A DNA stretch of 64,000 bases, from positions 5,964,651 to 6,028,650 of the forward strand of contig JABAKD010000017.1 of NCBI GenBank assembly GCA_012845835.1. The letters are read 5' to 3'. Positions 1 to 64,000 of the stretch are shown piece after piece. The first letter of the stretch is position 1. Every line of letters starts with the position of its first letter. The notes under the pieces were generated by a model. That model saw nothing but the letters and a program-made list of their open reading frames with translations, ran no database searches and had not been told where the DNA came from. This DNA is from Undaria pinnatifida. Its lineage: Eukaryota; Sar; Phaeophyceae; Laminariales; Alariaceae. The position numbers were made by a program, and so were the translations under genes.

Positions 1-282
1 GCTGCTCCCGGCCTACGGTTATGCTCCAGCGCAGGGCTTCAGCTACTACTGCTGTAGTCAAAAGCAGCAAAAGCAGCAGTGGCTGCTCCCTGAAAACGAC
101 GTCGCCACGACAACATCATCTCTGGGTTCCTCCAAAACCGTATACGCGGCTCCTTGTCAACCACGGGGCTTCTCCTCGCTACGCACTACCGCCGTACGCA
201 GGAGCAAACTGTCACAACCTTCCACGTCTCCAGCACGTACGCTCGCAAAGACGTCATTTCCCTTCTCTCCGGGAAAAAAAGC

Positions 283-372
283 GGAACTATGAAGTCGGTG
301 GGATTCGAACACACCATCAACTGTTTGCTGGTTATTTAGCAATACCCCCTAGACCACTTAGTTACGTGACCC
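283..372 (-). repeat. tRNA-like sequence (tRNA-derived repeat), copy 1
   Basis: Read on the minus strand it has an A-box-like stretch (TAACTAAGTGGTCTAGG) and a B box (GTTCGAATCCCAC) with tRNA-like spacing. The acceptor arms do not pair convincingly, so this is a tRNA-derived repeat or tRNA pseudogene rather than a working tRNA gene. Confidence 0.6.
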
Positions 373-491
373 TAGAGCAAGATTGACCAACCCTCCGGGT
401 CTCTCCCCTCGCCACGCACTACAGTACTCAAGAGCAAACTGTCCTAACCATCCATATTGTCTCCAGCGCGCACGCTCGCAAAGACGAAATA

Positions 492-573
492 TAAAGTCGG
501 TGAGATTCGAACCCACGACACACCCTTTGTTGGTTATATAGAACTGCCCACTGAGCTACTCAGTCACGTGACA
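492..573 (-). repeat. tRNA-like sequence (tRNA-derived repeat), copy 2
   Basis: Minus strand shows A box TAGCTCAGTGGG and B box GGTTCGAATCTC; the T arm pairs (GTGGG/CTCAC with loop TTCGAAT). The D and acceptor stems are poor, so a functional tRNA is unlikely. Better preserved than the copy at 283-372. Confidence 0.6.
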
Positions 574-590
574 ATAGAGTAGGTTTGACC

Positions 591-1370
591 GACCCAAAAA
601 TATCGACCCCCGTCCCAAGACAACTCGCCTACCAGGCTGCCCTCGCCGCTCCTTCTTCCGCCATCAAAGAATCCTGACGATGGTGGTACAGCCTCTCTCT
701 CTGCAATACCAGCGGTGGATTTCTCCTTCTCCCCGCCGGACTCCTCCCTGAGCCTTGCTGCTCGTCACCGCTGGTTTCCGAAAAGGCTGGCTCCAAAGGG
801 TCCCCCATGAGGCTAGACCGGATGGGTTCACTTCTAAAGTGTTCGTTAGATCCGAGTGGGGAAGGTTTCGAGTCACTGTGTTACGTCTCCCAACCCAGGG
901 TAGACGCAAGCCGAGAAGATGAGCTCGTGCGTGATAGCTTATAGTGTGCCATCAAGAACCCCAGCCAAGTACTACTAGGTACCCAAAAATAGGCCAATAG
1001 CCCTAACAGGCACGAAACTGATGAGTATCTGTCATACTGCAAATAAATCTCAAATCAACAAATCGTTGTTCGCACCAAATCACTAAACTCTTCTTTCTGC
1101 TCCATTTACATGTTTTAATTGAATTCTTCCTTGCGCGAGGGTAGAGGGCGGCTTCGCGGAGCGGAGCCCTTGTAGACTATATAGAACAAATCCGAGGAGA
1201 GCAAAAATAAGAAGAGAAAAAAGCAGAAAGTAACGTGAAAATGATGTAAAATACAGAAAACGAAGCAAAGAGGATAGAACATACCAGGTACGTTGTAAGC
1301 TACTTAAATTCGCCATGAGGGTGAAAATCAAGGCCTTCCTCTGGACTTTTCTCGATGTGAAACCCCTGCG
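591..1370. other. No gene seen
   Basis: No ORF with coding character, no RNA gene and no clear repeat were recognised in this stretch. Confidence 0.5.
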
Positions 1371-1855
1371 GGATTCCACAGGATACGGGATAATCCTGTG
1401 ATACTGTGTAATGTTGAAAAAATCCCGTTGGGTCCAACTTGATCACGAGGAATTTGTGCCCCCGTCCCGTGTAAACACGTGAAAATTGAGATTTTTCAAT
1501 CCCGTCCAAACCAATCCCGTGGTTTCGTGATCACGCACGATTTATTATTTCTGAAACAACGGGATTTCTCAGGGATTTTCGGCGAATAGCTCAGCAAGGT
1601 TTCGTCCATATTTCCCGTTGTAAAAATCCCGCGGGTTTCCACGGCATACGGGATAACCCTGTGATCCCACGGGATTTTGAAAATCCCGTTACCGTCCGAA
1701 ATGATCACGTAGAATCTGGGTCCCGTTCCGTGCAAACACGTGAAATTTTGAGATTTCCCAATCCCGTTCACACAATTCCCCAGGTTTCGTGCTCCCGCGG
1801 GAGTGATTTCCCAAACAACGGGAGTTTCAAGGTTTTCCGGTGTACATCACCCGGT
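1371..1855. repeat. Two-copy tandem repeat rich in ATCCCGTG-type motifs
   Basis: A ~263-bp unit starting at a GGATTCCACAGGATACGGGA-like motif near 1371 recurs at about 1634 with the same internal order (AACACGTGAAA, GAGATTT, CAATCCCGT, then an AACAACGGGA motif). It is dense in short ATCCCGT/ACGGGAT motifs on both strands, as are 2285-2620 and 4850-5690. Confidence 0.75.
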
Positions 1856-2284
1856 ACAGCTCAACGGTTTAGACGTGCTCAGCTCAACGGCAGGAAGTCA
1901 TGCCCCCGAAACTTTACCTGTAATCGTTCGTTTTCTATTATATTATTATTTCATCATTTATTTTCTACACTAATTTCCTATGGTTCAAACTGTTTTCGTT
2001 TTACATATTCAAAACAAAAAAGAAAAAAGTTGACTGAAAAATAATTAAGTGTGATCAAAAACGACACGAATACACCCCCTGGTGTGGCACGCCGTCCATA
2101 CAACATAAAACGCGGGCGCCACATTTTTGCATTTATAATTTACCAGGTATATGTTGTCGACGAAAGGGGGTGTCATATTTTGCTTTTATGAGGAGTACCA
2201 CAGCAGTCGTTAGAGCGGCAGCTTAAAAATGAAGGTGGCACCAGATGAAGAACGCTGTACGAGTGATTTTTTTTATTTTATGCA

Positions 2285-2620
2285 AGGGTACGCGCGGTAA
2301 TGGTCGGGTCGGAAAAATGGGGTCGGGTCGGGAACGGGTCGGGACGGAAACGGGAATCCCGAGTGCGTTTCGTTCCAGACCGCGACTTCCCGAACCTTTC
2401 CCGACCTTAGTCTCTGTTCCCACCGTCTACCATCCCGACTCACGGCATCTCGTTGTCGTCCCGACTGTTTCCCGTGCCGCCGTGAGGTGTATTCCCGACT
2501 TTTCCCGTCCCGCGTTCCGCCCAGTTGTTCCCATCAAATCCAGACGTTCGCACACAGTTTCTCCTATCCCGCTACTCACTGCTGTAGTGGCAGATGTTCC
2601 CATCCCATTTACCATTTACC
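2285..2620. repeat. Low-complexity GGGTCGGGA / CCCGACT tract
   Basis: The left half is GGTCGGG-rich and the right half is its complement-like CCCGACT, giving an imperfect inverted arrangement. ORFs across it are repeat translations and not genes. Confidence 0.6.
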
Positions 2621-3994
2621 ATCGGTTGTGTGTATTTTTTCTCACCACTCTGACTATGGATGCAACTGGGTTATTCCAATTTGGATTATTCAAGTTTGGC
2701 TGCAGCAGCTGCAGCAACAGTCTATTTATATTCACAGGCATGTAGAGGAGATTGTTGGTCCGTTTAATTTGTTTAACCCTTAATTGGCACCACCAGCTGT
2801 TAAGCAGAGGGGAAAATTTCAGAACTTTTCTGCCCCGAAGTTGGTCGTTAGCGACCTTCTGGCGAAATTGAGAGCCAGTCGCCAGTAAGGTCGAGAAGAG
2901 CTTGTGTTCCTCAGGCCCAACAGGTAGGTACCTAATTCCTGGGCTGGGAAAGGTAATCAGAGAGTCGGAGGCCTAGAAGGCGGAGCATGATGCAGATGCT
3001 GCTGAGGCAGCATTTACTTGCCGTCAAAACGGCGCGGTAGCTGGCAATGCGTTGTAGGTACACAAGACGGACCCATTCGATGGCGTCTCCTAGCTTGTCT
3101 TTCGGCGTTTTGTTGGGTTCTTCGGGGGTTGGTGTATGGACATTATTGCGGAAAGCGGAGGCAGGGGGGGGGGTTCTTGTTGGCAATAATACAATTACTA
3201 CTGCCGTGACGGTTTCCTCCGCCTGATCTCCCTTTTCTCCTTAATACCATATCATACCTGTACGTACGTAAAGTATACACAGTAAGTACGTATAGAACTA
3301 AGTACCAATTGGATGCGGCTGGCCGGTAAGGCTTCCCTGCCTGCTGGCGGGCCTTTCGTAGATTTGTGCCTGTTGGCAGGCCTGCTGTTGGGCCTTTCGT
3401 TCCTTTTTGGGATAGTCTGCAAATGTGTCATTAGCTGCTCCCAATCAGTTTTTCCCCAGCAACCGCTGCTGTTTCTTTGCGTCAGCAGATTTTGTGTCGT
3501 ACTTGGTGCTGAATTTTCACCGTTATACCACAGTCAGCGCCGTCGGCGAAGCTTCCAACGCCACCGTCGGCCCTCCCGCGCCGCCGCCCCAGCCGCAGCC
3601 GCCGCCGTAGCTGTTGCTGCTGGTGACTATTGCCTGGTGTGTTTCTAAAAATCAAAATCGGCTGCCTGAGTTCATGACCTCGCCTAGTTAGTGGCAGTCA
3701 GTGCTGTGTGTGCTCCTCCTCCTGCCGGATGGCAGCTGCTGTCGTCACTACTGCTGCTGTGCCGCAATTCCTTGCTGAGCTATCGTCCGCCTCTGCACTC
3801 GCCGCCGCCGCCGCCGCCGCTGCTGCTATGTGTTGCTGCTGCTGGTGCTGCTCTCTTTCTCTTCTGTGCATGTTCCTAAAGTGTGCTGCGTTTGTTGTCC
3901 GGATCTATGCCGTACGTGGATATTTTTTAAACCTCATGTTCCCCATAATACGCCCTTTAGGTTCCTCCGTATGCCATAGCTGTGTAGATACCAG
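2621..3994. other. No gene seen; CTG/GCC-rich low complexity
   Basis: Contains short CTG and GCC trinucleotide runs (about 3540-3620 and 3790-3860). The 110-111 aa ORFs here are Ala/Pro/Leu-rich low-complexity translations in several frames at once. Confidence 0.5.
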
Positions 3995-4320
3995 CCGGTC
4001 GCCCCGGTGGCGTGTCAGGTTATCCTCGAGCCTGGTATAGGTCAGTTTCGGGAGTTCGAGCCCCGCCGAGTGCACTCTCGCATAAATTCGATGGGACTTT
4101 TACTTGTGCACACATTGAGATGCGGAAAACGCGAGAGCGTGAGTTAGCAACACTCGATGAAAAATCGACGAGAAGTGGGATTGCTGAATCCTATGCGCGA
4201 TAAAAATTGAGAGCAAGAACCGGGGGGGGGGAGGGACGACACCTGTGACCACGGCTTGTCCAGCAGCTGGAAAGTAGGAGTGTGCGAGAGGATAAAAGAA
4301 AAAAAAAAAAAAAAAAAAAA
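3995..4320 (+). mobile_element. tRNA-derived SINE, copy 1
   Basis: The 5' end is tRNA-like: A-box region GGTGGCGTGTCAGGTTA and B box GAGTTCGAGCCCCGCC. A conserved body follows (GCGAGAGCGTGAGTTAGCAA, CCTATGCGCGATAAAAATTG, ACACCTGTGACCACGGCTTG) and then a long A run. The same unit recurs at 12178, 42911, 52596 and 59505. The flanks show only a weak possible target duplication (ATACCAG / ATGCCAG). Confidence 0.88.
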
Positions 4321-4849
4321 TGCCAGATGTCTCTTGTGGATTTGTGCAGTTTATAGTATTTTTTCCGCTTTTTTCTGCGTGATTTCTTAACCATGCACCA
4401 CGCAGCTCGTTTGCAAAGTTGAGTTTCAACCATTCAATCGGTTGTACTCACAGCTGACGTTTTTCATTTTTTTATAAAATTATATTTTTTTTGTGTAGTG
4501 TAGCTGCTGTGCTGCTGCTGCTGCTACCGTTGGTGTCTCCTATGAGTACGTTTCTAAAAACAAATCCGCTGATTTTGGTCTTGATCTCGCCGAGTCAGAG
4601 TGTGTGCCTCTCCCGCCTTGCCGGATGGCTGCTGCTGTAGACACTAATGCTGCTGTGCCGCAATTTCTCGATGGGCCATCGGCCGCCTCTGCCCCCGTCG
4701 CTGCTGCTATAAATAGATGAAAATCATAAATAGACAAAAATCATCAGCCTTGCGTCGCCCCGCCGTCGAAGAGGAGAACCTTGTATATAATACGCAGACT
4801 GCAAAAGTGGGAGCAACTCACAAATAGCACTCGGTATCATTTTCCTCCT

Positions 4850-5690
4850 TTCAACCGCTTTCTCCAGCCCGCGTTCCCGATAGTGTTCCCAACCATTCCA
4901 GACTGTATCTCCCGGCCATATCCCGACTACGTTCCCGACCGATTTCCCGACTGTGTCCCCGACCGTTTTCCCGACTACGCTCCCGACTGATCTCCGACTA
5001 TGCTAACAAGCGATTTCCCGACTATTTTCCCGACCGACTTTCCGATTATGTTCCCGGTCGATTTCCCGACCTGTTTCCGACCCGTTCCATGATCCCGGCC
5101 CGTCCCGTCCCGCCAAGCAATCGTGTCCCGTCCCGTCAACCAAATGGCTTCCCGCCTTCCCGTCTCATTCCCGCCCCGCGGTAAGCAAACGGGAACTTTT
5201 CCCCATACCGTCGCTCGAGAAGACCAAAAAATGTTTCGGACTGCGGCGGGCTGAACAGTCACCATCCCGCACCAATCGGTGCCTTCGTTACCGCGCGTAC
5301 CCTTGACTATTTGAATCTCCCCTTATGATGAACGGGTACAATTCGTCCATATCACGGCATGCGGTCAACTTCGCATATAATACAGTATGTAATCGTTAAT
5401 GAGAAACACTGTGCTTGCTGTGTGCAAATACGGTGAAAAAATGTTTTTGCATCCCGTCCCGAAAAATTCCGAAGAACTGCCAATCCCTTCGCGTGCAATC
5501 CCGTGATATCTCAAGCCGGTCCACATTGTCCCGTTCAATCCCGTGATGGTTCGATCCCGTGATGATGAATTCCCGATCTGTTCCGTCCCGTGCTTAATAA
5601 ATTCCCCTTCTTATCCCGGCCAGGGGAATCCCTGGATATCTAATCCCGCGGGATCCCGTCCCGAGACGACAACTCCTTCCCGAGGAAAAC
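4850..5690. repeat. TTCCCGACTG array followed by ATCCCGTG-rich tract
   Basis: From about 4865 to 5080 a 10-12 bp TTCCCGACYG-like unit repeats many times; 5090-5290 and 5440-5690 continue with TCCCGTCCCG and ATCCCGTG motifs. The 69 and 96 aa ORFs are repeat translations. Confidence 0.7.
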
Positions 5691-5855
5691 CCTAGGTAAC
5701 AAAGACAAGGTTATTATAGAGTATTGAGACCAGATCAAGACCGCGCCAGAATGTTTGGTGGCAAGGAGGTAGACAAAGAGGCGAACAAGCTCACACCTCA
5801 ACGTCCATGCAACAGCCAATCAATCATCACGTCACATGTATATGTATAGGTGTCA

Positions 5856-6105
5856 TTTTTTTTTCTTCGGGCACATCTCTTCGTGCTCGCACCTTTGTCC
5901 GAAACGTCGGATGGGGTGGGACAATTCGACCGTCGAGGTCAAGATGCCGGAGGTTTGGGCGCGACCCGCGCAGTGTGTCGCGCGTGGCAAGCCTTTCAAA
6001 CTTTTTTGGCCTTGGGCACACTAAAGGAAAATCCCCGGGGTTCCGTAACATCCCCGGGATTGGGTTTCTGCACCCCCTATCCCCGTGTGCGCACGTAAGA
6101 TTTGG
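5856..6105 (+). repeat. Dispersed repeat, copy at 5.9 kb
   Basis: Shares with 14383-14690 a poly-T head, an ATCTCTTCGT motif, a core with GCAGTGTGTCGCGCGTGGCA, then TTCCCGGGG and a GTACGTAAG-like end. No coding content is evident and the element class is unknown. Confidence 0.6.
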
Positions 6106-6291
6106 ATGCAAACCGATTTTTCTGCTTGTAGAGGGTACACGTACATTTCCCTATTTTTGCACAGAGCGGCACGCTACGATCCTGCCGCCGAGCAGCAGTT
6201 TAGCACTAGAAGCAGCGGCCACACGCGCATATAGTTGCAACTCTGTGCGCGTGTGGCTGCTGTTGTAGTAGGTGATTACTTTGATCGGAGC

Positions 6292-6890
6292 CTGGGATGC
6301 TCTACCCGCCTATACGCCACTACCTCTCGCCGCTACTGCTTCTGCTGCTTCTGTTAAGTGACATGCCGGCAAAAAGTGTAAGGATCGTTTGAATATCACA
6401 TTAGTACTCAAACGGTCCTTATATTTATGCTCATGTTGGTGTGCTTCTTAAATGACATCGTACCATACTAAGAGAGCACAATGCTAAAACTCCGCCGAAC
6501 AGCAGCAGCGGTAAGCAACACCATTCACGTAAGATCGCAGATGACAGACAGCAGACAACATGCCGAGAGCACAACGCTAGCCTGCGATGCTCTACCCGCG
6601 TATACGCCACTACCTCTCGCTGCTGCTGCTACTGCTGCTTCTGCCAAGTGTCAAGTGGCATGCCGGCGTAAAGTGTAAGGATCGTTTGAATATCATATTA
6701 GTACCCAAACGATTCTTATATTAATGTTCATGCTGGTGTGCTTCGTATATGATACCGTACCATACCAAGAGAGCACAACGCTACAACTCTACCCCACAGC
6801 AGCAGCGGTAGGCAACCCTTTTATGTAAGGTCGCAGATGACAGACAGCAGAAAACATGCGGAGAGCACAACGCTACAACCCTGCCGCACA
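6292..6890 (+). repeat. ~293-bp tandem duplication carrying a hairpin motif
   Basis: A unit beginning GATGCTCTACCCGCSTATAC at about 6292 is repeated at about 6585. Each copy contains a hairpin-forming segment AAGGATCGTTTGA ... ACTCAAACGGTCCTT (6380-6425, 6677-6722) and a GAGAGCACAA block. Related hairpins occur at 15440 and 15730. Confidence 0.75.
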
Positions 6891-7953
6891 GCAGCAGCGC
6901 TAGGTGATACCATTTATGTGCGCTTGGCGTGTCCTCGCTATGCTGCGGCGAGTTGCTTGTGTCGGAGCCTGTCATAATTTGTCACCCCACCATACCACAC
7001 GTTTCTGCCGTGCTGCCGCTCTGGGTGCGCGTGTCCATCGATGCGGAAACATAGGACCTTTGTAATATTAATAGTAACAATTTAGATACCAGCCCATCCT
7101 TATACATTTACGTCCACAGAGGCAGTTCTTTAACGACTATTTTTTCTGTGATTATTGCGAAGATCGCATATTTGTATGGCAAACAGCAGACAACCTGCGG
7201 AGATCCAAACGCTACAGGTAGAACCATGTGCGTGCGCGTGCTGTATCCTCTCTTCACGGAGGCGAGTTGCTTTTTTTGCCACAGCATATGTCACGTGTTT
7301 TTGTCCTCTTGCTCCCTCGTTCTCAATACGTGCCGCATCCCACGCCACACGTGCCTCTTCTCGCTTCCTGGCGTTCTCTAAGCTGGAGTTAGAATCGTGA
7401 CGCTCTTCTCGAAAGCATACATGTCATACGGTGTAAAAGTTTTGTGCGTTATCAAGCGGTGCTGTGTGTTTTTCCCAAAACAGATCGGTCGTAGGCACGT
7501 CTATATTGAGTATACCCAAAAAGTGCTAAAAGTACTGCTATTGAGTACAACCGAGAAGTACTGAGCGGGCAAAATGCGATTTCAGTATGTTTCCGGGCAA
7601 GTTTTTTTTGTATGGTGTACAAACAAAAATGGTCATTGCGTCCGGTAGTGAAAAAAATGTGTCCTTGCGCCACTCCCCTACTAATTGGCACTTGCTTCCC
7701 GGAGGCGAACCTTGTACGTGATATTGTTGTGTCGTGTGTAATTCACATTCGATGCGCGCTACGCCGGTACCTCGTCAAACCAGCAATCCACTGAATAAAG
7801 AAGTGGCGTACTCACCCGTGACAAGCCAAAGTACAAGTCAGTTGGTGGTTTTGTCTGCTATGCATGGTCTTTTTTTTTTTTTACAACTGTACTTGATTGC
7901 GGACAGCGTGACGAGGCCAGATCAAGCAAGGCATTGCGAAAATCTTTAGTGAA
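6891..7953. other. No gene seen
   Basis: Short ORFs lack coding character. No repeat family was recognised apart from faint similarity of 6891-6960 to the preceding tandem unit. Confidence 0.5.
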
Positions 7954-9448
7954 GTACCGTAATTGTGCGAGTCATCGCACCCCCGTGCGATCGATGTTTG
8001 AATGATTCCTAACTTTGATTTTTATCGCGCAGGGGTGCGATAACTCCGGCATGCGCGATGACTCCGGCCCCTGTGCGGAAAATGAATTAGATTATTTGAT
8101 TTCCCGTCCTGACGCACACCCCTGTGCGGTACTCCGACATGTGCCACTCTGAACAAATCACACACCCTGCATTGCTGTGATGTGAACGCACACCCCTGTG
8201 CGGTAACTCCGACATGTGCGATTCCGAGCAAATCAAACACCCTGAGCTTTTGGAAGGCGACAGCGACGTAGAGTTGGTACAACGTGTGGAGGCGGGGTGC
8301 GAGGTAGAGGTGGTAGACGACGAGCTGTGAATCATTTCTAGCCGAGGACGGTAGGTACATTCGATGTGCCGGCGGGCACGGCCCGTGGTGGGTGGTCTCG
8401 GCCAGTACACACGAAGACGTTTGGTGCCTTGTTCTGTACTTGAAGCACCGGTAGGTATAGTGCAACGACTGGTGACGGTAGGAATCGAGTTGGTTTGTGG
8501 TGTTGTCTGCGAAGAGAGGAGAAACGGCGGAAGGGAGGTGTGTCGTAGGTAAGTAGGTACTGAGTTGTCGGCTGCCGTCGTTTCGTTGCATGAGGTACAG
8601 CAGTACTAGGTAGGTCAGCACCGCATCGTGGCAGGGCCGGTGGCGCTATTTTTTTCTTTTTTTTGGTGCGGTCGCCGAATAAAAATAACAAAAGCGAGAG
8701 TTTTTTTATGTATTATAAAAAATGAAAATACACTCCAGCTGTGAGATCGAAGATTTCGTCGAAACTCATCTTTGCAAGCTGTGTGTGATACTCCGATCGC
8801 GCGTATTACGAGTTGTGTGTCCTCATTAAGGATATAGGTCGGCGACTCCCCTTACAACTACAGTGTAGCTATCAGGGTCAACAGGATGATTTTAGTCAGT
8901 CTGTGCGCGGAAACTATAAAACCCGTTTCTGAGGGGGACAAAATCTGACAGCTGTGAAGGGAAATGTAACCTTTGATCAAGTTAATCTTGTAAGTCGAAT
9001 AACCGGTGAGGGGGGTGGGGCGGAGTTTTGAAGGACGTGGGGGCCTGGTTTTGATCAAAAGCGAGCGGGTTTGGAGGAGGGGGGGGGGGGGGGGGGGGGG
9101 AAGGGGGCAATTTGTGCATGTAAGCTCTAAATCCTTTCGAGGGGATAAATCTGTATGTATGATATGCACCTGCTACAAATAGCGGTGAGCCCCGGTTACA
9201 AACCGCTAGAAAAACGGATCGTGGCACAATTTTTATCCTTAGGCCACACGCCACAGCATGCAACCTCACGCTCGAAGGTGGCACCACTATCGCAGTCATC
9301 GCACCCCTGTACGATGACTCCGACCCCTGCGCGGTACTCGTAAATGAATCAAATAATTCCAAACTTGAAAAATTAACGCGCAGGGGTGCAATGACTCCGG
9401 CATGTGCGATTACTCCGGCCTGTGCGATGACTCGCACAATTACGGTAC
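7954..9448. mobile_element. Non-autonomous DNA transposon with 27-bp perfect terminal inverted repeats
   Basis: The ends 7954-7980 and 9422-9448 are exact reverse complements over 27 bp, beginning GTACCGTAATTGTGCGAGTC. Subterminal zones on both sides repeat motifs such as GCGCAGGGGTGCGATAACTC, CACACCCCTGTGCGG and ACTCCGACATGTGCGA. No transposase ORF is present; the 199-aa minus-strand ORF inside (8022-8621) is a low-complexity chance frame. A G-rich dispersed repeat (8711-9150) lies inside, so the element is composite or was invaded. The target duplication is not clear, so the superfamily is unassigned. Confidence 0.82.
8711..9150 (+). repeat. G-rich ~400-bp dispersed repeat, copy 1
   Basis: Head TATTATAAAAAATGAAAATA, then a GAGATCGAAGATTTCGTCGA block, ending in a long G run near 9080-9100. 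Nearly identical to 12493-12892 and matched in reverse at 24160-25022. Fragments of the head recur at 39800, 50450 (reverse) and 63385. No coding capacity. Confidence 0.85.
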
Positions 9449-11769
9449 AACAAGAAGAGGCGAACGAACGCGCTCGATTCGTGGTAACAAGCTATTTTCC
9501 TGTACTAAGTGAGTCTAGTCAAACCAGTCTTGCCACCCAGACATGCGATACCACAAATGCAACGCGCACACCAGACACCATACACCAGACAGTGCTGTAC
9601 AGCGGTTACAAGCAGTAGTTAGCCACGTCAAGACTCCGCTAAAGGCGTTCTCCAATTACTTCACATACGATGGCAGTTGTAGGCCAAGAAACAGACGAAA
9701 GGCCCAATGTTGATGGACACATCATATGTACGTGTGGACTTGAAGCGACCCGCCGTCCAAACCAACGGGTACGAGTATGAGCAGAGATATGCACACGTTC
9801 AAGGTACTGTACCAGGTACCCGACATACAATATGGCACTGTACCACATTGGACGCAGATGTAATAATCGTTTATACACCAATATCTATATCGAATCGGTC
9901 ATAACAGTACCGACCAGGAGGACATCTGAGTCTCACCTCCCTCCCTCCCTGCCGATATCTGGCACAAAGAAGAAGCAACGTTTTAGTATGGGTCTTGATC
10001 GAGTACACCAGCCACGCGCAGGGAGATGACCACGTAGGCACCAGATAGATGCCACAGCAGTACGTACTTCTCACAAAGCACACTTTGTGTGCAGTGGGGA
10101 GTAGGTCTCCACTAAATTATACCAGGTACAAAACATGCACGTGAAAAAGAGAGGAACCACACCTCCTGAATATAATCGTATTCAGTGTACACATGGGGAT
10201 TTAGTATGGAATAAATTGGACGTTGGACAGCGTGTGCCTCCATATGTTTGTGTCAATCAAGGAGTTCAGGAAGTAGACAGCCTTGTATTTTTAAAACCAG
10301 GGGAGAGATTCTCCCAACACCAAAATTTAGTGTGGGTGCACCAAAAACGTGACACAAATTACCGACGATACCCAACAACTTCGTGACACAAACTACCGAC
10401 GGCAAGGCATTTCGATACAAAAAAACTCCCAAATCATGATGTTGTCACGTAACAGAATCTATCTCGAGACAAAAAAACCAAGCACGTAGAGCCGTCTTTC
10501 GGCCTTTGGCGCTGGCTTTAGCACGGCCGCTGACACTCAGGCGTCCTTTACTGCAGGCATGAACGAGTGCGGTTGATCCGCAACGAACTATTCCGCTGTG
10601 CTCGCTTCTCTGTGGCCATAGTCCATGCCATTTCATGTCACCTTCCTTGTGCTTTTTTTTTAGCTCGTCGTCGTACGTTTGAGGTAGGTACGAGGAAACC
10701 CGTAACCCGTACGTACGGGATAAGAACAACAGTATGTACGATGAGCATGAACGCCAACTGACGGCATTGGCAAACACACAACAGCAGGTGTAGCAGCAGT
10801 AGCCGTAGGGCAAATTTCTAGTACATACTGCAGCAACTAGCGGCAACCAGAACCACAGCAGATAGCTAAAAGTGCAGCGCGAGTGCCGTTCGTTGGCAAG
10901 TTTAGTCGTACTCGCATCACTCAGTTCAATATATAACGACCGTTTTATATTCATGTCAATAGACAAAACAATATTAGTCTAGACTATATTTCCTGCAGGG
11001 ATGATACGTGGTACGAGCGGACGTTTCGGTGTGCTGCTGCCGCGAGACCATCGAGCACACCGCAGGTTTGACATAAACAAGAGCGATCAAGGGGTAGGGC
11101 ACAGGGGCCCCCAACAAAGAGACGCGTGACAACCACAGCAAGCTGTCGATCGCGCAATTGGCCGGTAGTCCGTGCTTCGGTGGGTGTATCGGAAGTCGTT
11201 CGTACTGCTGTAGACCGTCGAAAAGCCACGTGGCATTTCGTTTTGGTGGCAGGCTCGCAAGTAGACCCCAAAATTTCTTTTCCTTTTCCTTTTCTTGGCC
11301 CTGTGCACCCCTACTAAAGGATTGCCCAAAACCGTCGAAGTTGTAATTGTGCGTATCACAGCAGCGTTCCAGCAAAGGTGTGGTTCCAGTATTTAAAAAC
11401 AATGACCCACGGATCGAAGGCAGAAGAACAGGGCAGCTACTGACCAGCAACGCGCAACGGGCAGCATGTCAAAATTTCGGAGTACACCTTTATTGAGTCC
11501 CTACGGGGCATCGACAATAATTGAGGATGGAAGTTTAGCCGATTTTTGTAATACGCAGCACCTACAAGCGAACGCTTTTCCGCCAACACCGCGATACACG
11601 AGAACAAATACGATATTCCCGCAGAGTTGTAGCAGAACCTCTCTCACAGGATCACCATCCGTAATTACTGATCATGCTTACCGGCTGACCAGCTGCCAGG
11701 TACCAGGCAGGTAGGGCAGGTACAAGCCTACTGCTGTACCGGAATATCCGTCCCCTGTCCCCTGACAAT
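9449..11769. other. No gene seen
   Basis: The ORFs of 151-173 aa on the minus strand (10445-10966, 10974-11450) have no recognisable motif and irregular composition. Several GTACCAGGTAC-like palindromes occur (about 9790-9820, 10118). No RNA gene was recognised. Confidence 0.45.
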
Positions 11770-11935
11770 TCCTCCAAAGGTGTGTTCAAAAAAACCATAA
11801 AATCCATATAAACCGAAAACTGATTCAACCCCGTTTACCGCTGGAAACCCCTTTTGAGTTACAAAATTACTCGGTTTTAGTATAGGGAGGGGTTCGGGGG
11901 CTCTAAAGGGGCCGACTGGAGCCTGTCCTGTGACC
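11770..11935 (+). repeat. Dispersed GGAAACCC repeat fragment
   Basis: Motif order CTGGAAACCCC, ACAAAATTACTCGG, AGTATAGGGAGGGGTTCGGG, GCTCTAAAGGGG. The same order appears at 53390-53490 and 59390-59480, and in reverse at 32430-32520, 41650-41760 and 62350-62440, so this is a common interspersed repeat of unknown class. Confidence 0.65.
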
Positions 11936-12177
11936 ACGGACTTCATCATAGGTGAGAACAACAACAACAAATTGGGGTTAACCATTGTTTCCTCCTCCAC
12001 CATTCCAACTTCACGCAACTTGATGCTTTGCGTTCCCACGCCCTCCAAAGTGGCTGGTGCTCTGGATCGAGACCACCCGTAGCAGTGCAGGTCGCCTTGT
12101 CGTTGGTTCTCCTCTGGGCAGACCGCAACGCCTCAACTGCTTAGGAGGTGAGACTCACATGCTACCATATGTGATAA

Positions 12178-12480
12178 CCGGTCGCCCCGGTGGCGTATCA
12201 GGTTATCCTCGAGCCTGGTATAGGTCAGTTTCGTGAGTTCGAGCCCCGCCGAGTGCATACTCGTATAAATTCGTTGGGACTTTTTCTTGTGCACGAATTG
12301 ACTTGCGGAAAGCGCGAGAGCGTGAGTTAGCAACATTCGATGAACAATCGACGAGCAGTGGGATTGCTGAACCCTATGCGCGATAAAAATTGAAGGCAAG
12401 AACCGGGGAGGAGAAGGGATGACACCTGTGACCACGGCTTGTCCAGAAGCTGGAGAGTGAAAGTGTGCTAAGAAAAAAAA
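12178..12480 (+). mobile_element. tRNA-derived SINE, copy 2
   Basis: Same tRNA-like head (A box GGTGGCGTATCAGGTTA, B box GAGTTCGAGCCCCGCC) and body as the copy at 3995, ending in an A-rich/TA tract that runs directly into the G-rich repeat at 12493. Confidence 0.88.
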
Positions 12481-12492
12481 TATATATATATA

Positions 12493-12892
12493 TATTATAA
12501 AAAATGAAAATACACTCCAGCTGTGAGATCGAAGATTTCGTCGAAACTCATCTTTGCAAGCTGTGTGTGATACTCCGATCGCGCGTATTACGAGTTGTGT
12601 GTCCTCCTTAAGGATATAGGTCGGCGACTCCCCTTACAACTACAGTGTAGCTATCAGGGTCAACAGGATGATTTTAGTCAGTCTGTGCGCGGAAACTATA
12701 AAACCCGTTTCTGAGGGGGACAAAATCTGACAGCTGTGAAGGGAAATGTAACCTTTGATCAAGTTAATCTTGTAAGTCGAATAACCGGTGAGGGGGGTGG
12801 GGCGGAGTTTTGAAGGACGTGGGGGCCTGGTTTTGATCAAAAGCGAGCGGGTTTGGAGGAGGGGGGGGGGGGGGGGGGGAAGGGGGCATATA
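12493..12892 (+). repeat. G-rich ~400-bp dispersed repeat, copy 2
   Basis: Almost base-for-base the same as 8711-9111, including the terminal poly-G run at about 12860-12880. The very high identity between copies 3.8 kb apart points to recent movement or gene conversion. Confidence 0.88.
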
Positions 12893-14382
12893 TATATATG
12901 AACGTAAATGTAAATACCGTTTACTCCTCAATAAGAGCATGGAAACGGCCTTAATTATTGCGTCGATGATTGTATATGTCATACTTGTGACAGGCGATTG
13001 TTTTCAATCCATGCAGCATGGTTCCACGAACGTCGAGCTTGTTCGTCCCCTTGTCCACCCCACCCAATATCGGTCTGGTCTCGATTTGGCCTAACTAATC
13101 AAACCACTCTGCCAGCACTGCCTCTCTAGTTTGGGCGTTGAAGGGTGGTCAGAGCCTAAGGAAAGCATGACTGCTTGGGGGGAAGTCGCGTTCCCCTGTA
13201 CCTGTACCGCCTTTTTTCGCATGCTGTTCCAAGACTCCATGCAAGGATCTACGCCAGCTCCGCGCAGGGAAAGGCTGCACCTCCACAGCAGTAGTACTCC
13301 TACGCCCTGGTACGATGTACCTGGTATGACATTCGACCTGTCTTAGTACTCTTAAGATTAATCAAATCGGCAATGCTAAACACCCAAGTGGTGTATGTGA
13401 TAAGGGCACCACCGGTGGTGTATTTTATACATAAACCAACATTGCGTCGCGCATTCACCACACATGTCTTGCAGGGCATATAACAATTTAGTCCATTAGC
13501 AAGACCGTGCTGGTATAAGCCAGGGCGATCATGGAAGCCATCGTGGAAATGAAAAGGGCAAGTACTGCAGTGGATATAATACGTGCGTGTCGCCATGTAC
13601 GCCAGTACGCTAGTCGTGGTGTATCTCAGCTTATGTAAGGACCTCTGCGTAGTTGCCGCACGCATCTCGTGCGCGCACCGTGCTCGGCGGGCAGTGTTGG
13701 CGTGGTCTATTAGTAGGACTGTCGTGGAAGCTAACTTCGAACAAAAACGGGCTACTACTCCAAGAGACGTGTGCTTATTATTACACGTGCACAGGTGAAG
13801 TGTGTTGCAGTTGTACCGGTGGTGTATCGAGCCTTACATACACCACCGCAATCCATTCGACGCAAACGGCTCGGCCGGGCACATAACTAGCAGGGGCGTG
13901 TTTGCATGGACCAGGGGTAACATTTCGAAGTCATAGTGGAGCCAGGCCAGTAGCCCAGGATATGTGTTATTCCCGCGGTCACAGGCGGGGTATGTCGGTT
14001 GGGTCACGTTATACCGGTGGTGAATATATGTACGATGCGCCCTCTATATGAAAATCGTGATAAAAAAAATGAGGTCGATGTCGCTGGATCAAGCCCTGGA
14101 GGTACAATGTTCAATTGACGGGTGCGTCCTCGTCCAAACCCTTGCTGAGCGGGGCAATCATGACGTGAAAAACCTAGCACGCCCCCCCCCGGAAGGGAAA
14201 GGCAAGAACGAAGGACTCGAAAGGCCGACCAATCGGGGGTGGCAGTGACGGGAGGCAAAAGACAAGTGGCGTCGGTCCGACTGCCGGTACCAGTGGGGGG
14301 GGGCGGCCGGTATCCTGCTGGCTCCACAGGTAGTACACGTCGATCTAAGAGGTTTAAATGTGTATACGTATATTTGTGCTTT
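12893..14382. other. No gene seen; CCGGTGGTGTAT motif repeated
   Basis: A CCGGTGGTGTAT motif recurs near 13409, 13817 and 14015 in otherwise unassigned sequence. ORFs of 121-153 aa lack motifs and shift frame preference. Confidence 0.45.
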
Positions 14383-14690
14383 TTTTTTCTTTCGATCATA
14401 TCTCTTCGTACATGCACTTTTAGCCCGCGCGCCCCAGGTGTGGACCCATATCAGCAGCGCGGCCACTTTGCGCGAGGTTTGAGCGCGATCCGTGCAGTGT
14501 GTCGCGCGTGGCAAGCGTTTGAAGTTTCGATTTTGTTTTTTTTCGGCGGTGGCGGTTAAGAAAAATTCCCGGGGCTTCGCATATTTTCGTTTTGGTACTG
14601 GTTCTGGTTCTGGTGACAAATCCCCGAAAGAGTTTTTTTCTTTTTTTGCGTACGTAAGTTTTTTTCCCGGTTTCTTCGTGCGGCGTTCAC
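14383..14690 (+). repeat. Dispersed repeat, copy at 14.4 kb
   Basis: Partner of 5856-6105: shared GTGCAGTGTGTCGCGCGTGG core, TTCCCGGGG block and terminal GTACGTAAG. The internal sequence has diverged. Confidence 0.55.
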
Positions 14691-15249
14691 CTTGAAGATG
14701 ACATCTTTAAGCCAAAAGTTGGGGTGCACGCGCCCCCTGCGCGCTACAAAAACAGAGCCCCGAGGCAACACCGACGCAGACAGGTTCGACACGCTACACC
14801 CTCCGCGACAACTTCGACGCAGTCAAAGACCGACCGCAGACCCGCGACAACTTCGACGCCGTCAACGACCGACCGCAGTCAACGACGGACCATGGCCGAA
14901 GCTGCTGGCGAAGTTCCAGGTACACCTCGTGACAACAGAAACATCGCCCCTCTGGCCGAGAACTGTCCTCGGTGCGCTCTCCAGCTCATCCTGCTGGAAA
15001 GCAACCCCCCGAACCGGGCCGACTACCTGGGCTGTTAAGGCTACCCGGATAGTTGTGCATGGACAGGATTGAAGCTAAGCTGGGCCACGGCTTGCAGCTT
15101 TTGCTGCGAGGTGCTGCCGGAACATACGATCTGATGGGCGCGAAAGCTCGAGGGTGAGTTCTATTAAGATAGCTGTTTGCAACCTCATATTTCCTTCGTT
15201 TTTGTGCTCGTGTTCCTACATTATTTGCTGTGCTCTGTATGCGCTTCAG

Positions 15250-16075
15250 CCATTAACGCTGCGGTGTGTTTCTGTAACTCGTGCCTGTGCGTGCGTGTGC
15301 GTGCGTCCATATCTAGCCCATGGACTGTCATGTCGATATGCTGTCGCTGTGTCGTGTCGTCATGCTGACGCTGTGTCGTGTGGTCATGTTGTCTGTCGTA
15401 TTCTCATGGCACCGTTTTTTGCACTCTTTTTTTCAGTAAATGTAAGGATCGTACAACATTGCAAATAACTAAGAAAACGATCCTTATTTTTCGGTAGGTC
15501 AACGCTGCGGCGTGCTGCTGTAAGACAAGCGTGCATGGTCGTGCGTGTATTCCTAGCCGAGAGACTACAGCATGTCGTGTCGTTATACTGTCATCGTGCC
15601 GTTTCGTCATGCTGACTGTGGTGTGTTCATGGCTGCCTGTCCCATCGTTCGGTGTGGTGCTGTTTGGTGTGGGCGTGGGGAAATAATTTTTCTCCTCGAC
15701 TTTTTGTACTCTTTTTTACAGTAAAATGTATGGATCGTACGACATGGCAAATCAGTACGAAAACGGTCCGTATATTTTCGGTCGATCGATCGTGAAGTTT
15801 TTGTTCGATTTTCGCACAGAAGTAGGTCGATAGATCGTGAAGTTTGCGGCGTGCTTCTGTAACACATGCGTGCATGGCCGTGCGTGTATATCTAGCCGAG
15901 AGACTATTTCGTGTCATTGTTATATCGCTGTGTCGTTTCGTCATGCTGACTGCCGTGTGTTCATGGCTGCCTGTCGCATCGTTTCGTGTGGCGCTGTTTT
16001 GTTCGGGAGTAGTGTTGTCCCAACGATTTCTTCTCATGTATCTTCTGCTGCTTTTTTTCTGACGCTTTCCCGGAT
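15250..16075 (+). repeat. Three-copy intronic tandem repeat with hairpins
   Basis: Units starting near 15260, 15509 and 15847 share GCTGCGGTGTG, a CGTGCGTGTATATCTAGCC motif, GTGTCGTTTCGTCATGCTGA and a TTTTTTTCAGTAAA end. Two copies carry inverted AAGGATCGT/ACGATCCTT arms (15440-15485, 15730-15775). The TTTTTTCAG ends resemble splice acceptors. Confidence 0.7.
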
Positions 16076-16086
16076 GTGTTTCGCAG

Positions 16087-16205
16087 GTAAATTCTCCTCC
16101 ACCGGAAAGGCTCTTTACGCGAACTTTCACCTCCACGAGACTGAATGTGTCACCAAGACCGAAGACGACACACCGGTCAACGCCAGGAAGCCCTCCTCCA
16201 CCGAC
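16087..16205 (+). CDS. Internal exon of the unrecognised gene
   Basis: Acceptor TTTCGCAG at 16086 and donor GAC|GTGAGT at 16205; phase-1 start, phase-0 end. It encodes about 39 residues including FSSTGKALYANFHLHE. Third codon positions are mostly C or G, unlike the flanking minisatellites. Confidence 0.5.
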
Positions 16206-16284
16206 GTGAGTTGGGGTGCTCTCCCTGTAGTGTTATCCAGTATCATGTATTATCGTATTATCTTTCTGATTCGTTTATGATATT

Positions 16285-17180
16285 TTTTTCAATATTTGTC
16301 CAATATTTTTCCGATATTTTTTCCGATATTTTCTTCCGATATTTGTCCAAGAATTTCCCGATGATGTTTTCAATCTTTTTTCCAGCAAATACCCTATCGT
16401 ACAAAAGTCCCATCTTACTACAAGCCCAGCACAGCACAGCACATATTTTTAACAGTCAAAGCACACGTAGCGCGACATGCATATTTCCGATATTATCGCC
16501 GATAGTTGGCGAATATTTTTCTGAAACTGTTTATCCGTTTTTCCGATGTTTGTCCCATAATTTCCCGATATTGTTTTCGATATTGTTTTCGATATTGTTT
16601 TCGATATTGTTTTCAGTATATTTGCCATCTTCGTACGAAAGTCCCGTATTACCACAAGCATCGCGCAGCACAGCCCTCTAAACAGCAATCAAAGCACACG
16701 ACAAGTAGGGGGTACTGCTCGACAAGCGCATGCCGATGTTAGTTGGCTTTCGCTTAGTATAATCGTCGAACGTAGGGAGTGCTGCTCGACAAGCGCATGC
16801 CGATATCAGTTGGCTTTCGCTTAGTATAGTCGTCGAATATTTCCCCGATATTTGTTTCGATATTTGTCCGATATTTTTCCGATAACTGTTTCCGATATTT
16901 TCCCCGATATCTGGCGGATTTTTTTGCCGATATTGTTCCTGATATTTTTTCCGGTATTTGGCCAATAATTTCCCGATATTGTTTTCGATATTGTTTCAGC
17001 AAATTCCCTATTGTAGGGAAGTCCCGCTTCACCACAAGTCCCGTTTGACCACAAGCATAGCACAGCACAGCGCTACCCGCACACAAACAATCATCCCGTA
17101 GATTTTTTTTCGATACTTTTCCGATATTGCCTTGTTTGTCAATAATTTGGTTGTATTAATTTGTTTTTCCCCGATATAAC
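16285..17180. repeat. Intronic 12-bp minisatellite (TTTTCGATATTG-like)
   Basis: Degenerate TTTTCCGATATT/TTTTCGATATTG units fill most of the interval, interrupted by a ~70-bp tandem pair at 16705-16840 (GACAAGCGCATGCCGATRTY, TTGGCTTTCGCTTAGTATA). It lies between the coding-like exons at 16087 and 17451. Confidence 0.8.
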
Positions 17181-17450
17181 ATCAATGCACACGTTATCTC
17201 TCCGATAGAACATCAATGCCCACGTTGTAGGTGCTGCGCGACAACGACTTTCCCTGCTCAAATCGCACACAAAACACGCAACTTTTAGAGCAACAGCAGT
17301 AGCAGCAGCAACAGCATGTTGTTTTCGTTTGTATGATATTTGTGGATATTTTACAATTAATTTTCGCGCAAGTATATTTCAACCTGATTTCTAAAACCCG
17401 CTTCGCCTCCGCTGCCCTCCCTTCTCTATTATTGTTGCAACGCGTTACAG

Positions 17451-17654
17451 ATTGGCAAAATGTGTCAGGATTGCCTCCGTGACGAGGACAAGGCCTTCAT
17501 CTCCGAAGGCGACCACCTCGTGGCTTCGTGCATCAAGCCGTGGCACGTCGGCTGCCCTGAAGCGCCGCCGCCAAATGGTGGAGGAGATCACGACGGAAGC
17601 CGACGTGCGTGCGACGGCAAACAGCGCCCAGAGATCTCGCAACATCGCCGCTAG
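17451..17654 (+). CDS. Terminal exon (frame uncertain) of the unrecognised gene
   Basis: Acceptor GCGTTACAG at 17450. In phase with the exon at 16087 it encodes a Cys/His-bearing stretch (KMCQDCLRDEDKAF, then CIKPWHVGCPEA) before a stop at 17652. Coding-like composition continues in the +1 frame to 17723, suggesting a one-base indel or sequencing error. Confidence 0.45.
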   Translation: MGKMCQDCLRDEDKAFISEGDHLVASCIKPWHVGCPEAPPPNGGGDHDGSRRACDGKQRPEISQHRR

Positions 17655-17761
17655 CCGGAACTCCACCCCTTCCAAGCGTGCCCGCGAGAGCCTCGCCAGG
17701 GGCGAACAACTAGACCTTTCTTAGGCTCACCATATCGAACACTGAACTTGAACGTAGAAGA

Positions 17762-20700
17762 TTGAGCGTTGCGCAAGCGAGCACGCGAAAAGCAAGCGAG
17801 TACGCGAGAAGAATATCTCTACAGAGAATAGAAATAAATTGCCAAGCCAGACGAGTGACTCTTCAGGAAACGCGTGGTTACAGAAGGTTTAGTGCAAGAG
17901 ACATATCCCCACAGATAATAGAAAGGCATAGAAAGGAACTTCGGTAAGCCAAACTAGGGAACGCGTGGTTAACGGTTTAATACAAGAGAAAATACAAGAA
18001 GAGAGGTTTCTACGTAATGAGCAGGGTTCCATCGTCACGATCATCGCGTGTTTCACGTTCTCATCGTCTCGGGGTCCTTCCATTTGGAGATTTTTCTGTC
18101 GTCTTGCCCGATCCACAGTGTTCGGTACTTGAACTTGGACAACCCACTCAATACCAAGTGCAAGTTTTGCAATGCCCTGAAATGGAAAGAAGAAAACATG
18201 AACTGTTGCAGCAAAGGCAAGTATGTTGTGCACCCACTCTTTTCTCTTCCTCCAGACATTAAGGATGTGTTTAGCACGCCTAGTTTCCTGAAACGCCAAC
18301 GCTCTTATAATGGCACATTTGCGATGACAGCCCTTGGAGCATCACCTTCGCCCACTTGGACACAACCCTCATACCCTAGCATGCTCAAGCTCCACGGCAA
18401 ACCGTATCACCGTGCAATGGACAATTTCCGTGAACCGTACGGAGGCACCGTAGCTAACAACCAAGCGAGAATGTACATCTATGACCATGAACTTCAAACA
18501 AACGCCAAGCGCCTGAACCTAGATGCAGATACTCTCGCATACTCGAGTAATCGTATCAAACAAGACAACAAGTGGGTCAAACAATACCGTACCCTTCTCC
18601 TTGAAATCGACCAGAGCGAACAGCACAACCTGTGTGCATATCATTCGAGGAGACGGCTCGTGTTACACCAACCGCTCGCACTGAAATTGCAGCTTTATTA
18701 TACAAAGACGATGACCGCACACCTGCCCAAAGGCATGTCTACACATTTCCGCGCAGCGGTCCAACTGGCGAATGTGGCCAGCCTCGGTTCGTGCCTATCG
18801 GGGCCGTTTTATAAGAATCTCTACAATTCCCACTTTTGCACTATTTTGGCGAACCAGGTTGGAGCCCAGGGTAGTATGGTGACAACAGGAAGTCACGCAC
18901 ACTCTCAACCACTACTGGGAAACCAGTTCAGATATTTCAATATTGTCGTCAACGACTCCTGTGCGAGCCCGCTTTCCAAATTCTGTCGACGCTTGCTCAA
19001 GAACATGCCTTCGACTCCTATGCAAGGCAAGATGATTTAGTTCTTTCTTATTGCGATAAGCAACTTCCAAAGAAACGTCTCACAACACTCAACGCTATCA
19101 ACGACGCTGCACCAGAGGCTACCGTTGGAGAACGCCTCCCAGTCAGTTTTCATGGGGCCCCGGCAAACCGCAAAAGAAAGCAATTGGATGCAATGGCCGT
19201 AGTCACACGTATGGGAAAGCCACACTACTTGATGGTAACGTTCACAGCAAACCAGATATAGTAGAAAGCTTACACAAAGGCCAAACAGGAATGGATCGCC
19301 CAGATTTGGTCAACCGTGTTTTCAAAATGAAACTCAGAGATCTCTTTTGGCAGACCTTAAAAACAACCTCTTCGGCAAGATGCATTACGTGCTTTATGTT
19401 ATTGAGTACCAAGGCCGAGGTTGCGTCCATGCCCACATCATCTTAAAATTCGAAGGATCAAGCCCCGAGCAGTTAAAAAAAGTTTACAAATGGATATGGA
19501 CAAACCTTTCAGACCCTCACATTGCAAACCGTGAACTTCGACGAAAAGTCCTCCAGCATATGGTTCATAACAAGTGTGGTACATTCAACCCTTCAGCACC
19601 TTGCATGAAAACAGATTCCAAAACCAAACGAAGATATTGTAAGATGCACTGTCCCCGACCGTTTCGCAGCAGCCTCGCTCCCAACGAAAAGTCTGGCCGA
19701 GCGGAATACCGCCGACTAGACAACGGAGACAACGCCACAATAAAATGCAAGAACGGTGAAAACAAGACCGTGGGAGCGACCATGGACATCCGATGTATAG
19801 TGCCGTACAGCCCGTACTTGATTATGAAGTACGATTGCCATATTTGCGTCGACATGGTAACGGGACGAGCCGTCATTGCGTACCTATACAGGTATGCGTA
19901 TAAGCCGGCCGACTCTACTCTAGCAAAAATAACGTACAACGGCAGCGAAATAGAAGCGTATCGCAGTGTACGCTACATTTCAAGCTCCGAGGCAATGTGG
20001 CATGTTTTTGGATTCAGGTCTCAAGAGCGCGTACCCACCGTTGTTTTTCTATTTGTTCACCTTCAAGGAGAGCAACCAGTTGTGCTCGGCGAAGCAGACT
20101 CTACCGAGATCCAACGATCCGTAGCCGCCGCCTCCGTATCAAACTTGATTAAGTACTTCGGACGCCCTCGCTACCCACGATTTCACGAGTTAACGTACCT
20201 ACAACACTTCAAGCAATACATTGTTCAACCAAAACAACGAACATCAAAGCGAGCTAGTGCGAGCGGTGACGACTCCACCGACGACGAAAACTCAGACGAC
20301 AACGGCACGTCAACGACGTACTGGCGCGATCGCTACCTCAACTTTGTCTATCCCCGGAAAAAGCCAGTGGTAGCTCGCCTTCAGTACATGAGCCCTGGCC
20401 AAGGTGATATATGGTTCCTACGCCTGCTCTTACTTCATGAACCCGCGACCAGCTGGACGCGTATCCGGACAGTCAATGGCCTCCTCCAAGAAACATTTGA
20501 ACATGCAACAAGAGCTATGGGTCTCGTTCATGGCGTTGAAGAGCACACCATATGCCTGCAGGACGCCATTGAGTTTTCAACCGCCAAAGAATTGCGTCAG
20601 CTGTTCACAACGCTTATTTTGCATGGTGCACCTGCAACAGCCCTGTGGAAGATTTTCCAAGACGATCTTGCCGCAGACTTCGCCTCGAATCTTGCACAGG

Positions 20701-22285
20701 CCGCTGCCGTTAACGCTGCCCTAAAGTCCATGGATCTCATGCTTCACAAACATAGTCGAACGACAGATAAATACGGGTTGCCCAAAGTTCACCACGATAA
20801 TACAGAGTTCGACCCCTTGCTCGCAGCCTTCGACCAACAACAAATGCAAGAGTTGTCCAATCAACTTATCCCCCAACTTACCCAAGAACAGAGAACAGTG
20901 TTTGATGCCATCACATCCAGCGTCATACAAGAGGCAGGTGGTGTATACATGATCGATGCTCTCGCCGGCACCGGAAAAACATTCACTGAAATGACTATCG
21001 CTGCATCTCTTAGAGCCCGTGGAACACTCGTCTTGTGCACCGCATCTACTGGCATAGCGGCATTGATCCTTCCTGGTGGTCTCACAGCGCATTCAACTTT
21101 TAAACTTCCCTTCGGTCCAGCCGCTGTTAGTGGTAGCACGTGCAATACCCAAGCAGAGTCTCAAAGAGCTAACGTGTTAAAAAGAGCCGGATTATTAATA
21201 TGGGACGAATGCCCAATGTCAAGCAAATACGCTCCAGAAGCTTTAGATTTAACGCTCAGAGATCTCATGGACAACGACCTCCCTTTCGGTGGCAAAACGA
21301 TTGTTTTCTCAGAAGATTGGCGCCAGTGTTGGCCAATTGTAAAGTTTGGTACTGCTGCAGACGTTGTCGATGAAGCTTTTTTGTCCTCGCATCTCTGGAA
21401 ACATGTACAACGTTTCCGTCTCACAAAGTCAATTAGAGATGGGGGAGACATTCCCTACGCGCAGACTATACTAGCCGTTGGCGAAGGCGACATTGAACCT
21501 ATAACTCTTGCCGATGGATCTACAGTTATACCTCTCATGCACACAACGAAAACCCTGACGGCTCCAAACATACGTGCCAGATCAAGGGTACTACTAACTT
21601 CGAAGACCTCATTCAAGCCGTTTATCCTGATCTTTCGCAAGTAAACCACAACAATTTTCATGACCGTGGCATATTAGCACCCACTAATGACAGCATGGAC
21701 GAAATCAACGAACTCGCTCTAAGCATGTTGCCAGGAGAAGCACAGCACGAGCAGAGTTCAGACCGACTCGTGACCGATGACACAGAAAACATGCCGGAGG
21801 TCGTGTCCGTAGAATACCTAAACACGGCTACTGTACCGGGCACACCTCCACATCATTTGCAACTAGAAATCGGAGCTTTGGTAATGTTCATCAGGAATAT
21901 TTTTTTTTATGGTCGCTTAGTTAACGGTAAAAAAGGAGTCGTACGAGGTCTCTCTGCTACCGTCGTTGATGTGGAAGTTATCGCAGAAGGGTTTCCAATT
22001 GTAAAAATACCCAGAATTTGCTTCGAAGTTCAGATTGGCGCCAAAGGAACTACTTTCCATCGTCATCAATTCCCCCTCCGTTTATGCTACGCCATGACAA
22101 TAAACTTATCGCAAGGACACACACTTAAGAAAGTCGGCCTCGATCTCAGAGATGATGTCGTCACACATGGACAATTGTACGTCGCTCTCAGCCGCACCAC
22201 CTCGCGAGACAACAGCCTCTGTCTCGTCAAAGAACACAGGCTCATAGACAACTTCCCCTACGTTGCCAACGTCGTCTTTCGATAG
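17762..22285 (+). pseudogene. Helitron Rep/PIF1-type helicase, frameshifted
   Basis: Reading left to right: an Arg/Ser-rich leader (17762-17947), the Helitron N-terminal region with CKFCNALKW ... CC (from about 18145), the Rep region and a PIF1-family helicase. The HUH motif is HAH (about 19428-19436, in context GCVHAHIILKF), followed by the CHICVD and AYLYRYAYK block carrying candidate catalytic tyrosines (about 19840-19905). Walker A is LAGTGKT near 20962, Walker B LLIWDECPM near 21190, and the C-terminal helicase block is TINLSQGHTL and HGQLYVALSR (22095-22195). The 765-aa stretch 19347-21644 is open, but frame changes are needed near 18625, 18800, 19255, 19340 and 21585, so the gene is dead. 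The motif usually GGDFRQ reads SEDWRQ. Confidence 0.92.
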
Positions 22286-22446
22286 TTCATTTTGGCTGCA
22301 ACTGGAAGAGCGCGTTGGCAACGTAGGGGACCTTGCATTTGAGTGTTAATCCTTCCGCGCGTAATAATAATGCAAAAATAAATGAAAACGACAGCGAGAG
22401 CAGCAGCGACAACGACAGCGAAATAAGCAGCGATGACGACAACAGC

Positions 22447-22480
<34 letters not shown>

Positions 22481-22977
22481 CAGACAACAACACCGACAAC
22501 AACAACTGGTTCGTTGTTAATGAGGTAGGAGATGGTGCCTGCTTGCTTCGTTGCATGGCTCGCAAAGTGCATGGAGACCCTGACAAACACTTCGTTACCC
22601 GACAGCAAATACTACAACACATCCGTGATCACCTGCATGATCCAATACCCTTATTCGGTATGTCATTCGATCATGTTATTTCAGGCGGAATTCAAAGTGA
22701 ATCTGTCGCTGCCCGTGGACAGCCCGACACACTCTTTGATTCGGTGGGTCACTACCTCAACCTCATGTGCAACGCATATGCCTACGGCACACATGTTGAA
22801 ATTATCGCCGCCACCCATTTGTTCAACATCGACATCAGCGTAACATATTTATGCAGGTACATCCTATCCAAGCTCGCCCCCCCTAACCAAATTCGTGCAA
22901 TGCCCTGTACGATCCCGTCGCGCAGCACTGCAGCACACTCCCCAGTACTGCGGTCGAATGCCAAATTGGTGCAATAA
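18048..22977 (+). mobile_element. Helitron coding core (termini not located)
   Basis: Rep-helicase remnant plus OTU ORF in the same orientation, separated by 47 bp. Helitrons of the Helitron2/Helentron type are known to carry OTU cysteine proteases, which fits. I could not identify a 5' TC end or a 3' CTRR hairpin end, so boundaries are unknown; the inverted G-rich repeat at 24160-25022 may or may not belong to it. Confidence 0.75.
22333..22977 (+). CDS. OTU-like cysteine protease of the Helitron
   Basis: The 214-aa ORF has a low-complexity N terminus (Asp/Ser then poly-Asn from an AAC microsatellite at 22445-22500). An OTU-like domain starts at NEVGDGACLLRCMAR: the GDGAC motif holds the expected catalytic Asp and Cys. 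It continues through YAYGTHVEIIAATHLFNIDI. OTU peptidases remove ubiquitin-like modifiers, and Helitron-borne copies are common. The final His/aromatic motif of OTU domains is not seen before the stop, so the ORF may be 3'-truncated or spliced near 22855 (CAG|GTACAT). No start choice other than ATG 22333 is obvious. Confidence 0.72.
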
Positions 22978-24159
22978 TATCGTGTACGATCCCGTGGTGC
23001 AATATTGCAGTATCTACGGTACCTACGGTTTAATGCCAATCTTAAATGACTCCGAACAACTGTTGTTGTACTACTGTACCAAATATCATTTTACGCAGCA
23101 GGCAGTGTTGTTGATGAACTCGCGCCACTCCCATGCCCACATCCCGGAGGGGAACCTTGTATTCGGTAAGATTATATTCCGGAAAGAAGAACAAGAGGTC
23201 ATCCGGCTTCGATGGCCCGTTGATTGGTTTACTTGTTTGAACGAAACAGTGCTAATGTGTGGGGGTTCAGAGAATCTTGGCGCCAAGAGTAAATAATATG
23301 TCAAACATCCGTGTTACCGATTTGGCGTGAGTCAGAGCCGTTTCCGCTCAATTCTACCGTAACGAATTGACTCCTTGGTCACAAGGCAGGGAGCAAATAC
23401 ACTTGAGTTGTGCATATCATTGGTGGAGCTCGCTCAAATCCTTTCGACTCGTGCATTTAAGGGCAAATAGGCGAATCGTTTGCTTTTCGACCCTTCTGTT
23501 TCCGGTGTTTTTGCCAATGGTATTTCTACGCGCCCATGCAGTACCAGCATGTAGCTGTCGGGGACTGTAGGTGTGTGCTGTCTTCACATTGCATCGGTTA
23601 TTTCAACCCAACGTCATCAGATGCGAGCGGGAAAACAACAAATTGGTGTTGCTTACGTGCATTGTTTGGAATGTGGATTGCGTTGTTTCTCTGATTGGAA
23701 AAATAAATTGTGGAACGCATCAATTCTCCTCCGGTGTTGCTGTGATACCAAGACCGAGCACGACTTTTCATGGGATAAACCGTAGCAACACACGATGCGA
23801 AAGTTCACAGTTCCCCCCACATTCTACCTGACTGCAATCACCTTAATTCGTTCTCAGCCGTACACCTTGCTCGCTCTACAAATGACCATTCTCGCACATA
23901 CGTTTGGTCCTGCACACATTTCTTCGTGTGATACGTCGAAGAAGTGAGTTATAACGACAATGGATATATGGGTATATACATACTGTGTTGTAGTCGCGTC
24001 GATGATCGATTCTGCTTGAAAATCCGATGCAGCCAACGTATCGTTAACGGCAACTATTATTGGTACGGCATTACTAGCTCAAACGCCCCGCCTACTATCA
24101 AAATCCGCCAGATTAATAAACACCTCACGCACTGGATATCACCTCATTATCTTTCTAGA
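22978..24159. other. No intact gene seen; possible OTU tail remnants
   Basis: Short ORFs at 22895-23296 and 23573-24240 have no clear domain. A stretch near 24090-24150 could be a decayed end of the OTU ORF because it returns to the same frame, but this is weak. Confidence 0.35.
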
Positions 24160-25022
24160 GCCACACATGCCGCTGCTTTCATTCCCCCTCCCCCCGCCCC
24201 GAACGCCCCCTCCTTCCCCACCACCCGCACCATCGCCTAGACCTAGCACCACACGTATAACAAACCCCTCACCTAAAACCCTCCCCTCCCCCCCCCCCGC
24301 CCCCACCCCCCACCTCCCCACCCCCCCCACCCCATCCCACCCCCACCCCCTCGAACACTCCGCCCTCTCTCTACTCACTGATTGTACGACTTACACCAGG
24401 ATATACATGATAAACTGATGCATTCTTTCCAAAACCGTCACATTTATCCCCTCAAAATAATGTATAGTTTCCACGCACAGATTGAGCTGCCGCACCCGCC
24501 CCACCCCCGCCCCAACCCCCCCCTCCCCTATAATAAACTGGTGCATTTTTTTTTTATTCCCAAAACCGTCAGACTTATCCCCTGAAAGGATTTATAGCTT
24601 CCACGCACAAATTGCCCGCCCGTCCCCCCCCCCCCCCCCAGTCACCCCCCCTTCCCCCCCCCTTTAACCCCGCTCGCTTTTGATCAAAACCAGGCCCCCA
24701 CGTCCTTCAAAACTCCGCCCCCCCCTCACCGGTTATTCGACTTACAGGATTCACTTGATAAACGGATACATTTCCCTCCACAGCTGTCAGATTTTGTCCC
24801 TCTCAGAAACGGGTTTTATAGTTTCCGCACACAGACTGCCTAACATCACCCTGTTGACCCTGATAGCTACACTGTAGTTGTAAGAGGAGTCGCCGACCTA
24901 TATCCTTAATGAGGACACACAACTCGTAATGCGCGCGATCGGAGTATCACACACAGCTTGCAAAGATGAGTTTCGACATAATCTTCGATCTCACAGCTGG
25001 AGTGTATTTTCATTTTTTATCA
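24160..25022 (-). repeat. G-rich dispersed repeat, inverted and expanded copy
   Basis: Reverse complement of the 8711/12493 repeats. The part 24660-25022 is closely similar. Beyond the C run two further diverged subunits follow (24480-24640 and 24370-24480), each with a TTTATAGYTTCCACGCACA-like block and a C-rich linker, so this copy holds about three tandem subunits. Confidence 0.8.
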
Positions 25023-25714
25023 TAGTAACAGTTTCACGGGTTGGTTGAGACCGCATTACCTGACTCCTTGTACCCATGCACAAAGCGCCGTAAAAACAAA
25101 GAAGAAACGTGCCACACTCGAGCCTGTTTTTACGGGTTTATGGTATGTTCCATCCCAGCAGCCGATCTCGCCTCGAGTTAGCAAAAAGGCAACTCTATCG
25201 CACAAACATCCTTAAAGGGCTGAATTGGGCACCAGCTTTCGTTGAGTGGTTCAAAGGAATAACCATCAAGTTCATGGGCTCTTGATATGCCGTCGTTGGT
25301 TGTATGTCGTGTCGTATCTAAGTTCGGACCTCATATGTTTGGTGCCAATACTGATACATGTGTGATAGATGATATATTGGCTCTCTGTCCTGCCTGCCCG
25401 AGCGCAGACAACCACAAATATCCACTGAATTGCTGGCCCGTTTCGGCTATACGATGGCTTTCGATATAGCTTTTCACCTGGACAACACACTCTCACGATT
25501 GTTTCCCCCCAACGAGGTGCGTGCGGCAAATCAGCAGCATTGGTGCATTTTCGCTGAAATACTCCACCGGTATAACATAACCCAACTGACATACACCCGC
25601 CTATGACCGCGGCCAGTGATGTGCTGATGCGATCCTCCTGCTCGGACGCGTGATACGCTAGAGGAAGCATGTCCTTGGCCAAACTATTTCGGACGGGCGG
25701 GGCTCTTCAATTGA
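25023..25714. other. No gene seen
   Basis: The 136-aa minus-strand ORF at 25272-25682 has no recognisable motif. Confidence 0.4.
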
Positions 25715-25936
25715 AAAGCTTCCCTATGGCGTTGAAACCCCATTGGTATTGTGCGCTACACAGTGCAGAACTGTCGGTTACATGACTTAAACCATGGGGT
25801 TTTGCATCGGGTGGCACGCCAACGTAAAGCTTCCCTATGGCGTTGAAACCCCATTGGTATTGTGCGCTACACAGTGCAGAACTGTCGGTTACATGACTTA
25901 AACCATGGGATTTTGCATCGGGTGGCACGCCAACGT
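25715..25936. repeat. Near-perfect 111-bp tandem duplication
   Basis: A unit starting AAAGCTTCCCTATGGCGTTG and ending GGTGGCACGCCAACGT occurs twice back to back with almost no differences, indicating a recent duplication just upstream of the EsV-1-7 pseudogene. Confidence 0.92.
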
Positions 25937-26234
25937 TTTGTCCAACGTTAAACAGCCCGGTGAGGATGGAGTTCTGCGCGTCAGGCACCTCAGAAACATA
26001 AGGTGTGCCTTGCGCGTCCCGGTCGATATATGGGATATTTTTATCAAACATGCGATCGTGCTTATATTACCTAATTTTCTGTTTTCGAAACCCGAGAAGA
26101 CCATTTTTTAGTGTTGGTTCACGAGCGGCAAGTCAGGTGTTCTCAGCTGCCGTTTGTACCCCCCCTGTTTTGCCCTCATGCCCGGCCGGTTCGGATCTGC
26201 CCCAGTCATTTTCCAAGTCAAGGTATGGACGATA

Positions 26235-27746
26235 ATGAAGCGTTGCTCACATGCCTCCTGCGCCAAGAGGCCGTGCTTCAACCTTGAGAGTAGTACCACT
26301 GCACTGCACTGCAAGCAGCACGCCGGAGAGGGCATGGTGAACGTTTCTCTCAGGCGTTGCACGCGTGGCTCTTGCCTCAAGTATTCCAGGTACAACTTTG
26401 TGGGCGGCAAGACCGCGATCTACTGAAGGAAGCACGCTGATAATGATGTGGTCGACATCTGTAGGAGGCGTCGCAAGCATGACTCCTGCACGAAGGTGCC
26501 GGCCTTTAACGTAGAAGGCAGCAAGTTCACGGTTTACTGCAAGGCGCACGCTGAGGACGGTATGGTGAACGTCAACAACCCGCGTTGCGCACTGGAATCC
26601 CGCACGACCTGGCCGAGCTTCGGCTTTAGCGGTCAGGGCAGAAAATCGGCGAAGTACTGCAGTCGGCATGCCGAGGACAGCATGGTAGATGTCGTTAGCA
26701 AGCGTTGCTCGCATGAACCGTGCACAAGGCAAGCGAGTTTCAACGCCGATGGCAACACAGTGGCGACGTACTGCAAGGAACATGCTGACAGCGGCATGGT
26801 AAACGTCAGCCATAAGCATTGCTCGCATGATTCCAGCACGACGAAAAGGTATTTTAATGTCATCAGCAGCGTGTGTGCGGCCTACTGCAAAGGCCACGCT
26901 GATGACGGCGTGGTAAACGTCCGCAACGGGTACTGCGCGTATGACTCCTGCACGACGTCTCCAAGATTCAACGTTGGGAAGAGCAAGACGGCGGTTTACT
27001 GCAAGAAACATGCTGGCGACGCCATGGTAATCGTTTACAGCAGGCGCTTCTCACATGACTCCTGCGCTAGGGCACCAGCTTTCAACGTGGAGGGCAACAA
27101 GACACCGATGTACTGCCAACAGCATGCCGGCGACGGCGTGGTAGACGTCCGCGGCGGCCGTTGCTCGCATTGCTGCCTGCACAAAATTTGCGAGTTTTAA
27201 TTTTTGAGGGCTGCACGAATGTGATGTACTGCAAATACGATGCCGAAAAGGGCACGATAAACGTCCGTTCTAGGCGTTGCGCACAAACCTCCTGCACGAG
27301 GCGAGCGCACTTTGGTGTCAAGGGCGGTAGAAACGCGGAATACCACGAACTTCGTGCTCCGAACGGCATGGTGTGTGTTATCGTCAATCGTTGCTCGCAT
27401 TACTCCTGCGACACACAGGCTCGGTGGGGGTATACTGGCCGATGGTGCAGCCACGGTGTGCGCCAAACATGAGTCGAAATTCTCCGGTAGACCGGTGGTC
27501 TCCTTGCAGGCAAAGTGCAAGGTGGCCGGCTGTAATAGAACGTCGAAGTGGGGACTAGACAGGGAGCAGCCTACCCACTACCCTGAGTACGGCCCTTCCA
27601 AGGAAGGACTTGTCTACACTGTTGGAGCGGATCGAAGCAAAACTCCCTTTCGCATCACGTCGGACCGCGCTGTATCAAGTCCCTCGGTCCGCGTTAAAAC
27701 TGAGATATTTTGTTTTGGAGTATGGATGGATCGAAACAGAGTATAG
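26235..27746 (+). pseudogene. EsV-1-7 repeat protein pseudogene
   Basis: About 12 tandem copies of the EsV-1-7 motif C-x4-C-x16-C-x2-H, each followed by a GMVxV-like spacer. EsV-1-7 proteins are strongly expanded in brown algae; one Ectocarpus member (IMMEDIATE UPRIGHT) controls early development. The gene is broken: TGA at 26424 sits where the third Cys of repeat 2 belongs, and frameshifts occur near 27172, 27203 and 27430. Ligand positions are also lost: first Cys to Arg (repeat 3) and Phe (8), second Cys to Arg (4) and Ser (6), third Cys to His or Tyr and His to Asp, Arg or Tyr (9, 10, 12). It shares the GACGATAATG start context and repeat layout with the intact paralogue at 30258, so it is a tandem duplicate that decayed. 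Confidence 0.92.
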
Positions 27747-30257
27747 CAAAAGAGCGACGGTTTTCCAACGAGATACGGCGGTTCCTCGGTTGAGAACCGC
27801 CGTCGGTCAGAAACGCTTGGTGGCAATATGCTACCCGTATCGTACCAAGCGCACAACGCCACACTCCTCTTTTCGAAACCTCCAAAGGGCGGCCGGCGGT
27901 TTCCAACACGTTCCACTTTGCACGACGTCGTGACGCCTTCCCACCTCCAGTACATTGATTAGTCGGGGGGCACAATGTGGTTCGATTGCCGGGACACAGC
28001 AAATATTCTATGGTACCAGATTATCAGGTTTGTTTGCGTTTGTTGTCCGTTGAAGGGCGTGCCTTATATGGAAGGTTTTCAGCTGTATGCACCAAACGTT
28101 TGCGTACGTTTGCGAGTCCCGCTGTTCGCTGTTACGTTTATCATGTGTTCTTGCATGTGAGGTAGGCAATGAGACAAACTTATACGGCTGCGGTAGGATG
28201 CGGAATTTCGTTTTTGGCGGAATTTTTTGTGCCGTTTCGTGGGGGTTCTGTAACAACCTGGATAAAAAATACGATATGGATGTCACTCTTGGGGGGGGGG
28301 GAGGGGAAGTCGTGGCTGGCGGGGCTCCTCGAGTCAGGAACCACGTGCTCAACATCGATCTAGTGAATGTTGTGCTCATGAATACCATTTGTTAGTTATA
28401 CGTTTAGGCCATAGGATTCTTCTTCGGGTTGCACTTTCGTCTATCTCAAAGACTGTTCTGGTTGTGATTTACTTCGTCCTGCTGACTATCTCCCGCCCGT
28501 TTAAAGCCGAGGGACGATCTGGGAGATCTGGCAGCTTGACTTGCGTCTCGGGGCGGCCGTGTTTTCCTTCAGGCTTTCTCTTTGTCGCCAATATCTGTCC
28601 GACGGACGCTCCCCCCAGCTCAGAGCCGGAGGGCAACCTGCGAAATATCGCCGTTTTTATCGGTCCACGGGACCGTGTTTGGTCTCCAGCACCTGTCGTC
28701 GGCCTCCCCCCTGTTTTCTTCCATCCCCCAAGAACCGGGGGTGACCCAGGTAACCTAGCCACGCATATTATTATGGCACAGATCTATGTACGATTCGTGT
28801 TCTAGCGTTTCGACGGTACAGCTTCGCCCCTGCCCCCCCCCCTGCCCCCCCCCTCAACGCTGAGGAAGTGGCGTTATAGTGGTTGTGCTGCTCTTCGTCG
28901 GAGCATGAAGAGACCCCCCCCCCCTGTGCTAGTATTGGGGCGTTGGATCTCGGCGCTTGGACTTTCTCTGGTCCCTTGTGAAACCGGTATTTTCCCTCTT
29001 CCTTTGCTTTTGTAGTGCTTTTCGGTGAAGAGGTGGGAGGTGGCTATTGAGCAGCCGCATCTTCGACATATGAATGTTCTAGCTCGTTCAAGCCTCCGCT
29101 TCTACGAACCTCACTTTTTATTCTCAGGTTGCGGATATTCGGGGGGGGCTAATGTTGTGGTGTTTCCCTGTAGAAAGGGTAAAGCTTGGGAATACGTTTG
29201 GTGACCGGATAGCGTATGACTTGCATGGCTCGTTTCAGGCATAGTGAGCATAACTGAATCCACAAACGATATGCTTGCAATCCAAGATGTTCCTGATAAA
29301 GTGTCACACGGTCCTCAGTTTTTGCGCCAAAGTGAGTGGTATACGTCACACGATCGACAGCTGCAACAGACGTCCCTTTCGTTCTTCGCGTGCGCTTTGC
29401 AAACGCAGCTAGAAGCGTGCTAAAATAAGCAACGGGTGTGTTCTGTCCAAAACGCTTCTGGCTGACAGGACTGCTCAATTTCAGAATCTCCCGGAAACAC
29501 CGTTGGAATATCACATGTGTTTATCAATACTGACGTGTGCTACGATACATGTATTAAGGTATACCATGTTTTGGCGATTTTTCTTCTGTGTGATGGGCCT
29601 TCTTAACCCAAATTCGTCGGAATAAGGCCGTTCTTCTTGCGCAATAGCTTTTTGTTTGTATACCCAGGCCGTGGGTTTGTTAATCGGTTCGCATTTTCGG
29701 TTTACTCAAAGTGAATGTTGGGGGGGGGGGGGGGGTCAAGGGCGGGATACAAAGGTCCTCAAGCGAGGAACCTCAGAGAATTCTTGGCGCGTATCTACCG
29801 TAGCACGTGTCTACCAATATTTCTAATTGCTGAGGTAAGTACCTGGCCATGGGATCGTTCGTCGTGTTAGACGTTCGTTTTCTTCCGAAAGTAGGTGTTT
29901 GGGTGAAATGTAAAAATTGTTTCAAGTGAGGGGCCCCAGTAACGATGTGTGCACCAACCGCTAACCGCAGCGAGCACCGCATGGCCCTGTTTTTTATATC
30001 GCGAAACACTTGGTATTTGCCCTACTTTGAGATAGACGATGCTTTGTCAGCGACAAGCGCTAATACTCATATTGAGTACCTGGTAATATTTTTGTTTCCG
30101 AAGACGGGCTACGTCGATTGTTTCTGTTGACCCAACCAACGGTGCGTCAGGTGTGCTCAACTCCCAAGTAACCCCAAACTTCCCTTGCTCTCGCCCCCCA
30201 CCCCCGACCTCTTCGAATATGCCCCCGCGACTTTTCTGTGGCAGTTCATAGACGATA
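27747..30257. other. No gene seen between the EsV-1-7 paralogues
   Basis: Includes the 138-aa ORF 28389-28805, without motifs, and homopolymer C/G tracts near 28290, 28830, 28915 and 29720. The first 200 bp after the pseudogene are probably its decayed 3' flank. Confidence 0.5.
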
Positions 30258-31637
30258 ATGACACGTTGCTCACATCACTCCTGCGCGACGCGGGCGGGCT
30301 TCAACGTCAAGGGTATCACCAAGGCAGCGTACTGCAGATTGCACGCTCATGACGGTATGGTGGCTGTCATCGGAAGGCGTTGCAAGCATGACTCTTGCTT
30401 CAAGATCCCAACGTACAATTTCGATGGCCTCAGGAGTGCGGTATTCTGCAGCAAGCACGCCGATGACGGCATGGTAAACGTCAACCACAAGCGTTGCAAG
30501 CATGACTCTTGCAAGAAGATACCGGTCTTTAACGTGGATGGCAGCAAGACGGCGATATACTGCAAGGCGCACGCCAAGGACGGCATGGTAAACATCCGTG
30601 TAAATAAAATCCGTGTCAAGCGTTGCGCTCATGGATCCTGTTCGACCTGGCCGGCCTTTAATTTTGACCTCAATGGCACCAAAACGGCAAAATTCTGTAG
30701 GCAGCATGCCAAGGACGGCATGGTAGACGTCCTTAGCAAGCGTTGCTTGCATGGACCCTGCACAAGGCGACCGAGTTTTAATACCGAGGGCAACACGAAG
30801 CCTGGATACTGCATGGAACATGCTGAGGAGGGCATGGTAAACGTGAGCTGCAAGCGTTGCAAACGTGACTCCTGCACGAAGCGAGCCTTCTTCAATATAT
30901 TTGGAGGCGAGACAGCGGTGTACTGCAAAGACCACGCTGACGAAGGCATGGTGAACATCCGTCGCAAACGCTGCACACATGAATCCTGCACTATGGCTGC
31001 AAGGTTCCGCGCCAAGGGCAGCAAAACGTCGACGTACTGCAGGAAACATGCGGACGAATGCATGATAGAAATCCACGGGCGCCTTTGCTCACATGCCACC
31101 TGCTCGGCATTTTTGACCATTAACGTCGAGGGCAACAAGAAGATGACGTACTGCAAGACGCATGCTGCGCTTGGCATGGTAGACGTTCTCAGCAAGCGTT
31201 GCGCTCACGACTCCTGCACGAATCGACCGAGGTTCAATGCCGAAGGTAGTGATGATGTGATGTACTGCAAGCTGCATGCGCTGGGCGGCATGGTAGACGT
31301 TCTCACTAAGCGTTGCGCACATGACTACTGCCGCAAGCACTCGCTGTGGGGATTTCTGGCCGATGGCGCTCCCACGGTATGTGCCAGCCACAAGACCGAT
31401 CTAACAGGCGTGCCGGTTATCAGCTTCGGCGCAAGGTGCAACGTGGCCGGCTGTAGAAAAACATCAAAGTGGGGACCGGACGGGAAGCAGCCTACCCACT
31501 GCCTCGAGCACGGCCCGTTGCAGGACGGACTCATCCGCACTATAGAAGCGCGTCCCGGAAACAAACATATACGCAGCCGGTCGCACCGTGCGGCACCAAG
31601 TCCCCCAGTTCGCGTTAAAACTGATATATCGTTTTGA
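30258..31637 (+). CDS. EsV-1-7 domain protein, 459 aa, intact
   Basis: A single open frame with 11 tandem repeats of C-x4-C-x16-C-x2-H plus spacer, typically RCxHxSC...FNxxG...YCKxHAxxGMVxV. Repeats 1-9 (residues about 3-350) keep all four Cys/His ligands; repeat 10 is degenerate and repeat 11 has altered spacing. A basic Ser/Arg/Pro tail of about 40 residues follows (residues 415-459). The Cys/His pattern suggests metal binding, but the molecular function is not established. No signal peptide or membrane segment is visible, so it is probably soluble. An in-frame TAG 9 bp before the ATG supports this start. It lies 2.5 kb downstream of its broken paralogue. An upstream exon is possible because brown algal genes are usually spliced, but none was seen. 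Confidence 0.9.
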   Translation: MTRCSHHSCATRAGFNVKGITKAAYCRLHAHDGMVAVIGRRCKHDSCFKIPTYNFDGLRSAVFCSKHADDGMVNVNHKRCKHDSCKKIPVFNVDGSKTAIYCKAHAKDGMVNIRVNKIRVKRCAHGSCSTWPAFNFDLNGTKTAKFCRQHAKDGMVDVLSKRCLHGPCTRRPSFNTEGNTKPGYCMEHAEEGMVNVSCKRCKRDSCTKRAFFNIFGGETAVYCKDHADEGMVNIRRKRCTHESCTMAARFRAKGSKTSTYCRKHADECMIEIHGRLCSHATCSAFLTINVEGNKKMTYCKTHAALGMVDVLSKRCAHDSCTNRPRFNAEGSDDVMYCKLHALGGMVDVLTKRCAHDYCRKHSLWGFLADGAPTVCASHKTDLTGVPVISFGARCNVAGCRKTSKWGPDGKQPTHCLEHGPLQDGLIRTIEARPGNKHIRSRSHRAAPSPPVRVKTDISF

Positions 31638-32108
31638 AACACCAAACCAAGGCAGCGCTAGAGTAGGTCGGTTGCTTTTAGGCCTTTTTAGTTTCCGCGC
31701 GGCTCTGGGTCGCTCGTGCGAGTGGCCTGCCTCGTTTTCTTCGGCTTTTCGATTTCGCGATATGCAACGCCATGGACTTGTTTGTGGCGTAGGCTGCGGT
31801 AGAGGTGAGAGAGGTGCACCAACTGGCTTCTGAGGCTCCGCACGTGAGGACATCCCAAACAAAAAGTATTTTGAGAGAAGAAAAATAAAAACATTGTGTT
31901 TCCACGGGATACAGGGGCAAAAAATGCATTCATGTTGAGCAAATCAGGAATAAAATTATGTCGAGATTTCGGGTTATAAGCCTTTTACAACTGGAAACCC
32001 GTTTTTTGGGAAAAAATCGCCTGGAATTGGTGTAGGCGGGAAGAAAAAAAATTCTATACCCCCCAAATCCCTCCGTATACTAAAATCAAAGTAGAATTGT
32101 CCCCCAAG
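31638..32108. repeat. MITE-related remnant downstream of the EsV-1-7 gene
   Basis: 31788-31830 carries a GCGGTAGAGGTGAGAGAGGT motif like the ends of the MITE family described at 32109. 31970-32050 carries the GGAAACCCG dispersed repeat. No coding signal. Confidence 0.5.
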
Positions 32109-32381
32109 ACGCGTGCTGCGATAGAGGTGCACCACTTTTTTGTGGGGTTCCTCAACTTGGAGCTCAAGAGATGTCCGTTCTTGACCCCAAAAACCGGTTT
32201 CAGGAGGAAAATAAAAACTGCTACCGGATGAATAATCCCATCTGGCGTAGGTACTGTTGAACGAGAATGTCACGCGAAAAAATGGCGTTTTTTTTCCTAC
32301 GATTTTGGGTCAAGCAGCCCCGCCCGTCATTCTGAAGCCGTCGTTTCAGACAAAAAGTGCTACCTCTGTCGTAGCATGCGC
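32109..32381. mobile_element. MITE family A (ACGCGTGCTACGATAGAGGT ends), copy 1
   Basis: The left end ACGCGTGCTGCGATAGAGGT (32109-32128) and the reverse complement of 32362-32381 match at 16 of 20 positions. No ORF. Related copies with both ends lie at 44073-44402 and 48963-49226; end fragments lie at 45083, 53184 and 55018. Confidence 0.78.
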
Positions 32382-33925
32382 CGGCCATGCATGAATAACG
32401 AGTACAACCCCCTACCTACCGTGGCCTGGATGTCACAGTAACTATGGCCCCCAAAATCCATTCTACACTAACTTGGAGGTAAAATTGTCCCTAAAAAGGG
32501 CTTCCAGTTGTAAACGCGTTAAGGATCCCAGTCGTTTTAAGATAACGTTTCGGGCCCGAACGTGCTGATCCTATCGTAGCAGGCGGTGTCTTGTTACGAT
32601 CTAGCGCCGTCAAATTATGCGGAAGTCCTTGTTTGGGCGATGTGTAGAGCCAACGCCCACGTGACCGATCTTCTGACGTCGGAAGTGGAGCCTCGGAAGT
32701 GGAGCGTGTATCCCTGTGCTGTGACTTTTGGGTTATTTTGAGGAACGAGGACCAAAAGGACCAAAAGGTTTCGTGGTTCGCTTGCGCTGGCGGGGTATGC
32801 GTTCGGTGGTCGTGGGGGGTTCGAGTAGGTTGAAGGGCGGGCATTGTTGAAGCGTTTTCAACCGTTGTTTCACGTTTTCATATCCCACTGATCGCTACTA
32901 TGATTGCCTCGTTTAGCGTGTAAGTAGGTACAGTATAATATACGAAGAGAGATTTTGATTAGAGTCTGAGGCTGCGCTTTACAGCAAAGAACGTGGAACT
33001 TTGTCTCCCGGAAAATGTGCCCGTTGTGGGGGCTGCCGTAAGAACGGGATACAGGCAGTGCATCCTGGTAGGCTTACCGCGACGATAGGTTGACCTGCTC
33101 CGAAAGGTGTAGCTTCTCATCTCGGTGACCGTGGCTTGCAAGGTTCCCGTCTATTAGCAACATTCCTGGTAACAGGTATTTGGAGAAGGAAGGAGGTGTC
33201 AACTGTACTGGATGGTCGTTTCGAACAAACAAGAACAAAAAAATGAGTCATCCCACGGTAGGGGTGCGGCAGAAATTTCCCGAGCTCCTGACATGAGGAA
33301 GTCAATATGTCAACCGATACTACATGACTTCGAAGGCATTCGTTCGTCGCAAAACCCGACCAAGCTTCTGTGCCTTAGTCCTTGAAACCAACATGATGTG
33401 CTGGTGGTGAAATTACTTGACTATTAATAGTTAAAACCCGATAGTTCCTAATGTGAGGAGCTCAATTGACCAGGAGCGTTTTGCCGCAATCATACAACTG
33501 CAACCCCTACCGTGGGATGGTCGTGAAGCGCTGCGCCGCAAAAGTGATGGTGCTCCACAGGGCGACAGGAACACACATCGGGGTATGTAGGTATTAATGG
33601 TGGTCTCGACTAGGTGGTTTATCTTCGGATTTCAGAGCAAACCTGTTGACGACTACGTCACGTCGTCAGCCATTGGAAGCAACGCGGATTGCTTGGCTTT
33701 GGGTTGATACATTAGATGTGTCCGACCGAGCTCCAATTATGTAACACGTTCCACGGCAGAGCCCGACACGTACCGGTGCGCACGCGTGCATACGATGGTC
33801 AATTCCCCTTTCCCGAACACGGTATCAACCCAGAGCGGTAGAGTGTACAACCGAAGACCAACGCCCGAATGGGCAGGCTGGACCGTGACGGGAACAGGTC
33901 CGGCGGAAGGGTGGTTTCCCCTGGT
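32382..33925. other. No gene seen
   Basis: Contains a reverse copy of the GGAAACCC dispersed repeat at 32430-32520; otherwise no feature recognised. Confidence 0.45.
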
Positions 33926-34192
33926 CTGATTCTACGATACCCCCCCCCCCAAAAAAAAAAACAGCGATTTTATTTAACGAACGTGTGATGGGTGCTCGCG
34001 ACAAGGAAGGATACTATTGAGAAAATAATATCTATTTATTTTCTTGTGTGCAAAGGTCTAACGATCGACGACGTCGGGGTGTCGCGGGACCCCGTACTTG
34101 AGGAAATACGGCCGGGATTTGGTTTCAAAACCGGTGATTTCGTTACGGAAAAGTTGGGGGGGGCTACGGTAGAACGACTTCCTGGCCGGAAG
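33926..34192 (+). repeat. CTGATTCTACGAT dispersed repeat, copy 1
   Basis: Starts CTGATTCTACGATACCCCCC, then a C run and A run, an AACGAACGT motif, GACGACGTCGGGG, GGTTTCAAAACCGGTGATTT and GGGGGGCTACGGTAGAACGA. Four same-orientation copies lie within 5.7 kb (33926, 37236, 37667, 39284). Confidence 0.85.
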
Positions 34193-34445
34193 GTTCGTTT
34201 GTGGGTGAGCTTGCGCAAGCCCCACGCTTCCCGGAGGGCTTTCTCTCCGGGGGGCTATCTCCGTCGCACCTGATCCCCAGGAATCAAGTCGGGTCGACGC
34301 ACTCACGCATCCGTATGCCACGGCACCTCGCGCTGCTGGAGTAGTAACGGCAATCGCCGGTAGGGACAGCTCGCGCTATCGCTACGAGGGAAACTGAAGA
34401 ATACGCCAGCTGGCGCTAGGTTACGAATTCAATTGAGTTAAACTG

Positions 34446-34516
34446 GCACGTGTATGGAACGGCGTGGAAGCGTGGTGAACTTGAGCTTTTCTTTCCCGCC
34501 TGTCGGAGGATATCAA
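34446..34516 (+). repeat. Fragment resembling a retroposed 3' tail
   Basis: Carries GTGGTGAACTTGAGCTTTTC, a TTTCCCGCCTGTCGGAGGAT block and a short A-rich end, the same order as the insert at 42951-43042. Probably an older 5'-truncated copy of the same retroelement. Confidence 0.5.
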
Positions 34517-34584
34517 AATACCGTAAAACACGAAATGATGCAAACGTGTAAGCGTCCGATTTCACATAAGGTCCAGATCTACGA

Positions 34585-35088
34585 ATGATCCGCCTCGAAC
34601 ATGCCTTGACAAAGTGCCAATCCTATCTCGACGCGTATCTAGCAGCTGACACACACAAACGGCCCGCTCCAGCTCCAGGTCTTTTGCGCGCCATGTACGT
34701 TGAGTTAATTGACCCACCTAACACGCCGTCACCTGCTACTCTGGGGCTGCATCTGGGACTCGCTCTGCGTCTCGGATCGGTCCAGAAAGTTTGGTCCATC
34801 TTATGCGCGATTTTTTCGAGGTCGATGCCCCCTGCCGGTAGTATGCCGAACGGACTGGGTCCCTCCTCCCTTCGGGCCAGCGAGTCTGCAACGACCGCCC
34901 TATGCATTCAAACGTGCGCACATCTGGGCACTGCTGCCGTTGCGGGTTTCCGTGGTATTGCGAGAGCAATCTTCACGTCGGGGCTGCTCAAGAATCAACA
35001 GAGGACAAGCGACGAGCTCAACCGTTTTTGCACTCAAGCGCCTACGCCGTCCACGCAAGACTGCTTAGGTCGGAGAGATTTCATCTAA
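34585..35088 (+). CDS. ORF of unknown value, 167 aa
   Basis: ATG to TAA open frame with moderate GC3 and mixed composition (Ala, Leu, Ser, Thr), including hydrophobic stretches such as GLHLGLALRLGSV. No domain, signal peptide or homologue is recognised. Competing frames are open for 94-119 aa over the same bases, which lowers confidence. It sits between two copies of the CTGATTCTACGAT repeat (33926 and 37236), so it could belong to a mobile element. Confidence 0.2.
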   Translation: MIRLEHALTKCQSYLDAYLAADTHKRPAPAPGLLRAMYVELIDPPNTPSPATLGLHLGLALRLGSVQKVWSILCAIFSRSMPPAGSMPNGLGPSSLRASESATTALCIQTCAHLGTAAVAGFRGIARAIFTSGLLKNQQRTSDELNRFCTQAPTPSTQDCLGRRDFI

Positions 35089-35699
35089 CTACCATTGCTG
35101 CGGTTTTTGGAGCCAATCCGAGGCGGTGGGCCGATCTGCGAACTCCCTTGCCGGTCCTGTGGCCCGCTAGACCTCAATTAACTCACAGAGCTTCAGCGCG
35201 GGAGCAGTTGGCGTCATCATAGCGAAAGCCATGGGCGTTGCTGTATAATATGCGGACGTCTCTAGGCAACAATTTATTTCTGCCCTGAACGAAAAGCATA
35301 GGTCAAAGCAACAAATTGTTTTTGCGCGGAACGAAAAGTATAGCATGCCAAGTACCAAGAAAGTCGCAGCAAGCAACCCGGACTGCTGGCGTAGGAGGTG
35401 CATACGAGCTATACTTCCACTGTCAGGTAGTGCAAGCGCGAAGCAGCCCGGTCTGCTGAAAAGGAGCGGGTGGAGGAATTGGAAACGCGAGCTCCTAGCA
35501 GTTCCCCGTTTGGCTAATACCCACATACCAGATGTATCTGTCGCCACTCAAGACTTGCCGCTCGTCTTGGGGACTCAAAATCGTGAGCTGGACCAAATTA
35601 ATAATGCGATTTTGTTTTTGCTAGTTGTTGCTGTTGTTGTCTCACACTAACTCTTGTCAAAAACCTAGAGTCCGTAGTCACACAAGGGTGCTGGAGCTC
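35089..35699. other. No gene supported
   Basis: The 101-aa ORF at 35345-35650 ends in a hydrophobic run and has no recognisable motif. Confidence 0.35.
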
Positions 35700-35809
35700 T
35701 ATTACGGAGGACGATAGTAAATAGGACCAAATATTGTTGGTAAAAATAGATGAATATGTAGGTTTTTGTGTACACAGTAGGTCCTATTTACTAGGGTCCC
35801 CCGTAAATA
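35700..35809. mobile_element. 110-bp palindromic mini-element
   Basis: The arms 35701-35728 (TTACGGAGGACGATAGTAAA, then TAGGACC) and 35780-35808 are near-perfect inverted repeats with a ~50-bp AT-rich centre. The size and structure fit a very short MITE or hairpin element. Confidence 0.7.
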
Positions 35810-36274
35810 GGAAGATCCGAAGAACCAAATAAATCAAAACTCGTACGGGAAATACGACGCTTTCCCGCCTTAAACGCACGATACGAAGAAGGCGCACGAG
35901 TGAAACGATCCAATGTGCAAACTGAACTCACATGGCCGCGGGTATCCACTCAACTACGGCATAGAGTTCCCCCGTTCGCACAACTAACCAACTCGCGGCT
36001 ACAAACTACAGCGGTTGGGTTGCCTGCACCGTACGAATCGCACGGTAATCGCGAGCACAGACGAACGCGCCTGTTGTCTGGAGTGCTATCAGAGTGACGA
36101 CCCATGGGCATGCAGTGAAAGAAGAGCAATCGAACCAACATTCATCATACAAAATATCAATGATCGCCGAGTTATCGAAAAAAAAAACATGAAAAAGACG
36201 ATCGCTGCTCTCGTGATGATGGTGTGCGTGCGGGTCGGGCCACCTGCACTATTTGCATTTTTGGTGGAAGCTCA

Positions 36275-37232
36275 TGAAAGCTTACATCGAAGCGTGGAAG
36301 CTTCCATGGGAACTTCCACGGCATGGAAGCGTGGAAGCTTCCATGGAAGCTTCCCTGAAAGTAACCTCCACGGGATTTTGACGTGAAAGCTTCCACGGAA
36401 GTTACTCCCACGGAGGCTTCCGTGGAAGCTTCCACGGAATCTTTCACGGAACCTTTCACGGAACCTAACCCTAACCCCAACCCTAACCCCTAACCCTTCG
36501 TGGAAGCTTTCTTGGAAGCTTTCGTGGAAACTTTCGTGGAAGCTTTCGTGGAAGCTTTCGTAGAAGCTTTCGTGGAACCTTTCGTGGAAGGTTCCGTGGA
36601 AGCTTTCGTGGAAGCTTTCGTGGAAGCTTTCGTGGAAGCTTCCATGGAATCTTTTACGGAATCCTGCACGGAACCTATCCCTAACCCCTAACCCTTCGTC
36701 GAAGCTTTCGTGGAAGCTTTCGTGGAAGCTTTCGTGGAAGATTTCGTGGAAGTTACTTCCGTGGAAGCTTCCAAGATACTTCCATGAAAGCTTCCGTGAA
36801 AGCTTTCGTCGAAGCTACTTCCATGGAAGCTTTCGCGGAAGCTTTCGTAGAAGCTTTCGTGGAACCTTTCGTGGAAGGTTCCGTGGAAGCTTTCGTGGAA
36901 GCTTTCGTGGAAGCTTTCGTGGAAGCTTCCATGGAATCTTTTACGGAATCCTGCACGGAACCTATCCCTAACCCCTAACCCTTCGTCGAAGCTTTCGTGG
37001 AAGCTTTCGTGGAAGCTTTCGTGGAAGATTTCGTGGAAGTTACTTCCGTGGAAGCTTCCAAGATACTTCCATGAAAGCTTCCGTGAAAGCTTTCGTCGAA
37101 GCTACTTCCATGGAAGCTTTCGCGGAAGCTTTCGTGGAAGCTTCTGAGTTTTTTTTCATGGAAGCTCCCATAACTTCCATAGAAGCTTCCATGGAAGCGG
37201 TGGAAGCTTCCACGGAAGCTTTCATGAGCTTC
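36275..37232. repeat. Satellite of 12-bp GGAAGCTTTCGT units with telomere-like blocks
   Basis: Dozens of copies of a 12-bp GTGGAAGCTTTC-like unit, organised in a ~288-bp higher-order repeat (compare 36559 onward with 36847 onward) that includes CCTATCCCTAACCCCTAACC. A telomere-like ACCCTAACCCCAACCCTAAC run lies at 36467-36498. The unit contains AAGCTT and translates as VEAF repeats because 12 is a multiple of three; this is not a gene. Confidence 0.92.
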
Positions 37233-37235
37233 CGA

Positions 37236-37482
37236 CTGATTCTACGATAGCCCCCCCCCAAACCGGCGATATTCTTTAACGAACGTTTTATGGCTGGTCG
37301 ACACGAGGAAAGATGCTATGAAAAAACCATTCTCACACAATTTCATGTTTGCAAAGGTCTATCGGACGATGACGTCGGGGCGGCAAGGGTCACCGTATTT
37401 CAGGAGACACGGCCGGGAGCTGGTTTCAAAACCGGCGATTTCGTTAAAGAAAAGCTGGGTGGGCTACCGTAGTAAGACTCTT
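37236..37482 (+). repeat. CTGATTCTACGAT dispersed repeat, copy 2
   Basis: Same landmarks as 33926; begins directly at the right edge of the satellite. Confidence 0.85.
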
Positions 37483-37666
37483 CCACGCAAAAAACAGTGG
37501 TGAAGGAGACCGTGCGGGTCGTGGGTCTCCGTGTGCCATCCTCCTGCTAAGTATGTGCACACGACTCGAAAGGGGAATCGGTAGTGACGCCCGGTCGCCG
37601 CGATAGTTAAGAACTTGCCCCCGAATGCTTCTAGAGTTGGTTGCGGCGTTCAAAACCGACGCAGGG

Positions 37667-37912
37667 CTGATTCTACGATAGCCCCCCAAAAAAACAGCGA
37701 TTTTCTTCCACGAACGTTTCATGGCTGCTCGACACGAGGAAGGGTCTATTAAAAAAACGCCTCACTGAATTTTCTTGTTTGCAAATGACTATCGAACGAC
37801 GACGTCGGGGCGGCAAGGGGCACCGTATTTCAGGAGGTGCGGCCGGGAGCTGGTTTTAAAACCGGCGATTTCGTTAAAGAAAAGTTGGGGAGGCTGCCGT
37901 AGAACGACTCGC
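37667..37912 (+). repeat. CTGATTCTACGAT dispersed repeat, copy 3
   Basis: Closely similar to copy 2, 431 bp away, so part of a local tandem arrangement. Confidence 0.85.
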
Positions 37913-38767
37913 GGGTGGTACTTTTGAGTTTATTTGCCAAAAACTAAGAGACAAAGGAACCAATTTCCTGAGAGCGCCTATAGCAGTGTCCGTGGGTGCA
38001 ATTCGATGCGAGCCGACAAGGGAAGAAGGGGCTGAAGTATTGTATGGTGATAAGAAAGTTGGCACGCACGGTGGTAGTGGGAAGGGGTGGGGGGGAAAGA
38101 AAAATCCCCGGATCTGAGTTAGGTCTAGAGACGGAGAAAGAGAACGAAAAGGTGCGAACATAGTAGATGTGGTGGATGGATGAAAAAGCAAAAAAAAAGA
38201 AGAGCATTTTTGACGATGAGGGAATATACCGCGCGAAGGTCCACGCGTCGCCTATTATACCAGCACACAGATAGTTGTAAGGGATTCCAAACGAACTGCA
38301 ATTTTGTGAGCGTAGGGAAGAACAATAAGGCGATCAACGACGGTGTGTCGAGGGGATGTACGCGCCGAAGGATGTGTGACGAGGGTGACAAATGATGCTC
38401 AAAATGGGAAATGATGTATTGCACCTGTGTGGGGGAGGGTGTGCCGGAGCCAAGGATCTTCCGAAACGAAAATGCAAGAGGTAAGACCCTATGCACAAAT
38501 GTAGGTAGGGAGTGACAAACCCGTCATAAAAGCACAAGCAGCGGTCACCACAGCGGGGTAACATCGACGTGTTCCACGCGCAAAAGAAACCACCAGGTGA
38601 CGGGCGGGACACCTGACCGCGCCGCGCTGCAGCAGGAGATCATGCAGTAGCTAGGGCTGAGCAGAGGTTGGGGAAGAGCAAAAAGCAGAGGGGATTAATA
38701 TCTCACAGCACAGGCGTCGAACCTGCCTGTACTGACGGGTTCGTATCCTTGTAGTAAACCGTATTTA
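37913..38767. other. No gene seen
   Basis: 38620-38765 shares a CTCACAGCACAGGCGTCGAA block and a CAGTAGCTAGGGCTGAG-like block with 62320-62525, marking another dispersed repeat. No ORF with coding character. Confidence 0.45.
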
Positions 38768-39160
38768 ACAGAGTTTTCCGAAAAATGGGAACAGAGCCTA
38801 AAATGAGAACGGACGTTTTTTTTTAGAAAGCAAACCAATTATGTACAACTCAAAAAAAAAAAAATGACAGTCCTGTGGGGCTGTACAGCAGCCTTCGAAT
38901 GAGCTGTCGCTCAGGCTGGAAGTCCTCGGCATCGCCTCGGTAGCCAGCTTCTAAAGAAATCACCATAGAGCCAGCGTATATCGCTTTTTGCGCCCACCCG
39001 AAGGCATGAGATGGAGCATGACCGTTCTGACGAGCTCCTCTCACAGGGCTGGCCAAGGGGTTTCGCAGGATCATTTCGGTTCTCTGATACACCACATGGT
39101 TCTGGAGATAACGCTTGGTTCTCATTTTAGGCTCCGTTCCCATTTTTCTGAAAACTCTGT
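38768..39160. mobile_element. MITE with 43-bp inverted repeats and TA flanks
   Basis: The ends ACAGAGTTTTCCGAAAAATG... (38768-38810) and 39118-39160 are inverted repeats with about two mismatches. TA dinucleotides flank both sides (38766-38767, 39161-39162), as in Tc1/mariner-like elements. The interior has a poly-A run and no transposase. Confidence 0.88.
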
Positions 39161-39283
39161 TATTTCCGTATATTTTTAGTACAAACCCCAAATATACTGC
39201 AGGTATTAATACGTACCAAGTCGATCTTGCACTACAATTATCGTGGCACCACCAACACCAGCTATCTGGTATAGTAGTTGCGG

Positions 39284-39575
39284 ACTGATTCTACGATACC
39301 CCCCCTTCCCCCCCCCCCAAAAAAAAGCGATTTTTTTCTCCTTCTTTTACGAACCTTTCATGGATGCTTGACACGAGGAAGGATGCGACGAAAAAAGCAA
39401 CCCTCAACCTTTTTCCTTGCTTGCAAGCAAAGGAAACTGTCAAACGATGACGTCGGGGTAGCAAGGGGGCACCGTATTTCAGGAGAATACCGGCCGGGAG
39501 CTGGTTTCAAAAGCGGCGATTTCGTTGAAGAAAAGCTGGGGGGGGGGCTACTACCGGTACCGCAGAACGACTCTT
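39284..39575 (+). repeat. CTGATTCTACGAT dispersed repeat, copy 4
   Basis: Same landmarks as the copies at 33926, 37236 and 37667, with an expanded C tract. Confidence 0.82.
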
Positions 39576-39799
39576 CGGCATCACCAAGCGTCAGTCGCGA
39601 CATATTTCTTTTCAAAATTGCCGTCGGTTGCACCCGTACCTACCCGTCAATGACCATGATCGCTATATTTGGGCTCAGCTACGCGGTCACGAACAGACGA
39701 ACGAGCACACGTTTTCCGCCTACGAGTATTTATCTGGAGAGTCGTTTTGAGGCCTAAAAAGGCATTAAAGGGAATCATGGGCGAACACATAGTCTATAG

Positions 39800-39935
39800 A
39801 CTATATATATATATTATAAAAATAAAAAAAACACTTGGTACACCGGTGAGATCGAAGACTACGTCGAAACTCATGTTTGCAAGCTTTGTTGTGATACTCC
39901 GACCGCGCGCATGTCTATCTGTTCCGAAAGGTCTT
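39800..39935 (+). repeat. Head fragment of the G-rich dispersed repeat
   Basis: Diverged match to the first ~130 bp of the 8711/12493 repeat: TATATTATAAAAATAAAA, GTGAGATCGAAGACTACGTC, GTTTGCAAGCTTTG, TGATACTCCGACCGCGCG. Confidence 0.65.
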
Positions 39936-40959
39936 TAGATCAATAACTAAACGAGGTATGATCTGCCCATGCACTGCTCGTACTACAACTGCGTGTTTGT
40001 TGGCCACTTCGGCAAAGAAGACCGAAAACGGCACGAAATAAGTGACGATTACCTCCACCAGCGACACATGGTTCGCCAAAGCAGCGAGAAAAACGGCACG
40101 AAACCAGATTACCAAAGTAGTCACCAGCCTCACGCGGAACAGCCTGTGGGGCTTATCGGGGTTCGTCAAACGTCCGAACCGCAACAACTCGTCGTGCGGC
40201 ATGCATGCGGGCAGCACCAGATCAGTAAGTCCTACTCGTCTTGCTTGTTTGCACATCTGCGATGTTTCAATACGGTTGACAAGAGACCCACATTTTTGGT
40301 TGTTTTAGTTGCTATTCTTGGATCCGAAAAATATCAACCGGTCAACTACAACACACGTCAAAAATTAACCAACCGCACTTTTCGAGTACACTGTGCCCGA
40401 AATGTGATTGCAGTTGGCAGGAAGATAACATAAGAAGGAACCCCCTATAGTCCTCTTCCCACCCCCCTGAAGACCCCGTCTCCCTGCTGCCACCCCCCCC
40501 TCTCAAGTTCTCCTGGCGCTTTTGTTCCCAATGTTTCACTCTTATGTGACCTCAGCAATAAAACTAAACCTTGCTCAGCCAGCCGAAGAAACGGATAGTG
40601 ATAGGCAAAAGCAGGATGCCTCAAGCCTCTACGGGCTCCCCACAAGCCGACACAGGCTGCCACAACCTGCGGAACATCAAGCTACCGAAAAAGACGCTAC
40701 CGAGAACCCTCCCCCCACCCTGTCCAGCCCCCCACCCCCCCCCCCCGCCCCCCCCCCCCTTGCCCCCACCTCCCTACCCTCCAGCTACCGACCCCGCTTA
40801 ACCCCCCCCCCCCCCCCCCGCCCCCCCCCTCTCTCCCCATTAACGGACCCCGCGAAAAAACACACAAATCCCCCACAGGAGCGGGCACAGTCCGAAAATA
40901 TCAATAATGTGTACGCCACAGCACCCTGGCCGGGACAAGCGCGAGGAGGTTCCGCACGG
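39936..40959. other. 3' flank of the PDI gene; no gene supported
   Basis: ORFs of 154 aa (plus, 39969) and 113 aa (minus, 39915) overlap each other and neither shows a known motif. 40700-40830 is a C-homopolymer-rich tract on the plus strand. The 3' UTR of the PDI gene must lie here; no poly(A) site can be fixed by eye. Confidence 0.4.
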
Positions 40960-41067
40960 TTACGCCTCGGCGGCGACAGGGGGGGACGCGTTATCCCGGA
41001 TGAAAGCGATGATGGAATCCGCGTCTCTCATGCCCTCGTAGGGGACGGGGTTCGACTTGTCCCCGGC
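40960..41067 (-). CDS. PDI-like gene exon 12 (C terminus)
   Basis: Acceptor TCCGCAG. Encodes AGDKSNPVPYEGMRDADSII and the end SPPVAAEA before TAA at 40962-40960. No ER-retention tetrapeptide. Confidence 0.93.
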   Translation of the reverse strand, partial: AGDKSNPVPYEGMRDADSIIAFIRDNASPPVAAEA

Positions 41068-42590
41068 CTGCGGACCAATCAGACGATGAAGGGCGACGCG
41101 CGCGAACCAATCAGAGGACAAGGGACGAAACGTGCGGGTCAATCATGGGACGAAACGCGAGGCGTAATGACCAATAAAAAGACGAAATTGGCCACACGTG
41201 CAGGCAGAGAGCAAGAGGGTCAAGTCAACAGTATGTATAGAACGTATTTTTTCAGTATAAAAAACTGGCGATTAAACGTGTGAAACCTAATTGGAACAGA
41301 CCAAATCAGCAGCGTTGTTAACGCAAGTGAGTCAAATCCAAAGGGTTCATTGCGTTTTTGGCAATGCATGGCCAAATCACCTCGTTGTATTTGCATTGTG
41401 TATCGCTGTCTCGTAGGTCGTGGCCACAGAGAGAGCTTTCGCTCTATGAACAGGAGGCATCGGCGCGGACACTGGTTATGCTGGGTGTACGACGAGTGGA
41501 AATATCAGTTTAACTAATGAGAAGAACACACACTGTCACGATAGTAGCTATCGAGTGCCTCTTCATGTAAAGAGCTCCTACCCATTATCTGCTACCGAGC
41601 ACGACCCTCGACCGTCAAGGCTACCATACTACAACCAAATTAATGGACACCCCTGCCCCCCCATCCCCGACACCTAACCCCGTCAGAGCCCCAAACCCCT
41701 TCCTATACTAATTCCAAGTAATTTTCCCGCAACAAAGGGTTTCTAGTTATAAAGTCGTCAACACAATCATCGCACAAATACTAGGGGCCGAAAAACGTGA
41801 CCCGCGAGTCCAACAAAATCACAAAAATCACAAAAATTATTACAAATATCACGAAATCGAACAAAAATCACAAAACATCCCAAAAAAGACAATCACAAGA
41901 TCACAAACTATCACGACACCACAGAATCGCAAAAACCACACGCAACAAAAAACACAAAAGTCACAAAAACCATAAATCGCATAACCACCATATGGAACGT
42001 ATGACAGACCAAACACATACCAAGACAATCCATGCAGCAGCAAAACAACAGTAATTCTGCCAAACGAAGCACCGAACATAAGCGCACCTTCAAGAACATG
42101 AGGGTAGGGTAAGACTTGATCGAGAACTCCGCGGGAGGCATGTTGGCGTCCGCGTCCATCTTCGCCACCACGATAGAAGGCGTGTCGGAAAACTAAACGG
42201 AGTGCGAGCGAATCAAGGGCAGCGGCGGGCACCGGTCGGGGATAGTGAGATATTGGTTGCTGGTGGTTGGTTGAACGCATTTCTTCTGGGTAAAAAAAAG
42301 GGCAAAATACAAAATACCCCTGTCTGTACACCATATAAAACGCACGATAAAACACATCCCCCACCGGACGAACTTCAAAGGCGGATCTCTCTTACGACCA
42401 CGGGGAGGAGAGACACTGCTTGCACCAAGCGCGAAGCGCGCCGTGAGGTGTTCGGCGAGTCGCATCGCATGAAGCGCGTGAACTGCATCCTTCCGAGAAC
42501 CGCTCTCAAGACGGACTTCGGCACCTTGCGCCTACTTTCCCTCCCATGGATGACAGCGACCAATAAGGTACTTTCTTTCTGGTGCTACGG

Positions 42591-42628
<38 letters not shown>

Positions 42629-43008
42629 CACTTAAGGGGCCTTTGGGCTGCAGCGGCTCGGGCTGACCCGCGCAAGTGACCCCCCTCCCTTCCTTGTCCC
42701 TTCGCGACCTTGAGCTTTCGTGCTGCGCTGATGCTGCGCTTATTTAATCCGCAGTGGAACGGTAATCTATGCTATGCCGCTCCAAAAACAACCCACCTGC
42801 AGATTACTTTCGTCCATGGAGTAAACTGAGAGTCGCTCGTGCGAGTGGTCAAAATCTGGCGGGGCAAAATGGGGGCACTCCCCTTACCAAGGGCCTTTCT
42901 TTCTGTTTCTCCTTCACACACATCTACTTTCCAGCTTCTGGACAAGCCGTATGAAAATACGTGGAATTGTGGTGAGCTAAAGCTTTATTTTTCCCCATCC
43001 GCTGGAGG

Positions 43009-43048
<40 letters not shown>

Positions 43049-46000
43049 CAAGCCGTGTGTCACAGGTGTCGTCCCTTCTCCCCCGCGGCTCTTGCCTTCA
43101 ATTTTTTTTTATCGCGCATAGGGAATATCAATCCCATTGCTCGTCGGTTTTTTCATCGAGTGGTGCCAACTCACGCTCTCGCGCTTTCCGCAGGTCAATC
43201 TGCGCACAAGAAGAAGTCCCCACGAAATTATACGAGTCGTATGCACTCGGGGGGATTCGAGCTCACGAAACTGACCTATACCAGGCTCGAGGATAACCTG
43301 ATACGCAACCGGGGCGACCATTACATACTTATATATTCTAACACGGCGTTCTACAAACGGTAACTTACTTTTACGTCACTATCGACCTTGTCCACAACCG
43401 CACTACTGTATGTCATACCCTCATTTAATCATCTACATCGGGCAAGATCGCCACTTCGCGACCTCCATCGTTGGGGGCAGATCTCGCCAGCTCACGAACT
43501 AGATCGTTCGGTGCAGCTCGCTGTCTGATTGACGGTATCTGCGCTACCTAGATAAGGATTGCCGGATGGGGATCCCCGCATGTCATTGGCACGGTCCTTG
43601 CGCACACGCTTGCCGGGTGGGGTGGGCCCATGCATGACACCGAGTTCCTGCACGGCATCTCACAACGGTAAGCGCAGAATCTGCAGTGGATCATCTATAG
43701 ATCGCCATCCGTCAGATGTGTCAATCCTTGCAGTGAGATCGATACGACACGGCTCTTGCACAGCATCTCCGCACGGCCAACACACGACCTGCAACAGGTC
43801 ATCTAGTCTAGATCGTCCTCTGTTAGACGTTTTTACGACCTGCAACAGGTCATCTAGTCTAGATCGTTCTCTGTTAGACGTTTTTATCCTTGCAGCAGCG
43901 GGGTTCATGCGGCGCGGCTCTTTGCGTAGCAGCACCGCACAACGGAAAGAAACATAGGATGTACGGTTCGTGATGTAGATCGCGATCTCCGTGGCATGGG
44001 AGAATTCTCGAAGTGGCACATGTACAGCACGGTCCTTGCACAGGATCGCAGGAGGGCAACAAAAAAAAAAAAACGCGTGCTACGATAGAGGTAGTAGCAG
44101 TTTTTGTGTGAAAAAAATTCAAAAATAACGGGGCTCTTTAACTCAAAATCGTCGGAAATTCTGGCCATTTTTTTTTGGCATGATTACCATTGTGTACCTA
44201 GGCCATGAGGCTTTTCATCCGGTAGAAGCTTCTTTTTTTTTTCTCCAAATCAGTTTTGGGGACAGGTCTTAAGTTCCCAAATTGAGGAACCTCAGAAAAA
44301 GAGTGGTGCACCTCTCTATCAAATCAGTTGGGACAGGTCTTGAGTTGCCAAATTGAGGAACCTCAGCATAAGAGTGGTGCACCTCTCTATCGTAGCACGC
44401 GTCAGAATAGGACCTACAGTACATGATACATCGTAGTCTACTGTACATCGCGATCTGTGAGATGAGCTGATCCTTGCAGATATGAAGGATCGAGATTATG
44501 CATAGCGTGATCTGCCCAATGCGTGAATCCTCGGATACAAATACAAAGGATCCACATTATCTACTATCTAGATCGTGATTCGTCCAATGTGTGAACCCTT
44601 GGACACAAAATAGCTATATTATCGCGGTCGTGATCTGCCTGGCATGTAAATCCTTGGACACACAGGATCTGAACAATCTATAGATCGTGGCATGTCCGAT
44701 GCGTGAATCCTTGGATACAAAGGATCTATACTATCTGGATCGTGATCTGTCCGATGCGCGAATCCTTCGACTTGAAGGATCTAGATTATCTAGATCGTCA
44801 TATTTCCGAGGTGTGGATCCTTGGCCATAAAGGGATCTAAAATATCTAGATCGTCATCTGTCCGGTGCGTGAATCCTTCGAGATACACAAAGGATCCAGA
44901 TTACCTAGATCGTGAGGAGCTTTCGATATTCTCCCAAAAACCTCAGATTTGAGGAAAAAATAGAACTGCCGCCCGATACGCAACCTGATAACCTAGTGTA
45001 CGACCAAAATCGCCAAAAAAATGAACAAAATCCCGACGATTTTGGGTTAAGGAAACCGTTTCTGGCTGAAATTTCTCCCCCCATCGTAGCACGCGTCCTG
45101 TCCGATGTGTCAATCCTCAGATACAAAGGATCCGCCGTCTACTGCTAGGCCTGGGAATGGAATTTTTTTAGACATGAAAATTGGAAAAAAAAAAAAGGAA
45201 AAAAAAGTTCCATGGTCGTTCTCTACGAAAACAACTCTTTAGGAAATCAACCAATCAGCGATGGGGAAAACAAAACCACGTTGCGTAAAAAAAGCTGTTC
45301 GGAGCGCAGCGTTCACAAATAAAGCACTGCTGCCACAGGCTGCTGCCATCACCCTTTTGCTAAAAAAAAAAAGTCAGCCCACCGGGGTGCTTCTCGTACG
45401 ACGCGTATTGCTGTACAGTCCCATGCCCAGAGCGCTAACAAGCAGCGTAAACATGGACGCACGAGCGTGAACGGCCCCTTGGGCTCGGCGGCGGGCAGCA
45501 CGACGGTGCTGCCCCATGTGTGTACGAAGGGATCATGCAGTAGGGGCTGATCTCTTGTTTTCTTGGCTTCTGCTGCTGCTGCTGCTGTGCAAGCCCCTGG
45601 GCCGTGCTGCACCGCGCATGGTATACGGCGCCGCCCGTATACCTCCGTGGCGGCGCGCCCCACCTCTAGCCCACGTGCACGTTGTTTGCTGTACGTGCCG
45701 CTGGGCTTGAGTCTTTGCCAAGGCTTCTTTCTTAGCACTGGCCTGGGGTCAGACTCCAAGGTTGTAGTAGTGTATTTATCTGTACTCGCGCATTCTTACT
45801 CGTATGATACGAGTCATTGTCAACCGTACCACGTACCTATTTCTACGGAAATGTAATAACCGCGCTATATTCATGAAATTATCAAAACGGTCCTTACATT
45901 CGCATCAAATTGTTGTTTGTTTTGCTTGAAGATTTCATGTGCACGATAACAGATGCATCCGCATCTGGAAGCTCGGGACAGGTCGTTTCCCGCTGCATCA

Positions 46001-49000
46001 AGGCCCAATCACAGACTACCTCCCTCTTGTCTCGATGGCTCCTGCTGTGATGGCAGTCGCTCGGCGTGCGGATACGCCCGCTCGTGTCTGGCGCCGTTTG
46101 CCCTACACGACGAAGACATGTATTGGTGTTTGCCTTGACTTTTTTCGTTTTTCCCCGGGGTTCTTCCTTTTTTCTTCTGTATAAGCTATGCAAATGATTT
46201 TTTTGGAACTTCTGCTCAGGAGGCAGCAAAAAGGCGAAGTTTGATCACTGATTTCTCGTCGGCAATTTATTGGATCCGAGCGCGGATTGCTTTGCTGTCT
46301 CCGCCAAGCCCCAGCCAAGGGGAAGGCACGCATTTCTTCCATATTAAATTCAAGAATTTCTCCCCTGCGGAGCAAAAGACGAATGAAAGCACCAAACAAT
46401 CGTTTCCCCGCACATTTCCGGCCGATTAGACTTGAAAACACAACGGAAAACGCTAAATTATGTGTATTGCCCTCTGTACGCACTGATTACAAGTGTCTGT
46501 GCAATCTCAGGGCCCAACACGTCGCAGGCGACGAGTGTTCTTTGATCTTCTGTCAATCGTCCATACATACTAAATCCAAGTAAAACGGATACAGGCAAAT
46601 TTTCTTCTTTAAACAAATTTTTGCAATTTTTTGCAGTTTTCATCGAATAGATCTGCAATTTTTGGAAAAATTTGCGGGACATTTCGGGGTTCATTCCCAG
46701 GCCTAACTGTCGACCGTGAATCCTTGCAGATATAGGACCCAGACTATCTACATCGCGATACGTCCGGCGTGTGAACCCTTGGGCGTAAAGGGATCTGGAT
46801 TTCCTAAATCGTGCCCTGTCCTGTGTGTGAAGCCTACAGGATAAAACGGATCTATTATTAGAATATCTACACCATGCTCTGTCCAATGGGCAAAATCCTA
46901 ATCCATGCAAACGCTTTTCGATGTCCAAGGACAGTGCGGGATAGTATAATTCGACGCAAACCGACGAGCAGCACGAACGCAAAACTCTCTGGACTAAAAA
47001 AAGTAAGACGCACACTCGGGGGGGGGGGGGGGAAGGAAAGACACCTGTGACCACGACGGCTTGAACAGCAGATCATCCAATGCACAATCTCCTACGAATT
47101 GAGCTGGAAAGCAAGCGCAATGATGAAAAATACACCATTGAAAATACAGTATATATACCTCCGAAGCAACTTGTGCGTAGACCGGCTTAAGCTCTTTGCA
47201 GTGGCCGCACCAGGGAGCGTAAAACTCAAGCATCACGTCCTTTCCCTCCTCCTTCACGACCGCATCAAAGTTGGCAAGGCTCACCTGCACCAAGGGGCCA
47301 CGATGGGTAGGGGGAGAGGGGGGGCAAAGGGTAGGGTGGGGGGGGGGGGCAGTAGGGAGGGAGTGGGTGCGGAAGGGGCAGTAAGCAAGTAAACGCGGGG
47401 GGGTGAGAGAGGCGGACATGGGGGGGGGGGGACGGAAAGCGGTGGGGGAAAGGTAACGGGTGGGAGAGTGCGGGGAGTGGGGTGGCTAGATAGGGTGGAG
47501 ATACGGTGGCGGTGGGGGGAAAGTGGTGTGGGTGGGGGATGGGGGGGGGGGGGAGTACTCAGTTTGTGCATGGCCGTAGTTTTACGACCATAGACCCTCG
47601 CATCGCTACTATGCAGGGACGGAGCACATCGGGGTTTCACCAACCAGGCAGACATTGCTTGCACCAAGCACGAAGCGCCGTGAGGTGTTCGGTGAGTCGC
47701 ATGAAGGGTGAGCTGCATCCTACCAAGAACAACTAACGGTGGAGGGAAGGGGAGGGAACCGGGGGGGGACCTCACCCCGGGGAGACCTCACCCCGGGGAG
47801 ATCGCTTTCCCTTCCCCTTTTCTCGTCCCCATCGTCGGAAGCCGCTCAAGAAGATTTTCCGATAACAAAATAATGTTGGTGGTGTGTTTATTGTTGTTTT
47901 TGTTGGTGTTAGTGTTGGTGTTTCACGTACGTTGAGACCCCCAACGAATTACAGAACACAGCAAAAAAACGATGCTCCTAACGCGACCAGTTTTCCAGTA
48001 CAAACTACGCACACCATGTCTTGCAGGAATAAAAACCACCAGCGGAGGCGTGCGTTCTGCATGGGAGGGCGGGGGGGGGGGGGGGGGGGGGGGGGGGGGC
48101 GAGCGCAGGCTTGACTCACCACGACGACATCGCTATCGGCCTCATCGTCCCCGTCATCCATAGCCGAGGCCATAGGATTATCCTGATCCATCTCTTCTAC
48201 GTGGATAGGCTGCAAAAGAAAAAGGAAAACAGCAGGGTGGGTGGGTGGGCGCGTGGGTGGGTGCGTGAGTGGGTGGGTCAGTGTGTGGGTAGGTGGGTTA
48301 GGTGGGAGGGGGTGGAGGTGGGTGTGGGGATTTGGGTGGCGATGGGAGGAGCGATCGGGGTGGGGGCAAGGGTGGGGGTGGGGAGTGGCGGTGGGGTTGG
48401 CGGTAGGGTTAGGTTGGGTCTTAGGGGTTTGGATGGGGGTAGGGTCGGGGGTCAGGGCGGGGGGAGGGGGTGATCAGCGATGGGAGCCGGGAGGGGATTT
48501 TGGGTGGGTGGGAAGGGGGAGGGTATTCGGCGGCTGCGAAAGAGGATTATCCTGATCCGTGTCTTCCACGTGGAAAGGATGAAAGCACGGCGGGAACATC
48601 GGCAGGCGGCAGCAAGGCCGGGCGGGAGTAAGGGCAGGTTGGTAGGAGTGCGGTTGGGGACAGGGAGGAAGAAGGGGGGGACGTGAGGGGCCGGAGGGTC
48701 GGGAGCTTCATCCAGTACATGCCAGGTACAAGAGAGGTAAACATTAGTAGATACGAAGCCGTTGGTAGCAGGCTAGCATGATGGATACCAACGGTGGGGG
48801 GGGGAAGGGTTCGAGCACTGTATCCTGATCAATAGATCGCGCAGCAGATTAAGAGGGGAGGGAGGGGAGGGGGGGAGAGGGGGGGGGTCAAGGGTTGTGT
48901 CCGACGCAATAGATGATACAGCAAAAAAGAGAAGACAGGGATGGGCATTGTGTGTATGTGGGACACGTCCTACGATAGAGGTGAGGCATTTTCGTCTTGC

Positions 49001-52000
49001 CTTCTGAGGGTGGTGGGTTGAGTAGCTCTACATACCTGCTTTTGGGCAAAAACTGATTTTTGAGGAAAGACTGAAAGTGCATCCCGTCGCTGTACAAGAA
49101 AAAAAAAAAAAGACGGAAAAACACAAATGACATCTCGCCGATATTCTCGACAGATCGAGCCCTGCGGTTAAGAAAACGTGTAAGCCAAAAAGAGCTAAAT
49201 CTTGATACCTCCATCGAACCACGCGTCACTGGTCACTTTATTACACCCAACTAACTAACGTGAAAGAGCTCGAACCAGTTGTTGATTACTAGCGCGGAAG
49301 GAGGAAGGGCGCGAGGGGGGGGGGGGGGGGGCGGGGGGAGGGGAGGGGGGTGTACTCCTGTGCATTAAACTGCGCAGCAGAAATGAGCCGGGATACCTTG
49401 ATTTCCCCCTTGACGTAGGCCTCGACGAACGCGGCCACAGCGGCCTCACTGAAGTCGCCATCCATGCGGTAGAAGTAGTTGTCCTTCCGGATACCGACGG
49501 AGACGCCTCTCTCGTCGGGCTTCTTGTGCTCGTCGGGGAACTATTAAAAGTAAACACGAAAACGAAAACGAAATTCAAAACGATTATGAAAATGAGAATG
49601 AGAATGCGAATGAGCATGAAAATGAGAACGAGACCAAGACCTAGAACGAAAACGAGAAACTGAAAATGAAATCGACGTTGAAAAAAAATAACGAAAACAG
49701 ACACGAAACAGGACAAGAGAAAATAACAGTGTGTGCAATTCTGAATCGGGAAAAAAATCATGTCCCAAAGGGGGTGCGTTGAAACTCAAAACACGCAAAA
49801 AATAAACGAAAAAGGACGATTCAACTCCTCGTCCCCAAGGTTCGTTCGTCCCCCCTCCTCCCTTGTCTCGCATCGCGAAGAAGCCACACAAATCCACCCG
49901 TCGAAACCCAGGACGACAAGCGAGAGCTGACACAAACTCCAGAAAGGTTTTCATACGAAAACAAGCGCCTAGTATTTTGTAAAAGGAACAAAAAAAACGC
50001 GACCGACAAAATATACCACAACACAAGAGATGGTCTATCGCTTGGTCGCTAGATGGCTGTTATCACTGGCTGCTCTTATCGCACGGCCTACTCCGTGGTA
50101 ATGTCCCTTGCAATACGACGTGGGGTTACCTTCTATCTGCGTGACTGCCGAGGCGGTGGGAGGCAGTGGTACACCAGCCACCACTGATGGCCAGCTTCAC
50201 AAACTTAGAACAATGACCCAAACCTACCACCTATATATAGTAGTAACAAGTGCCCTACTACTACTTTAAATAAAAAATAACACACCGGTATCATACTACT
50301 ACCTGATAAAACATCAGTTAATGAGAGGTTATCAGTACATCAAAGTGTTCAGATAAGTACTAGTATGCCAATTTGTTCATACATGACGGGTAACATAATA
50401 CAGTGCCACCTTGTGTTGGGTTTTGATTTATGAAACTTGCTAAAGACGGGCGATCGATCTAGTACGCAGCTTGCAAAGATGAGTATCGACCCTAAGTCGT
50501 CGAACTCACAGCTGACATCGTTACAATATCATCATGAAATAACCCAACCCACCGATCGTATGGCACCAGATCATGGAACAACAATCTGAATTATCCCGCG
50601 TTCAAACAAACGGAAGATTGCGCCGCATTCCATTCCCGAAACAACAATAGTCATCTTCCTTAGGTTAAATAAGTGGGGGGGGGGGGGTGAAAACGCTCGG
50701 AAAAAAAAAAAACAGAAAAAAAACACGCCCCAAATATGCATCCCGCAAAACAAAATCTTAAAACTAAAGCAAAAATCCAATTTCGCCAAGAGTCGTAGGG
50801 TAGTCCCCCGTTCGCCCTAACCTGCACTCGCGAGGCCAGAAAAATCAACTCGTCGAATTCCGTGACGACATACGAGAGAGAGAGAAAGTTCACACAAAAC
50901 CTAGAATACCAAGACCCTGGGGGGAAAAAGACAACAACTATGCATATTAGTTTTTTCAAAAAGGTGAAAATCAAATCACGCCCAAAAAAAGGAACACAAG
51001 ACACCAAAGAAGAACAACCTTGCCGAAGGAACAAAAATCTCGCACAAACGAAATACCGAAACAAGAGCAATCCAAACGTTGTTCATCGGGAACGGGATCA
51101 CCCCCCTCCCACCTTGAATCGCGAGGCCAGCGAAATCATGTCGTCGAAGTCCGCCACGACGTACGAGAGCTCTTTCTTGGCCCTAGCCTTCGCTACCGCG
51201 CGCAGGGTGGCCGCCAGCTCGTCGAACGTCTCGGGCTTGTCCACGATGTCCACCTATCAAGGGGACACAAGGTATACATGTGATAAAAATACCCTTGCTG
51301 CCATCGAGGTACCCCGACGTGGCTACTTGGTCTCTGGTGGTCGAGGAGGTGCTGCCCGTCTTCGTTGTAATACCGACTGCGCGTTTTAATCCCATTCTTG
51401 TGGTATGAAAACACTACCTATTTTAGCGCCGCACTCCCGACATGCGCACAAAACACTTGTAGTTAGGCTGGGATAACTTTAGGAGTTGGAAACGGGTTAA
51501 TAATAGGCCATGGGGTTATTATCCACCAGATTGAAGCTTCATTTCACAGTTGGAGGTCAGGTTTGGGTGAGAGGTGTAGGGGTCCTCAGGCGAGGAGCCC
51601 CAACAAAAAAAAGGTGTACCCTTTTTACCGTGGCATTTGTTTGAAGTGAGGTACACCTGATGCAGTCTTGTTGAATTCTAAACCCGTGTGGATAGACTGG
51701 GACCAAGGGGGGTGGTGTCCGCAAGCCGTGTAAATCGATCGAACCTTGGTTGACAAAGTATGATCAGAAGGTCGAGACAACACAGTGCGTGTTGCCGCTC
51801 GTTAGCACAATGTATAACGGCCCGTTCCAGCGGCTTTCGCCGACCAGGCTCCCGGCATACACCACCATTTCTAAGCCCTAACCCCAACCTTAACCCATCC
51901 TACTCTACCATACCCTACCCTACCCTACCTACCCTATCCTACCCTACCCTCCTGCTCTACCCTACCCTACCCTACCCTACCCTACCCTACCCTACCCTAC

Positions 52001-55000
52001 CCTACCACTGCCCTACCGTACGGTACAAGCATCACCGACCTGAGCGTGAACTGTCAGGTCCGGAAGGCCAATCTTCTCATATCTGACCCTCGCTTTTCCA
52101 GGAAAGCAAGACTAGGCGAGAGGTCACAGCCTTATCGACCCTACCGTACCGTACCGTACCGTACCCTACCTTGCCCTACCCTCACCCTCCCCTCCCCTCC
52201 CCCATCCTACCCCACCCACCCTACCCTACCCTACCTTGCCCTACCCCACCCTTCCCTATACGGCTCACCAACCTGAGCTTAAGGTGTCAGATCCGGCAGG
52301 CCGACCTTTTCGTAGCTGATCCCGCCCCGGTAAACAGGCCTACGACAATGGTTACAGCCTTAGCGAGCCTCCCCTACCCCACCCGGTCCTACCCTACCCT
52401 TCCCTACCCTACCTTGCTCTACACCGCCCTACCCAAATACCCTACCCCACCCTCGTGCCTACCCTACACGCATCACCAACCTGAGCGTCAACGGTCAGCT
52501 CCGGCAGGCCTATCTCCTCGTATCTGATCCCGCTTTCCCCGGTAAGCAGGTGTAAGAGAGGCGTCACGGCCTAAATGACCTACCCTACCCTACCCTTTTT
52601 TGTTAACCTTTCTTTTCCCACACTTCTACTTTCCAGCTTCTGGACAAGCCGTGGTCACAGGTGTCGTCTCTTCTTCCCCCCCGGTTCTTGCCTTCAACTT
52701 TTATCGCGCAGAGGATTCAGCAATCCCACTGGTCGTCGATTTTCATCGAGTGTTGCTAAATCACGCTCTCGCGTTTTCCGCATCTTAACATGTGCACAAT
52801 AAAAAGTCCCTACCAATTTTTTCGAGTATGCACTCGGGGGGATTCGAACTCACGAAACTGACCTATACCAGGCTCGAGGATAACCTGATACGCCACCGGG
52901 GCGACCGGCTACCCTACCCTAGTACCCAAGTATCCTGCTACACCCTACCCTATCCGCAGCACCAACCTGAGCGTAAGCGGTCAGCTCCGGCAGGCCGAGC
53001 TCCTCGTATCTGATCCCGCTCTCCCAGGTAAACAGGCCCACGAGAGGTGTCACAGCCTTAGCGACCCACATCTGAAGCGACTCCGGGTCCAAAGGCCCGT
53101 TGCCTGCAGGGCAAGGGGGGTGGCAGGAGGATGGACGGGGGGGGGTAGGCAGGCACGAAAGGGGTAGTTTGCGGTCAGTCACACGCTACGGTAGAGATAC
53201 ACTTGCTCCTTTTGTTTTCCTTCTGAGGGTGTTAGCTTGTGGAGCTCTATCATGGACGTCACCCAAAAAACTGACTTTGAGGAAACCCGGAAGTGCAACC
53301 CGAGGAGCAAACCCCATTGGCCTATAGGCATACAAACATATATGTCTATATATTACAAAATAACGAGTACAATATTTGGACGATTTCGGGTTAACGCCTT
53401 TCCAACTTGAAACCCGCTTCTGGGGACAAATTACTTGGTAGTAGTATAGGGGGAACGTTGGGGCTCCAAAGGGGTTAAGGGGCCTCGTCACTCCGAAATC
53501 ATGATTGCCTAAAATCGGTATATCTTAATATCTCAATCACAGTGCACGTCGTCGCTGCAGGGTTTTGTGGACGACGGACGAAACATGGAGAGGGGAGGGG
53601 GGCAGCCACAGGCGGGGGCTGGCGAAGGGGAAGGGGGGCAAATAGGACGGAAGGGTAATAGAGGGCGGAGGGAGAGCGCGGCCGGCGCGAAATGCACGGT
53701 GTGCGTTCCGTGCCGTGGGGGCACGGACGATCGGATAATCGGGGAAGGAGAGGAGGGGCATTGGGTCACCCCGTGAATCTTCCTCCTCCTCCTCCTCCTC
53801 CTCCTCCTCGTCCTCCTCGCCCATCCCCCCTCCTCCTGCTCTTCCTCAACCAGTTCATGCCCCACCTTCCCACCCCGCTTCTCCATAAATTTCGTCCCTT
53901 TCTCCCTCCGCCACCCGTTCCACCAACTAATACGTCGAACGCTCGCCACCCTCTTCCCTTCGGTAAGCAGACAAATCATCATCATCATCTTCGTCGCCGT
54001 CATCTCTAACATGGTCGTCAATATCCCTCCGTCCATCATCAATAGCACACCCCCCATCCCCGTCCCCCGTCCCCCCGTTTCCGCAGCTGGCTAACCTGAT
54101 CGACGAGCGAACCTCTCATTCCCCCTCGACATACCATGGCAGCACAGTCGCAAGCGCAAGTTAAAGCCCGATCCCAAGCCCCAGTACAATCGACCCTAAG
54201 CGCTATAGCTCAGTCCCAAGCGCACAAGAAAGCGCTGGCTCAATCCTACTTCCAATCCCGATCCCAATCAAAAAATTAATCCCAAGGTAAATCTCACTCC
54301 CAATCCCGATCCCGATCGAAATCCCAATCCCAATTTCAATCCCAGTCCAAGTCCCGTGAACGCGGAGCCGCCCTTCGGCAGCTACAAAAGCGACACCAGA
54401 AGCTATAGAAGCAGCAGCAGCAGCTAGGAGAAAAACTCAGAGGAGTGGTGGGAGCCCTCCCAGAGAAAAGGCGACAGCAACAGCAGGCAGCACAGCAGCA
54501 CAGCAGCGGTACCAGCAGCAGCAGCAGCAGCAGCGGTAACGCGATAACGGTAGCAGCCATTGGAACAAGGCCCATACAAATCGAACGCGCCCCCACCACG
54601 GAGGCGTTCTCATGCGACGGGCCTCAGGGGCTCATTAAACTGTAAACTGCAATAAAACTCAGTATGGACATCCCGTTCTGTGTTTCTCTGTGGCGCCGGG
54701 GGGGGCGGGGCGGGGGGGGGGGGGGGGGCATGTGACGAAGTTGAGGGGGTCATAAATCTGTAAAATGCTCAAATCTCAAATGGACATTCTGTCGTGCTGT
54801 GATTTTCTGGGGAGGGGGGGGGGGGGGGGGGGGGGGGGGCTCGGGTCGGGGGGGCATGTAATGAACTTCAGGGGCCCATAAACCTGTATACTGCGAGTAC
54901 CTTAGTTTGGATATTCTGTTGCTCTGTGTTCTTCTGGGGGGAGGGGGGGGGGGGGGGGTTATCCCTGACCGTAACCCTGACTCCTATACTAAAAAAAAAA

Positions 55001-56428
55001 GCCAGAATAATAGTATAAACACACATGCTACCGGTAGAGGTGCACTGGCTCTTTTTTGCCTTCTGAGGGTGGTGGTGTGGCTTGATACAACTCCATACCT
55101 CACACAAAAACGGATTTTTGAGTAAACTGAAAGGGTGAGCCGATAGGAACACGCGCATGGCTGAGGTACACAAAACATACACCATACCACTTATGTCCGG
55201 AAATGTGAGAAACGTTGACTTTGAATATTCATGTTCAGAGGTGGGTTATATTTCTGGACAGAGCGGCAACCTGCCAAACAAAAACACGACATCACGGCGA
55301 TTGATGGTTACAACCCGCTTAGCACCGCACTCCCGACATGGAGACAAAACACTTGCAGTTAGAGTAGTAACACTCTAGGAGGTGGAAACAGAAGCCCCCG
55401 TCACTCACAACATATTTTGGCAAAAGCAAAGCGTCTATCACGGCACAAGTTATACCATATCGTATTCTCCCACAGGACCGTGTCTACAACGCTTCCCGTC
55501 CAAAACGAGAACGAGGACGCTTGGAGGGGGGGGGGCGAGCGGGCCACGTGCTCTCACCCGGATAGCGCTGCTTGGGGCGGTCCCCCTCGACTTGGAAGCG
55601 CTTGGCCGGGTAGGCCATCACTCGCCCCGCCGTGTACTTCATCTTCTCCAGCACGTCGTCCTCTGGATGTAGTTATTGCCAGACAAGAAACGCCGGAAAC
55701 AAAGCGAATGCGATGGAAAAAATAAAATGTGTTACGAACGAAGGCAACTGCAAAAATAGTGCGGACCGAAACAGAAGCAGCGAAAACAAAATTACATCGA
55801 GAAGAAGAAAAAAAAAATTGCCGCGAAACAACGAGACAACACGCAACGACAACAAACGCAACGGAAAAGCAATGCAGCAGAATACAATGAGCGCAACACT
55901 GCTGCTGTAGGGAAGAATATTCGCCATATATCGCAACGGCACCTACGCTATATTTTAGGAGAAAAACACAATAGGAATGAGTTCCATCAAACAAAACGAA
56001 GGCAGGGGGGGCTCGGCGGAGCGGGGCGGAGGGGGGGGGGGATTGTACTGCCCCCCCGCTCACCTGTGGCCAACCCGAAGCGAACTCCCATCTGCGCCAT
56101 TCTCGAAGCCGCAGTTCTAAAGGTCATCACGTCCTGCAAGACAGAAACATCAAGCAACGAAAAATATCAGCGCAGCAGCAACAGCACAAGCACCAGCAAC
56201 GGCAACAGCAACAACAGGCTCAACACCAGCAGCAGCAGCAACAACCACAACGTCCACATCATCAACAGGTACGAAACATGTGAGACCAGCAATGAAAGCA
56301 ACGGCAAAAGAAAAAATAGCAACAGTATCAACAACGGCATGAACGCCAGCAGTAACAACAGCACCAACAGCAACGGTAACGGCAACACCAACACCACCAC
56401 CAACACCACCACCACCACCACCACCACC

Positions 56429-56464
<36 letters not shown>

Positions 56465-58918
56465 GCAACTCTCTCTCCCCCCCCTCTCCCTCACGGCCTT
56501 GCGACTGACCTCGCCGTGTGTGTCTTCGTTGTAATAGGCGATCACGCAGGGGGACGTAGGTTCCGCGTCAATAAACTTCTCCACGTCCGCCTGATCACAG
56601 CGGAGCAGGTCCGATCAGGGCAGCACAAGAAGGGGCGGAGAGAACAAAATTGATCACACGTGGAGGGCGGTGGAGGTGGGGGCGAGGACGGATCAGACGC
56701 GGAGGGGGAAGAAGTAAAAAAGGATCTGCGGCGGCGGTGCGAGGCTATGGATCGTACCCCGTATGCGCGACACCTACTTCAACCCTGATGAGGGGACAAA
56801 ACGCAAGGAAATACAGCAGGAGCTTTCAACCGTCTCTCACCCCCCCCTCCAGAGAATACACCCTACCTGAACAACAAATCCTTGCAATACTCCCCCGAAA
56901 AAGTAGGTGAGGTTCGTGTGTGCGAGAGGGAAGTCTTCGACCCCCCCCCCGCCCCCGCCCCCCTTCCCCACTCGTACCAAACCCATCCCCATGTCAGCGA
57001 GGTCCGTGCGCGCGGGTGCTAAGTTGAGGTACCCGTATTCACCGTACCCCTTACCCCCCCTGCCACCGCCTCCGCCTCAAAAAAAACTCTGAACATGTCA
57101 CTGACTTCGGTGTGCGCACGTGCAGCATTCTCTTACCAATGCCCATTATAGCCCCTCCTCCCCCTCCACCCCCCCCCCCCTTCCACCTCCTACCACACCG
57201 GGCGGTGAGGTCCGTGTAAGTGGGTAAAGTTAATGGTTCCGCCCTTCTCGTAAATCTCTCGCGTACCCCGGGTACACACTAGAGTATGACCAAAACAACC
57301 AGATTTGGTACCCGGGTACACCAGAGTGTATACCCTACGTAACCGGGTACACACTCCAGTCTAGGTAAAACAGTCTAGTTGGTACTCGGGTGCACCAGAG
57401 CATATACTCATCCTACAAAACACCCCCACAAATCCACTGCCCACATTGGTGAGGTCCGTCTGCGCGGGTGCGGAGTCTCGGCAGCCTTACCAGCCGTACC
57501 CCCCTCCCATCCCTCCCCTTCACCTCCTACCAAACCTCTCAGCATGTCAGCGACGTCCGCGTTCACGGGTGAGGAGTCTCCGTACCCATACCCACCGTAC
57601 CACCCCGCCCCCCACGGCCTCCCCTCCCTCTCCTACCAACCCTGACCTTGTCGGTAATCGAGAGCAATTTCTTAAGGTCCCCATTCGCCAATCTCCCGGC
57701 GTACCCGGGTACGAGCTTGAGTATGACCAAACAAAAAAATGGTACACGAGTATCCCAGAGTATACACCCTACTGCGGTATACCGGGCACCCCACACTACA
57801 TACTGTACCAAAAGTATCCTAGCAAAAGCTCTCACCATGTCGGTGAGGTCCGTGTGCGCGGGTGCGGAGTCTCCGTACCCATACCCACCGTACCCCATCC
57901 CCCCACCCATGCCTCCCATCATTCCTGCCAAGCCAGGCATCATGTCCCCCATCCCCCCGTATCCCCCGCCGTATCCTCCTCCGTACCCTTCCCCCCCGTA
58001 CATGTCATAGCCAGCCATCATCTCTGGAACGGAAAGTAAGCGGTGCGCGAGGAGGGGGGCGGGGGGGTGGGGGGGGGCGGGGGTAGGTAGGATAAGATTG
58101 AAGCCTTGAGATTAACAATAAAATGTTGAGACAGTAACGGAAAAATTACTAGTTCACAAATTTAGGCTACCAACACCACCACCATCCCTACTCCCAATCC
58201 CTCCTAAAAATCCCTCCGCAGGACCTAGTTTGGAAGGATTCAATCGACACCATTAGCACCTCCATCACCGCCACCTCAACCTCAATCGCCAACCCCCGCC
58301 CCCCCTTTCCAAACCCCGCCGCAGGATCCCGTGAGTCAAACGGTTTACAGCCGCACCACCACCACCACCACCACTCCACCACCACCACCACCCCACCACC
58401 ACCACCACCCCACCACCACCACCACCATCACCATCGCCACGATCCCCACAGCACCTCCACCACCACCAAATCGATGCAATAAAAAATGCTTTCGAAGTCG
58501 TTTTCCATGACCAGCACCACCATTGATCATCCAGCACCACAACCAAGCCCATCACCACCACCGCCAACATACCTATACTGTACGACAACCCTTCAAACTT
58601 TCAAAGTCCACGTCATCATAGTGGCCGCAGACCGCCCGTACGGTCAGCCTCAGCAACAGCACCACCATCACCACCACACCAAAACCACCGAGAACAACAC
58701 CAACAACAACAACCACCGCCACCACCACCACCACCGCCCCAACCCCTCCACCCACGCCCCAACCCCCAACCCCCAGCTACCCTCTCTTAACGCCAGTCCC
58801 TCCTTGCAATCCAGGAGTTATTCTCACTTTCGAAGTCGATATCATCGTACTGGCCGCAAGCGGGCCGCACGGCCAGCCCCAGCAAGGCCACCGCCGCACG
58901 AGCAAGCTTCCCCGGCAT
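40960..58918 (-). CDS. Protein disulfide isomerase-like protein, 12 exons, 461 aa
   Basis: Spliced model, 5' to 3': 58918-58828, 58023-57836, 56590-56510, 56133-56064, 55662-55558, 53103-52967, 51253-51113, 49540-49397, 48209-48120, 47284-47159, 42192-42088, 41067-40960. All introns are GT-AG, all joins keep phase, and the CDS totals 1386 nt. Residues 1-22 are a signal peptide; 31-80 are Gly/Met/Tyr-rich (YGGGYGGG); about 86-325 match the PDI b and b' regions; 320-349 are an acidic linker; 350-455 are a thioredoxin a' domain with CGHC at 375-378 and the cis-Pro motif SYPT (Pro420). It should oxidise or isomerise disulfides in the secretory pathway. Classical PDIs of ~500 aa have two CGHC domains and a KDEL-type tail; here the first domain is replaced and the C terminus is VAAEA. 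The start has a CACCATG context. The span is 18 kb, with introns of 0.4-5 kb. Confidence 0.93.
41650..41760 (-). repeat. GGAAACCC dispersed repeat fragment in intron 11
   Basis: Reverse copy of the 11770 repeat: GAGCCCCAAACCCCTTCCTA, CAAGTAATTTTC, AAGGGTTTCTAG. Confidence 0.55.
42088..42192 (-). CDS. PDI-like gene exon 11 (a' domain, cis-Pro)
   Basis: Acceptor CGTTTAG, donor TTGAAG|GTGCGC; 35 codons. Encodes IVVAKMDADAN and FSIKSYPTLMFLK with the cis-proline loop facing the CGHC site. Intron 10 before it is about 5 kb. Confidence 0.93.
42590..42627 (+). repeat. Uninterrupted poly-G tract in intron 10
   Basis: About 37 consecutive G on the plus strand (C in the PDI transcript). Length may be affected by assembly. 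Confidence 0.8.
42911..43319 (-). mobile_element. tRNA-derived SINE, copy 3, interrupted by a nested insertion
   Basis: Reverse orientation: the tRNA-like head is at 43240-43319 (B box as GGATTCGAGCTC in plus orientation) and the body at 43057-43240. The SINE 3' end is split by an insertion at 42951-43042 with a 14-bp duplication. Lies in intron 10 in the same orientation as the PDI gene. Confidence 0.88.
42951..43042 (+). mobile_element. 5'-truncated retroelement tail with poly-A and target duplication
   Basis: A ~60-bp sequence (TGGTGAGCTAAAGCTTTATT ... GCTGGAGGAT) ends in about 32 A and is flanked by TCTGGACAAGCCGT on both sides (42937-42950 and 43043-43056). This is the signature of target-primed reverse transcription. 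A diverged relative is at 34446-34516. Confidence 0.88.
43560..43965. repeat. Intronic minisatellite with 51-bp direct repeat
   Basis: CGACCTGCAACAGGTCATCT and CTGTTAGACGTTTTTA recur at 43785 and 43836 (51-bp period) inside longer diverged CTTGCACAGCATCTC-type units. Confidence 0.7.
44073..44402. mobile_element. MITE family A, copy 2
   Basis: Ends ACGCGTGCTACGATAGAGGT (44073) and its near-perfect inverse (44381-44402). A ~78-bp segment at the right side (GGGACAGGTCTT to GGTGCACCTCTCTATC) is tandemly duplicated. Confidence 0.85.
44410..45145. repeat. ~65-bp intronic minisatellite (GTGAATCCTTGGATACAAAG)
   Basis: About seven units with TCYGATGCGTGAATCCTTGG, AAAGGATCTA, ATTATCTAGATCGTGATCTG. 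Another block of the same repeat is at 46715-46880. A MITE A end (CATCGTAGCACGCGT) sits at 45083-45097. Confidence 0.8.
45146..46714. other. Intron 10 interior; no gene seen
   Basis: ORFs up to 198 aa (46458-47054, minus) have no motifs. AAACGGTCCTTACA near 45890 resembles the hairpin arms seen at 6420. Confidence 0.45.
46715..46880. repeat. Second block of the 65-bp intronic minisatellite
   Basis: GTGAATCCTTGCAGATATAG, GTGAACCCTTGGGCGTAAAG and related units match those at 44410-45145. Confidence 0.7.
47030..47075 (+). repeat. SINE 3'-end fragment
   Basis: GGAAAGACACCTGTGACCAC then GACGGCTTGAACAGC matches the 3' part of the SINE family (ACACCTGTGACCACGGCTTG). Confidence 0.6.
47159..47284 (-). 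CDS. PDI-like gene exon 10 (CGHC active site)
   Basis: Acceptor TTGGTGCAG, donor TCGGAG|GTATAT; 42 codons. Contains [20 protein letters not shown], the catalytic thioredoxin motif. Confidence 0.95.
47290..47570 (+). repeat. G-rich low-complexity tract in intron 9
   Basis: GGGTGGGGG-type runs on the plus strand, i.e. pyrimidine-rich in the PDI pre-mRNA just upstream of exon 10. Confidence 0.75.
48063..48100 (+). repeat. Poly-G tract adjoining exon 9 donor
   Basis: About 30 G interrupted by one C, only 20 bp downstream (in transcript sense) of the exon 9 donor site. Confidence 0.75.
48120..48209 (-). CDS. PDI-like gene exon 9 (acidic linker)
   Basis: Acceptor TTTTGCAG, donor GTCGTG|GTGAGT; 30 codons. 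Encodes PIHVEEMDQDNP then an Asp/Glu-rich run (DDGDDEADSD) joining b' to a'. Confidence 0.9.
48235..48530 (+). repeat. GTGGGTGGG-type tract in intron 8
   Basis: Degenerate GTGGGTGG/GGGGTTGGG units. Poly-C/T-rich in transcript sense, placed as a long polypyrimidine zone before exon 9. Confidence 0.75.
48533..48582 (-). repeat. Decayed copy of PDI exon 9 5' end
   Basis: In transcript sense reads FHVEDTDQDNP, matching IHVEEMDQDNP of exon 9, located upstream of the real exon. The acceptor AG is lost (ATC). Confidence 0.7.
48963..49226. mobile_element. MITE family A, copy 3
   Basis: Ends ACACGTCCTACGATAGAGGT and, inverted, ACGCGTGGTTCGATGGAGGT. Interior has CTTCTGAGGGTGGTGG and a poly-A run; copies at 53184 and 55018 share this interior. 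Confidence 0.8.
49397..49540 (-). CDS. PDI-like gene exon 8 (b' domain)
   Basis: Acceptor TTTAATAG, donor ATCAAG|GTATCC; 48 codons. Encodes GIRKDNYFYRMDGDFS and AAFVEAYVKGEIK, typical of the last strand and helix of a PDI b' domain. Confidence 0.93.
50829..50887 (-). repeat. Decayed copy of PDI exon 7 3' end with donor
   Basis: Sense reading LSYVVTEFDELIFLASRVQ matches LSYVVADFDDMISLASRFK of exon 7 and is followed by GTTAGG, a possible donor. No acceptor precedes it. Located in intron 7, downstream of the real exon. Confidence 0.8.
51113..51253 (-). CDS. PDI-like gene exon 7 (b' domain)
   Basis: Acceptor TTGATAG, donor TTCAAG|GTGGGA; 47 codons, phase 0 to 0. Encodes VDIVDKPETFDELAATLRAV and ELSYVVADFDDM. 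A decayed copy of its 3' end lies at 50829-50887. Confidence 0.92.
52040..52135 (-). repeat. PDI exon 6 partial copy C (frameshifted)
   Basis: Matches the last ~95 nt of exon 6 including CTCAG|GTCGGT at the donor; single-base indels break the frame. Confidence 0.85.
52272..52365 (-). repeat. PDI exon 6 partial copy B (frameshifted)
   Basis: Matches KAVT...GLFTG then shifts frame by a 2-nt loss; donor CTCAG|GTTGGT is intact. Confidence 0.85.
52481..52570 (-). CDS. PDI exon 6 partial copy A, possible in-frame cassette exon
   Basis: 90 nt with a candidate acceptor (CATTTAG before 52570) and donor (CTCAG|GTTGGT). It encodes 30 residues without stop: AVTPLLHLLTGESGIRYEEI, then GLPELTVDAQ. It would enter the mRNA in phase 0 between exons 6 and 7. 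Its polypyrimidine tract is poor, so it may be only a surviving duplicate. A SINE separates it from real exon 6. Confidence 0.4.
52596..52908 (-). mobile_element. tRNA-derived SINE, copy 4
   Basis: Complete reverse copy inserted in the CCCTA array, so the flanking CTACCCTACCC on both sides may be target duplication or array. Head with GATTCGAACTC (B box complement) at 52841-52851. Confidence 0.88.
52967..53103 (-). CDS. PDI-like gene exon 6 (b' domain)
   Basis: Acceptor CCCTGCAG, donor CTCAG|GTTGGT; phase 1 to 0. Encodes LQMWVAKAVTPLVGLFTW and the ESGIRYEELGLPEL segment. Three degenerate partial copies lie downstream in intron 6. Confidence 0.92.
53184..53490 (+). repeat. MITE A fragment fused to GGAAACCC dispersed repeat
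   Basis: Left end ACACGCTACGGTAGAGATAC and CCTTCTGAGGGTG interior, then at 53395 the ACTTGAAACCCGCTTCTGGG repeat. Lies in intron 5. Confidence 0.6.
53775..53830 (+). repeat. CTC microsatellite
   Basis: About 12 CTC/CCT units (53780-53816) in intron 5. Confidence 0.9.
54140..54360 (+). repeat. AATCCCGATCCC tract in intron 5
   Basis: Hexameric AATCCC/GATCCC units (54240-54350) preceded by CAAGCGCAAG motifs; no gene. Confidence 0.65.
54690..54960 (+). repeat. Three ~120-bp units with poly-G runs
   Basis: Each unit has GGGGSTCATAAAYCTGTAWA, GGACATTCTGT, TGTGATTTTCTGGGG and a long G run (54703-54729, 54806-54839, 54938-54958). A G-run minisatellite in intron 5. Confidence 0.75.
55018..55150 (+). 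repeat. MITE A left-end fragment
   Basis: ACACATGCTACCGGTAGAGG followed by CTTCTGAGGGTGGTGG and AAAAACGGATTTTTGAG, as in the copy at 48963; the right end is not found. Confidence 0.6.
55558..55662 (-). CDS. PDI-like gene exon 5
   Basis: Acceptor CATCCAG, donor CCGG|GTGAGA; phase 1 to 1. Encodes 35 residues including YTAGRVMAYPAKRFQVEGDR. Confidence 0.9.
56064..56133 (-). CDS. PDI-like gene exon 4 (b domain)
   Basis: Acceptor TCTTGCAG, donor ACAG|GTGAGC. Encodes DVMTFRTAASRMAQMGVRFG, the conserved F...A helix and beta strand of the b domain. Phase 0 to 1. Confidence 0.9.
56165..56460 (+). repeat. CAR/AAC and ACC trinucleotide tracts in intron 3
   Basis: AGCAACAGCA-type repeats, then (ACC)n at 56392-56442 and (AAC)n to 56463. 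Long ORFs on both strands here are artefacts. Confidence 0.9.
56510..56590 (-). CDS. PDI-like gene exon 3 (b domain)
   Basis: 27 codons, phase 0 to 0. Acceptor GTGATCAG, donor GAG|GTCAGT. Encodes ADVEKFIDAEPTSPCVIAYY, the first strand and helix of a thioredoxin-like b domain. Confidence 0.9.
56988..57127 (-). repeat. PDI exon 2 3'-end copies (most decayed pair)
   Basis: 56988-57045 reads YGEYGYLNLAPARTDLADM in transcript sense, matching YGGYGYGDSAPAHTDLTDM. 57093-57127 is a shorter copy. The donor GT is lost in the first. Confidence 0.7.
57193..57235 (-). repeat. PDI exon 2 3'-end copy (short)
   Basis: GGTGAGGTCCGTGT on the plus strand matches the exon 2 end; the rest has diverged. Confidence 0.55.
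57436..57492 (-). repeat. PDI exon 2 3'-end copy
   Basis: Sense reading GCRDSAPAQTDLTN with an upstream stop. The flanking GTACCCGGGTACAC intron motif is duplicated with it. Confidence 0.75.
57546..57610 (-). repeat. PDI exon 2 3'-end copy (best preserved)
   Basis: Sense reading YGGYGYGDSSPVNADVADM, open frame; the donor is changed to G|CTGAGA. Confidence 0.8.
57836..58023 (-). CDS. PDI-like gene exon 2 (Gly/Met/Tyr-rich)
   Basis: Acceptor TTCCAG before 58023; donor GACATG|GTGAGA at 57836. Encodes the GYGGGYGGGYGG / GMMGGMGGGMGYGG region and the start of the b domain (DSAPAHTDLTDM). Its 3' end has several decayed copies downstream. Confidence 0.9.
58340..58770 (+). repeat. CAC/ACC microsatellite region in intron 1
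   Basis: (CAC)n runs at 58353-58436 and 58660-58740. Gly/Val/Trp-rich ORFs on the minus strand are artefacts. Confidence 0.9.
58592..58640 (-). repeat. Decayed copy of PDI exon 1 3' end
   Basis: Sense reading LTVRAVCGHYDDVDFES matches LAVRPACGQYDDIDFE-S of exon 1. The donor is mutated (AAAGTTTGA in place of AAAGTGAGA). Confidence 0.85.
58828..58918 (-). CDS. PDI-like gene exon 1 (signal peptide)
   Basis: ATG at 58918-58916. Encodes a 22-residue signal peptide (core ALLGLAV) followed by QYDDIDFE. Donor GAAA|GTGAGA, phase 1. Confidence 0.9.
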
Positions 58919-59389
58919 GGTGCTACCCTCGATGTAGGACAGACGCTGCCTTGCGGACGAAGGCGGGGGTGCAACACCGTTGTACCCGCGCGGGGGGAAG
59001 AGGGGGCGGGCAGGCACACAGACACATCGAACATGAGAACAGCCATTCCACTCTCGTGTGGTGCTGCGTTGCTGTGCCGGTATTCGTAAGGATAGCATAG
59101 TCACCGAGCCGAGCTGCATCCTTCACGGGGACACACGCACCCCGTGGTCCGCGCGGTCGAAGGCGTAAGAATGAACGTAGGGAATCTGGGGGTTTGTGGA
59201 GCGGAAAAATCAACAAAGTTCTAGATCCATGAAGCTTCTTAACAAATGTCACACAGAGCTTGCAAATTACGAGCTTCGACGATCTCCTCGATCTCAGAGC
59301 TCATGTGTGCGTCCTTGTACAAATTTCAACAAGCAGTTCAAAATGGGAAAAGGGCCATGCGGGAGGTTAACATCAGATGGCATTTGCCT
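58919..59389. other. 5' flank of the PDI gene
   Basis: Upstream of the PDI start codon in transcript sense. GC-rich, with no TATA-like element recognised by eye. A reverse fragment of the G-rich repeat head may lie at 59240-59320 (AGCTTGCAAATTACGAGCTT). Confidence 0.35.
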
Positions 59390-59480
59390 AACGCCTTTAT
59401 AGCTGGAAACCCTCTTTTGCAGACAAAACTATTCGGAAATAGTATGAGGAAAGGTTTTGGGATCCTACAGGGGTTAAGTA
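59390..59480 (+). repeat. GGAAACCC dispersed repeat fragment
   Basis: AGCTGGAAACCCTCTTTTGC, AATAGTATGAGGAAAGG and ACAGGGGTTAAG match the 53395 and 11770 copies. Confidence 0.6.
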
Positions 59481-59504
59481 CGATTTGGTACCGTGTATAG
59501 GAAC

Positions 59505-59816
59505 CGGTCGCCCCGGTGGCGTATCAGGTTATCCTCGAGCCTGGTATAGGTCAGTTTCGTGAGTTCGAGCACCGCCGATTGCATACTCGTATATATTCGT
59601 TGGGACTTTTTCTTGCGCACAATTTGACTTGCGGAAAGCGCGAGAGCGTGAGATAGCAACACTCGATGAAGAATCGACGAGCAATGGGATTGCTGAACCC
59701 TATGCGCGATAAAAAATCCAAGGCAAGAACCAGGGGGGAGAAGGGACGGCACCTGTGACCACGGGCTTGTCCAGAAGCTGGAAAGTAGAAGTGTGAAGAA
59801 GAAAAAAGTAAAAAAA
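59505..59816 (+). mobile_element. tRNA-derived SINE, copy 5, with target-site duplication
   Basis: Full tRNA-like head (GGTGGCGTATCAGGTTA, GAGTTCGAGCACCGCC), body and A-rich tail. Flanked by ATAGGAAC at 59497-59504 and 59817-59824. Confidence 0.92.
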
Positions 59817-60212
59817 ATAGGAACACAATAGACGGCAGCTCAATGCTCGTATTCACACGTCCAATATCAAACGCGTACGTACACGATTCATAGATTGGCC
59901 CAGCACAAAACTGCATCCGCATCTTCGGAAGGGACAAACATCGCGGAAGCTGATGCAAATGTAAAAGGGCTGCGGACGAATTCCTCGTACAAAATACGAG
60001 TACGACATGTGAACGAGTTCCTTTCATTGCCCGGTTTGGCTGACAACCCATTTTCATCTGTTCACCTAAGGCTTCATCTTTGAACATTTATTGGCCACGT
60101 GTCACGAGGGGCGGAAGGACGGCGGCCGGTTGCCGAGAAAGCGATCCCCCACAGGCCCGAAAACAAAGCCCGATGGGGCAGCAAGCTTACACCGACATGT
60201 ACCGGTATGTAC

Positions 60213-60419
60213 TACAGCAGTCGTGGTCGCGCGTTAGTGCTGTACCAGGTGCCTTCTAGTGCCGAGCGCCAGGTAAGTGCGGTGAAATTGTTTGTCGCGA
60301 TCTCGCCCTACAGAGTACCGCGCCACCCCGGGAGAGTCCGGGGTCCGACTTTGTTTACGTAGTGTGGGTGTTGCTATGTGGCAAGGCAACGCACTAAATG
60401 AGGGACCACGACTGCTGTA
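60213..60419. mobile_element. ~207-bp MITE with 28-bp inverted ends
   Basis: The left end TACAGCAGTCGTGGTCGCGC (60213) pairs with the right end (60392-60419), both continuing into a TTAGTGC motif. No ORF. AGCAGCAGTCGTGGTC at 60896 may be a relic of another copy. Confidence 0.75.
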
Positions 60420-63400
60420 AGGCTGCTGTTTGCCCAAGGGCTATCTATGCACGTGCTCGTACGAGTAGGCCTTCTGGCAATATCCTTCCTTTGCCTCCTG
60501 CTGGTGAAAAGAGAGAGCAAAATGTACACTGGTACCTGGTATTGATGGTCTACAAGCCAGTTTAGTGGCACCGGAGTCACTTTGTGTACTACGGTTACGA
60601 GATGTTTTACAGCTACGACTCGTATTTTATACCACGCAACGTGTCCAAGTCTCTTGCCATTTTGACTTGGGTGGTAGGGTTAGGCATGTCTGTCTCCTAG
60701 ATTGTGGCCACAGAGCTGGAACCTCTCTGCGATGAAGAAACAGCAGGGACACTGGTTGTGCTTGATGGGCGGAAAGCGCGAAAAGACCACGCGGCAAAGA
60801 GCAGGGCCAGACGGCCGGCTACGCTACGATCGGACGGACTTGCCAAAAACAACAGCGCACCATATCTCAAGATCACAGCACAAAGCAGTGCTGCAGAGCA
60901 GCAGTCGTGGTCTGCGCACTTTCGCGGCCAGCGTTAGCGTTTGAAGGCTCCCCAGCAAGCAATCCCAAGCAGGAGTACCAACAGCACTTCGGGGTACTTA
61001 CTGCATGCTAGCTATGCTACACGGCGAAGTTAAGTTGTCAACTGACCGTGGGCCGTGGTATGCCCTACGTCTTGAAAGCACAGGCAGTATTGAGCCTGCT
61101 TGGACATGCTTTGCTCTCTACACTACACGCTACGCGAGCCTGCTACTCTACTGCAGAAGCATCTTCGAATACCTTCCAAGGCGGCTTCAAACACATAACC
61201 AGCTACGGCAACTCCCGCCTGAACCTAGGGTGGGGGGAAGGCGGAGGGTGATGCAACTCGAGAAGCAAATATGTCATGTCCTACGGTAGGGAGGAGCATA
61301 CCTTTCGCTGTGCTTCCGAGAAGCCGTTCGGCGAAATCCTGTGTGTGGGCCACATGGTTTCGGAGCGGAGGAATAACGAATAACAAAATGAGGGTTTCCA
61401 GTATGTGTGTTGGTATGTTTGTCTCGGAGATCAATATTCCAATTCGTCGCTGATCCACGTAAGCTTGCACCAGCGCCACTTAGTGCCCTCTAGAGATCGG
61501 TCAACAACCTGGACACGCGGATCATGATGACGCTAGCGAGATGTGCAGGGCTCTTTATCTCCTTGGTGGTCACCACTCAGCCGGCGAGGTGAGGTTAGAG
61601 TGCTGCCTGGCTGTCACTGGCGCTTAGGTCAACATGGTTCATGACGCCCCAAGTCTTGGCGCTGTTGACGGCTTCAAGAGGACAGCAGCAGGCAGCAGTA
61701 GCCGGGCTGTAACTGGGCTATTGCTGAGTCAAGCATCCCATTGCCGCGGGGCGGTGCATCCTGTACCAACTTCGGAAGCATTGTCTAGCTGGGGTCGGAT
61801 GTCTGCGTACTCTAATATTCATGTTTTTGGTCGTTGAGTTGCTGTGGCTCTGCGTCGACCGAGGTTCCACTTGGTTGCCTTGAGGACCTCACAGAGGTAA
61901 GAGATCAGAGATCAACGAGATAGCAGAGATGGTGGGGACCCAGGTACCAATGGAAATGCCACGTCATCGGGGGTGCTCGGAAACGAGACCCCTGCCATAT
62001 ATGGAAGGATAGAATATCGTGCAGGGAGACAGCACCTTCAAACCCCTTGAAGTTCAAACTTACCTGGACTTCCACCAAACTACTAATTTTTAGTGTACAA
62101 CGCCGGGGCCCTATCGTAAACCCTTGATGTGCTCGTACGAGCAAGAGGGGGGGGGGGGGGGGGCAGCAGTAGTTGAACAATTTGAACCCCAACATCTCAC
62201 GCACAAACAACGGGAGAGTGGAAACGCCAAGTGATGCGTCTGTGGAAAAATCTCGACGAGGTTATTCCTAAGCCGTCGTTCTCGTTGTGGGTTGACGGGA
62301 AACTTGTCAGGGCTGCAGCAGTAGATCACGCAGCAGCTAGCGCTGAGCCGAGGTCTGGGTATTAACCCATTTAGAGCCCCCGAACCCCTCCCCATACTAA
62401 ACCCAAGTAATTTCGTCCCCAAAACGGGTTTCCAGTTGTAAAGGAAAAACAGAGTGAAGTACTCTCACAGCACAGGCGTCGAAGCTGCCTGTACTGCCGG
62501 TTTCGTAGCCTAGTAAACCGCCTTTCCATATAGTACAAAAACCCAAATATCCTACGTAATGATAGGATACTAAATGTCAGCTGTGCAGAACGCTGCTGGG
62601 TGCTGCTGTGCTGAGGTTTCTGTGTGTGCTGAGAGTTCTGGTTCGCAGTGCTGATGCAGTAGCTCGATTCAAGGAGTGGTTTATTGTCTTTTATTACTGT
62701 CGCCGTGTGAGAGGCTGGGGAGAAAACACGACGGACGACATGTATGTTCGCGTGCTCCCTGCTCGCCACGTCCTCACAGCTTGCTTGTGAATCTACCCGC
62801 TCCAACCACCCATCTCTTACTCTTTAGCTCCTAACCTCCATCCTGTGCCGCTCTATCCACTGGCCCGGTGCCCTACTATTAATAGCCATCCCTCAGCTCC
62901 ACCCTGGGCCATGTCCGCTACGAGAGACTAGTGCTACCAAAAGAGACCAGGGTGATCTTCCCATTCAAATTTGACACCACTCTGTTTTCAGTAAAAATTC
63001 AAACATCCTCCTATTCAAATCCATCTGGTGCATCTTCATAGACCTCACCTAGAGACTGCTGTTGATTGGTCTACAGCTGCACTGACTAGCTCTCTCCTGG
63101 CCCTACCCCCTCGTACCTCCAGAGCTAGACCTGGAAGAAACACCTTCAATCATTCCCACGTTGCCACAACTCCCCTTTACCCTAGACAAGCATCCCAATA
63201 TTTCCAGCTGAAACCCGCTTGTTTCTCATACTAATTCTGAATGAAACCAAGTTGTCCATACTAACAGCTAGAGAAAACCAATCTCACACCACCTATTGAG
63301 CCGTCCTTGCGCTGCAAAGATCCTGACCATGGATACTCGTACCCACCCCCTGCTTTTTTTCAAGTTAACAAAACGAGCACCACAGCTATAAGGTCAAGTA

Positions 63401-64000
63401 TTTCGTCGAAACTCACCTTTGCAAGCGGTCTGCATTGCCCCTTCCACGTTTTTACGGGGTGTGTATGTCCATGAAGGGTTTAGGTCGACGACGTCCCTCA
63501 GTGTTTCGGAGGAGATTGGTTCCGACATTACCCCTACGGCGTGCGTTGTCTTGCGTGTTTATACCGTAGGCATTCCGGGTACCTCGTGCCCGGTGCGCAG
63601 TGCAGACGTTCCGCTCCATGCTTCTGGGTTTACAGCAGCAGTGGCTCCTTTATAGTTCGGGTATGTGCTACTCCGCGACTGCCTCTGCTGGTTGTTCCCA
63701 TGTTGTTTGCGTATGTGCCCAGTGATTTCAAAGGCACTAAAGCGGGCAACCCGCACTAATCAACCCACCCAATGGAGGGACCACTACTGTTGTATTGTCG
63801 TGTTGTCCTCTCACCTCTCACGTCTCTCAACAGAGTCCATGCGGCAGATAGGTTTGACGCTGCTATCGGCGGTCTACTATTGTTGTTGTTCTCACATTAA
63901 CTCGCATCATCATGTCCGTGGTCACGAGACAGGCTCCAGTAACTCTGGAGTGGAGGAATACCCCCGGGAAAAACACACACACACAAACAAAACCAAAAGT
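60420..64000. other. No gene supported; dispersed repeat fragments
   Basis: 60640-60760 resembles 41370-41480 (TCGTGGCCACAGAG ... GACACTGGTT). 62320-62525 carries the GCAGTAGATCACGCAGCAGC and CACAGCACAGGCGTCGAAGC repeat shared with 38620-38765, plus a reverse GGAAACCC repeat (62350-62440). 63385-63510 holds a diverged head of the G-rich repeat (TATTTCGTCGAAACTCACCT). ORFs of 60-144 aa show no domain. Confidence 0.45.

Follow-up and report, generated by a model that had tools for sequence, protein, structure and literature searches.

Human alternatively spliced introns are said to have originated from tandem arrays, judging by the title of a study by Zhuo et al. dating from 2007. In the potato RdRp gene (PMC4974935), a tandem duplicate spans an existing border between intron and exon and includes its splice signals, as at the locus of the brown alga Undaria pinnatifida described here; the potato copy, however, yielded a new intron as well as an additional portion of exon, whereas here the copies are degenerate, often multiple, and located inside an existing intron. 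In the model of Rogers (1989; cited in PMC4974935) and in the Drosophila cases of intron gain by exonic tandem duplication (PMC2891723), intron sequence is derived from exon sequence, as here, but neither the duplication of a proto-splice site inside an exon nor a new intron is shown by the present data. The gene-modifying internal tandem repeats and minisatellites of human genes form head-to-tail arrays within genes, as the present copies do; compared with those (PMC2812944), the units here are mostly old and unequal, and are recognizable mainly by their exon part. A minisatellite consisting of many near-identical units was rejected, since 33 of the 34 copies found in all are only 72-93% identical to their exon, with 1 to 6 copies per edge. 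No report of genome-wide exon-edge arrays was found among the papers listed by literature searches, judged by title and abstract.

The window, i.e., the whole stretch of 64,000 nucleotides analyzed, carries a PDI-like gene of 12 exons on the minus strand (40960..58918). Once joined, the exons, all on (-), form a 1386-nt frame encoding 461 amino acids without any internal stop, and GT-AG borders are present in 11/11 introns. The protein matches Thioredoxin and Thioredoxin_6 in Pfam and protein disulfide-isomerases in the PDB, and it contains one CGHC site. Each exon, together with 20 nt on either side, was compared by alignment with both strands of the entire 64 kb, and 15 shuffles per exon served as controls. 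The earlier note on this DNA had claimed that exons 1, 2, 6, 7, and 9 have partial copies inside neighboring introns, and exactly these five exons were recovered, with 10 matches at 72-87% identity. All 10 outscore the best of the 15 shuffles of their respective exon, which means that a self-alignment in which the copies are no more similar to the exons than random intron sequence was not obtained. The remaining 7/12 exons, namely exons 3 (56510-56590), 4 (56064-56133), 5 (55558-55662), 8 (49397-49540), 10 (47159-47284), 11 (42088-42192), and 12 (40960-41067), show no copy on either strand of the 64 kb.

The copies of exons 1, 2, 6, and 7 correspond to the 3' ends of these exons and lie downstream, while that of exon 9 corresponds to its 5' end and lies upstream, just as had been described. 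All of them are on the minus strand. Exon 1 (58828-58918) is the source of one donor-side copy (58597..58656; exon positions 34-91 plus the donor GT; score 55, 78%). Exon 2 (57836-58023) gave four to five donor-side copies, four of which were aligned: 57525..57642 (positions 90-188 plus 19 nt of intron; score 108, 84%), 57448..57517 (positions 107-182; score 79, 87%), 57082..57184 (positions 99-188 plus 12 nt; score 44, 72%), and 56986..57058 (positions 120-188 plus 4 nt; score 71, 79%). Exon 6 (52967-53103) is the source of three donor-side copies: copy 1 (52461..52583; positions 35-137 plus the donor and 20 nt; score 146, 84%), copy 2 (52254..52369; score 121, 84%), and copy 3 (52029..52141; score 98, 79%). 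This array is also visible with blastn, in the form of repeats within 51896-53069. Exon 7 (51113-51253) has one donor-side copy (50820..50878; positions 85-141 plus the donor GT; score 63, 81%), and exon 9 (48120-48209) has one acceptor-side copy (48543..48584; positions -5 to 36; score 54, 86%), in the alignment of which the acceptor AG reads AT. The alignments of 9/10 copies extend to the splice junction; that of one exon 2 copy ends 6 nt before it and is extended across it by nhmmer. The latter program additionally gave the fifth, weaker copy of exon 2 (56876..56945, (-); E 1.6e-5) and, downstream of exon 9, a weak candidate for a copy of its 3' edge (47761..47861, (-); E 0.0042), both of which are outside the statistics, as well as a doubtful second copy of exon 7 (49849-49928; E 0.11).

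No antisense match of a PDI exon was listed on searching both strands of the 64 kb, and none was located beyond the adjacent intron; nor does any copy belong to the 12-exon frame of the PDI gene. Introner elements were rejected because the copies adjoin their own exon and no PDI exon has a match elsewhere in the window. On comparing exon 2 with the whole genome, at least three places were matched, all of them in the PDI gene among the matches listed. Exon 2 encodes a Gly/Tyr-rich stretch and the PDI introns carry CCTAC, CAC, and G-run repeats, which are features that could give rise to chance or low-complexity similarity; with 10/10 PDI matches above all the shuffles and past the complexity filter, and 34 sense matches versus 0 antisense in the enlarged set of exons described below, this explanation can practically be dismissed.

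Around exon 2, the copies were said to carry along a piece of flanking intron, and such a piece does recur. The stretch 57185..57447 (-), which carries GTACCCGGGTACAC and is duplicated together with the exon edge, aligns over 137 nt at 85% identity (z 17.8) with the piece following the real exon 2 donor (57643-57835). With at most 3 mismatches, GTACCCGGGTACAC has 14 matches in the window (mean 5 and largest value 13 in shuffles), and 8 of these fall within 57264-57714.

The window also contains other repeats. A dispersed repeat of 315 bp (52594..52908, (+)) is embedded in the CCTAC tract that separates exon 6 from its copy 1; it is 87% identical to 59504-59821, which has the opposite orientation, it shows CTACCCTA on both sides, and it was apparently inserted into the CCTAC tract at a later stage. 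Frames judged by eye to be similar to this dispersed repeat occur near 4100-4447, 12133-12633, and 43013-43363. The CCCTA pentamer tract of intron 6 (51880-52600) has a telomere-like CCCTAA at one end, and CCTAACCC, which is similar to this tract, lies within an array at 36464-36497; the stretch 36497-37143 is an array of a 12-bp unit, contained in a tandem repeat of 287 bp at 96%. In the PDI gene, about 100 bp of intron 10 (42410-42510) resemble, by eye, a part of intron 9 (47640-47740). Long frames with Cys/His repeats at 26427-27200 and 30252-31637 seem to resemble EsV-1-7 domain proteins, and the long frames at 18021-22285 a Helitron-type helicase.

The same test was applied to 57 exon matches of the CCT chaperonin and to 16 of the 130 kinesin matches in the genome from which the window was taken (511,146,479 bp in 68 contigs). 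The borders of these exons are the ends of HMM matches, some of which have internal stops, and are therefore approximate. The matches kept comprise at least 15 exonic nt, have a complexity above 0.3, and are located less than 2 kb away, so that the 2-kb nearness is imposed by the filter. The effect of this filter was to reduce the CCT matches from 35 to 23 (from 15 to 9 exons) and those of kinesin from 3 to 1, the number of PDI matches remaining 10. Two of the CCT exons filtered out, C22:19416121 (one match) and C34:13709384 (three matches), had intron-only matches more than 3 kb off and on the wrong side, without any exon sequence. Under one filter set, edge copies were found at 5/12 PDI, 9/57 CCT, and 1/8 kinesin exons, and at none of another 8 kinesin exons subjected to the same test. 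This amounts to 15 of the 85 exons tested, with 16 edges and 34 sense copies, the CCT exon C13:3481168 having copies of both its 5' and its 3' edges. No antisense match was found beside these 34 copies in 77 exons (12 PDI, 57 CCT, and 8 kinesin). The 3'-edge copies are located downstream in 26/26 cases and the 5'-edge copies upstream in 8/8, and this side rule holds at 16/16 edges (p 3e-5 versus even placement). All but one of the 34 copies come within 12 nt of the exon edge, although these edges are approximate in the case of CCT and kinesin; at exon C29:12921670, the copy kept stops short of the end of the HMM match.

Outside the PDI gene, edge copies are thus present at 10/73 exons (95% interval 7-24%), which rules out the idea that this gene alone is affected, and the recurrence within a single gene, previously regarded as unusual, loses its exceptional character. 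The PDI gene is richer in copies than the others (Fisher p 0.033), but it was chosen for its copies; among its intron windows, 15/59 have a direct partner, versus 78/499 in the CCT and kinesin genes.

The copies are very probably the fossils of pervasive local tandem duplication, which hits exon edges about as often as other non-coding DNA. A segment running from inside an exon to the next intron would be duplicated in head-to-tail order. One repeat, which stays attached to the remainder of the exon, would retain the role of exon edge and splice site, while the other one, within the intron, would be spliced out and decay freely. Further rounds would produce arrays and a longer intron. Since the attached repeat remains the exon edge and the other one is spliced out, copies of 3' edges are expected downstream and those of 5' edges upstream. 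Slippage, unequal exchange, or break repair would be the actual mutation.

A unit that crosses an exon-intron border must include intron sequence, so that the intron part must have been duplicated too. Intron parts were compared at 15 edges, the 3' edge of C13:3481168 being left out, and the exon's own intron part significantly matches that of a copy at 9 of them (z up to 17.8): PDI exons 1, 2, and 6, C29:7297203, C13:3481168 (5'), C34:1212909, C29:12921670, C34:1209021, and C13:3488778. The likeness at exon 1 (z 4.4) lies in a stretch rich in simple CAC repeats; at both PDI exons 1 and 6, simple repeats abound in the intron parts, and the shuffles correct for them only partly. At C29:12914769, an intron match exists between copies only and none with the exon's own intron. 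Among the 15 edges, PDI exons 7 and 9, C18:1443065, C29:12919193, and the kinesin exon C33 showed no significant intron match. The steps from copy to copy are near-regular in one CCT array (84, 83, 161, 87, and 83 nt), in another (94, 92, and 174), and at PDI exon 2 (108, 341, and 105), amount to 212 and 228 at PDI exon 6, and are irregular in other arrays (146, 274, 139, and 171). Old junctions between copies have become blurred, and in the youngest case exon and copy are non-contiguous. The same 237.5-kb sample contains tandem duplications that are young and clean, their units measuring 26-287 bp. The intron part shared at 9/15 edges and the near-regular steps in some arrays bear out tandem duplication across exon-intron borders, as originally suggested; the mechanism is ordinary and it is the scale that is notable.

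The youngest case is a copy of the 5' edge of a kinesin exon (C33:2480997-2481052; 56 nt, 96% identity), which is separated by an 80-nt unrelated spacer and has no intron homology, and is therefore not a clean tandem duplication. Along with the four further edges without any significant intron match, it might mean that some or many of the copies are templated insertions of a short exon piece into a nearby intron, resulting from break repair or template switching. Inverted and wrong-side copies should then have been produced, but there are 0 antisense copies and 0/34 are misplaced, and the exon's intron part was duplicated as well at the 9 edges listed above, which makes this origin rather unlikely for the copies in general. 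The kinesin C33 copy itself may be a templated insertion. It is preceded by a pyrimidine tract and AG and directly followed by GTAAGA, so that, on sequence grounds, it resembles a 49-nt cassette exon ready for use and may be a candidate for one. As regards the earlier suggestion that new cassette exons could arise in this way, there is no evidence for it in the PDI gene, and this one kinesin copy looks like a possible instance.

No whole-exon copies were found at the 16 edges, which led us to reject mutually exclusive or duplicated exons. About 3.4 whole-exon copies would be expected under free placement (P 0.010), on taking the nearest offset as the unit; the offset of exon 6, 486, includes the 315-bp insert, and without the latter the P-value for the deficit is about 0.02 (calculated by hand). 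It is as if such duplications were lost, and harmful ones would have been removed by selection.

Whether exon edges are duplicated more often than other DNA was assessed with the same masking and threshold for edges and other 120-nt windows, a partner being looked for within 2 kb. That splice sites or exon edges are duplication hot spots, driven by transcription or R-loops, would be in line with the presence of copies at 5/12 PDI and 9/57 CCT exons; direct partners, however, were found for 14/106 exon-edge windows, 93/558 intron windows (edge versus intron, p 0.47), and 63/507 windows outside these genes. This explanation was accordingly rejected as quite improbable. Inverted partners numbered 0, 11, and 6, respectively. 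The non-exon windows, when pooled, include 156/1065 with a direct and 17 with an inverted partner, and the windows overlapping exons 13/118 and 0. In a coarser run, PDI edges had 4/22 direct and 0 inverted partners versus 58/342 direct and 9 inverted for evenly spaced segments. In the counts with 120-nt windows, simple repeats led to the exclusion of 11/24 PDI, 33/114 CCT, and 4/16 kinesin edge windows, and the edge set includes the two outermost exon ends of the PDI gene. These windows are non-independent and overlap with the partners of one another, and unrecognized exons may be present among the intron windows. Tandem repeats account for 7.7% of the sample, which is gene-centered; a report on the Ectocarpus genome gives 3.35%, with a partly different method (PMC12477816).

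The fate of the copies agrees with the proposal that only the copy attached to the rest of the exon is kept under selection. The comparison between exons and copies gave pS 0.263 and pN 0.135, and the ratio of 0.51 is the value for one constrained and one free lineage, as in a gene and its pseudogene. The divergence is star-like: p is 0.167 between exon and copy and 0.262 between copies on pooled data, with the same direction in 7/7 arrays. At the 455 sites covered by at least two copies, 276 are invariant, 167 have some but not all copies identical to the exon, 7 show one and the same difference from the exon in every copy, and 5 follow other patterns. Changes assigned to the copies are more frequent at third codon positions (0.182 versus 0.147 and 0.100), an excess which serial copying can explain; a brief coding constraint on the copies may also account for it. 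At sequence level, neither pN/pS nor the divergence pattern pointed to selection acting on the copies, and they are probably neutral for splicing.

Another explanation would be that the copies are functional, i.e., that selection maintains them as alternative exons, cassette exons, splice-site decoys, or regulators of splicing. The donor GT is kept, by eye, in 13/17 copies reaching an unambiguous donor, the short aligned part is free of in-frame stops in 7/10 PDI copies, and the kinesin C33 copy has the splice signals mentioned above. However, a GT retention of about 0.70 is expected under free decay at 16% divergence, which is close to the value observed. This donor count omits the six C29:12914769 copies, in which the donor is unclear, and C29:12919193, C29:12921670, and one exon 2 copy, which end before the donor; the copies counted are non-independent, and local alignment favors the better-kept parts. 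Moreover, deletions of 1-2 nt occur in 3/10 PDI copies and in-frame stops in 3/10, the exon 9 copy has lost its AG, and both the pN/pS ratio and the star-like divergence fit a lack of constraint. Function of this kind is therefore highly improbable for the copies as a whole, and fossils of local tandem duplication remain the reading we adopt. The mechanism proposed in the earlier note is right, and its scope was too narrow.

The mean intron length is about 704 bp in Ectocarpus, as compared with a longer mean of 1,057 bp (PMC4421812) or 1,203 bp (PMC6507550) in the kelp Saccharina japonica, so that the greater length calls for a cause. The usual explanation is transposons: they explain the growth of the Sargassum genome (PMC12089773) and make up 20.1% of the intron sequence in Ectocarpus (PMC12477816). 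Old tandem duplications lying within introns fade because both copies drift. When a duplication reaches into an exon, selection preserves one of the two copies and the other drifts, and the event therefore stays recognizable, and roughly datable, long afterwards. The copies described here illustrate one route of intron growth in a large brown-algal genome. Genome-wide counts of edge copies would measure both the growth of introns by duplication and the supply of spare splice sites. It is a tentative possibility that in brown algae with large genomes, local tandem duplication may be, beside transposons, a main lengthener of introns, that about one-sixth of the exons, their edges being hit at the background rate, may have a reservoir of ready splice sites in the form of edge copies, from which cassette exons would occasionally be recruited, the kinesin C33 copy being a candidate, and that edge copies may serve as a clock of intron growth.
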